From contig NZ_FTNC01000017.1 of the NCBI RefSeq assembly GCF_900156285.1, positions 1-64,000 on the forward strand: 64,000 bases of DNA. The letters run 5' to 3'. This stretch comes from Halanaerobium kushneri. Its GTDB lineage: Bacteria; Bacillota; Halanaerobiia; Halanaerobiales; Halanaerobiaceae. The notes beneath the pieces were generated by a model that had not been told where the DNA came from, did no database searches, and worked only from the letters and a program-made list of their open reading frames with translations. Made by a program: the position numbers and the translations under genes. Shown here in pieces: positions 1-64,000 of the stretch; positions within the stretch are counted from its first letter, which is position 1; every line of letters starts with the position of its first letter.

Positions 1-129
1 GCAGGTAATATCTGCGGCAGCGGCTGGTACAAACACATCCGCTTTGCCCCAAATAAACTGCTGGAAAAAACAATTAAATATCTTAGAAAAGCACTAACAG
101 ATTTTAGAAAGAAGGTGGTGCTAAATTAA
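1..129 (+). CDS. 3' end of an unidentified gene (partial)
   Basis: Frame 1 is open from the window edge to a TAA at 127-129, giving 42 C-terminal residues. The tail (GWYKHIRFAPNKLLEKTIKY) is basic with an amphipathic last helix. It weakly recalls the C-terminal helix of PLP-dependent aminotransferases, but there is too little sequence to decide, so no function is assigned. A 6-bp hairpin (114-119 with 131-136) spans the stop codon without a T tract, so no clear terminator separates it from the araA leader. It may belong to an upstream unit. Confidence 0.5.
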   Translation, partial: AGNICGSGWYKHIRFAPNKLLEKTIKYLRKALTDFRKKVVLN

Positions 130-281
130 AACCACCAGTACAGTTTAGACTAATTTTTTAAGCTATGAAAACCATAGTTTAGTTAAGTGCGTCTAAAATC
201 TGGAAGCTGGACAATTTATTTAACTGGCTATTTAAATTGAGACTAAATATTTAATTTTAATAGATTGAAATTATTTTTTAA

Positions 282-324
282 CGGCAAAAATCTAAAAAGA
301 ACTATTTTAACTTTTTACTTGCCG
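282..324 (+). promoter_or_regulatory. Inverted repeat in the araA leader
   Basis: CGGCAA at 282-287 pairs with TTGCCG at 319-324, and AAAAAG (294-299) pairs with CTTTTT (311-316) inside it, giving an imperfect hairpin or two-part operator 32 nt before araA. No copy was found elsewhere in the window. The rest of the 130-355 gap is AT-rich with a small stem near 160-180; no clear sigma-A promoter was found. Regulator-binding site or RNA stem cannot be distinguished by eye. Confidence 0.4.
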
Positions 325-355
325 AATTCAAGTTAAAGTAATAAGGAGGAGAAAA

Positions 356-1852
356 ATGAAAAATATCTTTGAAAAACAGGAATTATGGTTTGTAACTGGA
401 AGTCAGCATCTTTATGGAGATAGTGTTTTAAAAGAGGTGGAGGAAAATAGTAAAAAAATAGCGGAGGGACTTTCTGCTGCTAGGGAAATTCCAGTAGAAA
501 TTAAGTTTAAAAGTGTAGTAACCACTGCAGAAGAGATCAGGAAAGTAGTTTTGGAGGCTAATAGCAGTGATCAGTGCATCGGTCTTATTACCTGGATGCA
601 TACTTTTTCACCTGCTAAAATGTGGATTGCAGGTTTAAAAGCAATGCAGAAACCACTGCTGCATTTGCATACTCAATTTAATCGGGATATTCCCTGGGAT
701 GAGATTGATATGAACTTTATGAATACCAACCAGGCTGCACATGGTGGTCGCGAATACGGTTTTATGGTCAGCCGAATAGGTAAGAACCGTAAAGTAGTGG
801 CAGGACACTGGCAGGATGAAGAAGTTCAGCGTAGAATTGGTGTCTGGACCAGAGCAGCTGCTGCCTGGGCAGATGCACAGGGAGCGAAATTTGTGAGATT
901 CGGTGACAATATGCGTAATGTTGCTGTTACTGAAGGTGATAAGGTAGAAGCTCAGATGAAATTTGGTTATGAAGTTCATTATTATGGTATTGGTGACTTA
1001 GTAGAATATATTGATGCTGTTGATGAAGCAGAAATTGCTGAGCTAATAGAAGTATATAAACAGGAGTACAATGTGCAAAAAGGACTGCTGGAAGGTGAAG
1101 GTAAAGAGTCTTTAAAAGAATCAGCAAGAATTGAAATTGGACTACGTAAGTTCCTGGAAGAAGGAAACTTTAAAGGTTTTACTACAAATTTTGAGGATTT
1201 ACACGGTATGAAACAGCTTCCCGGACTTGCAGTGCAGAGATTGATGAGAGATGGATATGGATTTGGTGGTGAAGGAGACTGGAAAACTTCAGCTTTAGTT
1301 AGAGCAATGAAGGTTATGGGATATGGACTAGAGGGTGGAACTTCTTTTATGGAATTCTACACATATCATCTTGACCCTAAGGATACCAAAGTTCTTGGTG
1401 CCCATATGTTAGAAGTCTGTGAAAGTATTGCTGATGGTAAGGCTAACCTGGAAATGCATCCTTTAGGAATAGGTGGAAAAGAAGATCCAGCAAGATTAGT
1501 TTTTGATGTTGCTTCCGGGCCGGCAGTCAATGCCACAATCACTGATATGGGTAATAGGTTTAGAATGATAGTTAATGAAGTTAAGGTTGAAGCTCCTGAA
1601 CATGAAATGCCCGAATTACCTGTGGCCAGAGTTTTCTGGAAGCCAGAGCCAACACTTAGAGAAGCAGTTGAATCATGGATTTATGCAGGAGGGGCTCACC
1701 ATACAGGATTTTCAAAAGCTGTAACAACTGAACATTTAAGAGACTTTGCTGAAATAGCAGATATTGAGCTGCTTACAATTGATGCTGATACAGAAGTAAA
1801 TGAATTTAAAAAAGAATTAAAATGGAATGATATTTACTATAAATTGAAGTAA
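356..1852 (+). CDS. araA: L-arabinose isomerase
   Basis: Converts L-arabinose to L-ribulose in the cytoplasm, the first step of the isomerase pathway. Length (498 aa) is normal for the family. The known catalytic and metal residues are in place: E306 in GGEGDWKT, E333 in SFMEFYTY, H350 in GAHMLEV and H449 in the GGAHHTGF stretch. The start follows a strong AAGGAGG with a 6-nt spacer. araD and a kinase gene lie downstream in the same direction, separated from araA by a 219-nt structured gap. Antisense reading frames over this gene are shadows. Confidence 0.97.
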
Positions 1853-1935
1853 ATTTGAAGTTGGTGTAAAAAAGTAAAATTACTAATAAAATAAATATCT
1901 TTATTAAGAGATATTTAAATAAATTTCTCATTAAT

Positions 1936-2019
1936 AATTCTCTCCATATAAACGCTTTTTGATAGTAATAATAAAGTACCCCCTTTTGAACTGTCAAAAG
2001 TTGTTTATATGGAGGAATT
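1936..2019 (+). promoter_or_regulatory. Long hairpin burying a Shine-Dalgarno-like GGAGG, araA-araD gap
   Basis: The 5' arm (1936-1964) and 3' arm (1991-2019) form a long, slightly interrupted stem with CCATATAAAC pairing exactly to GTTTATATGG. The GGAGG at 2011-2015 lies inside the 3' arm and is paired to CTCTCC. No usable start codon follows this GGAGG; araD starts 57 nt later with its own site. The element could be a processing or stability structure between araA and araD, or a switch that exposes an orphan ribosome site. There is no T tract after the stem, so it is not a typical terminator. Confidence 0.5.
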
Positions 2020-2030
2020 TAAATTATTAT

Positions 2031-2058
2031 AAAAGTATTATAGAAATTTGATACTTTT
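2031..2058 (+). promoter_or_regulatory. Small hairpin abutting the araD ribosome binding site
   Basis: AAAAGTAT (2031-2038) and ATACTTTT (2051-2058) are perfect inverted repeats with a 12-nt loop. The stem ends directly against the araD Shine-Dalgarno GGGAGGG (2059-2065), so it could keep the site accessible or protect the 5' end of a processed araD message. Confidence 0.35.
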
Positions 2059-2071
2059 GGGAGGGAAAAAA

Positions 2072-2764
2072 ATGTTAGAAAAACTTAAAGAAAAAGTTTT
2101 AAAAGCCAATCTTGAATTACCAAAAAGAGGATTAGTAACCTATACCTGGGGTAATGTCAGTGGTATAGATAGAGAAAAAGGTCTGTTTATAATTAAACCG
2201 AGTGGAGTAGAATATGATCAGATGACAGCCGCTGATATGGTTGTGGTAGATCTTGATGGGGAAAAAGTAGAAGGTGATTTAAAGCCATCTTCGGATACTG
2301 CAACCCATCTTTATTTATATAAAAACTTTGAAGAAATTGGTGGGATTGTACATACCCATTCTAGCTGGGCTACCAGTTGGGCCCAGGCAGGTAAAGGAAT
2401 TCCTGCTTTTGGTACGACTCATGCTGATTATTTTTATGGAGAAATTCCTTGTACTCGTAAAATGACGGCAGAAGAGATTAACGGAGAATACGAAAGAGAT
2501 ACAGGTAAAGTAATAGTAGAAACATTCAAGAATATAGATCCAACTCAACGTCCGGGAGTTCTGGTCAATAATCATGGTCCGTTTTCGTGGGGAACAGATG
2601 CAGAAAATGCTGTTCATAATGCGGTTGTGATGGAAGAAGTTGCTAAAATGGCTTATCGGGCTGTTAATTTAAATCCAGCTCTTCAGGAGATTGATCAGAC
2701 ATTACTTGATAAGCATTTTTTAAGAAAACATGGTAAAAACGCCTATTATGGACAGGGAAAATGA
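2072..2764 (+). CDS. araD: L-ribulose-5-phosphate 4-epimerase
   Basis: Converts L-ribulose 5-phosphate to D-xylulose 5-phosphate. It is a class II aldolase/epimerase of 230 aa, the usual size. Visible signatures are [11 protein letters not shown] near the N-terminus, the zinc pair H94 and H96 in VHTHSSW, and H168 in [12 protein letters not shown] 2072 is preferred over an upstream in-frame TTG at 2048 because the Shine-Dalgarno GGGAGGG (2059-2065) sits between the two and is correctly spaced only for the ATG. The kinase gene follows after 19 nt, so the two are surely co-transcribed. Confidence 0.95.
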
Positions 2765-2783
2765 TATTTAGGAGGTTAAATCA

Positions 2784-4385
2784 ATGACTGCAGCTAATCA
2801 GAATGCTATAGAAAATGGAAATACAGTTCTGGGAATTGAGTTTGGTTCAACCAGGATTAAAGCTGTTTTGCTTAATGGAGATGATAATCAGATAATAGCA
2901 TCCGGAAGTCACAGTTGGGAAAATAGTTATGTGGACGGAATTTGGACCTATAGTTTAGATGAAATTTGGCAGGGACTTCAGGCCAGTTATAGGGATATGG
3001 CTAAAAATATAGAATCAGAATATGGATTGAAGCTAAAAAAGATAGCTTCTATTGGTTTTAGTGCTATGATGCATGGTTATATGCCTTTTAATAAAGAGGG
3101 CGAACTTTTAGTTCCTTTTAGAACCTGGCGTAATAATATAACTGAAGAGGCAAGTCGAAAATTAACTGAAAAATTTAATCATCCAATTCCTCAGCGCTGG
3201 AGCATTGCTCATTTATATCATGCAATTTTAAATGAAGAAGCTCATATTTCTGAAATTGATTTTTTAACAACTCTCGAAGGTTTTATTCACTGGAAATTAT
3301 CGGGAGAAAAAGTAATTGGAATTGGAGAAGCATCAGGCATGTTTCCGGTTGATGTTAAAACTAAGAATTATAATCAAAAAATGTTGGAGAAATTTAGTGA
3401 TTTAATTTCCGAGTATAATCTTCCCTGGGAAATTAATGAAATTTTACCTGAACCACTGCTGGCAGGTGAAAATGCAGGAACTTTGACTAAGGAAGGTGCT
3501 AAACTACTTGATCCAACAGGAAATTTAGAAGCTGGAAGTTTAATGTGTCCTCCAGAAGGAGATGCCGAAACCGGTATGGTTGCTACAAATAGTGTTGCTC
3601 CAAGAACTGGTAATGTATCTGCAGGAACTTCAGTTTTTGCAATGGTAGTTTTAGAAGATAAACTTTCTAAGCCTCATCCCGAACTTGATCTGGTAATGAC
3701 TCCTACCGGTAAATTGGTAGCAATGGCTCATTCTAATAATTGTTCATCTAATTTAGATAAGTGGATCAATGTTTTTAAAGAGGCTATTGAGGAGTTAGGA
3801 TTTGAAGTTGATATAAATAATCTTTATGAGACTTTATATAATAAAGCATTAGAAGGAGACAAAGATTGTGGAGGTCTCTTAGCTTATGGTTATTTATCAG
3901 GTGAACATATAACTGGGTTTGAAGAAGGACGTCCATTATTTACAATGGAATCAGACAATAATTTTAATCTGGCTAATTTTATGCGGGTTAATCTTCAGAG
4001 TGCCTTAGGTGCAATGAAGATGGGAATGGATATTCTTTTAAAAGAAGAAAATGTTAAACTTGACAAAATGCTTGGCCATGGTGGCTTATTTAAAACTGAA
4101 GGTGTAGCTCAGAAATTTATGGCAGCAGCAGTTAATGCTCCTGTTTCAGTTATGGAAACTGCTGGAGAAGGTGGAGCCTGGGGAATTGCTCTCCTGGCAT
4201 CCTATCATTTAAATAAAGAAGAGAGCCAGAGTCTGGAAGTATTTTTAAATCAAAATATTTTTAGTAACCAAGATGAGAAAGTAATAGCTCCAGATCCAGA
4301 AGATGTAGAAGGATTTGAAGCCTTTATGCAGCGTTATAAAGATGGTCTGGCCATTGAAAGAGCTGCTGTAGAGAACTTAAAATAA
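2784..4385 (+). CDS. FGGY-family carbohydrate kinase, probable L-ribulokinase
   Basis: The 533-aa protein has the ASKHA kinase fold: an N-terminal phosphate loop [12 protein letters not shown] near residue 18, substrate-domain motifs ([13 protein letters not shown]), the likely catalytic D260 in PEGDAETGM, and a C-terminal ATP-binding [10 protein letters not shown] region. It is not the classical AraB or XylB sequence type but a divergent FGGY group. Position directly after araD and araA makes ribulokinase the best inference, completing the arabinose route. A xylulokinase role, or both, cannot be excluded because no other FGGY kinase lies in the window. Confidence 0.8.
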
Positions 4386-4428
4386 TCTTACAGCTATCAA
4401 TTAAGATTTGACTTAAAAACATTTATTA

Positions 4429-4468
4429 TTAGCCCCAGTTTATATTGGCTGGGGCTAAAACTTTATTT
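4429..4468 (+). terminator. Rho-independent terminator after the araAD-kinase unit
   Basis: TTAGCCCCAG (4429-4438) pairs perfectly with CTGGGGCTAA (4449-4458), a 10-bp stem with a 10-nt loop, followed by AAAACTTTATTT. It separates the kinase gene from the weak promoter of the next gene. Confidence 0.8.
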
Positions 4469-4471
4469 CAG

Positions 4472-4532
4472 GCAGGAAAAATTACATAAATCGTTAATAT
4501 ATAAATTAGAATAATTTAAGTCTTAAAAAAAG
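4472..4532 (+). promoter_or_regulatory. Weak copy of the composite pentose promoter, before the araM-type gene
   Basis: GCAGGAAA at 4472-4479, exactly 15 nt, then TAATATATA at 4495-4503, followed by a degenerate palindrome (4510-4532) whose left half AATAATTTAAG matches the shared operator while the right half is decayed. Spacing matches the six clear copies elsewhere in the window. Called by comparison with those; least certain of the set. Confidence 0.45.
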
Positions 4533-4569
4533 CTTGATTTCAACTTATAAGTGGGAGGTAATAATAAAG

Positions 4570-5910
4570 ATGGATATTAAAGAAGTGTCGGGAAAAAAAT
4601 GTTCCTGTGGTCGAACTCATGAGATCCCAATAAAAGACGTAATAATTGAAGAAAATGCTTTAGCTAGAACTGCCGATTTATTAAAAGAGCTGACTGAAGA
4701 AAATAAAATCTATTTAGTTTTGGATCAGAATACCAAAAAAGCTGCAGGTTCTGAGTTAAAAGAAAGGCTAGTCCAGGCTAATTTTGAAGTTCAGGAAATT
4801 TTACTAAAAGAAAGAGAAGCAGATGATCATTTAGTTCCAGAACCGGTAGCATTATTTAAAATTATATCTGCAATAGAAGAGGATGGATATGTGCTGGCCT
4901 GTGGATCTGGTTCTATAAATGATCTTACTGCCTATGCAGCTCATAAGATGAAGCTTCCGTATTCTATTTTTGCCACTGCTCCTTCAATGGATGGTTATGC
5001 ATCTTCAGTATCTTCAATTACAGTTAATGGAGTTAAACAAACATATAATACCACTCCTCCAGAGTTAATCATAGCTGATTTAAAGATTTTAAAAGATGCT
5101 CCCTGGAAGTTAATTCAATCAGGATTAGGAGACCTTTTAGGTAAAGTTTCATCATTATTGGAATGGAAACTAGGAGTGGCTTTATTTGATGAATATTTCT
5201 GTCAGGAGGCCTTTAATTTAGTCGAAGAGGTTTTAGATGATCTGATCAATAATTCAGATAAAATTATTGCCAGAAAAAAATCTGGAATAGAAATTTTAAC
5301 AAAGGGATTAATTTATTCCGGGATTTCTATGATGATGGTTGGGAGTTCCCGTCCTGCTTCAGGTACAGAACATCATATTTCTCACTTTTTTGATATGTAT
5401 GCTGGCATTTCTAAGGAGCATGTTCCAACCCACGGTATTAAAGTAGGAACTGCATCTTTTATTAGCAGTGATTATTATCTAAGATTATTAGAAAGTGATT
5501 TTTCTCAGTTTGAAATCACTCATAATCGAAAAGCTCGGGAAAAAGAAATTAAAGAAGCTTATTTAGATAAAGCCGATGGTATCTTAGAACTCCTAGATCA
5601 GCGCTGGGAGCATGATCTGATTTCCAAAGAAGATTTATTATCAGCTGAAGAAGAAATAAAAAATAATATTCAGGAATTTAAAGATTATCTCTTAAGTGTA
5701 GAAACCATCTTAGATGATTTTGGGTTTTTTGAAAGGGAAGACGTTAGAAATTTAAACCGAGACTGGCTAAAAAAGGCAGTAAATCACTGTTTTGAAATTC
5801 GCTTTCGTTATACCATTTCCACTCTTTTAAGACAGGTAGGGCTGCTTGACAAATGGGGAGCAGCAGCAATTGAGAAGCTGGAAGTAAAATTAGCCGAAAA
5901 TAATAAATAA
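4570..5910 (+). CDS. sn-Glycerol-1-phosphate dehydrogenase, AraM/EgsA family
   Basis: NAD(P)-dependent reduction of dihydroxyacetone phosphate to glycerol 1-phosphate is the known activity of Bacillus AraM. The 446-aa protein shows the family N-terminus (CSCGRTHEIP), the nucleotide site CGSGSINDLTAY, and likely metal ligands D141 (PSMDGYAS), H268/H269 (TEHHISHF) and H288 (PTHGIKVG). The ATG at 4570 follows GGGAGG correctly; an upstream in-frame TTG at 4534 has no such site. AraM sits within the arabinose operon of B. subtilis, and this gene keeps that association but has its own promoter and terminators on both sides. Confidence 0.85.
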   Translation: MDIKEVSGKKCSCGRTHEIPIKDVIIEENALARTADLLKELTEENKIYLVLDQNTKKAAGSELKERLVQANFEVQEILLKEREADDHLVPEPVALFKIISAIEEDGYVLACGSGSINDLTAYAAHKMKLPYSIFATAPSMDGYASSVSSITVNGVKQTYNTTPPELIIADLKILKDAPWKLIQSGLGDLLGKVSSLLEWKLGVALFDEYFCQEAFNLVEEVLDDLINNSDKIIARKKSGIEILTKGLIYSGISMMMVGSSRPASGTEHHISHFFDMYAGISKEHVPTHGIKVGTASFISSDYYLRLLESDFSQFEITHNRKAREKEIKEAYLDKADGILELLDQRWEHDLISKEDLLSAEEEIKNNIQEFKDYLLSVETILDDFGFFEREDVRNLNRDWLKKAVNHCFEIRFRYTISTLLRQVGLLDKWGAAAIEKLEVKLAENNK

Positions 5911-5928
5911 ATGGATTAACTATTTAAA

Positions 5929-5965
5929 AGTGCTGGAGCTTCATTTTTCCAGCACTATTTTTATT
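5929..5965 (+). terminator. Rho-independent terminator after the araM-type gene
   Basis: AGTGCTGGA (5929-5937) pairs perfectly with TCCAGCACT (5948-5956), loop of 10 nt, then ATTTTTATTT. Confidence 0.85.
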
Positions 5966-5982
5966 TAAATAAAGCTGATCGT

Positions 5983-6075
5983 AAAAAGTTATAAATATTG
6001 TAGTAATAGGTAAAAAAATTGATATACAAACTATCTAAATTATTTTAAAATTAATTTAAGTCAATAAAATTAAAA
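5983..6075 (+). repeat. Leader repeat, copy A (before GH51 abfA)
   Basis: A 93-nt stretch that aligns along its whole length with 7642-7735 (before ABC 1), by eye at roughly 85% identity with one single-base gap. It contains the promoter and operator described separately. The pair looks like a duplicated promoter placed before two adjacent arabinan genes. Confidence 0.7.
6019..6072 (+). promoter_or_regulatory. Promoter and diverged palindromic operator before GH51 abfA
   Basis: TTGATA (6019-6024), 16 nt, TATTTT (6041-6046) is a plausible sigma-A promoter. Nine nt after the start of the -10 is ATTAATTTAAG (6050-6060), a perfect left half of the operator shared with the pentose promoters, followed by T and a poor right half (6062-6072). 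The promoter boxes differ from the GCAGGAAT type, so the operator is shared but the promoter is not. Confidence 0.5.
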
Positions 6076-6085
6076 GGGGGTATAT

Positions 6086-7600
6086 ATGAGTAAAGATAAA
6101 TTAGGTGTTGAAATTAATGTTGAGCCGAAAAGGGTATCTGGAAAAAGAGACAAAAAGATATATGGACATTTTATAGAACATTTTCACAGGCAGATTTATA
6201 ACGGAATTTATGATCCTGAATCACCTCTTTCTGATGAGGATGGATTTCGAACTGACATTATCGAAGCAGTAAAGAAAATAGACATCCCCATTTTAAGGTG
6301 GCCTGGTGGCTGTTTTGTTTCTTCTTACCACTGGAAAGATGCAGTTGGAAAGGAAAGAAAACCTTTATTTGATAAAGCCTGGCGGGTTGAAGATCCCAAT
6401 ACTTTTGGAACAGATGAATATATTAAAATGTGTGAAAAAATAGGCTGTGAACCTTATATCTGCACAAATGCTGGAACTGGAACAGCAGAAGAAATGAGTG
6501 ACTGGGTAGAATACTGTAATCTAGAAAATGAAGGTCAGTATGCAAAATGGCGCATAGAAAATGGAAATCCAGAGCCCTTTAAGGTTAAATACTGGAGTAT
6601 TGGCAATGAAAATTATGGTCACTGGGAAATTGGGGCAAAATCAGCTGACGAGTGGGGAAAACTTGTTAGAGAAGCTGCCAAAATGATTAAACATGTTGAT
6701 CCTGAGACTGAGCTTTCTGCTGCAGCGCTTTCTGATCTGGAATGGAATGTTAACCTTTTAAAAAATTGTGGTGAATTTCTGGACTGGATTTCTATTCATG
6801 AATACTGGGACATGGTGCCGGAAGAGAATGATCTGGCTACTTATGAACAGTGTATGGCTTTTACTAAAGATGTTGGGCATGCAGTTGATGAAGTTAGAGG
6901 ACTGCTAAAAGCAATGAAATTGGATAAAAAGATTAAAATTGCCTTTGATGAATGGAACCTCAGAAGCTGGCATCATCCTAATGTTCACACAATAGAACAG
7001 GGTGTTGATAAAAAAGATTATCTGGACCCAAGAGATAAAAATGATGATAACAGTCAGTACACGATGGCAGATGCGGTTTTTACAGCCTGCTTTTTAAATG
7101 CAATGAATAGAAATTGTGACATTGTTGGTATGGCTAATTTTGCACCAGTTTTAAATACAAGAGGCTGTATCTACAGTTATGATCAAGGAATAGTTTTAAG
7201 AACTACCTATCATGTATTTGATTTATATGTTAATTATCTTGGAGATACAATTATTGACCTCTGGACTGATCAGCTCCCTCAGATGACAATAAATGATAAA
7301 CAAGGTAATGAAGTTGAAGTAGAAAGTTTAGATTTACTTGCTACCAAATGGTCTGATAAAGAGGGAATTGCTATAGCAGCTGTAAATAAAGCCCCTCAGG
7401 AAGGTCAGCTGTTAGATCTATCTATTGCTGCTGACTATAAGGAAGCTAAATTATTTTATATTAGTGGTGAAAATAAAGATTCTTATAATGATGTTGATAA
7501 AAATGAGGTCAAAATAATTGAGGAAGATTTGGGAGAATTTGCTGGTAATTTAAAGTTAGAATTAAAACCTCATTCTGTTAATATTATTCAACTTAAATAG
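6086..7600 (+). CDS. abfA: GH51 alpha-L-arabinofuranosidase (cytoplasmic)
   Basis: Removes terminal arabinofuranose from arabino-oligosaccharides. The 504-aa length is typical. The acid/base is E175 in SIGNENYG and the nucleophile E289 in FDEWNLRSW; RWPGGCF near residue 72 is a family hallmark. There is no signal peptide, so it works inside the cell on imported oligosaccharides. Start ATG 6086 follows AAGGGGG. It has its own promoter (copy A leader) and precedes ABC importer 1. It belongs to the AbfA group of Bacillus and is clearly distinct from the second GH51 at 20473. Confidence 0.95.
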   Translation: MSKDKLGVEINVEPKRVSGKRDKKIYGHFIEHFHRQIYNGIYDPESPLSDEDGFRTDIIEAVKKIDIPILRWPGGCFVSSYHWKDAVGKERKPLFDKAWRVEDPNTFGTDEYIKMCEKIGCEPYICTNAGTGTAEEMSDWVEYCNLENEGQYAKWRIENGNPEPFKVKYWSIGNENYGHWEIGAKSADEWGKLVREAAKMIKHVDPETELSAAALSDLEWNVNLLKNCGEFLDWISIHEYWDMVPEENDLATYEQCMAFTKDVGHAVDEVRGLLKAMKLDKKIKIAFDEWNLRSWHHPNVHTIEQGVDKKDYLDPRDKNDDNSQYTMADAVFTACFLNAMNRNCDIVGMANFAPVLNTRGCIYSYDQGIVLRTTYHVFDLYVNYLGDTIIDLWTDQLPQMTINDKQGNEVEVESLDLLATKWSDKEGIAIAAVNKAPQEGQLLDLSIAADYKEAKLFYISGENKDSYNDVDKNEVKIIEEDLGEFAGNLKLELKPHSVNIIQLK

Positions 7601-7641
7601 CTTAAATAACAAAATAATTGAATTGATTAATTTAAAATTCT

Positions 7642-7735
7642 AAAAAGTTAAAAATATTGTAGTATAAAGTAAAAAAATTGTAGTGACTATTTATCTAAAT
7701 TATCTTAAAATTAACTTAAGTTAATAAAATTAAAA
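7642..7735 (+). repeat. Leader repeat, copy B (before ABC 1 binding protein)
   Basis: Counterpart of 5983-6075. Conserved blocks include AAATATTGTAGTA, GTAAAAAAATTG, ATCTAAATTAT and AATAAAATTAAAA in the same order and spacing. Confidence 0.7.
7678..7732 (+). promoter_or_regulatory. Promoter and diverged palindromic operator before ABC 1
   Basis: TTGTAG (7678-7683), 17 nt, TATCTT (7701-7706), then the operator half ATTAACTTAAG (7710-7720) with one mismatch to the shared left half and a weak right half (7722-7732). The -10 to operator distance (9 nt) is identical to that before abfA. Confidence 0.5.
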
Positions 7736-7753
7736 ATAGGAGGAATAATTATT

Positions 7754-9028
7754 ATGAAAAAATCTTTGCTTATCTTTTTAGTTTCAACAATGCTGCTTAT
7801 GTTTACTTTTTCTGCTGCGGCTGAGACTACAACTCTTACTTACTGGACTTTTCAGGAATTACATCAGCAGTTTTTTGAAAAACAGGTTGAACTCTGGAAT
7901 GAGAATAATCCCGATAATCAAATTAATTTAGAGTCAACAGTTTATCCTTATGATCAAATGCATAATAAGTTATTGATTGCTCTGCAGTCGGGTGTTGGTG
8001 CTCCAGATATTGCAGATATTGAAATCAGTAAATTTGCTAATTATTTAAAGGGAAGTAATCCACAATTAGTGCCTGTTAATGATGTAGTTGATCCACTTAT
8101 GGATAAGATGATTACAGCAAGGTTTGAGAACTATGCCAAAGATGGCAAATATTATGGAATTCCCTTCCATGTTGGAGCCACTGTAATGTATTATAATATG
8201 GAAATGATGGATGCTGCCGGTGTAGATATTGATAATATTGTTACCTGGGATGATTATGTTGAAGCAGGTAAAAAAGTAAAATCAGCTCTTGACAAACCAA
8301 TGACTACAGTTGAGGTTACAGAACACTGGACACTGTATCCAATGATCAGTCAGATTGGTTCTGATATTTTTGCAGAAGATGGCAGTGTTATTTTAGATAA
8401 TGACAAAAACGAAAGAGTTTTAACATTTATTAATGACATGGTACACAAGTCCGAAATAGCTGTACCAGCTCCTGGTGGATTCCACCACTCAGAAGAGTAC
8501 TGGGCTTTCATGAATGATGAAGGGGCAGCTTCCTTAATGATGCCACTTTGGTATATGGGAAGATTTGTTCAGTATATGCCTGACCTAAAAGGTAAAATGG
8601 CTATTAGACCTCTACCAGTCTGGGATAAAGGTGGAAACAGATCTGCTGGTATGGGTGGTACAGGTACTGTAGTTACAGTTCAGAGTGATAAAAAAGAACT
8701 GGCTAAAAACTTCCTGGTTGAAGCAAAGTTATCAGTACAGGCATCACACAAATTATGGACTGATCTTGGTTTTGATCCTGTAAGATGGGAAGTCTGGGAT
8801 GACCCAGTTATGTCAGAGCCTAATCAGTATACAGAATACTTCCAGAATGAAGATATTTTTGGAATGCTTTTAGATATTAAAGACGAAATTAATCCTACTA
8901 TGATTACAGAAAAATACCCACAGGCAATTGATCTGCTGAAAAAGAATGTATCTTTCAAAGTCATTAAAGAGCAGAGTCAAACACCTGCCGAAGCTTTAAA
9001 AGATGCTGCAGATGAGTTAAGACAGTAG
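7754..9028 (+). CDS. ABC 1 sugar-binding protein, AraN-like
   Basis: A 424-aa extracellular solute-binding protein of family 1, probably for arabinose oligomers given the flanking GH51 and GH43. The N-terminus is a signal peptide with a 17-residue hydrophobic core ending FSAAAE; there is no cysteine at the cleavage region, so it is not a lipoprotein. The mature part starts with TTLTYWTFQEL, and the C-terminal region contains KLWTDLGFDPVRW, shared with the ABC 2 protein at 17314, to which it is clearly paralogous. Start ATG follows AGGAGG. A long hairpin separates it from the permeases. Confidence 0.88.
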   Translation: MKKSLLIFLVSTMLLMFTFSAAAETTTLTYWTFQELHQQFFEKQVELWNENNPDNQINLESTVYPYDQMHNKLLIALQSGVGAPDIADIEISKFANYLKGSNPQLVPVNDVVDPLMDKMITARFENYAKDGKYYGIPFHVGATVMYYNMEMMDAAGVDIDNIVTWDDYVEAGKKVKSALDKPMTTVEVTEHWTLYPMISQIGSDIFAEDGSVILDNDKNERVLTFINDMVHKSEIAVPAPGGFHHSEEYWAFMNDEGAASLMMPLWYMGRFVQYMPDLKGKMAIRPLPVWDKGGNRSAGMGGTGTVVTVQSDKKELAKNFLVEAKLSVQASHKLWTDLGFDPVRWEVWDDPVMSEPNQYTEYFQNEDIFGMLLDIKDEINPTMITEKYPQAIDLLKKNVSFKVIKEQSQTPAEALKDAADELRQ

Positions 9029-9055
9029 TTAATTAATTAAAATAAATTATTAAAT

Positions 9056-9120
9056 AGACTAAAAGGTTCGGCTCTAATCTTAAGAAAATTGAATGATTAA
9101 GTTGGATCTTTTAGTCTTTT
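9056..9120 (+). terminator. Intercistronic hairpin after ABC 1 binding protein
   Basis: AGACTAAAAG (9056-9065) and CTTTTAGTCT (9108-9117) pair perfectly over 10 bp with a large loop holding a further CTTAA/TTAAG pair, then TTTTATT. The permease gene follows 17 nt later, so this is probably a partial terminator or 3'-end protector of the binding-protein message. Confidence 0.65.
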
Positions 9121-9136
9121 ATTAAGGAGAATTTCT

Positions 9137-10042
9137 ATGCAGATATTTAAAAATTTTTATGAAAAATACATTAACTCGAAAAAAGTTGCTCCCTATATTT
9201 TTGTTTCACCATTTATTTTGGTCTTTTTAGTATTTTATTTATATCCTATAATTTCAACAGTAATTATGAGTTTTCAGGAGATTGGATTTGGGGAAGCAAA
9301 GTTTATTGGACTGGCAAACTATAAAAAATTGTTTAACGTACATTATAAAAATGCATTGTTAACCAGTACCAATTATACTTTCTGGACAATTTTAATTTTA
9401 GTTCCTTTGCCGATTATTTTGGCAGTGTTTTTAAATAGTGATAAAACAAAATTTACTAACTTTTTTAGATCATCAATTTTTATGCCAGCTTTAACATCTG
9501 TAATTGTAGCAGGTATGTTTTTTAGATACGCTTTTGGTGAGCAGGCATCAACTCTGGCTAACTCAATTATTGGTATTTTTGGTTTAGAACCTATTACCTG
9601 GCTGCAAAACTATATTCCGGCAATGATAGCTCTGGTTGTTTTATGTGTCTGGCGCTGGCTGGGAGTAAATATAATTTATTTTTTATCAGGACTGCAGAGT
9701 ATTCCCGAAGAAATTTACGAAGCTGCAGATATTGATGGGGCAAACAGCTGGGATAAATTCAAATATATTACTATTCCTTCTTTAAAACCGGTAATTATTT
9801 ATGTAATAACAATCAGTGTTTTTGGAGGTTACAAAATGTTTGCAGAAAGTTATGCTTACTGGCAGACAGCAACTCCAAATGATATTGGAATGACAATAGT
9901 TTCTTATATTTATCAGACCGGTTTTAATAATTTCAATATGGGTTTTGCTTCGGCAATTGGTATTACCCTGTTATTGATTGTATTAGTAGTTAATATTATT
10001 CAGCTCAATATATTTGGATTGTTCAAAAAGGAGGAACAGTAA
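9137..10042 (+). CDS. ABC 1 sugar permease, AraP-like
   Basis: A 301-aa inner-membrane subunit of a CUT1-type importer with about six hydrophobic segments. The cytoplasmic EAA loop is clear (EIYEAADIDGANSWDKF, then PSLKP), the docking site for the ATPase. It overlaps the second permease gene by one base (TAATG at 10041-10044), so the two are translated together. No ATPase gene is nearby. Confidence 0.92.
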   Translation: MQIFKNFYEKYINSKKVAPYIFVSPFILVFLVFYLYPIISTVIMSFQEIGFGEAKFIGLANYKKLFNVHYKNALLTSTNYTFWTILILVPLPIILAVFLNSDKTKFTNFFRSSIFMPALTSVIVAGMFFRYAFGEQASTLANSIIGIFGLEPITWLQNYIPAMIALVVLCVWRWLGVNIIYFLSGLQSIPEEIYEAADIDGANSWDKFKYITIPSLKPVIIYVITISVFGGYKMFAESYAYWQTATPNDIGMTIVSYIYQTGFNNFNMGFASAIGITLLLIVLVVNIIQLNIFGLFKKEEQ

Positions 10043-10878
10043 TGTCAAATAGTAAAGTTCAAATTACAGCTATAATTTTAGTTTTATCATTTTTTGCCTT
10101 TTTTGCTCTGGCACCATTTTTCTTTATGTTAATTTCATCCTTTAAACCAGGAGACCAGATTATTAAAAATGGAATCAGTGCCAGCATAGATTTTGATATC
10201 ATGTCTTTGCAAAACTATAAGACTTTGTTTACAGAAAGAAGTGGAATTTATCTTCACTGGTATAAAAATAGTGTATTAATTACAACAATTCAGACAGCTG
10301 TAGCAGTGTTTTTAAGTTCCTGGGTTGGTTATGGTCTGGCTGTCTATGAGTTTAAAGGGAAAAATTTAATCTTTGTGCTGGTATTAGTTTTAATGATGGT
10401 ACCAATTGAAATTTTAATATTACCCCTCTATAAACTATCTATAACTTTAAAAATAATTGACAGTTATGCCGGGGTAATATTGCCCTTTATTGTCCCACCA
10501 GTTGCAGTTTTCTTTTTCCGGCAGTTTGCAGTTGGTCTGCCGACAGAATTAATTGATGCAGCAAGAATTGATGGTGCATCTGAATTTGCAATATTTTTCA
10601 AGATTATGATGCCTCTAATGAAACCGGCTTATGGAGCAATGATCATTTTACAGGCGATGTTTAGTTGGAATGCTTTTGTCTGGCCGCTAATAGTTCTACG
10701 TTCAAATGAAAACTTTACTCTTCCAATTGGTCTTGCTTCTTTAATTACTCCATATGGTAATAGTTATGATATGCTTTTTTCCGGGGCAGTAATTTCAGTT
10801 GTACCGATAATAATTCTGTTTATGTTTAAACAAAATTCATTTATTTCTGGTTTAACAGTTGGAGGAGTTAAAGGATAA
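10042..10878 (+). CDS. ABC 1 sugar permease, AraQ-like
   Basis: A 278-aa CUT1 permease with an N-terminal membrane anchor, four to five further hydrophobic segments and the EAA motif ELIDAARIDGASEFAIF followed by MPLMKPAYG. The C-terminus FISGLTVGGVKG is the usual end of this subunit. Start coupled to the upstream stop. The GH43 gene starts 16 nt after its stop, so it is in the same operon. Confidence 0.92.
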   Translation: MSNSKVQITAIILVLSFFAFFALAPFFFMLISSFKPGDQIIKNGISASIDFDIMSLQNYKTLFTERSGIYLHWYKNSVLITTIQTAVAVFLSSWVGYGLAVYEFKGKNLIFVLVLVLMMVPIEILILPLYKLSITLKIIDSYAGVILPFIVPPVAVFFFRQFAVGLPTELIDAARIDGASEFAIFFKIMMPLMKPAYGAMIILQAMFSWNAFVWPLIVLRSNENFTLPIGLASLITPYGNSYDMLFSGAVISVVPIIILFMFKQNSFISGLTVGGVKG

Positions 10879-10893
10879 TAAGGAGAGTCAAAA

Positions 10894-12168
10894 TTGCAGC
10901 TAAAAATTAAAACTTTGTCTCAAAATAATATACTAATAGGATTGGCATTATTAACTATGTTATTAGTCTTTTATAGTTCAGCTCTGGCATCTGACCCGGT
11001 AATTATGGAAGAGAATTTTAAAATTAAAGATCTGGAAAAAATTAAGCTTAAAGTAAAAGTAGGAGAAAAAATTACTTTACCCAGTCAGTTAAAGGTCGAA
11101 TTACAGCAGGGAATTACAGCTCAGTTTCCTGTTGTTTGGGATGAGACTGCTGATTTAATTTATCGGGAAAAAGGAAATTACCAAATCAAGGGGAAATTAA
11201 AAATCCAAAACTATCCGGATCCCTTAATTGAACAACGAGCTGATCCATTTATTTATAAACATCAGGATGGCTATTATTATTTCACTGCTTCTTATCCAGA
11301 ATATGATCGAATAATTTTGCGCCGCTCAAAAACTATTGCAGGATTAAAAGATGCTGAAGAAAAAGTTATCTGGTGGAAACATCAGGAAAAAGAAATGAGT
11401 AAGCATATCTGGGCTCCAGAACTGCATTTTATAAATGGAAAATGGTATATTTATTTTGCTGCTTCCAGAACTGATGCGATCTGGGCAATTAGACAATATG
11501 TGCTGGAAAATGATTCAGCCAATCCACTCCAGGGTGAGTGGAAGGAAAAAGGTAAACTTAAAATGAATTTTGAGGAATTTACTCTTGATGCCACTAGTTT
11601 TACTCATCAAAATCAGAGATATTTAGTCTGGGCGCAGAAGAAATATGGTGATTCGAATTTATATATTGCAAAACTAAAAACCCCCTGGCAAATAGAAGGA
11701 AAACAAAGACTGATAGCTGAGCCAATTTACAGCTGGGAGCGTAAAGGCTTTAATGTAAATGAAGGTGCAGCTGTTATTAAGAAGGGAAATAAAATATTTA
11801 TCACTTATTCTGCAAGTGCTACAGATGCCAATTATTCTGTTGGTCTTTTAACTGCTGATCAGGACAGTAATCTTTTAGATCCTGATTCCTGGTCAAAATA
11901 TGATAAAGCTATTTTTAAGAGTAGTAAACTTACTGAGCAATTTGGTCCCGGTCATAATTCTTTTACAGTTGATGAAAATGGAAATGACATTCTAGTTTAT
12001 CATGCCAGATCATATAAAAAAATTAACGGTGATCCCCTTTATGATCCCAATCGCCATACAAGAGTACAGAGAATTTTCTGGGATCAAAATAATAACCCTG
12101 TTTTTGGAATTCCAGGTTATAAAATTGAGGGGGATAGAGGTGTTGTAGCAGAAATTACAGTTGAATAA
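10894..12168 (+). CDS. Secreted GH43 arabinosidase with N-terminal Ig-like domain
   Basis: A 424-aa five-bladed beta-propeller glycosidase, most likely acting on arabinan or arabinoxylan side chains. A hydrophobic signal segment (residues 14-32, ending SSALAS) marks export; the only dedicated hydrolase in the window with one. Residues 40-100 resemble a bacterial Ig-like (Big_4 type) domain. Catalytic candidates are D117 (RADPF), D232 (DATSF) and E290 (NEGAAV). It starts with TTG at 10894, spaced correctly from AGGAGAG, and is last in the ABC 1 operon. Endo or exo action is not decidable by eye. Confidence 0.85.
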   Translation: MQLKIKTLSQNNILIGLALLTMLLVFYSSALASDPVIMEENFKIKDLEKIKLKVKVGEKITLPSQLKVELQQGITAQFPVVWDETADLIYREKGNYQIKGKLKIQNYPDPLIEQRADPFIYKHQDGYYYFTASYPEYDRIILRRSKTIAGLKDAEEKVIWWKHQEKEMSKHIWAPELHFINGKWYIYFAASRTDAIWAIRQYVLENDSANPLQGEWKEKGKLKMNFEEFTLDATSFTHQNQRYLVWAQKKYGDSNLYIAKLKTPWQIEGKQRLIAEPIYSWERKGFNVNEGAAVIKKGNKIFITYSASATDANYSVGLLTADQDSNLLDPDSWSKYDKAIFKSSKLTEQFGPGHNSFTVDENGNDILVYHARSYKKINGDPLYDPNRHTRVQRIFWDQNNNPVFGIPGYKIEGDRGVVAEITVE

Positions 12169-12221
12169 TTAAAATTATAAGCTTAAGTATAAATGAATAA
12201 TGATAAAATAAGACCTCCTTT

Positions 12222-12265
12222 ATAACAAAGAACTCTCAGCTGAGAGTTCTTTGTTATTTAAAGTA
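12222..12265 (+). terminator. Strong terminator, perfect 36-bp palindrome
   Basis: ATAACAAAGAACTCTCAG (12222-12239) is followed immediately by its exact reverse complement (12240-12257), then TTAAAG. It closes the ABC 1-GH43 operon and isolates the two-component genes. The symmetry would let it act on both strands, although no minus-strand gene is nearby. Confidence 0.8.
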
Positions 12266-12305
12266 ATTTTTTTGCTAAAAAGCTGTTTAATCAGTTTTAA
12301 AATGA

Positions 12306-12311
12306 TATAAT
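12306..12311 (+). promoter_or_regulatory. -10 box before the histidine kinase
   Basis: A perfect TATAAT lies 34 nt before the kinase start. No convincing -35 is seen at the right distance (CTGTTT at 12283-12288 is the 17-nt-spaced hexamer), which could mean dependence on an activator. Confidence 0.45.
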
Positions 12312-12344
12312 ATTATTAAATGCAAAGAGAAAGCAGCGATAAAA

Positions 12345-14198
12345 ATGGATAATAATTTAATCATCAAAATAAAATTGAAAATTTATAGTTATCTCAGAAA
12401 AACTCATATCCAAAATAGGTTAATTGTTTTGTTTTTAGTTCTATCTCTTTTCCCAATGTTAGTAACCGGTATTTATTCTTATCAGAAATCAAGTCAGGCA
12501 ATTCACGATAAAATTAATACATATTCAGTTGAAGTAGTAAATCAGGTTGCTAAAAATATTGAAGAAGAATTGACCAGAATGGAATATCAGACTATTGAGA
12601 TAGCATTTTCAGAACTGGTACAGAACACGCTCAGCAATTATGAACAACTGAGTGAATGGGAAATATATGATGCTAGATACAGAATGCGGGCCGATATGGT
12701 GAGAAAATTTTCTTTTTCTGAATATATTTCTGATGTTCAGCTCTTTACTGATCAGGGAGATAAAATTATTGCTTATGGAGATACAGGATTTACTTTAACT
12801 TTTAAAGATAAGTTTAGAAATAATTTACTTGCAGAGATAAAAAATAGTGATGGAGCTCCTGTCTGGAAGGCAGTTGATTTTAGAGATGAGCTGCATCAGG
12901 TAAGCAGAGTGTATCCCGAAAATACACCTGAGAAATCTTATGGAATAATTATCGGGAGGACAATTAAAGAATTATATAAAGGAACACAGCTTGGTTCTGT
13001 TATTATTAGAGTTAATGAAAATTTATTTTCTGATGTTTATAGAAATATTGATCTGGGCGAAGGAACTGAGATTTTTATAATTAATTCTGCTGGAACAGTT
13101 GTTTCGACAAGGAATAATGATATTGCTTTTAATGAAAAGTATCCAGAATTTAACTTGATTAATAAAATTAATGAAAATTCTAAACAGACAAACACTACCT
13201 TTGAGTTAAATATTAATCAGGATAAAAATTTAGTTGCTTTTTCACCAATCAAGGATACTGATTGGTTTATTGTAAGTACCATTCCTTTTTCATATTTAAA
13301 TCGTGAGACCGGTCAAATAGCAAAGGATATTATGGGAGTTAGCTTGATTATTTTTATGTTAGCAATCTTTTTATCATATTTATTTACAAAAAGTATATCA
13401 GATCCTTTAAACAAACTGGTTTCTGCGATGAATCAGGTCGAAGATGGTAATTTAGAGGTTCAAATAGAGGATTACCAGGCACAGGATGAATTATCGGAGG
13501 CCAGCAATAACTTTAATCATATGGTAGTTGAATTAAAGGAATTGCTTGAGGATGTCAAGGAAAAGGAAAAACAAAAAAACAATTTAGAATTCAAGGCATT
13601 ACAGGCTCAGATTAATCCGCATTTTCTTTCTAATATTTTAAATACAGCCCGCTTACTTGCTGATATGCAGAATGCCGATAATCTTGAGAATTTTCTTTCC
13701 TCTGTTATTAATTTACTGCATTTAAGCATGAATAATAAAGAAGATTTTATAACTGTAAATAAAGAGATAGAGTATTTAAAAAGTTATCTTAATATCCAGC
13801 AGTTTAGACTGCATAATAAGTTTGATGTAAAATTTGAGATTGAAAAAGATTTATTGAATTATAAGATCCCTAAATTTTTACTGCAGCCGGTTGTAGAAAA
13901 TTCTATTATCCATGGGATAAGTGGAAAAAGTGGGCAGGGTTTAATAGAAATAAAGGGTTTTAGCCAGAAAGAAAGAGTTATTTTTACAATTACAGACGAT
14001 GGTATCGGTATTTCTGAAACGGAAATTAATAGTTTATTAAATAAGGAAAGAAAAAATAAAGATCAATTTTCTGGGATTGGAATTAACAATGTAAAAGAAA
14101 GAATAGAGAATTATTTTGGTAGTGAGTACGGTATTGAAATTGAAAGTTTAAAAGGCTATTTTACTACAGTTAAAATTATTTTGCCTGAGATTGATTAA
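12345..14198 (+). CDS. Sensor histidine kinase, YesM/LytS-type
   Basis: A 617-aa membrane sensor paired with the next gene. Order: short basic N-terminus, membrane segment (about 23-45), large extracytoplasmic sensor (about 46-325, Cache-like in layout), second membrane segment (about 328-348), HAMP linker, then a His_kinase domain with phospho-acceptor H426 in QAQINPHFLSNILN and an HATPase domain (NSIIHGI, DDGIGI, GIGINNVKERI). This architecture is known from YesM, which senses extracellular saccharides. Its place beside ABC 1 suggests sensing of arabinan fragments. The ribosome site is weak. Confidence 0.9.
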   Translation: MDNNLIIKIKLKIYSYLRKTHIQNRLIVLFLVLSLFPMLVTGIYSYQKSSQAIHDKINTYSVEVVNQVAKNIEEELTRMEYQTIEIAFSELVQNTLSNYEQLSEWEIYDARYRMRADMVRKFSFSEYISDVQLFTDQGDKIIAYGDTGFTLTFKDKFRNNLLAEIKNSDGAPVWKAVDFRDELHQVSRVYPENTPEKSYGIIIGRTIKELYKGTQLGSVIIRVNENLFSDVYRNIDLGEGTEIFIINSAGTVVSTRNNDIAFNEKYPEFNLINKINENSKQTNTTFELNINQDKNLVAFSPIKDTDWFIVSTIPFSYLNRETGQIAKDIMGVSLIIFMLAIFLSYLFTKSISDPLNKLVSAMNQVEDGNLEVQIEDYQAQDELSEASNNFNHMVVELKELLEDVKEKEKQKNNLEFKALQAQINPHFLSNILNTARLLADMQNADNLENFLSSVINLLHLSMNNKEDFITVNKEIEYLKSYLNIQQFRLHNKFDVKFEIEKDLLNYKIPKFLLQPVVENSIIHGISGKSGQGLIEIKGFSQKERVIFTITDDGIGISETEINSLLNKERKNKDQFSGIGINNVKERIENYFGSEYGIEIESLKGYFTTVKIILPEID

Positions 14199-14240
14199 GC
14201 TTAAGAAATATATTAATTTATTTTAGAAAGGATATCTAAA

Positions 14241-15857
14241 ATGTTAAAAGTTTTGATAGTTGAAGATGATATTTTCGATTATACTCATCTTAAAAATATA
14301 ATTGACTGGAATCAAGAAGGATTTCAAATTTCTGAACAGATTAAAAACGTAGAAGCTGCAAAAGAAAAGTTGTTTGAGCAAAGCTTTGATATCTTAATTA
14401 CTGATATGAAGATGCCGGGTCAGAGTGGAGCAGATCTTATTCAATTTGTTTCAGATAATTTTCCCGAACTTAAAACTATTGCTCTCAGTGGTTATAAGGA
14501 ATTTGATTATGTTAAACAAAGTTTAAAAGCAGGTGCAGAAGATTATATTTTAAAACATGAATTAAGGCAGGACAATTTACGTCAGGTTTTAGCTAAAATA
14601 AAGAAAGAAATTAATAAACGCGATCAAAAAGAAGATAGTAACATTTTTGAAGAAAGTTTCTTTATGGATCAAAAAGAAATTTTAGTTCAAAATTTTGTTG
14701 AAAAACTAATCAGAGGTCATTTTAATAATAAAAATGAGTTAAAAAGACAGATACAATTATTATCTTTAAATTTTGAATTAAAAAATATAGTAATTACAGT
14801 TGGACAGTTTGATAATTATAAAGTTTTGCAGGAGAAATATTCAGAATCAAAGTTGATGAACTTAAAAAGATCTTTTATAAATATGGTAGATGAAATTCTT
14901 AGAGAAAATGGAAAATCTTTTGCGGTTTTAAAAGATGAAAAAAAATTTCTCTTCTTATTTTCATTTAAAGATAATAGTGAGTTGAAAATTAATAACAGTA
15001 TTGCTTCAGCTTTAAATAGAATAAAAACAGCTTTAAAAAATTATTTGAATATTACTGCCAGTTTTGCTGTTGGAAATATACTAAAGGATCCTTTGAAAAT
15101 AGGCGAAAACTATCGAGAAATATTAGAACTTCTGGGAGATAGATTTTACCAGGGTAAAGATATGATAATTTATCAAAATCAAAATAATAGAGTTGATAAT
15201 CAGCAATTTAATCTTGACATTAAAACAGAAAAAGCTTTGCAAAAATATATTGATCAAAAAGATTATAGCTCCTTAAAATTGGAATTGGAAAGCATATTTA
15301 ATAAAATTTATCGAATTAAGCCAGGTTTATCAGTTGTAAAAATGACTTTTATTTCTTTAATTAATATAGTGAACAGTAAAATTAAAGATAAAAATTTAAA
15401 GAAGGAAAAGATTTTTAAAAACACTGGTAATCCATACCAGAAATTAGAAGAATTCAATACTCTAAAAGAATTTAAGATCTGGATTGAGGAAATTTACAAT
15501 AATTTGATTATTGAATTGAAAAATAAAAATAATTATTCTGATATTATAAATAAAACCTTATTGTATATGAACAAAAATTATGATAAAGATATTACTTTAA
15601 GCAGAGCTGCTTCTGAAATAGGAGTTAGTTACTCATATTTGAGTAGGAAATTTAAAGAAGAGTGTGGACAGGGGTTTAGTGATTACTTAAATCAACTGAG
15701 AATAGAAAATGCTAAACAATTAATTGAAGTTGGAGATAGTAATATTAAGGAAATTGTTAATCAGGTTGGTTTTAATAATTATAATTATTTTTTTAAGGTA
15801 TTTAAAGATTCAGAGGGAATGACACCAAGTGAATATGAGCGAAAAAGCCAGAAATAA
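14241..15857 (+). CDS. Response regulator with AraC-type DNA-binding domain, YesN-like
   Basis: A 538-aa regulator: receiver domain (1-120) with phospho-acceptor D55 in ILITDMKMP and conserved K near 105 (YILKH); a long middle region (about 130-430) without a recognised fold, as in YesN proteins; and a C-terminal pair of AraC helix-turn-helix motifs (about 435-535, DITLSRAASEIGVSYSYLSR and IKEIVNQVGFNNYNYFFKVF). It lies 42 nt after the kinase. It likely activates nearby saccharide operons; AraC-type regulators usually bind direct repeats, so it is one candidate for the repeated half-sites in this window, though that is only inference. Confidence 0.9.
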   Translation: MLKVLIVEDDIFDYTHLKNIIDWNQEGFQISEQIKNVEAAKEKLFEQSFDILITDMKMPGQSGADLIQFVSDNFPELKTIALSGYKEFDYVKQSLKAGAEDYILKHELRQDNLRQVLAKIKKEINKRDQKEDSNIFEESFFMDQKEILVQNFVEKLIRGHFNNKNELKRQIQLLSLNFELKNIVITVGQFDNYKVLQEKYSESKLMNLKRSFINMVDEILRENGKSFAVLKDEKKFLFLFSFKDNSELKINNSIASALNRIKTALKNYLNITASFAVGNILKDPLKIGENYREILELLGDRFYQGKDMIIYQNQNNRVDNQQFNLDIKTEKALQKYIDQKDYSSLKLELESIFNKIYRIKPGLSVVKMTFISLINIVNSKIKDKNLKKEKIFKNTGNPYQKLEEFNTLKEFKIWIEEIYNNLIIELKNKNNYSDIINKTLLYMNKNYDKDITLSRAASEIGVSYSYLSRKFKEECGQGFSDYLNQLRIENAKQLIEVGDSNIKEIVNQVGFNNYNYFFKVFKDSEGMTPSEYERKSQK

Positions 15858-15862
15858 ATTTT

Positions 15863-15902
15863 AGAAAAACTACCTCTTAAATGGTGGTTTTTCTTTTTTT
15901 TT
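15863..15902 (+). terminator. Terminator after the response regulator
   Basis: AGAAAAACTACC (15863-15874) pairs with GGTGGTTTTTCT (15883-15894) with one G-T pair, loop of 8 nt, then a run of T. An almost identical terminator occurs at 31729-31768, as part of a larger repeat. Confidence 0.85.
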
Positions 15903-15956
15903 ATTAAAAAACAGCAAAAAATCTGAAATTTCTTGCAGGAATTTTTGATTGAGTAT
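15864..15956 (+). repeat. Terminator-promoter repeat, copy 1
   Basis: 93 nt that match 31730-31821 (92 nt) with, by eye, four substitutions and one T-run length difference. It carries the terminator of the upstream gene, a conserved AATCTGAAATT block, and the GCAGGAAT box of the next promoter. Identity this high in non-coding DNA implies recent duplication or conversion. Confidence 0.85.
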
Positions 15957-15998
15957 AGAACAATAACAATAGTGAATTAATTTAAGGCTTGAATTAAT
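15935..15998 (+). promoter_or_regulatory. Composite pentose promoter before lacI-1
   Basis: GCAGGAAT (15935-15942), 15 nt, GAACAATAA (15958-15966). Read as sigma-A it is TTGCAG, 17 nt, TAGAAC. Ten nt further is the palindrome 15976-15998: ATTAATTTAAG, one central base, CTTGAATTAAT, with a single mismatch between arms. The palindrome would overlap the transcription start, which fits repression. Confidence 0.7.
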
Positions 15999-16050
15999 AA
16001 TTATTTTATAAAAATTTATGAAAAGTATTAAAAATATATTTTTTATTTAA

Positions 16051-16099
16051 AATCTAATCGGTTAGATTTTTTAAAATTCAAACTTCTAAACGGTTAGAA
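16051..16099 (+). promoter_or_regulatory. Two LacI-type operators before lacI-1
   Basis: Two similar palindromes with a central CG: AATCTAATCGGTTAGATT (16051-16068) and TTCTAAACGGTTAGAA (16084-16099), centres 32 bp apart, about three helical turns. They lie just before the LacI gene at 16147 and are not seen elsewhere in the window, so local autoregulation with looping is likely. Confidence 0.7.
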
Positions 16100-16146
16100 A
16101 TGAAATTTAATCACTATAAAGATAATAATTAAGGAGATAGATTATT

Positions 16147-17148
16147 ATGGTTACAATCAAAGACGTGGCAAAAAAAGCAGGGGTTTCTGTAGCAACAGTT
16201 TCTGCAGTAATAAATAAGGATTCTGATGTCAATGTGAGTGACAGGCTTTCAAAAAAAGTAATTAATGCCGTTAATGAACTAAATTATCGTCCAAATAGAA
16301 TTGCCAGGGCATTATCAAAAAAAGAAAATCCAATGATAGCCTATGTAGTTCCGACAATTAGGAATCAATTTTTTTCGCAGATTGGTCATTACATTGAGAA
16401 TTTTGCTTTCGAAAAAAAATATGGGGTATATTTATGTAATACACACTCAAAAATAGAAAGAAGTGATTTATATTTAAATAATTTGATTGAAAATAGAGTT
16501 AGTGGTGTGATAGTAACTTTAACCTGGGAAATTATGACCAGCAATTTTATTGAGAATCTTCTAGAAGCAAATATTCCTGTGGTGGGTATGGCTGGAGCTC
16601 GGAAAAGAGATGATATTGATACAGTGTTAATTGATGATCAGGAAGGAAGCTATAAAGCCGTTGAATATTTAATTAAGAATAATAGATCTAGCATTGCCTT
16701 TATTGGGGTGGAGGAAAGTAAAACTACTGAAATTAGATATTCTGGTTACAAAAAAGCATTAAAAGAAAATAATTTAAAATTAGATGAAGATTTGGTTTCA
16801 ATTCAAAAAGATTTTGACAGAGAAGATGGATATCAGGCAGCAGAAGAATTGATTGAAAATTATGGAGCAATAGATGCCATTTTTGTTTACAATGACGTAA
16901 TGGCTTCTGGAGTAATTGATTATTTAAATCATCAGAAAATTAAGATACCAGATGAAGTTGCAGTTATTGGTTATGATAATAGTGTAGCTTCTTATACCAG
17001 ACCAAAACTCACTACTGTAGCTTTACCAAAGTTCAAAATGGCAGAACAATCGATGAAATTATTATTTAATAGAATTCAGAATAATAGTAGGGATGAATAT
17101 CAGAAATTGTTGATTCATCCAGATTTAATAATTAGAGAAACTACTTAA
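16147..17148 (+). CDS. LacI-family transcriptional regulator 1
   Basis: A 333-aa regulator with the LacI helix-turn-helix at residues 1-50 (VTIKDVAKKAGVSVATVSAV) and hinge (NYRPNRIARAL), followed by a periplasmic-binding-protein-like sugar domain ending in the usual DPDLIIRETT-like tail (HPDLIIRETT). It heads a cluster of ABC 2, GH51 and GH43, so an arabinose-related effector is likely. Two operators of its own type lie in its promoter region. Start ATG follows AAGGAGA. Confidence 0.92.
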   Translation: MVTIKDVAKKAGVSVATVSAVINKDSDVNVSDRLSKKVINAVNELNYRPNRIARALSKKENPMIAYVVPTIRNQFFSQIGHYIENFAFEKKYGVYLCNTHSKIERSDLYLNNLIENRVSGVIVTLTWEIMTSNFIENLLEANIPVVGMAGARKRDDIDTVLIDDQEGSYKAVEYLIKNNRSSIAFIGVEESKTTEIRYSGYKKALKENNLKLDEDLVSIQKDFDREDGYQAAEELIENYGAIDAIFVYNDVMASGVIDYLNHQKIKIPDEVAVIGYDNSVASYTRPKLTTVALPKFKMAEQSMKLLFNRIQNNSRDEYQKLLIHPDLIIRETT

Positions 17149-17169
17149 GGCTTTATAAATTGAATAATT

Positions 17170-17188
17170 AAAAATCAATATGATTTTT
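17170..17188 (+). other. AT-only hairpin after lacI-1
   Basis: AAAAATCA (17170-17177) and TGATTTTT (17181-17188) form an 8-bp stem with a 3-nt loop plus an extra T. It is weak for a terminator but could reduce read-through from lacI-1 into ABC 2. Confidence 0.35.
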
Positions 17189-17213
17189 TGCTAAATATTT
17201 TTTTAATTTAATT

Positions 17214-17223
17214 AAGGAGGTGA
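17214..17223 (+). promoter_or_regulatory. Orphan Shine-Dalgarno before ABC 2 binding protein
   Basis: AAGGAGGTGA is a full 10-nt complement to the 16S rRNA 3' end, yet no ATG, GTG or TTG follows at a usable distance in an open frame. The real start is 91 nt further with its own GGGAGG. Resembles a STAB-SD, a 30S-binding site known to stabilise cry3A mRNA in Bacillus. Confidence 0.55.
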
Positions 17224-17313
17224 GGCACAAAAATTTAGTTTAGTGAATTGATTATATATATTGGCAACGGTCTTAAAGACTAATTTTCTAACAAAAAAGG
17301 GAGGAATAAATTT

Positions 17314-18615
17314 ATGTTTTTATCAAGTATTAAAAAGGTTTTAGTTTTAAGTGTTATTATCATCTTTGGAATGTTGTTTACAGTTTCTTCAGTAAGTGCG
17401 CAAACTGAAATGGATATGTGGACTTTTGTTAATGCACATGCTGAATTTTATGAAATGATGGCTGAGAACTGGAATCAAGAAAATCCTGATCGAGCTATAA
17501 CACTCAATACTCAGGTATTACCTTTTAATCAAATGCATGACAAGTTAAATATAGCCTTACAAACTGGTATGGGTGCTCCTGATATTGTTGATATTGAAAT
17601 CGGAAAATTCCCTGGTATTTTAGAGAATAATGCAGAAACTTTAGTTGATTTAAGTTCAGTAATTGATGAATATAGAGATGATATTTTAGAAGCGAGATTA
17701 GCACCTTATTCTACTCCTGATAATAAAGTATATGGAATTCCTACTCATGTTGGAACATATTTAATGTATTATAACGTAGATATGTTAGAAGAAGCTGGAG
17801 TTTCAATTGATGATATTGAAACCTGGGATGATTATCTTGAGGCAGGAAAAAAAGTTAGTAAAGATACCGATGGAGATGGAGAAAATGATCAATTTATGCT
17901 TGCGGTTCCAAGTGAAGAAGCTTCAGCTTTTGATGGAATGAGTAGACAGTTGGGAAGTAATTATTTTGATCAGGATGGTAATGTGATTTTAGATAGAGAA
18001 GAAAATATTAGAACTCTAAAGCGCTTAAAAGATTATGTTTATAAATATGAGATAGCTGATGTTGTTACTGATTATCATGAGCAGAATTTCTATAATGCTT
18101 TAAATAATGAGAAATATGCTAGTATTTTTATGCCTCAGTGGTATATGATTAGATTTACTGATTTTATGCCAGATCTTAAAGGTAAAATTCGTGTAAGACC
18201 TCTTCCTGCATGGCCTAATGGAGAAGGAACACTTTCTACAATGGGTGGTGGAACAGGAACTGCAGTCACTCAAGAAGCAAGCGATGTTGAATTGGCAAAA
18301 GAGTTTTTAGCTTATGCTAAATTAACTAGGGAAGCTGGAGTTAAAATTTGGACTGATTTAGGTTTTGATCCAATTGTTACTGATGCCTATAATGATGAAT
18401 CATTCCAGGAGAAATTCCCTTATTTTGGTAACGAAAAAGTTATGCTGACTATTCAGGATTTACAGTCAGAAATTCAACCACTTTATTTCTCTGATCTCTT
18501 AACTAGACTCCGCGACCAATTAAATGAAGAAACACTATATGAAATTTTTGAAAATGGTGGAGATGTAGAAAAGAATATTAAAGAAGCTGCCGAAAAGCTT
18601 AGAGCAGAACAATAA
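17314..18615 (+). CDS. ABC 2 sugar-binding protein
   Basis: A 433-aa family 1 binding protein with a signal peptide (hydrophobic core 10-26, ending VSSVSAQ) and no lipobox cysteine. It is a paralogue of the ABC 1 protein at 7754: both share an MWTF/YWTF start, PFNQMHDKLNIALQ, GAPDI.DIEI, and IWTDLGFDP. The neighbouring GH51 and GH43 point to arabino-oligosaccharides. It carries an EF-hand-like DTDGDGENDQF loop near residue 190 that the ABC 1 protein lacks, a possible calcium site. Real ribosome site GGGAGG lies 7 nt before ATG. Confidence 0.88.
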   Translation: MFLSSIKKVLVLSVIIIFGMLFTVSSVSAQTEMDMWTFVNAHAEFYEMMAENWNQENPDRAITLNTQVLPFNQMHDKLNIALQTGMGAPDIVDIEIGKFPGILENNAETLVDLSSVIDEYRDDILEARLAPYSTPDNKVYGIPTHVGTYLMYYNVDMLEEAGVSIDDIETWDDYLEAGKKVSKDTDGDGENDQFMLAVPSEEASAFDGMSRQLGSNYFDQDGNVILDREENIRTLKRLKDYVYKYEIADVVTDYHEQNFYNALNNEKYASIFMPQWYMIRFTDFMPDLKGKIRVRPLPAWPNGEGTLSTMGGGTGTAVTQEASDVELAKEFLAYAKLTREAGVKIWTDLGFDPIVTDAYNDESFQEKFPYFGNEKVMLTIQDLQSEIQPLYFSDLLTRLRDQLNEETLYEIFENGGDVEKNIKEAAEKLRAEQ

Positions 18616-18621
18616 TCTAAT

Positions 18622-18654
18622 AATTAGTCCCCTCTTTTGAGGGGACTAATTTTC
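18622..18654 (+). terminator. Intercistronic hairpin after ABC 2 binding protein
   Basis: AATTAGTCCCCTC (18622-18634) pairs perfectly with GAGGGGACTAATT (18639-18651), loop TTTT, followed by TTC. Strong stem, short T tail; permease follows closely, so partial termination or 3' protection. Confidence 0.75.
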
Positions 18655-18685
18655 AGTTAAACTTTTTATGGAGGTGTTGTATTTG

Positions 18686-19579
18686 ATGCTAAAAAATTTA
18701 TTTTATAATAAAAAAGTAGTTCCCTGGATTTTTATTACTCCTTTTTTATTATTTTTTACGGTTTTTAAAGTCTGGCCAATTGTATATTCAGCCTATTTAA
18801 GTCTGCATGAAATGAGCGGCTTAAATACGTCTAATTTTGTTGGTCTTCAAAATTATTTTGAAGTTTTTTCTGATAGTGATTTTTTAAAGGCTGTTTGGAA
18901 TAATACTAAATATATGATTGGGACAATGATTACTTTGATTCCTATCCCTCTGATTTTTGCAGTCCTCTTAGATTCGAAGCACTGTAAAGGTAAAAATATT
19001 TATAAAGCTATTTTATTTATTCCTACTTTAACTTCTTTAGTAATTGCTGCTGCTGTTTTTAAAATATTACTTTATGAAGGAGAAGCCGGAATTATAAATA
19101 CAATTATAGGTTTATTTGGTTTTTCACCACAAAAATGGCTTATTAGTCCCTATTTGACTATTCCCTCAGTAATCTTAATAGCAACCTGGCGCTGGACCGG
19201 TATGAATTTGATTTACTTTACCACAGGTTTAACAGGGATATCTCAGGAATTATACGAATCAGCTTCAATTGATGGTGCAAATATGCTGCAGCGCTTCTTT
19301 TATATTACTGTTCCATTATTAAAACCAATCATTATTTTTGTAGCAACTTTAAATTTAATAGGTGGCTATAAATTATTTACTGAAGTATTTATGTTATGGG
19401 ATGGTGGTGCATCTCCCGGGAAAAGTGCCTTAACTATGGCGGTATTATTATATAGAACTGCATTTTCTTATTTTGAATTAGGCTATGCTTCTACAATTGG
19501 ATTTGTAATGGCTTTAATAATATTAGTACTTTCTTTAATTCAATTAAAAATTACTGGATTTTTCAATGAAGAAGAATAA
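18686..19579 (+). CDS. ABC 2 sugar permease
   Basis: CUT1 permease with about six membrane segments and EAA motif ELYESASIDGANMLQRF followed by VPLLKPII. ATG 18686 (297 aa) is chosen because the GGAGGTG at 18670-18676 is correctly spaced for it; the longer frame from ATG 18668 would place that site inside the coding sequence. Pairs with the next permease. Confidence 0.9.
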   Translation: MLKNLFYNKKVVPWIFITPFLLFFTVFKVWPIVYSAYLSLHEMSGLNTSNFVGLQNYFEVFSDSDFLKAVWNNTKYMIGTMITLIPIPLIFAVLLDSKHCKGKNIYKAILFIPTLTSLVIAAAVFKILLYEGEAGIINTIIGLFGFSPQKWLISPYLTIPSVILIATWRWTGMNLIYFTTGLTGISQELYESASIDGANMLQRFFYITVPLLKPIIIFVATLNLIGGYKLFTEVFMLWDGGASPGKSALTMAVLLYRTAFSYFELGYASTIGFVMALIILVLSLIQLKITGFFNEEE

Positions 19580-19605
19580 AAATACTGTTATAAGGGAGGG
19601 TTATA

Positions 19606-20442
19606 ATGTCTATTAAACCAAAACAATTAGATAGAATTAAAACAGCTTTAGTTATTCTTTTTTTTATATTTGTTTCTCTGTTATTTATAATTCCATTTTA
19701 TTGGATGCTTGTATCTTCATTTAAACCAACTGGAGAAATATTTACTGATAGTTTGAGTTTACTGCCCAAAAATCCGATAATTAGCAGTTATACAAATTTA
19801 TTGGGTACACATTTTTTAAGATGGTATCTAAATACTATGATTTTTGCAGTAGGGTATGTAATTTTAGGATTGTTTGTTTGTAGTCTGGCTGGCTTTGCTT
19901 TTGCTAAATATAAATTTAAATTTAGAAATCTTATTTTTATTGTGATAGTAGCTGCTCAAATGCTGCCGATTCATATGCAGTTAATCCCGCTTTTTATTAT
20001 GCTAACTAAATCGGGGATAGTTAATACTTATGCTGGCTTAATTTTTCCTATGATAGCAAATCCATTGGGTCTCTTTTTTGTCAGGCAGTATATGCTGGGG
20101 ATACCTGATGACTTAATGAATGCCGCCAGGGTAGATGGCGCTTCTGAATGGCAGATTTACTATAAAATCATCCTGCCAATTTCTAAACCCGCCTTAGGAG
20201 CAATGGCAATATTATTTTCACTTTTTGCCTGGAATAATCTGTTGTGGCCATTAATTGTAATGAGAACTGAAGAGATGTTTACTTTATCTGTAGGTTTATC
20301 AACATTAATTGGACAGTATAGACCACAATACGGTATGTTAATGGCAGGTTCAACTCTGGCTGTTCTGCCAATTGTACTTTTGTTTTTGAAAATGCAGAGT
20401 TATTTTATTTCAGGTCTAACTGCTGGAAGTATTAAAGGTTAA
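19606..20442 (+). CDS. ABC 2 sugar permease
   Basis: A 278-aa CUT1 permease, the AraQ-like partner, with EAA motif DLMNAARVDGASEWQIY, LPISKPALG and C-terminal SGLTAGSIKG. Start ATG follows GGGAGGG. The GH51 gene begins 30 nt after its stop, so the operon continues. Confidence 0.92.
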   Translation: MSIKPKQLDRIKTALVILFFIFVSLLFIIPFYWMLVSSFKPTGEIFTDSLSLLPKNPIISSYTNLLGTHFLRWYLNTMIFAVGYVILGLFVCSLAGFAFAKYKFKFRNLIFIVIVAAQMLPIHMQLIPLFIMLTKSGIVNTYAGLIFPMIANPLGLFFVRQYMLGIPDDLMNAARVDGASEWQIYYKIILPISKPALGAMAILFSLFAWNNLLWPLIVMRTEEMFTLSVGLSTLIGQYRPQYGMLMAGSTLAVLPIVLLFLKMQSYFISGLTAGSIKG

Positions 20443-20472
20443 AAAATATAAATTTTTTGGAGGAATATAATT

Positions 20473-21942
20473 TTGAATAAACTGATTTTAAATATAGAGC
20501 AAGCTAAGGAAAAGATCAATAAAAATATTTATGGTCATTTTGCTGAACATTTGGGTAGGTGTATTTATGAGGGCTTTTGGGTTGGCGAAGATTCTGAGAT
20601 TCCAAATACTAGAGGTATTAGAAATGATGTTATTGAAGCTTTAAGAGAGATTAATATACCGGTATTAAGATGGCCCGGCGGTTGTTTTGCAGATGAGTAC
20701 CACTGGAAAGATGGTGTTGGCCCTCGCGAGGAAAGAACTACCATTGTTAATAATCACTGGGGTGGAGTAACTGAAAATAATCACTTCGGTACTCATGAAT
20801 TTATGGATCTATGTGATCTTTTAGATACAGAACCCTATATCTCAGGAAATCTGGGTAGTGGAACTATTAGAGAAATGCAGGAATGGGTTGATTATATGAC
20901 CCATGATGGAGAGTCTCCAATGTCTGACTGGAGAAAAGAAAATGGTAGAAAAGAACCCTGGGATTTGAAATATTTTGGAGTAGGGAATGAGAACTGGGGC
21001 TGTGGTGGCAACATGCGGCCTGAGTATTATGCTGATAAATATAAAAATTATCAAACATATATTAATGATCACGGAGATAATAAAATATTCAAGATCGCCT
21101 GCGGCTCTCATGACAGTAATTATCACTGGACTGAAGTTCTAATGGAAGAAGCTGCAGATAAAATGGATGGTTTAAGTCTTCATTATTATACTGTTCCTGG
21201 TGATGAGTGGGAAAATAAAGGCTCAGCTACTGATTTTGATCAGAATGAATGGTATATTACATTAAAAAAGGCCATGTATATGGATGAACTAATAACAAAA
21301 CATAGTACAATTATGGATAAATATGATCCAGAAAAGAAGGTTGCCTTAATAGTTGATGAATGGGGGACCTGGTATGATGTTGAACCCGGCACAAACCCCG
21401 GCTTTTTATATCAGCAGAATACTTTAAGAGATGCTCTTGTAGCCGGAATTCATCTAAATATTTTCAATCAGCATGCTGATAGAGTAAAAATGGCCAATAT
21501 AGCTCAAACTGCAAATGTTCTGCAGGCCATGGTTTTAACAGATGAAGAGGATATGATTGTAACCCCTACTTATTATGTATTTAAGATGTTTAAGGTACAT
21601 CAGGAAGCACTCCAAATTCCTATTTATTTAGAAACTGAAAAATATAAGGAGATTCCAAAGTTGAGTGTTTCTGCTTCTAAAAATGAGCAGGGAGAAGTTA
21701 ATATTACTATCTGTAATCTGGATCCAGAAAATGAAGCTAAAATTGAAACTGTTATTAATGCTATCAAGGCCAATGAAGTTGAGGCTAAAATACTAAGTTC
21801 AGATAACTTAAATGATCATAATACATTTGAAAACCCTGATAAAGTTAAACCAGAAGGATTTGATAAGTTCAGCATGGAAGGTCAGAAATTGGTCGGAGAA
21901 ATCCCATCGAGTTCTGTAGTATTGTTAACTCTGAAAAAATAA
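20473..21942 (+). CDS. Second GH51 alpha-L-arabinofuranosidase (cytoplasmic)
   Basis: A 489-aa intracellular enzyme with acid/base E173 in GVGNENWG and nucleophile E296 in VDEWGTWYD, plus [13 protein letters not shown]. It differs strongly from the GH51 at 6086 and belongs to a different subgroup, so linkage preference probably differs. Starts with TTG 20473, well spaced from GGAGG at 20459-20463. No signal peptide. Downstream in the ABC 2 operon. Antisense frames inside are shadows. Confidence 0.94.
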
Positions 21943-21988
21943 TCATATTATTTTTAAAGTTCATTAAAAGTACGAAAAAAAATCTAAA

Positions 21989-22018
21989 AGTTTAATATGT
22001 CTTTATTATAATTAAACT
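21989..22018 (+). promoter_or_regulatory. Inverted repeat before GH43-2
   Basis: AGTTTAAT (21989-21996) and ATTAAACT (22011-22018) are exact inverted repeats with 14 nt between. TATAAT at 22007-22012 overlaps the right arm. This could be a small regulated promoter; no good -35 is seen. Confidence 0.35.
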
Positions 22019-22045
22019 CAAAAAATAAGCGAAAGGAATGGGTTT

Positions 22046-23464
22046 ATGAAAAAACAACAAGTTAACCCCTATTTACCATCCTGGGAGTATATTCCTGATG
22101 CTGAACCTTATGTTTTTAAAGATCGAGTATATATTTACGGTTCTCATGATCGATTTAATGGTCACGCATACTGTTTGAATGATTATGTCTGCTGGTCGGC
22201 ACCGGTGGAAGATCTCTCAGACTGGCGCTATGAAGGAGTAATTTATAGAAAAACAGAAGATCCACTCAATCCTGAAGGAGCCATGTGTCTTTACGCTCCT
22301 GATGTGACTGTTGGATCTGATGGCAGGTATTATCTTTATTATGTTCTTGATAAAGTTCAGATTGTTTCGGTAGCTGTTTCTGACACTCCGGTTGGAGAGT
22401 ATGAGTTTTATGGTTATGTACATTATGCAGACGGTACCCGTCTGGGCGAAAAAGAAGGGGATCAGCCGCAGTTTGATCCAGGTGTTATTACTGAAGGAGA
22501 TAAAACTTATTTATATACCGGCTTCTGTCAAAAAGATGATAAATCAAGAAATGGTGCTATGGCCACTGTTTTAGATAAAGATATGCTGACAATAATTGAA
22601 GAACCGAAATTTGTAATTCCCAGTGAGCCATATAGTGAAGGAACAGGTTTTGAAGGGCATGAGTTTTTTGAAGCCCCATCAATTAGAAAAAGAGGAGATA
22701 AATATTATTTAATTTATTCTTCAATTTTAATGCATGAGTTATGCTATGCAACCAGTAAGAATCCAACCGAAGGCTTTAAATACCAGGGCACCATTGTCAG
22801 TAATGCTGATATTGGTATTGACAGCTATAAAGATGCTGATAAGCCAATGTATTATGGCGGCAATAACCACGGCAGTATTGTTGAGATAAATGATAATTGG
22901 TATATCTTTTATCACCGCCATACTAATGGAACTAATTTCAGCAGACAGGCCTGCCTGGAGAAAATAGAATTTACTGCTGAAGGTCAAATCCCTCAGGTAG
23001 AAATAACTTCTTCTGGTTCTAAAGATAATCCTCTGCTTGGTGTTGGAGAATATCCGGCTTATCTTGCCTGTAACTTATTTACTGATGAGGAATCAGTTTA
23101 TACAGATTTTAGTGGAGCCTGGATGAATAAGCAGTTTCCTAAAATAACTCAGGATGGAAAAGACGGAGATAAGGAGATTGGATATATTCAAAATATGAAA
23201 GATTCAGCGACAGCTGGTTTTAAATATTTCGACTGTCATAAGATAAATAAAGTTAAGATTAAAGTTCGAGGCTACTGCAGCGGCAAATTTGAAGTTAAGA
23301 CTGTCTGGGATGGTGAAGTTTTGGCTGAGATATCGGTTAAGTCCTCAAATATCTGGCAGGAGTATTCAGCAGCTGTTAAAATTCCGGATGGAGTACAGCC
23401 TCTATATTTCACTTATAGAGGAGAAGGAAGTGCAAGCTTAGCTTCATTTACTCTGCTTCCATGA
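22046..23464 (+). CDS. GH43 glycosidase with C-terminal carbohydrate-binding-like domain
   Basis: A 472-aa enzyme. Residues 1-320 form the GH43 propeller with D18 (DAEPYVF), D144 (FDPGVI) and E209 (FEAPSI) as the catalytic set; residues about 345-472 look like a CBM6-type beta-sandwich (FKYFDCHKINKVKIKVRGY). No signal peptide, so cytoplasmic, most likely an arabinofuranosidase or xylosidase acting on imported arabinoxylan fragments. The ribosome site (AAAGG) is weaker than those of its neighbours. Confidence 0.88.
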   Translation: MKKQQVNPYLPSWEYIPDAEPYVFKDRVYIYGSHDRFNGHAYCLNDYVCWSAPVEDLSDWRYEGVIYRKTEDPLNPEGAMCLYAPDVTVGSDGRYYLYYVLDKVQIVSVAVSDTPVGEYEFYGYVHYADGTRLGEKEGDQPQFDPGVITEGDKTYLYTGFCQKDDKSRNGAMATVLDKDMLTIIEEPKFVIPSEPYSEGTGFEGHEFFEAPSIRKRGDKYYLIYSSILMHELCYATSKNPTEGFKYQGTIVSNADIGIDSYKDADKPMYYGGNNHGSIVEINDNWYIFYHRHTNGTNFSRQACLEKIEFTAEGQIPQVEITSSGSKDNPLLGVGEYPAYLACNLFTDEESVYTDFSGAWMNKQFPKITQDGKDGDKEIGYIQNMKDSATAGFKYFDCHKINKVKIKVRGYCSGKFEVKTVWDGEVLAEISVKSSNIWQEYSAAVKIPDGVQPLYFTYRGEGSASLASFTLLP

Positions 23465-23496
23465 TAAAATGATGTTTGAACTTTATATTTTATTTT

Positions 23497-23530
23497 AATA
23501 CCGCTATCTATATGGCGGTATTATTTTTTA
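23497..23530 (+). terminator. Terminator after GH43-2
   Basis: AATACCGC (23497-23504) pairs with GCGGTATT (23515-23522), loop of 10 nt, then ATTTTTT. Confidence 0.8.
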
Positions 23531-23555
23531 AAGTTTAAAAAGTCTGAAATTTCTT

Positions 23556-23619
23556 GCAGGAATCAGTTCACAGGTGGCGAATAATATAAGTATAGCATTA
23601 ATTTAAGTCTTAAATTAAC
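23556..23619 (+). promoter_or_regulatory. Composite pentose promoter before GH120
   Basis: GCAGGAAT (23556-23563), 15 nt, GAATAATAT (23579-23587), then palindrome 23597-23619: ATTAATTTAAG, T, CTTAAATTAAC, the most symmetrical copy. The preceding block GTCTGAAATTTCTT matches the copies at 15919 and 31786. Confidence 0.72.
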
Positions 23620-23678
23620 ATCCGATTATTTATTAAAAAGTTAATTTATGTAAAAAATATTTAATAGGAGGAAAGCAG

Positions 23679-25664
23679 ATGAGTTTTGAATACCACGTTT
23701 CTAAAAAGGGATCAGATTTTAATTCCGGAACTAAAGAAGAACCATTTTTAACAATCAATAAAGCTGCAGCTGCAGCTCAGGCCGGAGATACTGTAATTGT
23801 TCACGAAGGTACATACAGAGAGTGGGTCAAACCACAGAATAGAGGTTTAAGTGAAAGCAGGAGAATTACCTATCAGGCAGCTGAAGATGAGAAAGTAGTG
23901 ATTAAGGGTTCAGAAAAAATAAACGATTGGGAGAATGTTGAAGATTCAATCTGGAAAACAGAAATAGATAATCAATTTTTCGGTGAATACAATCCCTACC
24001 AGAAAGAAATTTTTGGTGACTGGTTGATTCACACCGGCGGCCAGGAAACTAAACACTTGGGTGATGTTTATTTAAATGGGATGTCTTTTTATGAAGTCGA
24101 CTCATATGATAAATTAGTTGATCCAGAAGTTAAAACTGAAATTAAAGATGACTGGACTGGTAAAATAGATAAAGTTAAAAATCCGGAGCAGACAAAATAT
24201 CTCTGGTATGTTGAAGTTGACGAAGAAAAAACAACGATTTATGCTAACTTTCATGAGTCTGATCCAAATCAGGAGTTAGTAGAAATTAATGTGAGGAAAG
24301 CCTGTTTTTATCCAGAAACAAATGGTATTGATTATATCACTGTTAGGGGGTTCGAGATGGCCCAGGCGGCAACTCCCTGGACACCTCCAACAGCCGACCA
24401 GCCCGGTCTAATTGGACCTAACTGGGCAAAAGGATGGATTATTGAAGATAATATTATTCATGACTCTAAATGCAGTGCAATCAGTATTGGAAAAACAGCT
24501 GCTACAGGAGATAATTTCCGCAGTAAGAGACAGGATAAACCTGGCTATAAATATCAGATTGAATCAGTTTTTGAAGCAGAAGCTTACGGCTGGAATAAAG
24601 ATAATGTTGGCTCTCATATTATTAGAAATAACGAAATATATGACTGCGGCCAGAATGGAGTTGTCGGCCATTTAGGCTGTATATTCAGTGAAATATACAA
24701 TAATCACATTTATAATATTGCTTTAAAAAGAGAATTTTACGGCCATGAAATTGCAGGAATTAAGCTGCACGCGCCCATTGATGTAGAGATTCATGATAAT
24801 CGTATCCATAATTGTTCATTGGGAACCTGGATGGACTGGCAGACACAGGGAACCAGAATCAGCAGTAATCTTTATTATAATAATAACCGCGACTTATTTA
24901 TTGAGGTCAGCCACGGACCTTATATTGTTGATAATAATATTCTGGCTTCTGATTATGCCCTGGATAATTTCTCTCAGGGAGGAGCCTATGTTAATAATTT
25001 AATAGCAGGAAAGATGGTACACCGAAAAATATTAAAACGCTCTACCCCCTATCACCAGCCTCACAGCACTAAAATTAAGGGTTTTACAGTAATTTTAGGT
25101 GGAGATGATCGTTTTTATAATAATATTTTTATTGGTTTAGAGGACCTTGATGATATTTTTGAAGTTGATCACGGAGCAACTTCTAATGACAAAGCAAAAG
25201 AGGGTGTAGGAACTGCTCATTTTAATAATTATACAGCTTCTTTAGAAGAATATTTTAATAAAGTTCATCAGAAGCCTGGTGATGTAGAGATATTTATGGA
25301 TACCAATCAGCCTGTATATATAAATAATAATCTTTATCTTAATGGAGCACTCCCGTTTGAAAGAGAGGAAAGAAACTATATTGAAGCTGATTTTAATCCA
25401 GAATTATCAATCAGGGAATCAGGAGAAGATGTCTATCTGGAATGTAAGCTGACATCAGATTTTGAAAATATTGAAGCAGATATCCAAAGTACCGAAAATT
25501 TTGAAAAAGTTAGGATTACTGACGCTGACTTTGAAAATAAGTTGGGAGAAAAAATAGTTTTTGATAAAGATTATTTAGGCGAAAACTTTATCCCAAAAGC
25601 ATCAATTGGTCCATTGGCTGTATTGAAAAATGGTAATAATAGTGTTAAAGTTTGGAGCAAATAA
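23679..25664 (+). CDS. GH120 beta-xylosidase (cytoplasmic)
   Basis: Releases xylose from xylo-oligosaccharides. The 661-aa right-handed beta-helix protein closely resembles, from memory, XylC of Thermoanaerobacterium saccharolyticum, the founding GH120 enzyme. The nucleophile is D386 in WMDWQTQGTR and the acid/base E409 in FIEVSHGP; their 23-residue spacing equals that of D382/E405 in XylC. No signal peptide. It is monocistronic, with its own composite promoter and a second such promoter between it and ABC 3. The name alginate lyase-like or parallel beta-helix protein may be given by automatic tools. Confidence 0.93.
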   Translation: MSFEYHVSKKGSDFNSGTKEEPFLTINKAAAAAQAGDTVIVHEGTYREWVKPQNRGLSESRRITYQAAEDEKVVIKGSEKINDWENVEDSIWKTEIDNQFFGEYNPYQKEIFGDWLIHTGGQETKHLGDVYLNGMSFYEVDSYDKLVDPEVKTEIKDDWTGKIDKVKNPEQTKYLWYVEVDEEKTTIYANFHESDPNQELVEINVRKACFYPETNGIDYITVRGFEMAQAATPWTPPTADQPGLIGPNWAKGWIIEDNIIHDSKCSAISIGKTAATGDNFRSKRQDKPGYKYQIESVFEAEAYGWNKDNVGSHIIRNNEIYDCGQNGVVGHLGCIFSEIYNNHIYNIALKREFYGHEIAGIKLHAPIDVEIHDNRIHNCSLGTWMDWQTQGTRISSNLYYNNNRDLFIEVSHGPYIVDNNILASDYALDNFSQGGAYVNNLIAGKMVHRKILKRSTPYHQPHSTKIKGFTVILGGDDRFYNNIFIGLEDLDDIFEVDHGATSNDKAKEGVGTAHFNNYTASLEEYFNKVHQKPGDVEIFMDTNQPVYINNNLYLNGALPFEREERNYIEADFNPELSIRESGEDVYLECKLTSDFENIEADIQSTENFEKVRITDADFENKLGEKIVFDKDYLGENFIPKASIGPLAVLKNGNNSVKVWSK

Positions 25665-25717
25665 AAAAGTCTGATTTATATTAAATGAATTTAAATTTAA
25701 AAAATTAAGACTATTTT

Positions 25718-25780
25718 GCAGGAATATGTATAAATATGTCGAAATATATATTTAGAAGTTAATTTACTTGTTAAATTAAC
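25718..25780 (+). promoter_or_regulatory. Composite pentose promoter before ABC 3
   Basis: GCAGGAAT (25718-25725), 15 nt, GAAATATAT (25741-25749), then palindrome 25758-25780: GTTAATTTACT, T, GTTAAATTAAC. Confidence 0.68.
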
Positions 25781-25818
25781 ATTTAAATTAAATTCTTTTC
25801 ATATATATTAAATTTAAG

Positions 25819-25827
25819 AAAGGGGGG
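25819..25827 (+). promoter_or_regulatory. Orphan Shine-Dalgarno-like purine run before ABC 3
   Basis: AAAGGGGGG, 51 nt before the true start, which has its own GGGAGG. No start codon follows at the right distance. The match to the anti-Shine-Dalgarno is poorer than for the other four copies. Confidence 0.4.
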
Positions 25828-25877
25828 AATTCACTTAATTAGGATTTATTTAATTAAACAGGGAGGTTATTAAAAAA

Positions 25878-27161
25878 ATGAAAAAATCATTATCTTTAGT
25901 TGTGACAGTATCTATGTTTTTAGTTATTTTATTAAGTGTTTCTGCTATTGCTCAAGAAGAAATTGTTCTATGGGATATAACTACTGAAGCCGAGAGTGAA
26001 TTACCAGTAATACAGGACGCAATTGCTAGATTTGAGGCAGATAATCCTGAGTATACAATAAGACATGTACCAACAAGTAATGATGATTATAAAACAAAAT
26101 TACAGGTAGCAATGGGAGCAAATAATGAACCAGATATTTTTATGTCCTGGGGTGGAGGTCCATTAAAAGAATATGTTGATGCAGGTAAAGTAATGGATAT
26201 GACCAAGGCGTTAAAGCAGGATGACTGGATTGAAAGATTTGTGCCGGCCGGTTTAGAAATTGCCAGATTTGATGGAAATTATTATGCTGTGCCAATTACC
26301 GGTATGAGAGCAGTTTTAATGTTTTATAGAACTGATATTTTTGAAGAAGTAGGAGTAGAAATTCCAGAAACCTATGAAGATTTTAAAGATGTAATTGTTC
26401 AGCTAAAGGATGCAGGGTATATTCCACTTTCTCTGGCAAACAAAAATAGATGGACTGGATCAATGTATTATATGTATTTAGTTGACCGCATAGGTGGAAA
26501 AGAAGCTTTTCTTAATGCGGCAAATAGAAATGGTGGATCATTTGCAAGTGAAGCTTTTGTAAGAGCAGGAGAAGTTATTCAGGAACTGGTTGATCTTGGA
26601 GCATTCCCTCCAGGTGTAAATGGACTTGATGAAGACCAGGGACAATCAAGACAGCTCCTTTATGCTGATCGGGCAGCGATGTATTTGATGGGAGACTGGG
26701 CATATGGATTAATTAAAAATGAGAATCCAGCTATGTTAGAGAATTTCAGTTTCTTTAGATTCCCAGTTTTTGAAGATGGAAAAGGAGATCCAAGCAATTT
26801 AGTTGGTTCACCAGGTGGAAATATGTACAGTGTTGCCAAAAGCAGTGAGCATCAGGAAGCAGCTATTGAGTTTCTAAAATATTTATCAGATGAAACTGCA
26901 GCAAAACAGTTAGTAGATCTTGGCAACCTTGCTCCTTTTAGAGGTGTAGAAGAATATTTGGATGATCCATTTATGATTGATATATATAATGCGTTGAATA
27001 ATGCTAATTATGTTCAATTATATTATGATCAGTATTTACCACCTCAAATAGCTCAAGCACACCTAGATACAATTCAGGGTTTATTTGGAAAGACCATGAC
27101 TCCTGAGGAAGCAGCTCAAATGGTAGAAGAAGAAGCACAAAAATACTTTAATGAACAATAA
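25878..27161 (+). CDS. ABC 3 sugar-binding protein
   Basis: A 427-aa family 1 binding protein with signal peptide ending VSAIAQE, no lipobox. It is paralogous to the ABC 4 protein at 32002 over its whole length (shared KNRWTGSMYYMYLVDRIGG type block, GVNGLDEDQGQSR, DRAAMYLMG). Two permeases and then a dehydratase and an aldolase gene follow, so the ligand may be a xylo-oligosaccharide or, judging by the two enzymes, a sugar acid. Specificity is not visible in the sequence. Confidence 0.86.
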   Translation: MKKSLSLVVTVSMFLVILLSVSAIAQEEIVLWDITTEAESELPVIQDAIARFEADNPEYTIRHVPTSNDDYKTKLQVAMGANNEPDIFMSWGGGPLKEYVDAGKVMDMTKALKQDDWIERFVPAGLEIARFDGNYYAVPITGMRAVLMFYRTDIFEEVGVEIPETYEDFKDVIVQLKDAGYIPLSLANKNRWTGSMYYMYLVDRIGGKEAFLNAANRNGGSFASEAFVRAGEVIQELVDLGAFPPGVNGLDEDQGQSRQLLYADRAAMYLMGDWAYGLIKNENPAMLENFSFFRFPVFEDGKGDPSNLVGSPGGNMYSVAKSSEHQEAAIEFLKYLSDETAAKQLVDLGNLAPFRGVEEYLDDPFMIDIYNALNNANYVQLYYDQYLPPQIAQAHLDTIQGLFGKTMTPEEAAQMVEEEAQKYFNEQ

Positions 27162-27173
27162 ATATTAACTATA

Positions 27174-27214
27174 ATAATCACCCTGTTTATTTAAAAGACA
27201 GGGTGATTATTTAA
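27174..27214 (+). terminator. Intercistronic hairpin after ABC 3 binding protein
   Basis: ATAATCACCCTGT (27174-27186) pairs perfectly with ACAGGGTGATTAT (27198-27210), loop of 11 nt, followed by TTAA. No real T tract, so more a 3' stabiliser than a terminator. Confidence 0.7.
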
Positions 27215-27239
27215 CAATTAGATTAGGAGGTATTAAAAT

Positions 27240-28109
27240 ATGCAGAAGGTTAGTAAACTAACGATATTTTTATTTTTACTACCGGCATTATTAATTTTTT
27301 CACTTTATATGGTAGCACCAATACCTCTTTCTGCATTTTATTCTTTTTTTAGGTGGAAAGGATTTGGAGAAAGGGTTTTTGTTGGCTTAAGTAATTGGGT
27401 GGAATTAATTGGGGATGGTATATTTCATAAGGCATTATTTAATAATTTCAAGTTGGTGTTTTTATCTTTATTTGGGCAGTTACCAATTGCACTGGCATTA
27501 GCTATTTTACTGGCTAAAAAAACAAGAATTACCGATATTTTAAAAACTATCTATTTTGTTCCTCTTTTAATGTCTTCTGTTGCTGTTGCAACTTTGTGGA
27601 GTAATATTTATGATCCTAATTTTGGGCTTTTGAATATGTTTTTACAAACAATCGGGTTTGAGAATCTATTTATCGATTATCTTGGGAATCCTAAATTAGC
27701 CTTATATTCTGTAATTGTAGCAATTAACTGGCGTTATATTCCCTTCTATATGATTCTATTTCTGGCAGCGATAAAAAATATACCCGACGAGCTTTATGAA
27801 GCTTCAAGAGTTGATGGAGCTTCAAAATGGGAAAATTTCCGCTATATTACACTGCCTTTGCTCAGACCTACAATAATTAATGCCAGTGTACTTTCTCTTG
27901 TAGGTTCCTTAAAGTTTTTTGATATTGTATATGTTTTAACAGGTGGTGGGCCTAATAATGCTTCAGAATTAATGGCAACCTATATGTATAAAAACGCCTT
28001 CAATAGCTTGAGAATGGGTTATGGCAGTACTATTGCTCTTGCCTTATTTATAATTGCTTTTACTTTTTCAATTATATTTATGAAAGTTACAAAAAAGGGG
28101 GCTAAATAA
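27240..28109 (+). CDS. ABC 3 sugar permease
   Basis: A 289-aa CUT1 permease with six hydrophobic segments and EAA motif ELYEASRVDGASKWENF then LPLLRPTI. Start follows TAGGAGG. Its stop overlaps the next start by one base (TAATG). Paralogue of the ABC 4 permease at 33346. Confidence 0.92.
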   Translation: MQKVSKLTIFLFLLPALLIFSLYMVAPIPLSAFYSFFRWKGFGERVFVGLSNWVELIGDGIFHKALFNNFKLVFLSLFGQLPIALALAILLAKKTRITDILKTIYFVPLLMSSVAVATLWSNIYDPNFGLLNMFLQTIGFENLFIDYLGNPKLALYSVIVAINWRYIPFYMILFLAAIKNIPDELYEASRVDGASKWENFRYITLPLLRPTIINASVLSLVGSLKFFDIVYVLTGGGPNNASELMATYMYKNAFNSLRMGYGSTIALALFIIAFTFSIIFMKVTKKGAK

Positions 28110-28930
28110 TGTCAAAGACTGCAAAGATCATAGTAATATTACTGGCAGGTATCTGGTTATTGATAACACTTTATCCATTTATCTTTATGCTGCAGACCAG
28201 CATGAAAACTAATATGGAGTATTTTACTACCTCAGTTTGGGCATTTCCAGAAAATATAAGTCTAGATAATTATTTAACCGCTATGAATTCAGGTTTTATA
28301 AGATTTTATTTAAACAGTTTATTTGTAACTATTACTTCACTTGTAATTATTATTATCTCAGCTTCAATGGCAGCCTACATGATTGCTAAAATAGATTTTA
28401 AGTTAAGTAATTCAGTTTTTTCATTTTTTCTGGCTGGAATGATGATTCCGATTCATATTACTTTAATTCCTGTTTATCGAATGACTCAAACTATGGGGTT
28501 ATATGATAAACTAACAGGACTAATTGGTCCTTATGTAGCTTTTAGCTTACCTATTTCAATATTTATTTTAACAGGATTTATTGCAGAAATTCCAAGAGAA
28601 CTAGAGGAAGCAGCCTATATTGATGGGGCAAATATCTTTCAGATTTTTACTAAAATTATTTTTCCTTTAATCAAACCAGCAGTTTCTACAGTCGCAATTT
28701 ATAATTTGGTTTTATTATGGAATGAATTTATATATGCTCTGGTTTTAATTTCTAATCCAGATAAATGGAATTTGACCTTAGGATTATGGAATTTTCAGGG
28801 GCAATATGGAACTAATGTACCAATGGTTATGACTGGAGTTATGCTCTCTGTTTTACCACTCTTATTATTCTACATTTTCCTTCAGGAAAAAGTAATTAAG
28901 GGTATGACAGCAGGAGCAGTTAAGGGTTAA
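28109..28930 (+). CDS. ABC 3 sugar permease
   Basis: A 273-aa CUT1 permease with EAA motif ELEEAAYIDGANIFQIF and FPLIKPAVS, ending IKGMTAGAVKG. Translationally coupled to the upstream gene. Paralogue of the ABC 4 permease at 34244. The 106-nt gap to the dehydratase holds no terminator. Confidence 0.92.
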   Translation: MSKTAKIIVILLAGIWLLITLYPFIFMLQTSMKTNMEYFTTSVWAFPENISLDNYLTAMNSGFIRFYLNSLFVTITSLVIIIISASMAAYMIAKIDFKLSNSVFSFFLAGMMIPIHITLIPVYRMTQTMGLYDKLTGLIGPYVAFSLPISIFILTGFIAEIPRELEEAAYIDGANIFQIFTKIIFPLIKPAVSTVAIYNLVLLWNEFIYALVLISNPDKWNLTLGLWNFQGQYGTNVPMVMTGVMLSVLPLLLFYIFLQEKVIKGMTAGAVKG

Positions 28931-29036
28931 GAATAAGACATAAAATATGATAATCTAGATTTAATTAAAGCCTTAGAGGATAATTTTAAATAATAAAAAT
29001 AGTTATTTCAGAATATAAATTCGGGAGAGGTTTGAA

Positions 29037-30791
29037 ATGCTTAAAAGTCAAAAAATTCGAGAAAGCAGTCCTGAACTTGATGCTTTAAAAATGGGGATGG
29101 ACTGGAAGGAAGACGATTTATCTAAAGCTCAGATTTTAGTAAGCAGCACCTATGGTTATGGGCATCCAGGCAGTTTTCACCTTGATCAGCTGGTTGAAGA
29201 GGCACTGCAGAGTTTAAAAAAGCAGGGAGCCAAGGGTGCTTCAATGATAGTCAGTGACATTTGTGACGGTATTGCTCAGGGACATGATGGAATGAATTAT
29301 TCGCTGGTTTCTAGAGAAATGATAGCAAATATGGTAGAAGTACAGGCAAAAGCAGCTCCTTATGATGGAATAATGATGATCTCAGCCTGTGATAAAGCAG
29401 TTCCTGCCCATCTGCTTGCAGCAGCAAGATTAAATATGCCGATAATTCAGGTGCCCGGGGGTTCAATGGCGCTGGGTAAGAAAAAGACCACAGTTGATAT
29501 GACTGCCCGTGATTATGCCAGATATAAAAGAGGAGAAATCAGTAAAGAAAAATATTTAGAAACTCAAAAGTTGGCCTGTCCCTCCTGTGGTGCCTGCCAG
29601 TTTATGGGTACAGCTTCTACTATGCAGGTGATGGCTGAGGCACTTGGACTGGCTTTACCGGGTTCAGCTTTAATCCCAGCCAATGGTCCCTATTTAAAAG
29701 AAATGACTGATCTGGCAGCCTCCTTTTTAACTGAAGCTGTAAAAAAAGATCTTAAAGTCAAAGATATAGTAACTAAAAAGTCAATTGAAAATGCAATTGC
29801 AGTCCATGCTGCAATAGGCGGCTCAAGTAATGCTCTGCTGCATCTGCCGGCCTTTGCTCATGAACTTGGCATAGAAATTGACGGCAACTTATTTGATGAG
29901 ATTAACCGTAAAGTACCATTTTTAGTTAACACAATTCCCAGTGGGGATTATCCAACTCAGTATTTCTGGTATGCTGGCGCTGTTCCGGAAATTATGGAAA
30001 GAATTAAAGAACACCTCCATCTTGATGTTTTAACAGTAACGGGAAAAACGCTGGGTGAAAATCTTCAAAGCTTAGCAGACTTCTCCTATCTCAAAGGAAT
30101 GGAAGAAAAACCAGCTTTAATGCCGGAAAAAGAAAAAGTGATTTTCTCAATGGACTCTCCGATTAATGAAGAGGGGGCAATTGCAGTTTTAAAAGGAAAT
30201 CTGGCTCCAGAAGGCTCAGTGGTAAAGCATTCTGCCCTTCCAGAAGAGATGAAAGATTTTGTTGGTCGGGCAAGAGTTTTTGATCAAGAAGAGGAAGCAA
30301 TGGAAGCAGTTTTAAATGGGGATATAGTTTCCGGTGATGCTGTAATTATTCGCTATGAAGGACCTAAGGGAAGTGGAATGCCTGAAATGTATTATACAAC
30401 AGAGGCTATTGCTTCTGACCCTAAATTAAATAAGACAACAGCTCTAATAACTGATGGTAGATATTCCGGGGCCACCCGGGGACCGGCAATCGGACATGTT
30501 TCGCCTGAAGCTGCTTCGGGAGGGCCGATAGCTCTTGTTAAAGAAAATGATCTAATCGAAATTGATATAGAAAATAGAAGCATAAATATTATTGGAGTCA
30601 GTGGTGAAGAAAAAAGTAAAGAAGAAATCAGTCAGATTCTAAATGAGCGAGCAAAAGATTGGGTTAAGCCGGAGCCAAAATTTTTAAATGGGGTACTGGG
30701 TATCTTTACTCAGCTTGCAGCTTCTCCAATGAAGGGCGCCTATATCGATACTGAATATTTAAGTAATTTAATAAATAAAAGTACTAAATAA
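29037..30791 (+). CDS. IlvD/Edd-family dehydratase, probable aldonate (pentonate) dehydratase
   Basis: A 584-aa iron-sulphur dehydratase. Cluster cysteines are C76 (DICDG), C118 (SACDKA) and C187 (CPSCGACQFMGTA, with extra C181 and C184). The family removes water from 2,3-dihydroxy acids: dihydroxy-acid dehydratase in branched amino-acid synthesis, or 6-phosphogluconate, xylonate or arabinonate dehydratase. Placement between a sugar importer and a DapA-family aldolase, with no ilv genes near, favours an aldonate substrate giving a 2-keto-3-deoxy acid. Start ATG 29037; the GGGAGAGG before it is well spaced. Confidence 0.8.
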   Translation: MLKSQKIRESSPELDALKMGMDWKEDDLSKAQILVSSTYGYGHPGSFHLDQLVEEALQSLKKQGAKGASMIVSDICDGIAQGHDGMNYSLVSREMIANMVEVQAKAAPYDGIMMISACDKAVPAHLLAAARLNMPIIQVPGGSMALGKKKTTVDMTARDYARYKRGEISKEKYLETQKLACPSCGACQFMGTASTMQVMAEALGLALPGSALIPANGPYLKEMTDLAASFLTEAVKKDLKVKDIVTKKSIENAIAVHAAIGGSSNALLHLPAFAHELGIEIDGNLFDEINRKVPFLVNTIPSGDYPTQYFWYAGAVPEIMERIKEHLHLDVLTVTGKTLGENLQSLADFSYLKGMEEKPALMPEKEKVIFSMDSPINEEGAIAVLKGNLAPEGSVVKHSALPEEMKDFVGRARVFDQEEEAMEAVLNGDIVSGDAVIIRYEGPKGSGMPEMYYTTEAIASDPKLNKTTALITDGRYSGATRGPAIGHVSPEAASGGPIALVKENDLIEIDIENRSINIIGVSGEEKSKEEISQILNERAKDWVKPEPKFLNGVLGIFTQLAASPMKGAYIDTEYLSNLINKSTK

Positions 30792-30817
30792 TAATTATTG
30801 ATGTGAGGAGGATTTAA

Positions 30818-31714
30818 TTGATTAAAGGAATTATAACACCAACGATCACAGTTTTTGATGAGGATAAAAATATTGATTTTGAGGCAACAGAAGAACATAT
30901 AGAAAATTTAATTGAAGCTGGTGTAAATGGGATTTTATTTTTAGGGAGCATTGGAGAATTTTTTGCAATGACTTTGGCAGAAAAGAAGAAGTTAATTTCT
31001 TTTGCTGTAAAAACTGTAAACAAGCGGGTGCCTGTTTTAGTAGGTACAGGTGGTACAGCTGCCGAAGATGTAATAGAGTTGAGTAATTTTGCTCAAGCTG
31101 AAGGAGTGGATGGAGCAGCTGTAATCACCCCTTATTTTTTCCAGTTTAACCAGCAGACCCTCTATAATTATTACAGTCATATTGCTCATAATGTAGAATT
31201 AGATTTATATATATATAATTTTCCTGCCCGCAGTGGAGTAAACATTGATCCCCAAACAGTTTATAAGCTGGCAAGTGAATATAAAAATATTGTGGGAATT
31301 AAAGATACAATGGATACAATCAGCCATACCAGAGAGTTAATTCAAAAAGTTAAAAAAGAGCTGGAGAAAGAATTTGCTGTTTATTCCGGATTTGATGAAT
31401 ACTTTTTACCAAACCTCCTGAATGGAGGAGATGGCTTAATCGGCGGTTTATCTAATATAGCCCCTGAACTTTTTGCTGAATTTTATAAGTCTTACCAAAA
31501 AGAAGACTTTAAGAAAATTAATGAAATATCCAATAAAATTAATATGATGATGGAAATTTACAGTCTTTCTGATCCTTTTTTTCCGGCAATTAAAAAAGCT
31601 GTTTCTCTCAGAGGGAGTAATCTAAACGCAGCCTGTAAAGAACCGGTTGGTCTCTTGAATGAATCACAGAGCAAAAATATTAAAAAAATACTTAAAAAAG
31701 TAAATTTAACCTAA
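30818..31714 (+). CDS. DapA-family 2-keto-3-deoxy-acid aldolase or dehydratase
   Basis: A 298-aa TIM-barrel lyase of the dihydrodipicolinate synthase/N-acetylneuraminate lyase family. The Schiff-base lysine is K162 (VGIKDTMD) and the partner tyrosine Y133 (YIYNFPARSG); GSIGEF near residue 45 replaces the GTTGE of true DapA. It begins with TTG 30818, spaced from GAGGAGG, only 26 nt after the dehydratase. The pair suggests cleavage or dehydration of a 2-keto-3-deoxy pentonate or hexonate, as in YagE-type enzymes. Lysine biosynthesis is unlikely in this setting. Confidence 0.82.
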   Translation: MIKGIITPTITVFDEDKNIDFEATEEHIENLIEAGVNGILFLGSIGEFFAMTLAEKKKLISFAVKTVNKRVPVLVGTGGTAAEDVIELSNFAQAEGVDGAAVITPYFFQFNQQTLYNYYSHIAHNVELDLYIYNFPARSGVNIDPQTVYKLASEYKNIVGIKDTMDTISHTRELIQKVKKELEKEFAVYSGFDEYFLPNLLNGGDGLIGGLSNIAPELFAEFYKSYQKEDFKKINEISNKINMMMEIYSLSDPFFPAIKKAVSLRGSNLNAACKEPVGLLNESQSKNIKKILKKVNLT

Positions 31715-31728
31715 AAAATCTAATTAAA

Positions 31729-31768
31729 GGAAAAACTACCTCTTAAATGGTGGTTTTTCTTTTTTTTA
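31729..31768 (+). terminator. Terminator after the ABC 3 operon
   Basis: GGAAAAACTACC (31729-31740) pairs with GGTGGTTTTTCT (31749-31760), loop TCTTAAAT, then a T run. Same stem and loop as at 15863. Confidence 0.85.
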
Positions 31769-31821
31769 TTAAAAAACCGCAAAAAATCTGAAATTTTTTG
31801 CAGGAATTTTTGGTTGAGTAT
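31730..31821 (+). repeat. Terminator-promoter repeat, copy 2
   Basis: Near-identical to 15864-15956 (see there). Similarity stops sharply at the last bases before the GAATAATAT box, so the duplicated unit is terminator plus upstream promoter half. Confidence 0.85.
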
Positions 31822-31875
31822 TGAATAATATTTATAGAGAGTTAATTTACTTCTTAAATTAAAGCTTAAATTAAC
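31800..31875 (+). promoter_or_regulatory. Composite pentose promoter before ABC 4, with extra half-site
   Basis: GCAGGAAT (31800-31807), 15 nt, GAATAATAT (31823-31831), palindrome 31841-31863 (GTTAATTTACT, T, CTTAAATTAAA) and a further right half CTTAAATTAAC at 31865-31875, 12 bp after the first. Confidence 0.72.
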
Positions 31876-31908
31876 GAAAATTTTGTCATTTGTTTTAATA
31901 AATTAAAA

Positions 31909-31916
31909 AAGGAGGG
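31909..31916 (+). promoter_or_regulatory. Orphan Shine-Dalgarno before ABC 4
   Basis: AAGGAGGG, 86 nt before the true start; in the following 40 nt no start codon opens a frame of more than a few codons. The true site is GGGAGG 9 nt before ATG 32002. Confidence 0.55.
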
Positions 31917-32001
31917 ATCAGTAAAAAGTACTTTCTTTGTTTATGATTCAAGTTAGCTTTCTTAAAGTCTTGATTTAAAATTAAAAGGGAGGAATAATTT
32001 T

Positions 32002-33279
32002 ATGAAGAAATTTTCAATTTTGTCACTTGCTTTATTAATGGTATTTTCTCTATTTTCGGTTACAGTTATGGCTCAGGATGAGGTAAATTTAACATTATGG
32101 GATATTAGAACTGCTTCTGACCAGGTTACTCCTGCTTTACAGGATGCAATTGAGCGTTTTGAAGCTGATAACCCAAATGTAAATATTGAGCATGTACCTA
32201 CTCAAAATGATAATTACAAAACTAAGCTGAGAACAGCTATGTCAGCTGATAATGCACCAGATCTATTTATGACCTGGGGTAGTGCCAGCTTAGAAAGATA
32301 TGTTGATGCTGATAAAGTTTATTCATTAGAATCACATATGACAGAAGATTGGGAAAGTAATTTTATGCCAGCTGCTATGGATTTAGGTCGGGTAAATGGT
32401 GAGCTGTATGGTGTTCCAGTAACCAATGTTTCTCCAGCACTTGTCTGGTACAGAACTGATCTGTTTGAAGAATATGGTCTGGAAGTACCAGAAACATATG
32501 AAGAACTAAAAAATGTTGTAAAAACATTTAAAGAAAATGGAATAACTCCTTTTGCTCTGGCTAATAAAAACAAATGGACAGGTTCAATGTACTTTATGTA
32601 TCTGGTAGATAGAATTGGTGGACCGGAAGCTCTGCAGCAGGCAATTAGCAGAAAAGGTGCTTTTAATGACAAACCATTTATTGAAGCAGGTAGAAGAATT
32701 CAGGAATTAGTAGAAATGGGAGCATTCCCTGATGGTGTTAATGGTCTTGATGAAGACGCAGGTCAGTCCAGAACTTTACTATATACCGACCGGGCAGCAA
32801 TGTATTTAATGGGAAGCTGGGCATATTCTTCCTTCAAAAATGAAGCACCTGATATGTTAGATCAGTTTAGTTTCTTTAACTTCCCGGCAGTAGAATCCGG
32901 CAAAGGCGATCCTTCTAACTTAGTTGGTACACCTGGAGATAACTATTATTCAGTTTCTACTAAGGCAGCAAACAAAGAAGCGGCAGTTGAATTCTTAAAG
33001 TATTTAACTGATTCCAAAATGGGTGAAGAGTTAATCAATATTGGTAATATTCCGCCATTTACCGGTGTTGCAGAAAAGATTGACGATCCAATTATGAAGA
33101 AAATTTATAATTCCAGTCAGGAAGCAAATCATATTCAGCTCTGGTATGATCAGACATTACCATTAGAATTGGCACAGGTTCATTTAAATACAACTCAAGC
33201 TTTATTTGGTATGGAAATAACACCAGAAGAGGCAGCCAATCAGATGGAAGAAGCAGCTCAAGAGTACTATGGTGAATAA
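32002..33279 (+). CDS. ABC 4 sugar-binding protein
   Basis: A 425-aa family 1 binding protein, signal peptide ending VTVMAQD without lipobox. Paralogue of the ABC 3 protein at 25878. It is followed by two permeases and a GH3 beta-xylosidase, which points to xylo-oligosaccharides. An antisense frame over residues 107-224 is a shadow. Confidence 0.88.
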   Translation: MKKFSILSLALLMVFSLFSVTVMAQDEVNLTLWDIRTASDQVTPALQDAIERFEADNPNVNIEHVPTQNDNYKTKLRTAMSADNAPDLFMTWGSASLERYVDADKVYSLESHMTEDWESNFMPAAMDLGRVNGELYGVPVTNVSPALVWYRTDLFEEYGLEVPETYEELKNVVKTFKENGITPFALANKNKWTGSMYFMYLVDRIGGPEALQQAISRKGAFNDKPFIEAGRRIQELVEMGAFPDGVNGLDEDAGQSRTLLYTDRAAMYLMGSWAYSSFKNEAPDMLDQFSFFNFPAVESGKGDPSNLVGTPGDNYYSVSTKAANKEAAVEFLKYLTDSKMGEELINIGNIPPFTGVAEKIDDPIMKKIYNSSQEANHIQLWYDQTLPLELAQVHLNTTQALFGMEITPEEAANQMEEAAQEYYGE

Positions 33280-33296
33280 AATAAGTAATTTAATAG

Positions 33297-33321
33297 GCAG
33301 AGGGGATTTAATCCTCTCTGC
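33297..33321 (+). terminator. Intercistronic hairpin after ABC 4 binding protein
   Basis: GCAGAGGGGATT (33297-33308) pairs with AATCCTCTCTGC (33310-33321) with a single G-T pair; the loop forms from the central AT bases. No T tract. Confidence 0.65.
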
Positions 33322-33345
33322 TCTAATTTAAGAGGTGTTCTAATT

Positions 33346-34233
33346 ATGAATAAAAAAGAATTAATGAACAATAAATATTTTATTGCAGCTCTGTTTTTAC
33401 TACCTGCCGTTATTTTTTCTCTGGTTTATTTGATTATCCCAATTCCTCTTTCAACCTATTATTCATTCTTTAAATGGGATGGTATAGGGGCAATGGAGTT
33501 TTTGGGTCTCGATAACTGGTCAAAATTGTTGAGTGATCCAATATTCTGGTCTTCGATGGCTAATAACTTTAAACTGGTTTTAATTTCACTGGTTGTGCAG
33601 ATTCCCATAGCACTGTTTTTAGCTGTATTGCTGACTAGAAAAATTAAAGGAGCAAGTTTTTTTAAGACTATCTTTTTTGTGCCGATGCTTTTATCTTCAA
33701 TTGCGGTAGCTTTTCTCTGGCGCTATATGTATGATCCAACTTTTGGACTAATAAATAGTTTTCTAAACCTGGTTGGGCTGGAACAGTTAACCAGGAGCTG
33801 GCTTGGAAACTCAGATATTGCTTTTTATTCAGCATCTGCTCCTATCCAGTGGAGGTTTATTCCTCTTTATATGATTATTTTTATGGCGGCTATTTCTAAT
33901 ATACCAAAACAGCTTTATGAAGCTGCGGAAATAGATGGAGCTAATAACTGGCAGTCATTTTTCTATGTTACTTTACCAATGCTCAGATCTACAGTTGTTA
34001 ATGCATCTGTTTTAATAATTGTTGGTTCACTTAAATATTTTGCCATGATTTTTGCTTTAACCGGTGGTGGACCAAATCATGCTTCCGAATTAATGGCTAC
34101 CTATCTCTATACAAAATCTTTTACAGAAATGAATATGGGCTATGGTAGTACAATATCTGTAGCATTATTTTTAGTTGCCCTTATAGTATCAGTTGTATTT
34201 TTGAATTTCAGTAAAAAAGATGTCAGGAATTAG
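33346..34233 (+). CDS. ABC 4 sugar permease
   Basis: A 295-aa CUT1 permease, six membrane segments, EAA motif QLYEAAEIDGANNWQSF then LPMLRSTV. Paralogue of 27240. Stop and next start are close, so translation is probably coupled. Confidence 0.92.
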   Translation: MNKKELMNNKYFIAALFLLPAVIFSLVYLIIPIPLSTYYSFFKWDGIGAMEFLGLDNWSKLLSDPIFWSSMANNFKLVLISLVVQIPIALFLAVLLTRKIKGASFFKTIFFVPMLLSSIAVAFLWRYMYDPTFGLINSFLNLVGLEQLTRSWLGNSDIAFYSASAPIQWRFIPLYMIIFMAAISNIPKQLYEAAEIDGANNWQSFFYVTLPMLRSTVVNASVLIIVGSLKYFAMIFALTGGGPNHASELMATYLYTKSFTEMNMGYGSTISVALFLVALIVSVVFLNFSKKDVRN

Positions 34234-34243
34234 GTGAGTGATT

Positions 34244-35068
34244 ATGATTAATAAATTAAAACAGTTAGTTATTTATATATTTTTGTCAGTCTGGCTGCTG
34301 ATTACAGGATATCCACTTGTTTTTTTGGTCCAGAACAGTTTTAAAATCAGAATGGAATTTTTTCGCAATCCAGTCTGGTCTCTGCCAGAAAAATTTACCT
34401 GGCAAAATTATATTGAGGTAATGAAATCAGGTTTCTATATTTACTTTATCAACAGTATTATAGTCTGTTTTATTTCAGTTGCAATTATTATTATAGTTTC
34501 TGCTCTGGCCAGTTACGCAATTTCTAGAATAGATTTTAAATTTAATAAAATTGTTTATATTTTATTTCTGGCAGGAATGATGATTCCAATTCATTCAACC
34601 TTAATTCCTATTTATAAGATAACACTTTCAATGGGATTATATGATAAACTTTCAGCTTTAATTGGCCCCTATGTTGCTTTTAGTCTTCCAATTTCGGTTT
34701 TTATTTTGACCGGATTTATCAATGATATTCCTTATGAACTGGAGGAAGCAGCGATTATAGATGGAGCCAGCAGGTTTAGAATTTTTAGGGATATAATTTT
34801 ACCACTGGTTAAACCGGCAATTGCTACAGTTGCAATTTATAATCTCACACTGCTCTGGAACCAATTTGCCTATGCTCTTGTCTTAACTTCAAGTCCGAGC
34901 AAAAGAATTTTAACTCTCGGTTTATTTGAATTTCAGGGACAGCACGGTATTAATATTCCTTTAACTTTGACAGCTTTATTTCTTTCTGTATTACCCTTGA
35001 TTCTGCTCTATGTTTTCCTGCAGGAACATATTATTAAAGGAATGACAGCTGGTGCTTTAAAAGGATAA
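34244..35068 (+). CDS. ABC 4 sugar permease
   Basis: CUT1 permease, 274 aa from ATG 34244, EAA motif ELEEAAIIDGASRFRIF, LPLVKPAIA, end IKGMTAGALKG. A GTG at 34238 is also in frame but lies directly against the GGTGA (34233-34237) that serves as ribosome site, so ATG 34244 is preferred. Confidence 0.9.
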   Translation: MINKLKQLVIYIFLSVWLLITGYPLVFLVQNSFKIRMEFFRNPVWSLPEKFTWQNYIEVMKSGFYIYFINSIIVCFISVAIIIIVSALASYAISRIDFKFNKIVYILFLAGMMIPIHSTLIPIYKITLSMGLYDKLSALIGPYVAFSLPISVFILTGFINDIPYELEEAAIIDGASRFRIFRDIILPLVKPAIATVAIYNLTLLWNQFAYALVLTSSPSKRILTLGLFEFQGQHGINIPLTLTALFLSVLPLILLYVFLQEHIIKGMTAGALKG

Positions 35069-35107
35069 AAATAAAATATTATTAAGATAAAGAAGGAGAG
35101 ATAATTA

Positions 35108-37462
35108 ATGACGGAATTTAATTTAGATGACTATTCGCTGGAAGAAAAAGTAAATAAATTACTGGCTGAAATGACTTTAGAAGAAAAAGTTGCTCAGCTT
35201 GGTTCAATAGGACCGGATAAAATTTTAGAAAATGGCAGGTTCTCAGAAGAAAAAGCAGCTAAATATCTAAAAGATGGTATCGGTCAGATTACAAGAATAG
35301 CAGGTGCAAGTGCACTGGAACCGGAAGCTGCAGCTGAGGCGGCAAATAAGATGCAGAAATATATTGCTGAAAATACTCGTCTTGATATTCCAGCAATTGT
35401 CCATGAAGAATGTTTGAGCGGCTATATGGGTAAAGGTGGAACTACTTTTCCTCAGTCAATAGGTGTCGCCAGCAGCTGGGAGCCGGAGTTACTGGAAAGA
35501 CAGACTGATGTGATTAGAAAACAGCTGCGTTCAATTGGAGCTCATCTGGCTTTATCTCCGGTTGCTGATGTGGCAAGAGATTTACGCTGGGGTAGAGTGG
35601 AGGAAACATTTGGTGAAGATCCCTATCTGGCTGCAGAAATGGTAACTTCCTATGTTAAAGGTCTGCAGGGAGATAAATTATCAGAAGGAATTGTAGCAAC
35701 TTTAAAACACTTTGTCGGCCACAGCTATTCTGAAGGTGGACGCAACCATGCACCGGTAAATCTTTCTGAGCGTGAACTTAGAGAGAGCTTTTTATTCCCT
35801 TTTGAAGCAGCAATTAAAACTGTCGGTGCTGGTTCAGTAATGAATGCCTATCATGATATTGATGGAGTTCCCTGTGCCTCCTCAAGAGAGTTATTAACAG
35901 ATATATTAAGAGGAGAATGGGGTTTTGACGGTGTAGTAGTTTCTGATTACTGGAGTATTAAAATGCTTTATAAAGAACATAAAGTAGCAGCTTCGATGCA
36001 GGAAGCAGGAATAAAAGCTTTAGAGGCAGGTTTAGATATAGAGCTGCCGGAAGCGGAATGCTATGGGCAAAAATTAGTTGATGCGGTTAATGAGGGACTG
36101 ATTTCTGAGTCAGTAATTGACCAGTCTGTCAGACGACATCTCCGCTATAAATTTAAGGTTAATGCCTTTGATCAGCGCTATGTTGATCTTGATAAAATTG
36201 CTGATCTTTTTGAAACTGCTGAGCAGAGAGAACTGGCCCGGGAATCAGCCCGCAAATCTATGGTCTTACTGAAAAATGAAAATGACTTACTACCCTTAGC
36301 TAAAGATTTATCATCACTTGCTGTAATCGGACCTTCTGCAGACAGCACCCGTAATCTGCTTGGGGATTATGCCTACAGTGCCCATGTGGACAGCAAGGAA
36401 GATGCAGTTGAGGTTATCAGTATCTTAGCTGGAATCAGGTCTAAAATATCAGAAGAGACAAAAATTAATTATGCAGCTGGCTGCAGTATCATGGATCAGA
36501 ACAGAGATGGCTTTGCTGAAGCTGTTATGGCAGCCAAGGAATCAGAGGTTGCTCTGGTTGTCGTTGGCGGTAAATCAGGTCTTTCCGGTATGGGAGAAAA
36601 TGAAAACAGTGATGATGATGTAGTCGACTTTGAAGGTGGAGAATTTTTAAGTGAACTTCAGAATACCACTGATACTACCGGAGAACATCATGATCGGACT
36701 TCCCTCGATCTGCCAGGAGTACAGGAAGAATTGATTAAAGAAATTGTTAAGACAGGCACACCAGTTGTGGTTGTACTTGTCAATGGTCGGCCTTTATCAA
36801 TTGAATGGACAGCAGAAAATGCAGATGCAGTCTTAGAAGCCTGGTTACCGGGAGAAGAAGGTGGAAACGGGGTAGCAGATGTATTATTTGGAGACTATAA
36901 TCCAGCTGGAAAACTGCCGGTTTCAATTCCTAAAAATGTTGGGCAGACTCCTATTCACTATAACCGCCGCCATATGTCACACTACCGAGATTATGTATTT
37001 ACAGGTAACAGACCTCTATATCCATTTGGTTATGGTTTAAGTTATACAGATTTTGAATATTCAAATCTTAAGATTACCCCTAAAGAATTTGAGGGCAATA
37101 AAACAATTACAATTAAGGCAGATATTAAAAACACAGGTCAGCTTGCTGGAGCAGAAGTAGTACAGCTCTATATTCATGATCGAATTGCTTCTTTAACCAG
37201 ACCGATTAAATCTCTTAAAGGTTTTAAAAGAGTTGAGTTAAAAGCAGGAGAGACTAAAACTGTTGAATTCAAATTAAAAACAGAACAGCTCGCATTTTAT
37301 GATAAGGATATGAATCTTGTAGTTGAGCCAGGAGAATTTGAGCTAATGCTCGGCAGTTCTTCTACAGATATTAGGCTTGAAGATGTGGTTGAACTAAAAG
37401 GAGATAAGGTGGAATTGACTGCAGAAAGAGAATATTTTACAGAGGTTGAAGTAAGTAATTAA
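35108..37462 (+). CDS. GH3 beta-xylosidase-type glycosidase 1 (cytoplasmic)
   Basis: A 784-aa enzyme with the GH3 N-terminal barrel (1-340, nucleophile D280 in VVVSDYWSIKM), a second alpha/beta domain (about 380-600, with a long insert around 490-530 rich in acidic residues) and a C-terminal fibronectin III-like domain (about 650-760). No signal peptide. As last gene of the ABC 4 operon it probably cuts imported xylo-oligosaccharides; beta-glucosidase or arabinofuranosidase activity is possible within GH3. Confidence 0.88.
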   Translation: MTEFNLDDYSLEEKVNKLLAEMTLEEKVAQLGSIGPDKILENGRFSEEKAAKYLKDGIGQITRIAGASALEPEAAAEAANKMQKYIAENTRLDIPAIVHEECLSGYMGKGGTTFPQSIGVASSWEPELLERQTDVIRKQLRSIGAHLALSPVADVARDLRWGRVEETFGEDPYLAAEMVTSYVKGLQGDKLSEGIVATLKHFVGHSYSEGGRNHAPVNLSERELRESFLFPFEAAIKTVGAGSVMNAYHDIDGVPCASSRELLTDILRGEWGFDGVVVSDYWSIKMLYKEHKVAASMQEAGIKALEAGLDIELPEAECYGQKLVDAVNEGLISESVIDQSVRRHLRYKFKVNAFDQRYVDLDKIADLFETAEQRELARESARKSMVLLKNENDLLPLAKDLSSLAVIGPSADSTRNLLGDYAYSAHVDSKEDAVEVISILAGIRSKISEETKINYAAGCSIMDQNRDGFAEAVMAAKESEVALVVVGGKSGLSGMGENENSDDDVVDFEGGEFLSELQNTTDTTGEHHDRTSLDLPGVQEELIKEIVKTGTPVVVVLVNGRPLSIEWTAENADAVLEAWLPGEEGGNGVADVLFGDYNPAGKLPVSIPKNVGQTPIHYNRRHMSHYRDYVFTGNRPLYPFGYGLSYTDFEYSNLKITPKEFEGNKTITIKADIKNTGQLAGAEVVQLYIHDRIASLTRPIKSLKGFKRVELKAGETKTVEFKLKTEQLAFYDKDMNLVVEPGEFELMLGSSSTDIRLEDVVELKGDKVELTAEREYFTEVEVSN

Positions 37463-37480
37463 AAATAACTCTAATTTATT

Positions 37481-37556
37481 GCAGGAATTTTAAAAATTGT
37501 ATAGAATCTATATATTAGAGACTTAATTTATAACTTAAATTAAAACTTGAATTAAT
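37481..37556 (+). promoter_or_regulatory. Composite pentose promoter before xylFGH, with extra half-site
   Basis: GCAGGAAT (37481-37488), 15 nt, GAATCTATA (37504-37512). As sigma-A: TTGCAG, 17 nt, TAGAAT, the best -10 of the set. Palindrome 37522-37544 (CTTAATTTATA, A, CTTAAATTAAA) plus CTTGAATTAAT at 37546-37556, 12 bp on. Confidence 0.72.
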
Positions 37557-37568
37557 TTCTAAGATTTT

Positions 37569-37578
37569 AGGAGGAGGG
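37569..37578 (+). promoter_or_regulatory. Orphan Shine-Dalgarno before xylF
   Basis: AGGAGGAGGG, 79 nt before the true start, which has its own AAGGGGG. No initiation codon within 15 nt downstream. A distant GTG opens only 14 codons. Confidence 0.55.
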
Positions 37579-37656
37579 ATAAATTATATTTTAAAAAGTG
37601 ACGGTTAAGTGTAATCTGTTTTTAATTTTATCAAAAATTTAAGGGGGATTAATTTA

Positions 37657-38691
37657 ATGCGAAAAAGTATTATTATTTCAACATTAGTAGCGGTATTATT
37701 ATTTTTAGGATCTTTTGGAGTAATGGCCCAGGATGGTATTACAATTGGATTGTCAATGGATAATTTGAGACTGGAAAGATGGCAGCATGATCGTGATATT
37801 TTTGTAAATAAGGCAGAAGAAATGGGAGCAGAGGTATTAGTTCAATCTGCTAATGGAGATGACACAGTTCAATTATCACAGGCAGAAAATTTAATTACCC
37901 AGGGAATTGATGTTTTAGTAGTTGTTCCTCATAATGGTAAGGTGATGGGAAGTATAGTTAGAGAAGCCCATGCAAATAATGTACCTGTACTTGCCTATGA
38001 TAGAATGTTAATGGATAGTAAAGTAGATTATTATCTCTCTTTTGATAATGTTCGTGTAGGTGAATTACAGGCAGAATTTTTAGTTGATAAACAGCCTACA
38101 GGAAATTACTTTTTACTTGGAGGTTCTCCAACCGATAATAATGCTAAACTTTTCCGTCAGGGACAGATGAATATTTTACAGCCTTATATTGATCAGGGCA
38201 AAATAAATATTGTTGGTGATCAGTGGGCAAAAGACTGGTTACCACAGGAAGCATTAGGTATTGTAGAAAATGCTCTGACAGCTAATAATAATGATATTGA
38301 TGTTATTGTTGCTTCTAATGATAGTACTGCCGGTGGAGCAATTCAAGCTCTTGAAGAGCAGGGTTTAGCCGGAGAAGTTTTAGTTTCTGGTCAGGATGCT
38401 GACCTTGCGGCCTGTCAGAGAATTGTTGAAGGTACTCAAACAATGACAATTTATAAACCAATTCAGGATTTAGCTAGTAGAGGTGCAGAAATAGCAGTTA
38501 ATATGGCCCAGGGTAAAGAAATAGACACAAATGGTGCAATTAATAATGGTGAATATGATGTACCATCAGTTTTATTAACACCAATTCAGGTTCATAAAGG
38601 GAATATGGTGGATACAGTTATAGAAGATGGATTCCACGAAATGGAAGAAGTATATAAAAATGTACCAAAATCTGAATGGCCTGAACAGTAA
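37657..38691 (+). CDS. xylF: D-xylose-binding periplasmic protein
   Basis: A 344-aa class I sugar-binding protein (ribose/xylose type). Signal peptide ends FGVMAQD, no lipobox. The mature start ITIGLSMDNLRLERWQHDR is the xylose-binding signature, and the sequence continues with the VPVLAYDRM and SFDNVRVGE motifs of XylF. xylG and xylH follow. Delivers xylose to the XylGH importer. Confidence 0.93.
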   Translation: MRKSIIISTLVAVLLFLGSFGVMAQDGITIGLSMDNLRLERWQHDRDIFVNKAEEMGAEVLVQSANGDDTVQLSQAENLITQGIDVLVVVPHNGKVMGSIVREAHANNVPVLAYDRMLMDSKVDYYLSFDNVRVGELQAEFLVDKQPTGNYFLLGGSPTDNNAKLFRQGQMNILQPYIDQGKINIVGDQWAKDWLPQEALGIVENALTANNNDIDVIVASNDSTAGGAIQALEEQGLAGEVLVSGQDADLAACQRIVEGTQTMTIYKPIQDLASRGAEIAVNMAQGKEIDTNGAINNGEYDVPSVLLTPIQVHKGNMVDTVIEDGFHEMEEVYKNVPKSEWPEQ

Positions 38692-38696
38692 TCTTA

Positions 38697-38726
38697 AAAA
38701 AGGGGCGATTATTTGCCCCTTTTTCT
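38697..38726 (+). terminator. Hairpin with T tract between xylF and xylG
   Basis: AAAAAGGGGC (38697-38706) pairs with GCCCCTTTTT (38715-38724), loop of 8 nt, followed by C and TTTTC. A true partial terminator form; expected to lower xylGH relative to xylF. Confidence 0.75.
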
Positions 38727-38752
38727 TTTCTTAATGAAAGGAGTTGAACAAT

Positions 38753-40282
38753 TTGGAAGAAGTTTTGCTGGAAACTAAGGATATCATTAAAGATTTTCCG
38801 GGTGTTAGAGCTTTAGATAAAGTATCTTTTCAGGTGAAAAGCAATCAAATTCATGCCCTCTGTGGAGAAAATGGAGCTGGTAAATCAACTTTAATTAAAG
38901 TTCTCAGCGGTGTTTATCCAAATGGAAGTTATGAAGGTCAAATTTTTATTGAAGGAGAAGAAAAAAAATTCGAAAATATTCATCAGGCTGAAGAAAATGG
39001 AATTGCTGTCATTCATCAGGAATTGACACTTTTTGAAGAAATGAATGTAGCAGAGAATATTTTTATGGGTAATGAAATTTCGCATAATGGATATATTGAC
39101 TGGAATGAAATGTATGACCAAACAAACAAGTGGCTTAAAAAAATGAAACTGGAGGGAGTTAAACCAACAACTAAAGTTGGTGAGCTTGGAGTTGGTAAAC
39201 AGCAGTTAATTGAAATCGCGAAAGCGCTGGCTAAAAATTCTAGACTTTTAATTCTGGATGAACCGACTGCATCTTTAACAGACAATGAAGTTGAGTTGTT
39301 AATGAAAATTTTAAGTGATTTAAAAAACGAAGGAGTTACTTGTATTTATATTTCTCATAAGTTAAATGAGGTTTTTGAGATTGCTGATTATATATCTGTT
39401 TTAAGAGATGGAGAATACATTGGCGGAGATCTGAAAGATAATTTAAACGAAAGAGAAGTAGTTAAAATGATGGTTGGCCGCTCAATTGAGCAGATGTTTC
39501 CTGATAGAAAATATAAAGCAGGTAAAGAAATTTTAAAAGTTGAAAGTTTAGATTTAAAAAATTATGAAGGTGAACAAATTTTAGAAAACATTTCTTTTGA
39601 ACTGGCAGAAGGAGAAATCTTAGGAATCTTTGGATTGATTGGAGCTGGGAGAACTGAAATAGCTAATACACTTTTTGGTTATCTTCCTGGTAGTAAAAAA
39701 GGGGATATATATTTAGATCAGGAAAAAGTAGATATAAAGTCGCCAAAAGAAGCTCTCCACAAAGGAATTGCGCTAATTTCGGAAGATAGAAAAAGATTTG
39801 GTATTATTCCTCCAATGAGCGTTAAAGAAAATATATCAATTTCATTTTTAGACAAATTTAAAAACCTGTTAGTTGTTGATGAAAATAAAGAGATTGCAAA
39901 TGTGACTGAACTGGTTGAACAATTAAATGTTAAAACAGCATCTCTTAATACTAAAATTGTTAATTTGAGTGGAGGAAATCAGCAGAAGGCTATTTTAGCT
40001 AAAAATCTTGTTGAAACTCCTAGAGTTTTAATAATGGATGAACCAACAAGAGGAATTGATGTTGGGGCAAAACAGGAAATTTACGAATTAATGAATAAAT
40101 TTGCTGAAGATAAAATGGGAATTATTATGATTTCATCTGAGCTTCCTGAAATATTAGGTATGAGCGACAGAATTTTAGTAATGCATGAAGGTAAGATTAC
40201 CAAAGAATTTGATAATAGAAATAAAGATATTAGTCAAGAAGATATTATGGTTTATGCTACAGGAGGGAAAATAGATGGCTGA
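38753..40282 (+). CDS. xylG: D-xylose ABC transporter ATP-binding protein
   Basis: A duplicated ATPase of 509 aa: first domain with Walker A GENGAGKST and signature LGVGKQQLIE; second with a degenerate Walker A (GLIGAGRTE) and signature LSGGNQQKA, typical of ribose/xylose-type ATPases. Start TTG 38753 is chosen because the GGAG at 38740-38743 is 9 nt away; the TTG at 38744 touches that site. This is the only ABC ATPase in the window and belongs to a different class from the one importers 1-5 need. Confidence 0.93.
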   Translation: MEEVLLETKDIIKDFPGVRALDKVSFQVKSNQIHALCGENGAGKSTLIKVLSGVYPNGSYEGQIFIEGEEKKFENIHQAEENGIAVIHQELTLFEEMNVAENIFMGNEISHNGYIDWNEMYDQTNKWLKKMKLEGVKPTTKVGELGVGKQQLIEIAKALAKNSRLLILDEPTASLTDNEVELLMKILSDLKNEGVTCIYISHKLNEVFEIADYISVLRDGEYIGGDLKDNLNEREVVKMMVGRSIEQMFPDRKYKAGKEILKVESLDLKNYEGEQILENISFELAEGEILGIFGLIGAGRTEIANTLFGYLPGSKKGDIYLDQEKVDIKSPKEALHKGIALISEDRKRFGIIPPMSVKENISISFLDKFKNLLVVDENKEIANVTELVEQLNVKTASLNTKIVNLSGGNQQKAILAKNLVETPRVLIMDEPTRGIDVGAKQEIYELMNKFAEDKMGIIMISSELPEILGMSDRILVMHEGKITKEFDNRNKDISQEDIMVYATGGKIDG

Positions 40283-41417
40283 TACGAAAAAAATTAAATT
40301 TGACTTAAGAACTTATATGATGATTATTGCCTTAGTTTCAATCTGGATTATATTTTCCTTTACAACGGGAGGAGATTTTTTAACTGCAAGAAACATTTCC
40401 AATCTATTTAGACAGTCTGTCTTTACATCTATGTTGGCTATTGGAATGGTCATGGTCATAATAATGGGTCATATTGACCTTTCAGTTGGATCTCTGGTGG
40501 GTTTAACAGGTGGAGTAGTAGCGATTTTAGATGTCTGGCAGGGAATGAATCCTATAATGTCTATTGGTATTACGCTGTTATTAGGGCTGATTTTAGGGTT
40601 GTGGAATGGTTGGTGGACTGCTTATGGAAATGTTCCTTCATTTATTGTTACCCTTGGGGGTCTTTTAATATTTAGAGGTGTCTTAGTTGGAATAACTGGT
40701 GGAACAACTATTGGCCCAATGAGTGACCTGTTTTATTATTTTGGTAAGGGATATCTTTCAGATACAATTGGAATAATCTTTGCAGTTTTAGTAGGTTTAG
40801 CAATTATAATTATTCAGCTCAAGTCAAGAAGAGATAAATTAAAATATGATTTTGAAGTACTGCCTTTGAAGTTTGAAATTCTGAAAATAGTTGTTTCAGT
40901 TGCTTTATTAGTTACCTTTATTCTGATTTTTAATGCCTATCGGGGGATACCAATTCCCTTAATGGTTTTAACAGTTTTTCTAGCTATCTTTACATTTATA
41001 ACTAATAAAACAACTTTTGGCCGCTATATTTATGCAATTGGTGGAAATAGCGATGCTGCCAAATTATCTGGTATAGATATTAAAAAAATAACTTTAACTG
41101 TCTTTATGCTCAATGGTTTGATGGCAGCAATTGGTGGAATATTTTTGACATCTCGTTTGAGTGCTGCTTCAGTTGCAGCAGGAAATAGTGCGGAACTTGA
41201 TGCTATTGCTTCCTGTGTAATTGGTGGAGCCAGTTTAGCTGGTGGTATTGGAAAAGTAGGTGGTGCTGTAGTTGGTGCCATTGTTATGGCCAGTCTTGAT
41301 AATGGAATGAGTTTAATGAATGTTGAAAATTTCTGGCAGTCAATAATTAAAGGTCTAATATTAATTCTTGCTGTCTGGGTTGATATTTATACTAAAAATA
41401 AGAAATCTGCTGCTTAA
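40275..41417 (+). CDS. xylH: D-xylose ABC transporter permease
   Basis: A 380-aa permease with about ten hydrophobic segments, GHIDLSVGSLVGLTGG and the late motif SAASVAAGNSAELDAIASCV characteristic of the xylose/ribose permease family. It overlaps xylG by 8 nt, so translation is coupled. The xylA promoter lies immediately downstream with no clear terminator between. Confidence 0.94.
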   Translation: MADTKKIKFDLRTYMMIIALVSIWIIFSFTTGGDFLTARNISNLFRQSVFTSMLAIGMVMVIIMGHIDLSVGSLVGLTGGVVAILDVWQGMNPIMSIGITLLLGLILGLWNGWWTAYGNVPSFIVTLGGLLIFRGVLVGITGGTTIGPMSDLFYYFGKGYLSDTIGIIFAVLVGLAIIIIQLKSRRDKLKYDFEVLPLKFEILKIVVSVALLVTFILIFNAYRGIPIPLMVLTVFLAIFTFITNKTTFGRYIYAIGGNSDAAKLSGIDIKKITLTVFMLNGLMAAIGGIFLTSRLSAASVAAGNSAELDAIASCVIGGASLAGGIGKVGGAVVGAIVMASLDNGMSLMNVENFWQSIIKGLILILAVWVDIYTKNKKSAA

Positions 41418-41436
41418 TAAAAAAGATTAAAAAAAA

Positions 41437-41513
41437 GCAGGAATTTTTTGTTCGGCCTTGAATATTATAAACTAGAGAGTTAATTTAAAACTTAAATTAA
41501 TACTTGAATTAAT
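41437..41513 (+). promoter_or_regulatory. Composite pentose promoter before xylA, with extra half-site
   Basis: GCAGGAAT (41437-41444), 15 nt, GAATATTAT (41460-41468), palindrome 41479-41501 (GTTAATTTAAA, A, CTTAAATTAAT) and CTTGAATTAAT at 41503-41513, 12 bp on. Confidence 0.72.
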
Positions 41514-41568
41514 ATTGATGTTAATGTTTCAGACTTATATTTTCTTACAAAATGGAGGTAATCAAATT

Positions 41569-42888
41569 ATGAAAAATGTTTTTAAAGATTTTAAAAAGGT
41601 AAAATATGAAGGACCAGAATCAGATAATCCAATGGCATTTAAGTATTATAACCCGGAAGAAAAAATTGCGGGCAAAACAATGGAAGAACACTTAAGATTC
41701 TCAATCGCTTACTGGCATACATTTGCGGATACAGGTGAAGATCCATTTGGTGCTGGGACCAGAGTTTACCCCTGGGCAGATATTAGTGATCCTTTAGAAA
41801 GAGCCAAGGCCAAAGTTGAAGGAGCCTTTACCTTTATGGATAAGCTGGGAGCTCCATATTTCTGCTTCCATGATCGTGATGTAGCTCCTGAAGGAAAAAC
41901 AGTTGCCGAAAGCTACAAAAATTTAGATACTATCGTTGATTTAATTGAAGAGAAGATGAACGAAACAGGTATAAAGCTGCTCTGGGGAACAGCTAATATG
42001 TTTACCAATCCTCGTTTTATGAATGGTGCTTCTACTTCTCCTAATGCAGATGTATTTGCCTTTGCTGCCGCTCAGGTTAAAAAGGCTATGGAAGTAACCA
42101 AAAAACTTGGTGGTCAAAACTATGTATTCTGGGGTGGTCGTGAAGGTTATGAAACACTTTTAAATACAAATATGGCCCTGGAACAAGATAATTTGGCCCG
42201 TTTTTTAGAAATGGCTGTAGATTATAAAGAAAAAATTGGTTTTGATGGTCAGCTATTGATTGAACCAAAACCCAAAGAGCCAACTAAGCATCAGTATGAT
42301 TTTGATGCAGCAAATGTGATTGCCTTCTTAAGAAAATATGATTTAGATGAGCACTTTAAAGTTAATCTGGAGGCAAATCATGCAACCCTGGCTGGACATA
42401 CCTTTGAGCATGAGCTTCACTATGCTAGAATTAATGATATGCTGGGAAGTGTAGATGCAAATCAGGGTGATTTATTACTCGGCTGGGATACAGACCAGTT
42501 CCCAACTAATATTTATACAACAACTCTTGCTATGTATGAAATACTTAAAAATAATGGTCTGGGTAAAGGGGGGCTCAATTTTGATGCTAAAGTTCGCCGT
42601 CCTTCCTTCAAAATGAAAGATTTATTCTATGGTCATATTGCTGGAATGGATGCCTTTGCTAAGGGCTTAAAAATTGCCAATAAATTATTAGAAGATAAAG
42701 TATTAGAAGATTTTGTGGCTGAAAGATATGCAAGTTATGAAAGTGGAATTGGTAAGAAGATTGTAAATAAAGAGGTTGGTCTGGAAGAATTAGCTGAATA
42801 CGCTATTGAACTTGGTGAAGTTGAAAATTATTCCGGACATCAGGAAATGCTGGAAGCGAAACTGAATCAGTATATTTTAAATAATTAA
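41569..42888 (+). CDS. xylA: D-xylose isomerase
   Basis: Converts D-xylose to D-xylulose. 439 aa, class II length. Catalytic H101 in [35 protein letters not shown] and the metal-ligand region [14 protein letters not shown] and GWDTDQFP are all intact. The ATG at 41569 follows GGAGG; the longer frame from 41515 has no ribosome site and would start inside the operator region. It stands alone between its promoter and a terminator; the usual partner xylB is missing. Confidence 0.97.
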
Positions 42889-42914
42889 ATATAAATATTT
42901 ACCTGCTAAAAGCT

Positions 42915-42942
42915 GAGTGGACGGTTATTTAATCGTCCACTC
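42915..42942 (+). terminator. Terminator after xylA
   Basis: GAGTGGACG (42915-42923) pairs perfectly with CGTCCACTC (42934-42942), loop of 10 nt; only a scattered T-rich tail follows. Confidence 0.7.
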
Positions 42943-43020
42943 CCAATTAAGTTTATTTTAAAAAAAATAAACTAAGATTCAAAAAATTTTAAATATCAAG
43001 AAAATATTTATCATTTCCTA

Positions 43021-43064
43021 TTGAAATCTGATAATTTTTTTAGTATAATTAAATAAACCGGTTT
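43021..43064 (+). promoter_or_regulatory. Sigma-A promoter and operator of lacI-2
   Basis: TTGAAA (43021-43026), 17 nt, TATAAT (43044-43049), then the palindrome AAACCGGTTT at 43055-43064 over the expected transcription start. Two more copies of the decamer lie after the gene. Autorepression is the simple reading. Confidence 0.8.
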
Positions 43065-43080
43065 CGAAGGAAGTGACAAA

Positions 43081-44076
43081 ATGGTTACAATCAATGATAT
43101 TGCCAAAAAGGCAAAAGTGTCTAAGTCAACAGTTTCTAAAGTAATTAATAATTACTCAGGTGTTGGTGATGATACTAAAGAAAAAGTTTTAAAAATCATG
43201 AAAGAAAATAACTACTGGCCCAATTCAGTGGCCAGAAGTCTCTCAACAAAAAAATCGTACACAATTGGTATATTTGGTCCTCAAATTTTAAATAACTTCT
43301 TCTTTAGAGAAGTTTTTGAAGGTATAGAGGCTGTAATGGGAGATAAAGGTTATGATCTTTTATATTTTACCAATAAACAGTGGGATGAATCCTGGGTTGA
43401 TTACAGCTATAAAGAAAAATGTGAAAACAGAAATGTTGATGGCGTAATAATGATGGGTTATGGTAAGGTTAATATAGCTCAGTTTGATCGGCTTTTAAAA
43501 TCGGATATACCATCTGTTTTTATTGACCTGGATCTGGTTGGTTCTAATACTTCCTATGTAACTTCTGATAATACCGGTGGAGCCCGAAAAGCGGTAGAAT
43601 ATCTAGCTGAATTAGGTCATAAAAAAATTGCAATGATTAGGGGATTAAATGGTTTTAAAGTTTCTACAGATAGATTTGTTGGTTTTCAGCAGGCTATCAA
43701 AGCTCTCAATCTCCCCTATAATTCAGAATGGATGTTTGACGGCGATTATAGTATGGAAACCGGCTATCAATCAATGAAAAGAATTCTTAATTTAGATGAA
43801 AAGCCAACTGCTGTATTTGCAGAGGATTTAATTGCTATTGGTGCAATTAAAGCTATTCGCCAGGCAGGTTTAAATGTACCAGGTGATTACTCAATTATTG
43901 GTTTTGATAGCATAGAGATAGGAAGACATTATCATCTGACTACTATTGCTCAGGATCAGATTGGTTTAGGAGAAGCTGCCTCAAAACTTCTTTTAAATAT
44001 TATTAATAAGAAATCATTTTCGCCAATCATTTTACCGACTAGACTGATTATTGGAGAGACATGCAGAAAGGTATAA
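43081..44076 (+). CDS. LacI-family transcriptional regulator 2
   Basis: A 331-aa regulator, helix-turn-helix at 1-50 (VTINDIAKKAKVSKSTVSKV) and an effector domain with GFDSIEIGRHYHLTTIAQ near the end. The AAACCGGTTT sites before it and before the GH8 gene are standard LacI-family symmetric operators with central CG, so it most likely controls itself and the xylan-oligosaccharide genes starting at 44180. A xylo-oligosaccharide effector is an inference. Confidence 0.92.
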   Translation: MVTINDIAKKAKVSKSTVSKVINNYSGVGDDTKEKVLKIMKENNYWPNSVARSLSTKKSYTIGIFGPQILNNFFFREVFEGIEAVMGDKGYDLLYFTNKQWDESWVDYSYKEKCENRNVDGVIMMGYGKVNIAQFDRLLKSDIPSVFIDLDLVGSNTSYVTSDNTGGARKAVEYLAELGHKKIAMIRGLNGFKVSTDRFVGFQQAIKALNLPYNSEWMFDGDYSMETGYQSMKRILNLDEKPTAVFAEDLIAIGAIKAIRQAGLNVPGDYSIIGFDSIEIGRHYHLTTIAQDQIGLGEAASKLLLNIINKKSFSPIILPTRLIIGETCRKV

Positions 44077-44094
44077 TAATTTTTAGATAAATAT

Positions 44095-44155
44095 AAACCG
44101 GTTTCTAAATAAAAATTAGGGATATTTTTTTAATATTCAAATTTTAAACCGGTTT
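44095..44155 (+). promoter_or_regulatory. Two LacI-2 operators before GH8
   Basis: AAACCGGTTT at 44095-44104 and at 44146-44155, each followed by CTAAA, centres 51 bp apart (about five helical turns), suited to looping. The second lies 24 nt before the GH8 start. Confidence 0.8.
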
Positions 44156-44179
44156 CTAAAAGGTAAAGGAGGAAACTAT

Positions 44180-45301
44180 TTGGAAGAAAAGGGTGCTTTT
44201 TATTCCGGTGATTATCAGAATTTACTGAAGCAATATGGTTATAGTGAAAAAGAAATTGAAGTTAAGATCAATAAGACCTGGGATTCTCTATTTTTTGCTG
44301 ATGATTTAAAATTTTATCATCAAACTGACGAAAATATGGCCTATATTACTGATACAGGTAATAACGATGTTAGAACTGAAGGTATGTCTTATGGGATGAT
44401 GGCAGCAGTGCAGCTGGATAAAAAAGAAGTTTTTGATAGACTCTGGCGTTGGACCAAAAAATATATGTATCAGACAGCTGGAAAATATAAGGGATATTTT
44501 GCCTGGTCCTGTGATCTTAAAGGAAATAAAAATTCTCAGGGACCTGCTCCAGATGGGGAAGAGTATTTTGCAATGGCATTACTTTTTGCATCGAGAAGAT
44601 GGGGAGATGGCAAAGGAGATTTAAACTATTCAAAACAGGCAAAAGAAATTTTGCATGAGGTTATTCATAAAGGAGAGAATTCGCCTGGTGATCCGATGTG
44701 GAATTCGGATAATTATTTAATTAAGTTTATTCCGGAAGTCGAGTTTTCAGATCCATCCTATCATTTGCCACATTTTTATGAACTTTTTGCTCAATGGGGA
44801 AATGAAGAAGATCGAATTTTTTGGGAAAAGGCTGCTAAAGCAAGTCGTAATTATTTAAAGCAATCTTGTCATTTAGAAACCGGTTTATCAGCGGAATATG
44901 CGGAATATGACGGATCACCTCGTTTTGAAGAGGGCCATGGAGATTTTTACAGTGATGCTTATCGAGTTGCTTTTAATATTGGAGTGGATTCACTCTGGTT
45001 CAATAAGGATCCCTGGCAGAGGAAGGAAGCTTATAATCTGCAGAAGTTCTTTTTTGATAAAGATGAATATACAAAATACTCTATAGATGGTAAAGAACTG
45101 GAAAAACCAGATTACTTACATTATCTGGGCCTTAAAGCTGCCAATGCTGCAGTATCACTGGCTGGAAAAAATAAATTTACAGAAAAATATATAAAAGACT
45201 TCTGGGAAGCTGAGCTGAGAAGAGATGAGCGCCGCTATTATGATAATTTTCTGTATTTATTTGCTTTACTTGCATTGAGCGGTAATTTTAAAATTTATTA
45301 G
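44180..45301 (+). CDS. GH8 reducing-end xylose-releasing exo-oligoxylanase
   Basis: A 373-aa (alpha/alpha)6-barrel enzyme that removes xylose from the reducing end of xylo-oligosaccharides, by resemblance to Rex of Bacillus halodurans. Acid residue E67 (RTEGMSYGMM) and base candidate D259 (FYSDAYRVAFN) correspond to E70 and D263 there. No signal peptide, in line with a cytoplasmic role. Start TTG 44180 is well spaced from AAGGAGG. Frames inside on the same strand are shadows. Confidence 0.9.
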   Translation: MEEKGAFYSGDYQNLLKQYGYSEKEIEVKINKTWDSLFFADDLKFYHQTDENMAYITDTGNNDVRTEGMSYGMMAAVQLDKKEVFDRLWRWTKKYMYQTAGKYKGYFAWSCDLKGNKNSQGPAPDGEEYFAMALLFASRRWGDGKGDLNYSKQAKEILHEVIHKGENSPGDPMWNSDNYLIKFIPEVEFSDPSYHLPHFYELFAQWGNEEDRIFWEKAAKASRNYLKQSCHLETGLSAEYAEYDGSPRFEEGHGDFYSDAYRVAFNIGVDSLWFNKDPWQRKEAYNLQKFFFDKDEYTKYSIDGKELEKPDYLHYLGLKAANAAVSLAGKNKFTEKYIKDFWEAELRRDERRYYDNFLYLFALLALSGNFKIY

Positions 45302-45323
45302 TACAAATGATTCTTAATTTTCG

Positions 45324-45346
45324 GATAAAATTGATTCAATTTTATC
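45324..45346 (+). promoter_or_regulatory. Perfect inverted repeat before ABC 5
   Basis: GATAAAATTG (45324-45333) and CAATTTTATC (45337-45346) with a 3-nt centre, 32 nt before the ABC 5 start. There is no T tract after it. Could be an operator or an RNA hairpin; unique in the window. Confidence 0.5.
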
Positions 45347-45378
45347 AATATACATCAAAATTATAAGGAGGGTTTATT

Positions 45379-46995
45379 TTGAAGAAGGGTTTAAGTATTT
45401 TAATTTTAATGTTGGTTCTGGCTTTAGCTTTTACCACTGTAACAGCAGCTCAGGATGATCTAAAGGAATTTGATGTTTTTATTTCTGTTTCCTTACCTGA
45501 TTATTCTGGCTCATCCATTGTTGGTGACATAATCCAAAAAGAGACAGGAGTTAAATTAAACAGAGAGTATCTTGTTGGAGATTTAGAGCAAAAAGTTGGT
45601 TTAATGATTGCCAGTCAGGATTATCCTGATATGCTAGTAGCAGCTCATTTTACTGACAAATTTGTTGAGGCTGGTGCTTTAATTCCTCTTGAGGATTTAA
45701 TTGATAAACATGCACCAAACATTAAGAAATATTATTCCAAGCATTTGGATGCCTTAAGAAAAGACGATGGACATATCTATTATCTCCCTCAATTAGCTAT
45801 TCCTTTTGAACCAGCAGAAAGGAGATATCCATCAGTAGGATTTTTCATTAACAAAAGAGTTCTTGAAGCAAATGATTACCCGGTAATTAAATCATTTGAT
45901 CAGTATTTTGAGTTAATTGAGAATTATCAGAAAGAACATCCTGAGTATAAGGGACAAAAAACAATTGGATATACAACTTTATTTGATGGCTGGCGAAGAT
46001 TTGCTACTACCAATGGTCCGATGCACTTAATGGGTTATCCAAATGAAGGTGGATTTGTACCTGTTAAAGAAGGTGGCGAATATGTAGTCCGTCCCTATTA
46101 TGGCAGTAATGTAGAAAAATATTATTATAAAAAATTAAATGAAATGTATAATAAAGGTGTTGTAGATAAAGAAGCCTTTGTTTCTAATTTTGATCAGTAT
46201 TTAGAAAAGATAAGTTCTGGCCGAGTTTTAGGAACAATTAACCAGTACTGGCAGGTTCAGCAGGCTCAAGAAGTTTTAATTAATGAAGATCCAGACAGCA
46301 TTATGGTGCCTTTCCCTGTAACTTATGATCCAATTGTTGAAGAACATGTAAGAGACAAACCATATGTTCAGACTACACAGGGCATGGGAATTACAACAGC
46401 CTGTGAAGATCCAGTAGCAGCAATTAAATATCTAGATTACCTTGTTAGTTTGGATACACAGCGCTTAATTCAGTGGGGTATTGAAGGTGAACATTATCAG
46501 GTAGATGAAGATGGCATGTTCTACAGAACTGAAGAGCAACTGAAAATGTTCCAGGATCCAACCTGGGTTAGAGATGTATTTGGACGTCATTATTTCTATA
46601 ATGCCTTTCCAAGTTTAACTGGTCTTGGTCCTGATGGAAACAGTTTTATGCCTAGCAGACAGCCCAGTGCAATTTATGCAAATAGTTCGGAAGCCGAAAA
46701 AGAGGTAATGGATGCCTATGGTGTTAAATCATTTACTGGTCTTTATAATAAGCCATTTGAAGACAGAAAGTATTTCCCACTCTGGACAATTACCTTACCT
46801 ACAAACTCTAAAGCACAGATTGAATCAACAAGAATGACCGATGCTTTAGTGCAGCATATTCCGACTCTGGTAATGGATTCAACAGAGAAATTTGAAACTA
46901 ACTGGGATGCCTATACTAAGCAGATTAATGGTCTAATGGATGCCCAAATTGAGCACTATCAAAAACAAATTGATTGGAGAATGGAGAACTGGTAA
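45379..46995 (+). CDS. ABC 5 oligosaccharide-binding protein, LplA/YtcQ-type
   Basis: A 538-aa large binding protein; signal peptide ends TTVTAAQD with no lipobox. The long form with FDVFISVSLPDYSG near the mature N-terminus and no similarity to the shorter ABC 1-4 proteins fits the LplA group, which in xylan-degrading Firmicutes includes aldouronate-binding proteins. Nearby GH10, GH67 and GH8 genes support methylglucuronoxylan fragments as ligand. TTG start after AAGGAGGG. Confidence 0.86.
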   Translation: MKKGLSILILMLVLALAFTTVTAAQDDLKEFDVFISVSLPDYSGSSIVGDIIQKETGVKLNREYLVGDLEQKVGLMIASQDYPDMLVAAHFTDKFVEAGALIPLEDLIDKHAPNIKKYYSKHLDALRKDDGHIYYLPQLAIPFEPAERRYPSVGFFINKRVLEANDYPVIKSFDQYFELIENYQKEHPEYKGQKTIGYTTLFDGWRRFATTNGPMHLMGYPNEGGFVPVKEGGEYVVRPYYGSNVEKYYYKKLNEMYNKGVVDKEAFVSNFDQYLEKISSGRVLGTINQYWQVQQAQEVLINEDPDSIMVPFPVTYDPIVEEHVRDKPYVQTTQGMGITTACEDPVAAIKYLDYLVSLDTQRLIQWGIEGEHYQVDEDGMFYRTEEQLKMFQDPTWVRDVFGRHYFYNAFPSLTGLGPDGNSFMPSRQPSAIYANSSEAEKEVMDAYGVKSFTGLYNKPFEDRKYFPLWTITLPTNSKAQIESTRMTDALVQHIPTLVMDSTEKFETNWDAYTKQINGLMDAQIEHYQKQIDWRMENW

Positions 46996-47025
46996 AACTA
47001 GTTTATAATCCTATCATTAATAATC

Positions 47026-47052
47026 GGAGCAGGGAGTTAAACTTCCTGCTCC
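47026..47052 (+). terminator. Intercistronic hairpin after ABC 5 binding protein
   Basis: GGAGCAGG (47026-47033) pairs with CCTGCTCC (47045-47052), inner AGTT/AACT extends it. Short T-poor tail. Confidence 0.7.
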
Positions 47053-47109
47053 TAAATAAAAATTTTCTTATTTTTGTTTAATTAGCTATTTCTTTAAGGA
47101 GGAATATTT

Positions 47110-48033
47110 GTGAAGAAAAGTGGAGATACTTTCTGGCAGAAACTCTGGAAGCAGAAAGCTTTAGTTTTAATGTCACTTCCATTTATAATTTATGTTATCA
47201 TTTTTAAATATGTACCATTATGGGGCTGGTTAATGGCCTTTCAGAACTATTGGCCTGGAAATTCATTTTTCAATCAGACATGGGTTGGTTTAGAAAACTT
47301 TAGATTATTATTAACTGATCCTGTATTTTTTGAGGTATTAAGAAATACTCTTGCTATGAGCTTGATTAAGCTTTTATCAGGAATGTTTTTTTCAATTTTA
47401 CTGGCGCTGGTTTTAAATGAAGTTCGTTTTGCTAAATTCAAAAAAATTACTCAGACTATTTCTTATTTACCCCATTTTATTTCCTGGGTTGTAGGAGCTA
47501 ATCTGGTTATGAATGCTCTTTCCACTGATGGTGGAATTGTCAATGATGTTTTATTAAATCTAGGAATTATAGATTCTCCGATTATGTTTATGGGAATCCC
47601 TAAACTTTTCTGGTGGATAGTTGGTGCCTCTCATGTCTGGAAAACTGTTGGATTTGGTGCGATTTTATATCTAGCCTCGATTGTTTCAATTAGTCCCAGT
47701 TTATATGAGGCTGCAGTTATTGACGGTGCGAGTAGATTACAGCGAATTAGATATATTACTCTACCGGCTTTAAAACCTGTTATCATAATTTTATTAATTA
47801 TAAATGTAGGCCGTTTAATGAATATGGGCTTTCAGCAGATTTATCTGCTCAGTAATGGAAGAGTAATTGAGTACTCCAGGATTTTTAGAATCTTTGAGCT
47901 TGATTATGGATTGAAAATGATGCGTTATTCTTTTGCTACAACGGCAGGTATATTTAGAAGTTTAGTCAGTATTGTTTTAGTTTTTAGTGCCAATCAGATA
48001 GCTAAAATGATGGGAGAAGAAAGATTAATTTAA
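47110..48033 (+). CDS. ABC 5 permease, LplB-type
   Basis: A 307-aa permease beginning with the LplB-type N-terminus (PFIIYVIIFKYVPLWGWLMAF), with EAA motif SLYEAAVIDGASRLQRI and LPALKPVI. Start GTG 47110, correctly spaced from AGGAGG. Its ATPase is not in the neighbourhood. Confidence 0.92.
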   Translation: MKKSGDTFWQKLWKQKALVLMSLPFIIYVIIFKYVPLWGWLMAFQNYWPGNSFFNQTWVGLENFRLLLTDPVFFEVLRNTLAMSLIKLLSGMFFSILLALVLNEVRFAKFKKITQTISYLPHFISWVVGANLVMNALSTDGGIVNDVLLNLGIIDSPIMFMGIPKLFWWIVGASHVWKTVGFGAILYLASIVSISPSLYEAAVIDGASRLQRIRYITLPALKPVIIILLIINVGRLMNMGFQQIYLLSNGRVIEYSRIFRIFELDYGLKMMRYSFATTAGIFRSLVSIVLVFSANQIAKMMGEERLI

Positions 48034-48051
48034 AAGGAGGAATCGATTCTT

Positions 48052-48951
48052 ATGCTCAGAGCCAAGAAAAGAGGCTGGGATGATATTTTATTAGATATAT
48101 TTGTTTATTCATTTTTAATAGCTTTGATTATTGTTACTCTTTATCCATTTCTAAATACTCTGGCAATCTCTCTCAATGAGGGAAGAGATAGTATTAAGGG
48201 AGGTATATATCTCTGGCCGCGTGAATTTACAACTTTTAATTATGAATCTTTATTAACTGATCCTCAGATTTTCCATGCAGCAGGTGTCTCTATTGCCCGA
48301 ACCGTTTTAACTACGGTTTTTGGGACATTTTTAACAGCAATGTTAGCTTATGTAATTAGCCGTAAAGATTTTGTTTTAAGAAAATTTATAACCTTTATTT
48401 ATGTTTTAACAATGTATGTTCAGGGAGGTTTAATACCAACATACTTTCTTTATCAGCGCCTTGGTTTAACCAACAATTTTTGGGTTTATGTACTGCCCGG
48501 ACTGGTAGCTGCTTTTAACTTAATTATTGTTAGAACCTATATCAATGGCCTGCCGGAAAGTTTAATTGAATCAGCTAAAATTGATGGAGCATCAGAGTTT
48601 ACTATTTTCTTAAAAATTATTTTACCCTTAAGTAAACCAGTTCTGGCAACAATTGCTATTTTTACAGCTGTTTATCACTGGAGTGCCTGGTGGGATGTTT
48701 TTCTCTATAACTCATCCAATCCAGCCCTTTCAACCCTGCAGTATGAGTTAATGAAAGTATTAGCGAGTGCCAATTCAATGTCTGGCTCAATGCAGCAGGC
48801 TTTATCAAACTCAGCTCAAGCCGCCCAGATTACCCCACGGGCAATTAGAGCTACCATGACTATTATTGTTACTGTTCCAATAGCGGTTGTTTATCCTTTT
48901 CTCCAGCGATACTTTGTACACGGTCTGACTCTCGGAGGGGTAAAGGAATAA
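48052..48951 (+). CDS. ABC 5 permease, LplC/YtcP-type
   Basis: A 299-aa permease with EAA motif SLIESAKIDGASEFTIF and LPLSKPVLA, end HGLTLGGVKE, and the loop QYELMKVLASANSMSG typical of the LplC group. Spaced 18 nt from the LplB-type gene. Confidence 0.92.
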   Translation: MLRAKKRGWDDILLDIFVYSFLIALIIVTLYPFLNTLAISLNEGRDSIKGGIYLWPREFTTFNYESLLTDPQIFHAAGVSIARTVLTTVFGTFLTAMLAYVISRKDFVLRKFITFIYVLTMYVQGGLIPTYFLYQRLGLTNNFWVYVLPGLVAAFNLIIVRTYINGLPESLIESAKIDGASEFTIFLKIILPLSKPVLATIAIFTAVYHWSAWWDVFLYNSSNPALSTLQYELMKVLASANSMSGSMQQALSNSAQAAQITPRAIRATMTIIVTVPIAVVYPFLQRYFVHGLTLGGVKE

Positions 48952-48985
48952 TAACAATTTAAAGTTCAATATTTCTTAAAAATTT

Positions 48986-49042
48986 AAGAGAAAGCTTATA
49001 AAAGCAGGATTAAATTACTCTTTTATGAGTTTTCTCTTTTTA
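48986..49042 (+). terminator. Terminator after ABC 5
   Basis: A 19-nt arm (48986-49004, AAGAGAAAGCTTATAAAAG) pairs with 49020-49038 with two imperfect positions, then TT TTAATTT. Probably ends the GH8-ABC 5 operon, but GH10 lies just 40 nt on with no visible own promoter, so read-through is likely. Confidence 0.7.
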
Positions 49043-49079
49043 ATTTGTGGATTTAATTATTAAAAAGAAAGGTGGTATT

Positions 49080-50090
49080 ATGCAGAAAATTGAAGCAGAT
49101 ATTCCTTCATTAAAAGCTGTTTATGCAGATCATTTTAAGATTGGGGCAGCTGTTGAACCCAATCAATTGGAGGGGAAACATGCTCAAATTTTAAAGAAGC
49201 ATTTTAACAGTTTAACCGCCGAAAATGTAATGAAGCCGGAAACTATTCAGCCTGAAGAAGGAGAATTTAATTTTAACGGTGGAGATAAAATTCGTGATTT
49301 TACAAAGGAAAATGAAATGATAATGCGAGGTCATACCTTAGTCTGGCACAGTCAGGTTCCTGACTGGTTTTTTGAGGATGAAAAAGGAAATTTAGTTTCT
49401 AAAAAAGTTCTCCTGGAGAGAATGAGAAACCATATTGAAAAAACAATGAAGCATTATAAAGGAGATATTGACAGCTGGGATGTAGTTAATGAAGTAATTA
49501 AGCCCTCATCCGATGAGACAAATGGACTCAGAAACAGCAGCTGGTATCAGATTGCAGGGATAGATTATATCAAAGAAGCCTTTATCCATGCTAATAAGAT
49601 TGACCCGGGAGCAAATTTGTATATAAATGATTACAGCCTTTTATCTGATCCTGCTAAGCGTGATATAATGTATAATCTTGTTAAGGAGCTGCTGACTGAG
49701 GGTATTCCTATAGATGGAATTGGAATGCAGGGCCACATCAATATTAAGTCCCCTTCAATTTCTACAATGGAAAAAACTTTAGAAAAGTTTTCTTCTCTGG
49801 GGGTAGATCTCCAGATAACTGAGCTTGATCTAAGTGTTTATAAGAATAATAATCAGAGCTATGACAGTTTTAGTGAGGAATTAGCTGTTGAGCAGGGTCA
49901 CCGCTACAGTAAAATTTTCAAGCTTTTTAAGCAGTATTCTGATTCAATTACCAATGTTACCCTCTGGGGAATCGCCGATGATCACAGCTGGTTAACTGGT
50001 TTCCCGGTAGTAAGAAATAACTGGCCGCTTTTATTTGATCAATCATTGAAAGCAAAACCAGCTTTCTGGAGAGTTGTTGTTCCTTCTTAG
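49080..50090 (+). CDS. GH10 endo-xylanase, intracellular
   Basis: A 336-aa single-domain xylanase with acid/base E138 in WDVVNEVIKP and nucleophile E248 in ITELDLSVY; HTLVWHSQVPDWF is intact. No signal peptide or binding module, as in intracellular GH10 enzymes that cut imported aldouronates and short xylo-oligosaccharides. ATG 49080 follows AAAGGTGG; the upstream in-frame GTG at 49047 lacks a site. Confidence 0.93.
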   Translation: MQKIEADIPSLKAVYADHFKIGAAVEPNQLEGKHAQILKKHFNSLTAENVMKPETIQPEEGEFNFNGGDKIRDFTKENEMIMRGHTLVWHSQVPDWFFEDEKGNLVSKKVLLERMRNHIEKTMKHYKGDIDSWDVVNEVIKPSSDETNGLRNSSWYQIAGIDYIKEAFIHANKIDPGANLYINDYSLLSDPAKRDIMYNLVKELLTEGIPIDGIGMQGHINIKSPSISTMEKTLEKFSSLGVDLQITELDLSVYKNNNQSYDSFSEELAVEQGHRYSKIFKLFKQYSDSITNVTLWGIADDHSWLTGFPVVRNNWPLLFDQSLKAKPAFWRVVVPS

Positions 50091-50148
50091 CTGTTATTGC
50101 TGAGATAATAAAGCTTTTGATTAACAAATCTACATTAAGGCTTAATTT

Positions 50149-50177
50149 TTGTGCCAGCTAAAAATATGTAATATAAT
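50149..50177 (+). promoter_or_regulatory. Candidate promoter before the aldo/keto reductase
   Basis: TTGTGC (50149-50154), 17 nt, TATAAT (50172-50177). No operator-like repeat beside it. Confidence 0.5.
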
Positions 50178-50200
50178 AGATATAAAAGGAGGGTTTCAGT

Positions 50201-51145
50201 ATGGAAAAAATTCAGCTTGGAAATACAGGACTTCAGGTAAGTCAGATGGGATTGGGCTGTTTATACTTTGGTGCCAGAGATAGTAAGGAAAAATCTTTTA
50301 GAAGAATGGACCAGTACCTTGCTGCTGGAGGAAACTTTTTTGACACTGCTAATATGTATTCTCACTGGATTAGTGATCAGACTCAGGGCGGAGAAAGCGA
50401 AAAAATGATTGGTAAATGGCTTAAGGATAGAAATAATCGTACAGAGATTATTTTGGCTTCCAAAGTTGGTTTTCCCTATCCTGGAACTGAGTATGGAACC
50501 ACCAAAGAACAGATTAAAGAAGAATGTCATAGAAGTTTAGAAAGACTTGGCACTGATTATCTTGATCTTTATTATGCACATACTGATGACTTTAATACTC
50601 CAATGGAGGAAACGCTGGAAGCTTTCAATGAATTAATTACAGAAGGAAAGGTTAGGGCAATTGGAGCTAGTAATTTTAAAGCCTGGCGTCTTGAGAGAGC
50701 ACGACAGATTGCGGAAAAAAATCACTGGCAGAGCTACAGTGCTATCCAGCAGCGTTATTCATATCTGCGACCGAAAAGCGGCTGGGATTTTGGTGATCAG
50801 GTAGCAGCCAACCAGGATTTATTTGGATTTGTCGAGGATACCGGAATTTCTCTGGTGGCTTATTCGCCATTACTTCAGGGAGCTTATACAAATCCAAATA
50901 AAGAATTCAAAAAACAGTACCAGGGTCCGGATACAGATAAAAGGCTGGCAGTACTGGATGAAATTGCTGCTGAAACCGGAGCAACAAGAAATCAGTTAGT
51001 CTATTATTGGTTAATGAATAGAGAGCCAAAGGCTATTCCTCTAATTGCAGCCACTACAGACGAACAGTTTAAAGAAGCTGTTGGCAGCCTGAAACTTGAT
51101 CTAAGTAAAGAAATGTTAAAAGCAATGACTGAAGCAAAATTTTAA
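50201..51145 (+). CDS. Aldo/keto reductase
   Basis: A 314-aa NADPH-type oxidoreductase. The catalytic tetrad appears as D in NFFDTANMY, Y in the same motif, K in ILASKVGF and H in LYYAHTDD. C-terminal NADP-site motifs are partly visible (PLIAATTDEQ). It has its own promoter and a terminator behind it. Between xylan genes it may reduce a sugar or handle an aldehyde by-product, but the substrate cannot be read from sequence. Confidence 0.85.
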   Translation: MEKIQLGNTGLQVSQMGLGCLYFGARDSKEKSFRRMDQYLAAGGNFFDTANMYSHWISDQTQGGESEKMIGKWLKDRNNRTEIILASKVGFPYPGTEYGTTKEQIKEECHRSLERLGTDYLDLYYAHTDDFNTPMEETLEAFNELITEGKVRAIGASNFKAWRLERARQIAEKNHWQSYSAIQQRYSYLRPKSGWDFGDQVAANQDLFGFVEDTGISLVAYSPLLQGAYTNPNKEFKKQYQGPDTDKRLAVLDEIAAETGATRNQLVYYWLMNREPKAIPLIAATTDEQFKEAVGSLKLDLSKEMLKAMTEAKF

Positions 51146-51162
51146 GTTTAATATTTAAATTT

Positions 51163-51190
51163 AGCAGGATAGATTTCTATCCTGCTTTTA
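51163..51190 (+). terminator. Terminator after the aldo/keto reductase
   Basis: AGCAGGATAG (51163-51172) pairs perfectly with CTATCCTGCT (51177-51186), loop ATTT, then TTTAA. Confidence 0.85.
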
Positions 51191-51217
51191 ATACATAATT
51201 TGAAAGAGGTTGAATAA

Positions 51218-53095
51218 ATGCAGAAGCAAAATTTAAAATTACCAGCTTTACTTACTGATGGTATGGTTTTACAGAGGAATGAAGAAATTAAAATCTGGGG
51301 CTGGTCTCAGCCGCAGCAGCAAGTTAAAGTTATTTTTAAAAATAGGGAGTATTTCTCCAGGGCAAATCATAAAGGTGAATGGTTTGTTATTTTGCCTGAA
51401 GTAAAAGCTGGTGGCCCCTATGATATGAAAATTACAACTGCTGGCGAAAAAATCAGTATCAGCGATATTTTAATCGGTGAAGTCTGGCTTTGTTCAGGTC
51501 AGTCAAATATGGAGTTACCAATGCAGCGGGTTAAGGATCGCTATGCTGAGGAAATAAAAAAGGCAGGAAATGACCAAATTAGAGAGTTTAAGCTCCCGAT
51601 CACCTATAATTTTAAAGAAGAAAATGAAGATATTGAAGGAGCAGGTTGGAAAAAGGTTACTCAGGATACTATCAGAGATTTTTCAGCAGTTGCCTATTTT
51701 TTTGCTAAAAAATTAAATGACAAATATGAGGTGCCGGTTGGTATTTTAAATGCAAGTGTAGGTGGTTCACCGGTTGAAGCCTGGATGAGCAGAAAATCAC
51801 TGGCTGACTATCCCGTGTATTTAAAAATGGCAGACGAATTTTCAGATACGGAAAAAATTCAAAATGCAGAAGCCCATAATTTAGAGGTTAATAAAGAGTG
51901 GGCAGCAAAGGTTCATAAAAATGATCAGGGTTTAAAGAATGCTCCTACCTATTTTGATTCTGCTTATGATGATTCTGACTGGGAGACAGTTGAAATTCCA
52001 GGCAAATTCGATCAGCTTAACTTTGCAAATAAAAATGGTGTTGTCTGGTTTAGAAAAGAGCTTGAATTAACTGAAGCAGAGGCAGAAAAACCATCTCGAC
52101 TCTGGCTGGGAAGAATAGTTGATGCTGATACAGCCTATGTTAATGGCAAAAGGGTAGGTACAGTTACCTATAAATATCCTCCCCGCAAATATAAGCTAAA
52201 GGATGGGATTTTAAAGGAAGGTAAAAATCTAATTGCAGTGAGAGTTGTAGTCAATAATGGGCAGGGTGAGTTTGTAGCTGATAAGCCATATAAGCTTTTT
52301 ACTGGAGAAAATGAAATTGATCTCAGAGGTGAATGGAAGTATAAAGTTGCTGCAGTTATTGAAGAAGATAAAGAGGAAGAAATTTTTATTCAGTGGCAGC
52401 CGACAGGTTTATTTAATGGTATGATTTCTCCTCTGTTAAATTACAAACTAAAAGGGATCTGCTGGTATCAGGGAGAATCAAATACCGGTCGTGAGGAAGA
52501 ATATAAAGACTTATTTGTAAAAATGATTAAACTCTGGCGGCGGAGATTTAAACAGGGTGATCTACCCTTTATTTATGCACAGCTGCCTAACTTTGAACCA
52601 CCAGAGGAAAATGAAAGAGAAATCTGGGCGGCCTTCCGCAATGCACAGCGGGATGCTTTAAAATTAAAAAACACTGCAATGACTATTAACCTTGATCTAG
52701 GAGAGTGGAATGATCTCCACCCATTAAACAAAAAAGATGTGGCACATAGATTTTACTTAGCAGCTCGAAATTTAGCTTATGGTGAAGAACTTATCTATAG
52801 TGGTCCTAAATTAAAGAATTTAGTAAAGAGGAAGGATAGAATAATCCTGGAATTCTCTAATCTTGCTGGTGGCTTAAATTTCAAAGGAGATAAGTTAAAA
52901 GGGTTTGAGCTTGCAGCAGCAGATAAAAAGTTTAAAAAAGCAAGAGCTGTGCTAAAAAATAATAAAGTTATAATCTACACTGAAGCTCTGAAAAATCCTC
53001 AATATATCCGTTATGCCTGGAAAGATAATCCTAAAGAAGCCAATTTATATAACCAGCTTGATTTACCAGCTGGAACTTTTTTAGAAAAAATATAA
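51218..53095 (+). CDS. SGNH-type carbohydrate O-acetylesterase
   Basis: A 625-aa esterase of the sialate-O-acetylesterase type. The nucleophile is S96 in CSGQSNMELP; a second block GICWYQGESNTG lies near 410, and D499/H501 in NDLHP complete the triad. A jelly-roll insert like the sugar-binding domain of GH2 enzymes (about 225-390, WFRKELELTEAEA, LWLGRIVDADTAYVNG) splits the esterase, an arrangement known for this family. In this setting it probably deacetylates xylo-oligosaccharides; no signal peptide. Confidence 0.83.
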   Translation: MQKQNLKLPALLTDGMVLQRNEEIKIWGWSQPQQQVKVIFKNREYFSRANHKGEWFVILPEVKAGGPYDMKITTAGEKISISDILIGEVWLCSGQSNMELPMQRVKDRYAEEIKKAGNDQIREFKLPITYNFKEENEDIEGAGWKKVTQDTIRDFSAVAYFFAKKLNDKYEVPVGILNASVGGSPVEAWMSRKSLADYPVYLKMADEFSDTEKIQNAEAHNLEVNKEWAAKVHKNDQGLKNAPTYFDSAYDDSDWETVEIPGKFDQLNFANKNGVVWFRKELELTEAEAEKPSRLWLGRIVDADTAYVNGKRVGTVTYKYPPRKYKLKDGILKEGKNLIAVRVVVNNGQGEFVADKPYKLFTGENEIDLRGEWKYKVAAVIEEDKEEEIFIQWQPTGLFNGMISPLLNYKLKGICWYQGESNTGREEEYKDLFVKMIKLWRRRFKQGDLPFIYAQLPNFEPPEENEREIWAAFRNAQRDALKLKNTAMTINLDLGEWNDLHPLNKKDVAHRFYLAARNLAYGEELIYSGPKLKNLVKRKDRIILEFSNLAGGLNFKGDKLKGFELAAADKKFKKARAVLKNNKVIIYTEALKNPQYIRYAWKDNPKEANLYNQLDLPAGTFLEKI

Positions 53096-53110
53096 TTTTG
53101 TTTGATTTTA

Positions 53111-53163
53111 TTACTAAAATATTTTATATAGTAAAAAATAATATGAAAGATTAGTTTACTAAT
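53111..53163 (+). promoter_or_regulatory. Two small palindromes before the GH67 gene
   Basis: TTACTA (53111-53116) with TAGTAA (53129-53134), and ATTAGTTTACTAAT (53150-53163), an exact palindrome apart from its TT centre. Both use TAGT/ACTA halves and may be regulator sites; no clear promoter boxes. Confidence 0.35.
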
Positions 53164-53195
53164 TTAATTTTCACCTCATGATTGGAGGATAAAAA

Positions 53196-55289
53196 ATGTC
53201 AATAAAAAAATTTATCAACAAAAAATCTAAGGCCTATCAGGCCTGGTTAAGTTATGAAAAACTGAGTGATAATTATTTAAATAAAAATGAAGAATTACTG
53301 AGCAATATTTCTGTTTATGGGAAGACAAATTTAAGTGCATCAATAAAAGAAGAACTCAAACGGGCTCTGCCTAAGTTTTTAGCAGCAGATTTTAAATTGA
53401 ATTTTAAAGATCGGTATCAGAATAAAATTTTAATTGCAGCAGAGACCGAGGTAAAAGAGATTGCTGCCGGCAGCAAAGAAATTTCTTCAATTTTAAATAA
53501 TGTAGAATTTGGCGAATTAGATGAAGAAGGCTATTTAATTAAATATTTTAAAGAACAGGATCTGCTCCTGCTTACTGCAGCTTCAGATCAGGGGCTGCTG
53601 TATGGAGTTTTTGCCCTTTTAAGAGAAATTCAGCAGGAAAATGATCTGCTGGAACTAGATCTTTTATCTAATCCCAAAAATAATCTCAGAATGCTAAATC
53701 ACTGGGATAATTTAGATGGCAGCATTGAGCGGGGTTATGCAGGCAAGTCAATTTTTTATAAAGATAATCAGCTGGTAAATGATTTAAAAAGGATCAGAGA
53801 TTATGCCCGGATGCTGGCTTCAATTGGTATCAATGCTCTTTCTATCAATAATGTCAATGTTTCTTATCAGGAAACACGCTTAATTGATGACAAAATTGAG
53901 ATGGTAATTACCATTGCTGATATTTTAAGAGACTATGGAATTACCACCTATTTAAGTGCTAACTATGCTTCACCGATGCAGCTGAGTAGTATTGATACTG
54001 CTGATCCACTGGACGAAAAAGTACGACTCTGGTGGAAAGAAAAAACTGCCGAAATTTACGATGAGATTCCAGATTTTGGAGGATTTGTAGTTAAAGCAGA
54101 TTCTGAAGGCAGACCAGGACCCTTTACCTATGGCCGCAGCCATGCTGATGGTGCCAATATGATGGCAGAAGCACTGGAGCCCCATGGAGGTTTATTAATC
54201 TGGCGCTGTTTTGTCTACAACTGTCAGCAGGACTGGCGGGATAAAGAGACCGACCGAGCCCGAGCTGCCTATGACAACTTTAAGGATTTAGATGGCCAAT
54301 TTAAGGAAAATGTACTTTTACAGATCAAAAATGGACCGATGGACTTTCAGGTGCGTGAACCAATTACTCCACTATTTGGAGCCATGCCGGAAACAAATCA
54401 GGTGCTTGAACTGCAGGTTACTCAGGAATATACAGGCCAGCAGAAGGATTTATGTTATTTAATTCCTCAGTGGAAGAAGGTTACTGATTTCGACACCTAT
54501 GCTGAGGGAGAAAATACCCCTGTTAAGAGAATTGTTGACGGCTCAACTTATAATCAGAAAAATACTGGATTTGCTGCGGTTGTTAATGTAGGTAATGATC
54601 AGAACTGGACAGGACACCACTTAGCTCAGGCCAATCTCTATGGCTACGGCCGTCTGGCCTGGAATCCAGATTTATCAGCTGTTAAAATCACAGAAGAGTG
54701 GATAAAAATCACCTTTGGTCAGGATCAGGAAGTGATGGAGAGCCTGCTCAGGATGTTGTTATACTCCTGGAGTATTTATGAAGACTATACTTCGCCTTTA
54801 GGAATTGGCTGGATGGTAAACCCAGGTCACCATTATGGAGTTAATGTCAACGGTTATGAATATTCGCGTTGGGGAACCTATCACAGAGCGGACCATGAGG
54901 GAATAGGTGTTGACCGCAGTGTAGCAACTGGAACCGGTTATGCGGGTCAATATTTTAAGGAAAATGCAGAAAAATATGAGACTATAGAAAACTGTCCGGA
55001 TGAGCTGCTTCTATTTTTCCATCATGTTCCCTATACCCATGAGCTGGATTCTGGTAAAACGGTGATTCAGCATATTTACGACAGCCACTTTCGAGGTGTG
55101 GCAGCTGTTAAAGAACTGCAGGGACACTGGGAGAAACTTGAAGAAAAAGTTGATTCAGAAATCTTTGAAAATGTAAATAAAAGGCTTAAGATGCAGCTTG
55201 ATAATGCTGTTGAGTGGAGGGATCAGGTGAATACCTACTTCCACAGAATTTCCGGTATTGATGATAAGTTTGATCGGAAAATATATTAG
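53196..55289 (+). CDS. aguA: GH67 alpha-glucuronidase
   Basis: Removes (methyl)glucuronic acid from the non-reducing end of aldouronic acids in the cytoplasm. 697 aa, normal size. E304 (ADSEGRPGP), D383 (MDFQVREP) and E411 (TQEYTGQ) have exactly the spacing of E285, D364 and E392 of the Geobacillus enzyme. The [17 protein letters not shown] motif is intact. GH3-2 starts 15 nt later. The released glucuronate feeds the uxa/uxu genes downstream. Confidence 0.97.
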
Positions 55290-55304
55290 TAATGGAGGAA
55301 TATA

Positions 55305-57488
55305 ATGACTGAAGAAATGAAATATAAAAATCCATCTCTTCCCTTAACAGAAAGGGTAGAAGATTTAGTTTCTAGAATGACTTTAGAAGAGAAGATGTCG
55401 CAGATGATCTATGATGCAGCGGCAGTTGAAAGACTGGATATTAAAAAATATAACTGGTGGAATGAATGCCTGCATGGAGTGGCCAGAGCTGGTACAGCAA
55501 CCGTTTTTCCTCAGGCAATTGGAATGGCAGCTTCTTTTAACGAAGAACTGCTCCATGATGTTGCGGGGACTATAGCAGATGAGGCCAGAGCCAAGTACAA
55601 TCAGGCTCAGAAAAAGGATGACCGCGGAATTTATAAGGGCTTAACTTTCTGGACACCCAACATCAATATTTTTAGAGATCCCCGCTGGGGAAGAGGCCAG
55701 GAAACCTATGGTGAAGATCCTTACTTAACTGGACGTCTGGGAGTTGCTTTTATTAAAGGACTGCAGGGAGACCACCCCAAGTACTTAAAGGCTGCAGCCT
55801 GTGCCAAACACTTTGCAGTTCACAGCGGACCTGAAAGTGAGCGCCATCACTTTGATGCAGAGGTCAATAAAAAAGATCTGCGCGAAACCTATCTGCCTGC
55901 TTTTCGTGATGCGGTTAAGGAAGGAAAAGTTGAGGCAGTAATGGGTGCCTACAACAGAGTTAATGGTGAGCCTGCCTGTGCCAGTAAAGAGTTAATGGAA
56001 AATATTCTGCGCGAAGAATGGAATTTTGACGGCCACTATGTTTCCGACTGTGGTGCAATAGAGGATATCTATTTAAGGCATCAGGTTCAGGAGAGCCCTG
56101 AAGAAGCTGCAGCAATGGCAGTAAATAAGGGCTGTGATTTAAACTGCGGTCGAGTGTATGAGAGCATGAAAATTGCAGTGGAAAAAGGCCTGCTGACAGA
56201 AGCAGTAATTGATAAATCAGTTAAGAGGCTGATGAAGACCAGATTTAAACTGGGAATGTTTGACCCGGAAGATGAAGTTCCCTTTAATCAGATTCCATTT
56301 GAAGTAAATGACAGTCAGGAAAATAGAGAGCTGGCCCGGGAGACAGCAAGGCAGTCAATAGTTATGCTTAAAAATGAAGAAGATATTTTACCTTTAAATA
56401 AAGCTGAGCTGGATTCTATAGCAGTTATTGGCCCCAATGCTGACAGTCAGCCGGTGCTGATTGGAAACTACAGCGGTAAGGCTTCTAAATATGTGACATT
56501 GATAGATGGAATACATAATGCGGTTAGTGACCAGACCCGGGTTTACTATGCTGAGGGCTGTGATTTGAGAACAACTGAGCCTTCTTACTGGGGTAATCAG
56601 CCGGATGCTGGCTTTGCAGAGGCGGTTTCCATTGCCGAAAAATCTGATGTAGTAATAATGTGCCTTGGTATTTCTCCTGAACTGGAGGGAGAGGAGGGGG
56701 CAGTTGCCAACTCAGATGGTGGCGGAGATAAGATAGATATTGCTCTGCCAGGAATGCAGGAGCAACTGCTGACAGCTGTCGCAGAGACAGGAAAGCCAAT
56801 CATTGCAGTAATTACAAATGGTAGTCCTGTTAATTTAAATTCGGTTGATCAAAAAGCAAGAGCTGTCTTAGAAGCCTGGTATCCAGGGGAAGAAGGCGGA
56901 AACGCTGTTGCTGATATTCTATTTGGAGATTATAATCCATCTGCAAAATTACCGGTAACTTTTGTTAGATCTATGGATCAGCTGCCTGATTTTAGAGATT
57001 ATTCGATGCAGAATAGAACCTATAGATTTATGGAAGCAGACCCACTCTATCCTTTTGGTTTCGGTTTAAGTTATACGGATTTTGAATTTAGTAACTTGAA
57101 ATTATCGTCAGAATCTTTTTCCACTGACTCTGAGATAGAAATCAAGGTTAGCACAAAAATTAAAAATGCTGGTGAATACAGGGGAGCAGAAGTTGTACAG
57201 CTATATCTCAAAGATTTAGATAGCAGTGTTCCAACTCCCAAATATGAGCTTAGAGGTATAAAAAAGATTGAATTAGATCCTGGAGAAGAAAAAACAGTTG
57301 AATTTGAACTTACTCGCCGAGATTTTGCCTTAATCAATCAAGAAGGACAGGCTATTTTGGAGGCTGGAGAATTTAATATTTATGTAGGGGGGAGTCAACC
57401 TAATAATTATAGTCAGCAGTTAAAAAAACAGAAAGTTTTAGTAGAAAAACTTGAAGTAAAAGGAAATAGTGTTGAATTGGGATACTAA
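55305..57488 (+). CDS. GH3 beta-xylosidase-type glycosidase 2 (cytoplasmic)
   Basis: A 727-aa GH3 enzyme with N-terminal barrel (nucleophile D248 in YVSDCGAIED, WWNECLHGVARAG typical of beta-xylosidases), second domain and C-terminal fibronectin III-like domain (about 590-700). No signal peptide. Distinct from GH3-1 at 35108. In operon with aguA, so it probably finishes xylo-oligosaccharides left after glucuronate removal. Overlapping antisense frames are shadows. Confidence 0.9.
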   Translation: MTEEMKYKNPSLPLTERVEDLVSRMTLEEKMSQMIYDAAAVERLDIKKYNWWNECLHGVARAGTATVFPQAIGMAASFNEELLHDVAGTIADEARAKYNQAQKKDDRGIYKGLTFWTPNINIFRDPRWGRGQETYGEDPYLTGRLGVAFIKGLQGDHPKYLKAAACAKHFAVHSGPESERHHFDAEVNKKDLRETYLPAFRDAVKEGKVEAVMGAYNRVNGEPACASKELMENILREEWNFDGHYVSDCGAIEDIYLRHQVQESPEEAAAMAVNKGCDLNCGRVYESMKIAVEKGLLTEAVIDKSVKRLMKTRFKLGMFDPEDEVPFNQIPFEVNDSQENRELARETARQSIVMLKNEEDILPLNKAELDSIAVIGPNADSQPVLIGNYSGKASKYVTLIDGIHNAVSDQTRVYYAEGCDLRTTEPSYWGNQPDAGFAEAVSIAEKSDVVIMCLGISPELEGEEGAVANSDGGGDKIDIALPGMQEQLLTAVAETGKPIIAVITNGSPVNLNSVDQKARAVLEAWYPGEEGGNAVADILFGDYNPSAKLPVTFVRSMDQLPDFRDYSMQNRTYRFMEADPLYPFGFGLSYTDFEFSNLKLSSESFSTDSEIEIKVSTKIKNAGEYRGAEVVQLYLKDLDSSVPTPKYELRGIKKIELDPGEEKTVEFELTRRDFALINQEGQAILEAGEFNIYVGGSQPNNYSQQLKKQKVLVEKLEVKGNSVELGY

Positions 57489-57496
57489 AATTATAT

Positions 57497-57531
57497 GCAG
57501 AGTGGTTTGATAATTAACCATTCTGCTTTTT
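57497..57531 (+). terminator. Terminator after GH3-2
   Basis: GCAGAGTGGTT (57497-57507) pairs with AACCATTCTGC (57516-57526) with one G-T pair, loop of 8 nt, then TTTTT. Confidence 0.85.
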
Positions 57532-57542
57532 CAGAAAATAGT

Positions 57543-57571
57543 TTGACAATTCTAAACTAGTATGTTAGTAT
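57543..57571 (+). promoter_or_regulatory. Promoter and operator of the gntR gene
   Basis: Perfect -35 TTGACA (57543-57548), 17 nt, -10 TAGTAT (57566-57571). ACTAGTATGTTAGT (57556-57569), 12 of 14 bases identical to the palindrome at 58309, covers the spacer and -10. Autoregulation is likely. Confidence 0.75.
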
Positions 57572-57602
57572 TATTAATATACTTAACAGGTGGTGGATTT
57601 AT

Positions 57603-58289
57603 ATGAATTTAGCTTATCACAAAAAATATAACAATTTAAATATGAAAGATTATGTATATAATGTTTTAAAAGAAAATATCATGAACCTGACAATAAAACC
57701 AGGCACAATATTACGAAAAAAAGAAATAGCAAGTGAGTTTGAGGTGAGTAGAACTCCAATTAGGGAAGCTTTTGTTAAACTAAAAGAAGAAGGTTTAATT
57801 GATGTTTATCCTCAGCGGGGAACCTTTGTATCATATATTGACCTGGATAAAGTTAAGGAAGCTAAATTTATGAGGGAAGCGTTAGAAACAAAAATTGTAA
57901 AACTTGCATGTGAGGTTTTTCCCGATGAAAAAATATTTGATTTAGAGGCTAACCTAAAAGTTCAAGAAATGAGTTTACAACAAAATAATTATTTAAAATT
58001 ATTTGAGTATGATAATGAATTCCATAAAATGTTGTTTGAAGGATGCAATATGGAAAATATATGGACCTCAATTGAACAAATAAGCAGTCATTTAAATAGA
58101 ATGAGAATTTTAAGTTTATCTGCAGATTTTAATCGCTCAGATGTTATTGAAGATCATCAGAGAATTATAAATACTATTAGAGAAAGAGATTCTAAGAAAG
58201 CTTTACAGGTAATGGAGTCTCACATTAGTAGAATTAAATTTGATCAGGAGAAATTAAAAAGAGATTATCCAGATTATTTTGCAAGTTAA
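57603..58289 (+). CDS. GntR-family regulator (FadR/UxuR subgroup)
   Basis: A 228-aa regulator with winged helix-turn-helix at 15-80 (ILRKKEIASEFEVSRTPIRE) and an all-helical FCD effector domain (about 90-215) with likely metal-binding D and H residues (EYDNEFHKMLF, ESHISRI). Flanked by the same operator type on both sides and followed by TRAP and uronate genes, so it very probably senses a glucuronate metabolite. Start ATG 57603 after AGGTGGTGG. Confidence 0.92.
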   Translation: MNLAYHKKYNNLNMKDYVYNVLKENIMNLTIKPGTILRKKEIASEFEVSRTPIREAFVKLKEEGLIDVYPQRGTFVSYIDLDKVKEAKFMREALETKIVKLACEVFPDEKIFDLEANLKVQEMSLQQNNYLKLFEYDNEFHKMLFEGCNMENIWTSIEQISSHLNRMRILSLSADFNRSDVIEDHQRIINTIRERDSKKALQVMESHISRIKFDQEKLKRDYPDYFAS

Positions 58290-58308
58290 AAAGTTTAATT
58301 TTATATTA

Positions 58309-58327
58309 ACTAACATGTTAGTATAAT
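58309..58327 (+). promoter_or_regulatory. Operator and -10 of the TRAP-uxa operon
   Basis: ACTAACATGTTAGT (58309-58322) is a perfect 14-bp palindrome directly abutting TATAAT (58322-58327). Binding here would block RNA polymerase. The -35 region is weak. Confidence 0.8.
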
Positions 58328-58399
58328 TAGAATACAATAGATAATAATTCTTAATTATAATAAAATTAAGAATATAAGTATATAAGATTACATAAAAAT

Positions 58400-58408
58400 G
58401 AGGAGGGG
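58400..58408 (+). promoter_or_regulatory. Orphan Shine-Dalgarno before dctP
   Basis: GAGGAGGGG, 77 nt before the true start, which has its own AGGAGG at 58472-58477. The only start codon nearby, TTG at 58436, ends after two codons. Confidence 0.55.
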
Positions 58409-58484
58409 TATTTTAAAAATTCAAAATTTTATTTTTGCATTGAATAGTTCATATATTATAACAACTTAAATAGGAGGAATAAAA

Positions 58485-59477
58485 TTGTTTACTAAAAAAT
58501 CTATTTCTAAATCATTAATTGTTTTTATTGGTGTATTAGTTTTAAGTATTGTTTTCAGTAATTCAATTATGGCCCAAAACTATACTTTAAATATTGGTAT
58601 GGCAGTTGGTGAAACAAATCCAATGTATAAGGGAGCAATGCAGTTAAAAGAAAATGTAGAAGCCAAAACTGATGGAGATTTGGAAATACGAGTATTTCCA
58701 AATTCACAGTTAGGAAGCACAGATGATTTACAGGAACAGGCAAAAATGGGAGCAAATGTTGCAGTTATAACGGATGCAGGAAGACTTGCAGATGTTTTAC
58801 CTGAAATCGGTATTTTAAATGCTCCTTATATTGCTACAAACTATGAAGATGTAAGAAAAATAGTTTTATCCGATATGTTTAGAGATTTATCAAATCAATT
58901 AACCGAAGACAATTATAAAGTTTTATCTTTTAACTGGTATCAGGGTGCAAGACATTTCTTAACAAATAAAAGAGTAGAAGTTCCTGCCGATTTAAATGGT
59001 CAAAAGATTAGAACTCCTGGATCACCAGTATGGAGAAAAAGTGTTGCAGCAATGGGAGCAACTCCTACTCCATTAGATTGGTCGGAAGTATATCCAGGAA
59101 TTCAGCAGGGAGTTATTGATGGTGCAGAAGCTCAGCATACAGCAACTTATGGATCTTCACTTTATGAAGTTATTGATTATATTAATAAGACTGGACATTT
59201 TCAATTAATGACAGGTCTAGTTGTTGGGACTAGATGGTTTAACAGTCTACCTGAAGAGTATCAAAATATAATAATAGAAGAATCTATTAAGGCAGGAGAC
59301 TATGCCTCTAAATTGACAATTGAATTAGGAGAAAAGTATGAAGCTGAAATGGAAGAAATGGGTGTTACAATTGTTGAACCTAATATTGATGCCTTTGTGG
59401 AAAGTGTTCAGGGGGTTTATGAGGAATTAGGCTACAGCAAATTAAAAGAGCAAATTCAGAATGAAGTATTAAATTAA
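58485..59477 (+). CDS. TRAP transporter substrate-binding protein DctP, probable glucuronate-binding
   Basis: A 330-aa DctP-family periplasmic protein. Signal peptide ends NSIMAQN, no lipobox. The conserved GQKIRTPGSPVW segment carries the arginine that binds the substrate carboxylate; MGATPTPLDWSEVYPGIQQG follows. Being first gene of an operon with dctQ, dctM, uxaC and uxuA, a hexuronate is the likely ligand. Start TTG 58485. Confidence 0.92.
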   Translation: MFTKKSISKSLIVFIGVLVLSIVFSNSIMAQNYTLNIGMAVGETNPMYKGAMQLKENVEAKTDGDLEIRVFPNSQLGSTDDLQEQAKMGANVAVITDAGRLADVLPEIGILNAPYIATNYEDVRKIVLSDMFRDLSNQLTEDNYKVLSFNWYQGARHFLTNKRVEVPADLNGQKIRTPGSPVWRKSVAAMGATPTPLDWSEVYPGIQQGVIDGAEAQHTATYGSSLYEVIDYINKTGHFQLMTGLVVGTRWFNSLPEEYQNIIIEESIKAGDYASKLTIELGEKYEAEMEEMGVTIVEPNIDAFVESVQGVYEELGYSKLKEQIQNEVLN

Positions 59478-59485
59478 TTATATTA

Positions 59486-59519
59486 TTTTTACGGCCTCCG
59501 ATATCGGAGGCCGTAAAAA
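59486..59519 (+). terminator. Perfect 34-bp palindrome between dctP and dctQ
   Basis: TTTTTACGGCCTCCGAT (59486-59502) is followed directly by its exact reverse complement (59503-59519). GC-rich stem with A and T tails, so it can terminate on either strand. dctQ begins 20 nt later; partial termination would favour dctP. Confidence 0.8.
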
Positions 59520-59539
59520 AATAAAATGGAGGTATTGCG

Positions 59540-60028
59540 GTGGATAGAATTAATGATTCAATTAATAAGATTGAAAATACCGTTGGTGCATTTGCTTTAG
59601 GGATACTTGTTATTTTAGTTTTTGTTGCAGCAGCTTTGAGATATTTAGGTAATCCGATTGTCTGGAGTGTAGATCTTGCTCAATTATTATTTGTCTGGGT
59701 TGTATTTTTAGGAGCTGATAGAGCTCTACAAACAAATAATCATATTGGAGTAGATTTTTTTGTCAATTTTTTACCTAAAAAATTCAAAAAAATTATTTAC
59801 ATAATACATTATCTCATTATTTTATTGTTTTTAAGTGGTATTATCTATTATGGTTTTGATTTAACAATTAGAAATTTTTCTAGAAATTTTAATACCCTGG
59901 GAATTAGTTATTCTTATGCTACAGCAGGTGTACCAATAGGATGTTTATTAATGTTTAGAACTATAATTTATAAATTCATGAGTAATGAAATTCTTAGTTC
60001 AGAGAGTGAACAAAAAGACCTGATTTAG
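59540..60028 (+). CDS. TRAP transporter small membrane subunit DctQ
   Basis: A 162-aa protein with four membrane segments (about 15-35, 45-60, 85-105, 125-150) and the family feature LFVWVVFLGADRAL. Start GTG 59540. Gap of 11 nt to dctM. Confidence 0.9.
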   Translation: MDRINDSINKIENTVGAFALGILVILVFVAAALRYLGNPIVWSVDLAQLLFVWVVFLGADRALQTNNHIGVDFFVNFLPKKFKKIIYIIHYLIILLFLSGIIYYGFDLTIRNFSRNFNTLGISYSYATAGVPIGCLLMFRTIIYKFMSNEILSSESEQKDLI

Positions 60029-60039
60029 GAGGGAGATTA

Positions 60040-61323
60040 ATGACACTAGTAGTTAGCGTTTTTGTAGTTTTATTATTAACAGGAATGCCTTTAGCTTTTA
60101 CCATTGGTATTTCGAGTTCACTATTCTTTTTGTTTGAAGCTGGTTTACCTTTTTCTATAGTGACACAAAGAATGGTAGCAGCAACGCAAAATTATCCGCT
60201 TTTAGCTGTTCCATTTTTTGTTTTAGCAGGTAACTTAATGAATGCTACTGGTATTACTAAGCGTTTGATAAAGTTTTCAACTATTTTAGTTGGACATTTA
60301 ACCGGTGGTTTAGCCCATGTAAGCATTGTTTTAAGTTCGCTTCTGGGAGGAATTTCTGGTTCAGCAGTTGCAGATGCAGCGATGGAAGCAAGAATTTTAG
60401 GACCTTCTATGACAAAACAGGGCTATGATAAAGCTTATAGTGCCGCAGTTATTGGTTTAAGTTCTTTAATTACTGCTACAATACCACCAAGCATTGGTCT
60501 TATACTATACGGTTATACGGGACAGGTTTCTATAGGAAGATTATTCATTGCCGGAATAATTCCTGGTTTATTAATGGCACTTTTATTAATGGTCACAACA
60601 TATATTACATCTAAGAAAAGAGGATATACTCCTGTAAGAGAGAAAGCTCCAACTAAAAAAGAAGTTTGGCAAGGCTTAAAAGATAGTATCTGGGCAATTA
60701 TTTTCCCTTTGATTTTAATCATTGGTATTAGATTTGGCTTTTTCACTCCTTCTGAAGCCGGTGCTTTTGCTGTAGTCTATGCATTTATAATTGGGAAGTA
60801 TGTATATAAAGAATTAAAATGGTCTGATTTAAAAGAAGTATTAAAACAGTCATTATTTGATAATGGAGTAATTGTTTTAATAATCGCTTGTTCTTCAATA
60901 TTTGGATATGTTATTATTGCAAATCAGGTTCCTCAGCAAATGGCTCAGGTTATCACATCAATTACTCAAAATCCAACCTTGCTATTGTTTATGATTTTAG
61001 GATTTTTATTTATTGCAGGTATGCTTATGGAAGCAACAGTAAATGTTTTGCTCTTAACTCCGATTTTTCTTCCAATTATTAAGTCAGTTGGAATTGATCC
61101 TGTACATTTTGGAATTATGATGATGACTATTGTAACAATGGGAGGAATGACTCCACCAGTTGGTGTGACAATGTATACAGTATGTTCGCTGATGGACGTT
61201 CCAGTAGAGGATTATGTATATCAGTCGATTCCCTTTACCCTGGCAATTCTTGTTTTAATAGTTATTTTGGCTTTCTTTCCAAATCTAGTATTATTTTTAC
61301 CGGATTTAGTTTATAGTTTATAA
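60040..61323 (+). CDS. TRAP transporter large membrane subunit DctM
   Basis: A 427-aa, highly hydrophobic subunit with 11-12 membrane segments; VPFFVLAGNLMNATG, LLGGISGSAVADAA, TATIPPSIGLILYG and GGMTPPVGVTMYT are the family motifs. It forms the sodium-coupled channel with DctQ. A same-strand frame inside is a shadow. Confidence 0.95.
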   Translation: MTLVVSVFVVLLLTGMPLAFTIGISSSLFFLFEAGLPFSIVTQRMVAATQNYPLLAVPFFVLAGNLMNATGITKRLIKFSTILVGHLTGGLAHVSIVLSSLLGGISGSAVADAAMEARILGPSMTKQGYDKAYSAAVIGLSSLITATIPPSIGLILYGYTGQVSIGRLFIAGIIPGLLMALLLMVTTYITSKKRGYTPVREKAPTKKEVWQGLKDSIWAIIFPLILIIGIRFGFFTPSEAGAFAVVYAFIIGKYVYKELKWSDLKEVLKQSLFDNGVIVLIIACSSIFGYVIIANQVPQQMAQVITSITQNPTLLLFMILGFLFIAGMLMEATVNVLLLTPIFLPIIKSVGIDPVHFGIMMMTIVTMGGMTPPVGVTMYTVCSLMDVPVEDYVYQSIPFTLAILVLIVILAFFPNLVLFLPDLVYSL

Positions 61324-61340
61324 TTTGGAGGTTATAAAAA

Positions 61341-62708
61341 TTGGATTTTTTAAATAATGATTATTTATTAACTAATACTAAAGCTAAAAATATTTATAAT
61401 GAAATTAGAGATTTGCCAATAATAGATCCCCATAATCACAGTGATTTAAAAGAAATAATAGATAATGAAAACTGGCATGATATTTGGGAAGTTGAGGGTC
61501 AAACAGATCATTACATCTGGCAGTTAATGAGAAGAATGGGTATTGAAGAAGAAAAAATAACTGGTAATGCTTCTAATAAAGAAAAATGGAAAGCTTTTGC
61601 GGAGGTTTTTCCTTCTTTTGCACTTAACCCGGTATTTGAGTGGATGCAGCTTGACTTAAAAAATTCTTTTGGGATTCAAAAGCTATTAAATTCCAATAAT
61701 GCTGATGAAATCTGGGAAATAACTAAATCAAAATTACAAAAAGATGATTATAAACCCAGATCATTACTAAATAAAATGAAAGTAGAAATTATGTGTACGA
61801 CAGATGATCCTGTTTCAGATTTAAAGTATCATAAAAAGGCCAAAAATGAACTTGAAAATTTAGAAGTTTATCCTACCTGGAGACCTGATAATTACAGTAA
61901 AATTGAAAAATCAAATTGGCAGAGAAATGTTCTAAAACTTATTGAAAAATATTTAGATACTAATAATTTATCACTTAATAACTTATTAAAAGCTTTAGAA
62001 CTTTCACATTCATATTTTGATAAATTGGGATGTGTGTCCAGTGATCATGATTTACCTGAACTAATGAGTAAAGAAGTAAGTTTTAAAGAAGCAGAAAATA
62101 TTTTTGATAAAAAACTTAACCAGGAGTTAAGAAATAATGAAATAATAATTTTTAAAGCCTTTATGCTTAATTATTATGCAGAGTTAAATCGAAAAAAAGG
62201 CTGGATTATGCAGCTTCATATTGGTGTTAAAAGAAATTATAGACAAAGTCTCTTAGATGAGGTTGGTATTAATTCTGGAGGAGATATAATCGGTTCGGAA
62301 GTTAATATTGTAGATGGTTTATCATATTTATTAAATAAATTTGAAGATTTAAAATTTGTTGCCTATATAATTAATGATAATTATTTACAGTCATTAGTTT
62401 CTATAGCACGAGCTTTTCCAAACTTAAATTTAGGCTCTTCCTGGTGGTTTAATGATAGTGCCTATGGAATGAATAAGCATCTTAATCATATAGCAGCTGT
62501 TGATATTTTAGCTAAGCAGACCGGAATGGTGACTGATTCTAGAAAAATTCTATCTTATGCTTCTAGAACTGAAGTATATAGAAGAACTCTTGCTAATTTG
62601 TTAGGTGAAAGTGTATTAAAACAGCAGCTACCAATTTCACTGGCAGAAAAAATTGCAGTTGATTTATCTTATAATAGACCTCTTGAGTTATTTTTTAAAA
62701 ATAAGTAA
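61341..62708 (+). CDS. uxaC: Glucuronate isomerase
   Basis: Converts D-glucuronate to D-fructuronate (and galacturonate to tagaturonate). 455 aa, amidohydrolase fold with PIIDPHNHSDL metal motif and the diagnostic DIWEVEGQTDHYIWQLMRR. Start TTG 61341 after TTGGAGG. Lies 17 nt after dctM. Confidence 0.95.
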   Translation: MDFLNNDYLLTNTKAKNIYNEIRDLPIIDPHNHSDLKEIIDNENWHDIWEVEGQTDHYIWQLMRRMGIEEEKITGNASNKEKWKAFAEVFPSFALNPVFEWMQLDLKNSFGIQKLLNSNNADEIWEITKSKLQKDDYKPRSLLNKMKVEIMCTTDDPVSDLKYHKKAKNELENLEVYPTWRPDNYSKIEKSNWQRNVLKLIEKYLDTNNLSLNNLLKALELSHSYFDKLGCVSSDHDLPELMSKEVSFKEAENIFDKKLNQELRNNEIIIFKAFMLNYYAELNRKKGWIMQLHIGVKRNYRQSLLDEVGINSGGDIIGSEVNIVDGLSYLLNKFEDLKFVAYIINDNYLQSLVSIARAFPNLNLGSSWWFNDSAYGMNKHLNHIAAVDILAKQTGMVTDSRKILSYASRTEVYRRTLANLLGESVLKQQLPISLAEKIAVDLSYNRPLELFFKNK

Positions 62709-62737
62709 GAAAAGATTATAAAAAGTTGGTGATGTTA

Positions 62738-63805
62738 ATGAAAATGGTTTTTCGCTGGTTTGGCGAAAGTGATGATAGTGTAAGTTTAAAAGAAATTAGA
62801 CAAATACCTGGAATGACAGGAGTGGTTAGTGCTCTTTCTGATATACCGGTTGGTAAAGTATGGCCTTTAGATAAAATAAAAAATCTAAAAAAGAAAATTA
62901 ATGATGCAGGTCTGGAACTGGAAGTGATAGAAAGTGTTAACGTTCATGAGGATATTAAATTAGGGGCACCTTCACGTGACAACTATATCGAAAATTATAA
63001 AGCAACTCTTAAAAATTTAGCTGCAGAAGGAGTAAAAGTTGTTTGTTATAATTTTATGCCTGTATTTGATTGGTTGAGATCTGACCTGGCCCTGGAACTG
63101 GAAGATGGATCAACTACAATGTCTTATGATGAGAAATGGATTAATAATACAGATCCAGTAAAACTAGTAGAAGAATTTGATAAAAGTTCTGAAGGGTTTT
63201 CGCTACCAGGTTGGGAGCCAGAAAGATTAGCTGAATTAAAAGATATTATGAAAAAATATGAATCAATTACTGAAGATGATCTCTTTGAAAATCTTAAATA
63301 TTTTTTAGAAGAAATATTACCTGTTTGTAAGGAAAATGATATAAAAATGGCTATTCATCCTGATGATCCACCCTGGCCAATTTATGGACTGCCACGAATT
63401 ATGACTGGAAAAGAAAATATTCGCAAATTATTGGATATGGTAGATGATCCTTATAATGGTCTTTCTTTATGCAGTGGTTCTTTAGGATCAAATCCTGATA
63501 ATAATGTGCCAGATCTAATTAGAGAATTTGGAAATAGAATTCATTTTGGACATGTCAGGAATTTAAAATTTGATGGAAATGGAAAATTTCATGAGACATC
63601 CCATTTATCGGATGATGGTTCTTTAGACTTATTTGAAATTATGAAAGCATATTATGACATAGGATATGAGGGTTATATTAGGCCTGATCACGGCCGTATG
63701 ATTTGGGGAGAAAAAGCCAGACCAGGTTATGGGTTATATGATAGAGCTCTTGGAGCAACTTATCTTAATGGTCTCTGGGAAGCAATTAATAAATGTAGTA
63801 AATAA
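62738..63805 (+). CDS. uxuA: Mannonate dehydratase
   Basis: Dehydrates D-mannonate to 2-keto-3-deoxy-gluconate. 355 aa from ATG 62738, the short Firmicute form. FRWFGESDDSV at the N-terminus, AIHPDDPPWPIYGLPRI and FGHVRNLKF are family motifs with metal ligands. ATG 62738 is chosen over TTG 62726 because GGTG at 62728-62731 is correctly spaced for it. Confidence 0.94.
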   Translation: MKMVFRWFGESDDSVSLKEIRQIPGMTGVVSALSDIPVGKVWPLDKIKNLKKKINDAGLELEVIESVNVHEDIKLGAPSRDNYIENYKATLKNLAAEGVKVVCYNFMPVFDWLRSDLALELEDGSTTMSYDEKWINNTDPVKLVEEFDKSSEGFSLPGWEPERLAELKDIMKKYESITEDDLFENLKYFLEEILPVCKENDIKMAIHPDDPPWPIYGLPRIMTGKENIRKLLDMVDDPYNGLSLCSGSLGSNPDNNVPDLIREFGNRIHFGHVRNLKFDGNGKFHETSHLSDDGSLDLFEIMKAYYDIGYEGYIRPDHGRMIWGEKARPGYGLYDRALGATYLNGLWEAINKCSK

Positions 63806-63823
63806 AAAGGGAAGGAGAGCGAT

Positions 63824-64000
63824 ATGTTAAAACTAAAAAAAGAAGAATTAAAAGATAAAGCACAGTGGACTGAAGCCGGAATAAATCCGCCAGAATTTGA
63901 CTATCAGAACTTAGTTGATAAAACAAAAGCAAATCCTGAATGGGTACACTTTGGTGCAGGTAATATTTTTAGAGCTTTTATAGCTCGCCTGCAGCAGGAA
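63824..64000 (+). CDS. uxuB: Mannitol dehydrogenase-family protein, probable fructuronate reductase (partial)
   Basis: Opens with ATG 63824 after AAGGAGAG and runs off the window end, 59 codons. WVHFGAGNIFRAFIA is the N-terminal NAD-binding motif of the polyol/uronate oxidoreductase family. Position after uxaC and uxuA indicates D-fructuronate to D-mannonate reduction, the step between those two enzymes. Confidence 0.85.
   Translation, partial: MLKLKKEELKDKAQWTEAGINPPEFDYQNLVDKTKANPEWVHFGAGNIFRAFIARLQQE

Follow-up and report, generated by a model that had tools for sequence, protein, structure and literature searches.

Why an IlvD/Edd-family dehydratase and a DHDPS/NAL-family lyase should be located among the xylose and xylan genes of Halanaerobium kushneri, a halophilic fermenting bacterium, is the question raised by the stretch analyzed here, which consists of positions 1 to 64,000 of contig NZ_FTNC01000017.1 (64,000 nucleotides, hereafter the window). 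The first-pass annotation proposed a non-phosphorylating pair of aldonate dehydratase and keto-deoxy-acid lyase operating beside a full isomerase route, and our results support this proposal and speak against a biosynthetic IlvD. The pair probably (about 0.6) forms a Dahms-type module under XylR-like control. The dehydratase would convert a C5 aldonate, most likely D-xylonate, to 2-keto-3-deoxy-D-xylonate (KDX), which the lyase would cleave to pyruvate and glycolaldehyde. This reading is built on the genes, their conserved catalytic residues, their shared operator and the clade to which they belong, from which we infer the substrate, direction, regulator binding and uptake.

The dehydratase gene (29037–30791, + strand) encodes a polypeptide of 584 amino acid residues with both domains of the family (ILVD_EDD_N, 358 bits; ILV_EDD_C, 209.5 bits; Pfam). 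Its Pfam matches, residues and position in a tree point to an aldonate dehydratase, probably of D-xylonate. The cysteines C76, C118 and C187 were at the positions given by the first-pass annotation and, together with the catalytic serine S477 and two further cysteines, C181 and C184, were invariant in all 14 aligned rows. C76 is part of a CDG motif common to Edd, YagF and YjhG of E. coli and the genome's own IlvD, and is not at the PCN/TCN cysteine position of the [2Fe-2S] dihydroxy-acid dehydratases used for comparison. In NCBIfam, the dehydratase scored 530.8 bits against ilvD (TIGR00110), which was under the equivalog cut-off of 618.15. Its scores against the yjhG_yagF D-xylonate dehydratase (TIGR03432, 357.8) and L-arabinonate dehydratase (NF009559, 336.1) profiles were far under the respective cut-offs of 808.15 and 882, and that against the Edd 6-phosphogluconate dehydratase (TIGR01196, 271.3) was also under its cut-off of 708.25.

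The lyase gene (30818–31714, + strand, TTG start) encodes 298 amino acid residues and is a DHDPS match of 249 bits (Pfam). An Arg follows its YNFPA motif, where YagE and YjhH have Leu; in DapA, this Arg serves substrate binding. The closest PDB protein was YagE (216 bits, the next protein scoring 165), and the lyase is thus predicted to be a 2-keto-3-deoxy-aldonate aldolase of the YagE type. K162 and Y133, both at their previously annotated positions, as well as GSIG 43–46 and Y106 align with the Schiff-base lysine, the tyrosine, the GxxG motif and the second tyrosine of YagE, whose roles in this aldolase family have been described (PMC9795676). A role of the lyase in processing 2-keto-3-deoxygluconate (KDG) from UxuA was considered and dropped, as the genome has a KDPG aldolase (C27:38668).

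The names of the best NCBIfam matches would make the dehydratase a dihydroxy-acid dehydratase for branched-chain amino acids and the lyase a DapA, and the lyase indeed exceeded the dapA cut-off (TIGR00674, 225 bits against 206.15). This assignment is, however, extremely improbable. Not only was the dehydratase under the ilvD cut-off, but one of the three IlvD/Edd genes found in the genome by family search, on contig C28, passed it with 787.6 bits and adjoins acetolactate synthase and ilvC. The window dehydratase is therefore not the sole IlvD of the genome; the first-pass annotation would have taken its being the only one, and acting on dihydroxy-isovalerate, as a refutation of its proposal. 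Moreover, C28 also has a stronger DHDPS-family match (303.8 bits vs 248.1 for the lyase), and the pair is associated with a xylose-regulon operator.

This operator is an inverted repeat, TTAATTTA-N5-TAAATTAA, that precedes the ABC3-dehydratase-lyase unit as two overlapping copies (25759–25791) 119 bp before ABC3, of which the first (25759–25779) is perfect and the second (25771–25791) has one mismatch. The pattern was derived from the window itself, and a search with it also located the repeat before the GH120 gene (23598–23618), ABC4 (31842–31874), the xylose ABC genes (37523–37555; xylF at 37657–38691) and xylA (41480–41512; xylA at 41515–42888), as well as before a ROK-xylB pair elsewhere in the genome. 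A further copy with one mismatch (15977–15997) lies between a response-regulator gene and a LacI gene, in this order. Genome-wide, the pattern with up to two mismatches was no commoner (105 matches) than when reversed as a control (107 matches). One perfect match lay within a coding sequence (C28:103404) and was regarded as fortuitous. The operator before the ROK-xylB pair was found in three relative genomes as well. In one relative, G015, the operator is 69 bp directly before the dehydratase gene; in G017, it precedes a GH43-GH120-dehydratase-lyase operon; and in G016, an ISL3 transposase is located between operator and operon. The corresponding window genes are GH43 (22046–23464, + strand), an upstream operon gene in G016 and G017, and a GH120 beta-xylosidase-type enzyme (23679–25664, + strand), whose stop overlaps the dehydratase start in both of these relatives.

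Because the predicted operator is shared with the xylose genes and conserved in three Halanaerobium relatives, the dehydratase-lyase pair by this evidence belongs to an XylR-like xylose regulon. Similar to the XylR regulons of Firmicutes (PMC2873477), this regulon comprises a ROK-type regulator, xylA, xylB, xylFGH and xyloside genes, and would include autoregulation. Different from them, it has dehydratase and aldolase members, none of which was found in the main text of that study. The module would be read from the ABC3 promoter under an XylR-like (ROK) regulator, in a set with xylose uptake, xylA, the separate ROK-xylB pair, beta-xylosidases and xylo-oligosaccharide (XOS) transporters. Given that it appears co-regulated with xylA, xylB and xylose uptake, it would run beside the isomerase route. 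The shared operator is a testable link from xylan use to sugar-acid use in a fermenter.

ABC3 consists of a substrate-binding protein (25878–27161, + strand; PF01547), a first permease (27240–28109, + strand; assigned from the ORF list and NCBIfam) and a second permease (28109–28930, + strand) that clusters with the second permease of ABC4. The pair had been described as following ABC3 directly and sharing its promoter. The adjacency holds, with a gap of 106 bp, and the common promoter is plausible: the terminator scan listed no + strand terminator-like site in this gap, and the longest-stem terminator-like site of the window (31726–31763, + strand) is directly 3' of the lyase, where it would end the unit. 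The further proposal that ABC3 serves specifically to import aldonic acids, either free or bound to an oligosaccharide, was weakened and is now unlikely. In its favor, ABC3 is immediately next to the pair and was found in this genome only, so that it could be a specialized addition. However, ABC3 is absent from three relatives that have the pair, and matches of its binding protein in the rest of the 38 Halanaerobiales genomes did not exceed 56% identity. In these three relatives, the pair adjoins ABC4, the binding protein and two permeases of which are at 32002–35068 (+ strand) in the window. In addition, the solved structures nearest to the ABC3 binding protein were those of XOS-type binders (3vxb, 4g68, 8xba and 3zkk, "XOS binding protein"). 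Finally, ABC3 is preceded by an operator of its own and by a leader resembling the ABC4 leader, which suggests that an ABC4-like cassette was inserted here.

The dehydratase-lyase pair was found in 8 of the 38 Halanaerobiales genomes. The carriers in the genus (4 of 12 genomes) are all close kin, and four f3-family genomes with the pair have neither sugar genes nor the operator beside it. The dehydratase cluster contained 111 sequences, of which 110 had at least 500 residues and 104 remained after removal of identical-core copies; with four E. coli references, the tree comprised 108 rows and was computed in quick mode. The tool flagged EcEdd, EcIlvD and YagF/YjhG as long branches, whose placement is unsure. 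In this quick-mode tree, the 20 Halanaerobiales rows (99) were sister to, and not nested in, 75 clostridial-type rows (99); the window dehydratase was 53–60% identical to its clostridial-type hits. At the loci of this sister clade, 21 of 78 distinct dehydratase genes were accompanied by GntP, 21 by KDPG aldolase and 20 by a KDG-kinase-like gene, none of which was recognized among the scanned ORFs of the window, where the lyase is found instead.

These neighbors of the sister clade favor a hexonate route, in which the dehydratase would act on gluconate or another C6 aldonate and the lyase would cleave KDG to pyruvate and glyceraldehyde, taking over from KDG kinase and KDPG aldolase. KDG aldolase activity is known for YagE itself (PMC9795676), and a 65% identical paralog of the dehydratase on contig C13 is next to an enolase of the galactonate dehydratase type and a putative Ni-dependent hexonate epimerase, both above their NCBIfam cut-offs. 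Against this route, which we consider unlikely, the genome already has this hexonate-type copy and a KDPG aldolase, and the pair is in a xylan island with an XylR-type operator. Moreover, the window enzyme has Ile at residue 300, where the hexonate-type rows have a basic residue. For this residue comparison, the four E. coli references were set apart and 11 of the 108 rows were omitted (two of G030, the own IlvD, L082, L084, L100, both of L109, and the second copies in L097, L142 and L162); a separate tally took all 108 rows. Residue 300 was Arg in all 75 clostridial-type rows and Lys in all 11 hexonate-type rows of Halanaerobiaceae. V297, I300, P301 and E318 were found in all seven full-length lyase-linked Halanaerobiales rows, and YagF and YjhG have V, L, P and E. 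Across all 15 lyase-linked rows, residue 300 was Ile in 7, Asn, Arg and Thr in 2 each, and Lys and Met in 1 each, and Ile300 also occurred in one Orenia row with GntP/Eda. Thus, residues 297, 300, 301 and 318 resemble those of the E. coli D-xylonate dehydratases, and residue 300, which was picked post hoc, is a candidate marker for C5 vs C6 aldonates.

Another C5 aldonate, L-arabinonate from the arabinose side chains of arabinoxylan, would yield L-2-keto-3-deoxyarabinonate and then also pyruvate and glycolaldehyde. The same island contains GH51, GH43 and araA/araD genes, and KDG aldolases of the lyase's family take both pentonate epimers (PMC9795676). However, neither araA nor the first GH51/ABC1 genes are preceded by an operator of this type with up to two mismatches, and the L-arabinonate dehydratase profile score noted above is low, making this substrate improbable.

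For the D-xylonate module favored here, the source of the acid has to be considered. The earlier statement that the window lacks a sugar dehydrogenase and lactonase agrees with our Pfam results, as no SGL lactonase or Gfo/Idh match was found among 36 of the 47 main ORFs. Clustering or position marks the remaining 11 as ABC permeases or a binding protein, and two of these were included in the NCBIfam scan. An aldo-keto reductase (at 50201) and an AraM-like Fe-ADH (at 4534) are present. No dehydrogenase was recognized within the XylR-like regulon, and the suggested search for an aldose dehydrogenase elsewhere gave 20 Gfo/Idh/MocA matches in the genome, with no aldose-dehydrogenase/lactonase pairing recognized around nine of them. 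An SGL lactonase on contig C27 is beside a 426-residue Fe-ADH and a 2-hydroxyacid dehydrogenase. It is possible, but the less likely case, that a dehydrogenase oxidizes xylose intracellularly and this lactonase opens the lactone, which would rival only the import part of our reading. SGL exceeded its cut-off in 6 of 12 genomes of the genus, including all four pair carriers, and Fe-ADH adjoins it in five of these six. The carriers are, however, close kin, and two genomes that lack the pair have SGL as well. Neither does an XylR-type operator accompany the C27 genes, and this Fe-ADH was under every NCBIfam cut-off, aldose C1 oxidation by its family being only putative here. Most likely, the acid would enter through an XOS transporter, either in free form, as xylonate, or forming the reducing end of an oxidized XOS. 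This transporter would be ABC4, joined perhaps by ABC3 in this strain, and a beta-xylosidase would release xylonate from the oligosaccharide.

If the acid is imported, the locus would point to cross-feeding on oxidized xylan in anoxic brines. A more speculative and rather unlikely extension is that a strict fermenter imports, under xylose regulation, oxidized (aldonic-acid-capped) XOS produced by aerobic neighbors, trims them with beta-xylosidase and breaks down the xylonate end by a Dahms module derived from the gluconate dehydratases of clostridia. A co-regulated aldo-keto reductase would reduce glycolaldehyde to ethylene glycol and balance NAD(P)H.

The gene arrangement is similar to that of yagE-yagF-yagG-yagH in the CP4-6 prophage of E. 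coli, where an aldolase, an IlvD/Edd dehydratase, a putative D-xylonate transporter and a putative xylosidase adjoin. The route described for that operon leads from D-xylonate through KDX to pyruvate and glycolaldehyde (PMC13279387). The window lyase is 39% identical to YagE. Different from the yag operon, however, the window dehydratase is of another lineage (358 vs the yjhG_yagF cut-off of 808), ABC transporters take the place of YagG, and control is of the XylR type with isomerase genes, whereas the E. coli operon is under the IclR-like XynR (PMC12445098). Similar to the aldopentonate dehydratases CcXDHT of Caulobacter (5OYN) and RlADHT of Rhizobium (5J84) in family and reaction type, the window dehydratase has two of their three cluster cysteines, matched by motif as C118 (CDK) and C187 (G-x-C). 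Different from them, it lacks a Cys at the PCN/TCN position, which we equate with the Cys59 site, and its Cys set is Edd-like. In all likelihood, it is of the same IlvD/Edd branch as the clostridial gluconate dehydratases (GADs), the published ones being matched by genus and gene type only. These are exemplified by CA_C3604 of C. acetobutylicum (PMC4179846) and, in Blautia and Enterocloster, are clustered with a gluconate transporter, KDG kinase and KDPG aldolase (PMC11424487). Unlike the window pair, GAD clusters have a phosphorylating lower half, Arg300 and GntR/GntP linkage. Finally, database records label this dehydratase branch ilvD, and such labels would hide a sugar-acid branch in anaerobes.

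The genome of H. kushneri (3.2 Mb, 53 contigs) carries the window on contig C17, and the gene content of the window marks it as an arabinoxylan island. Its sugar genes include araA, araD, a sugar kinase gene, xylA, uxaC, uxuA and those of several ABC transporters, and it encodes glycoside hydrolases of GH51, GH43, GH120, GH8, GH10, GH67 and GH3. An FGGY kinase gene (2784-4385), located between araD and an AraM-like gene, scored far under the xylulokinase and ribulokinase cut-offs. As noticed in the first-pass annotation, the ORFs of a dehydratase (29037-30791) and a lyase (30818-31714) were both present behind the transporter ABC3 (binding protein 25878..27161). The gap is 106 bp between ABC3 and the dehydratase gene and 26 bp within the pair. 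The terminator-like hairpin 3′ of the lyase gene had the longest stem among those of that stretch. The proposal that the two proteins are an aldonate dehydratase and a keto-deoxy-acid lyase was supported; they would convert D-xylonate via 2-keto-3-deoxyxylonate to pyruvate and glycolaldehyde.

The dehydratase matched eight IlvD/Edd subfamilies and scored under the curated cut-off of each. The genome contains two further IlvD/Edd genes, on C28 and C13. The C28 copy is a true IlvD (787.6 bits vs. a cut-off of 618.15) and adjoins genes for acetolactate synthase and ilvC, and the C13 paralog is 65% identical to the window dehydratase. With these two additional genes present, the dehydratase is not the sole IlvD of the genome, contrary to what would have counted against the first-pass annotation, and it is read as a non-biosynthetic enzyme. 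The C13 paralog is part of a hexonate-type cluster (C13:23.2-31.8 kb; L004:4245-12833) together with a GntR gene and genes for a galactonate-dehydratase-type enolase, a Ni-dependent putative hexonate epimerase, a TRAP transporter and a glycerol-dehydrogenase-like Fe-ADH. In the genus relative G017, two hexonate-type dehydratase copies were found ~13 kb apart on C1 (L051, L052), and both have GntR, enolase-type and transporter genes in their vicinity.

Among solved structures, the lyase matched chains of E. coli YagE best, at 216 bits vs. 165 for the next protein. Lys162, the Schiff-base residue, as well as Tyr133, the GSIG loop and Tyr106 aligned with YagE; roles of the Lys, Tyr, GxxG loop and second Tyr in aldolases are described in section 15 of PMC9795676. 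Counter to a YagE type, however, the lyase also scored over the dapA cut-off (225 vs. 206.15). Moreover, the YNFPAR motif has Arg in the window lyase but Leu in YagE/YjhH. The Tyr-to-Gln change of L-2-keto-3-deoxy-pentonate dehydratases (PMC9795676, section 13) was absent from the window lyase sequence.

The pair was found in 8 of the 38 Halanaerobiales genomes: H. kushneri, three genus relatives (G015, G016 and G017) and four of family f3. In the f3 genome G002, the dehydratase was found open over a 389-aa part only. The GH120 stop and the dehydratase start share one base in G016 and G017, and in G015 the dehydratase follows the response-regulator gene. In all three relatives, the lyase gene is followed by ABC4 (32002..35068 in the window), GH3 and xylose ABC genes. 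Their transporter was 87-98% identical to ABC4, and the identities between ABC3 and ABC4 proteins were 54-59%. ABC3 was not found in their loci carrying the pair, and no protein of the other genomes compared matched its binding protein at more than 56% identity. Thus, ABC3 is best read as a probable lineage-specific insertion rather than an ancestral partner of the pair. The suggestion that ABC3 imports sugar acids is accordingly weak, as three relatives keep the pair without ABC3 and with ABC4. A literature search, largely of sources other than subscription journals, found no paper on the pair in Halanaerobium, and xylonate, aldonate and gluconate had no match in the main text of PMC13340142. 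Absence of papers is not proof of novelty.

An inverted repeat, TTAATTTA-N5-TAAATTAA, was seen 5′ of ABC3 and ABC4. A related pattern, derived from the window itself, had 19 matches in the window vs. a shuffled mean of 1.34, and none of 100 shuffles reached 19; the independent test came from other genomes. With at most one mismatch, the pattern had 17, 22 and 19 sites per strand in G015, G016 and G017, respectively, where its reversed control had 6, 9 and 7. With at most two mismatches, the pattern was not enriched over the whole H. kushneri genome (105 vs. 107). The sites of the relatives include those 5′ of ABC4, xylose ABC genes and xylA, as well as one upstream of a transketolase gene in all three (family assigned in G015); other listed sites were at unrelated or coding positions. 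In all four genomes, a site also precedes a ROK-family gene followed by a xylulokinase gene (domains checked in the H. kushneri copy). The ROK protein, whose best NCBIfam matches were NagC and Mlc, both under cut-off, is predicted to bind the operator. Firmicutes XylR regulons comprise xylA, xylB, xylFGH, xyloside genes and xylR itself (PMC2873477, section 6). Perfect sites were located 5′ of ABC3-dehydratase-lyase in the window, 69 bp 5′ of the dehydratase itself in G015 and 5′ of GH43-GH120-dehydratase-lyase in G017. In G016, the GH43-GH120-dehydratase-lyase operon is separated from the operator by an ISL3-type transposase gene (L040:16909-18114). Neither the f3 pairs nor the SGL lactonase genes had a site beside them, and the sole match in the C13 cluster had two mismatches and lay inside the dehydratase gene. 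The xylose operator points to D-xylonate as the likely substrate.

In a quick-mode tree, 20 Halanaerobiales dehydratases grouped together (support 99), sister to 75 clostridial-type sequences among the matches listed. They comprised a lyase-linked type (9 sequences including the window's, support 100; two without an adjoining lyase) and a hexonate/TRAP type (11 sequences, support 100). As a second line of evidence on the substrate, position 300 (window numbering), spotted post hoc in the sequence alignment, was Arg in all 75 clostridial-type sequences among the matches listed, Lys in all 11 of the hexonate type, Ile in the 9 of the window's clade and Leu in E. coli YagF/YjhG. V297 and E318 of seven lyase-linked sequences equal the YagF/YjhG residues. 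There were exceptions: Ile occurred in just 7 of 15 lyase-linked sequences overall, and also in an Orenia sequence with GntP/Eda. With moderate confidence, the substrate can be narrowed to D-xylonate.

Neighbors within six ORFs were counted for 78 distinct dehydratase genes at the loci of the best 80 of 580 relatives; the counts are lower bounds, since contigs end nearby. GntR was found near at least 31 of the 78, GntP and KDPG aldolase each near at least 21, a KDG-kinase-like gene near at least 20 and a DapA-family lyase near at least six, from three loci. A 55% relative on a Eubacterium eligens plasmid lies 3′ of a gluconate:H+ symporter gene. The GntR/GntP/KDPG aldolase neighborhoods fit gluconate dehydratase clusters published for Blautia and Enterocloster (PMC11424487) and the CA_C3604 prediction (PMC4179846). 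In Blautia (L142:6989-11415, L162:6995-12275), tandem dehydratases, the second on a deep branch, precede a YagE-like lyase 44% identical to the window's. Two genus genomes (L082:8439-13324, L084:10988-15838) show a second arrangement that comprises a 251-aa gene and genes for another IlvD/Edd dehydratase, a permease distantly resembling GntP and a DapA-family lyase; this dehydratase scored over the ilvD cut-off and is probably wrongly named IlvD.

No dehydrogenase or lactonase was recognized among the genes of the xylose regulon. By analogy with E. coli yagEFGH, the simplest reading would be that the acid is imported, or that xylobionate is imported and the acid freed by beta-xylosidase. On C27 (L078:9641-12850), an SGL lactonase gene is found with genes for a 426-aa Fe-ADH and a 2-hydroxyacid dehydrogenase, a cluster conserved in five genus genomes. 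SGL was present in all 4 genus genomes that carry the pair and in 2 of the 8 that lack it, a weak co-occurrence because the pair-carrying genomes are close kin. For an aldo-keto reductase gene of the DkgA/YvgN kind, no operator was found within three mismatches in G013 and G018. The operator was degraded (three mismatches) in G015 and G017 and perfect in G016, G019 and H. kushneri, where the gene (C24:79641-80500; L200) is directly 3′ of it. The encoded reductase could reduce glycolaldehyde.
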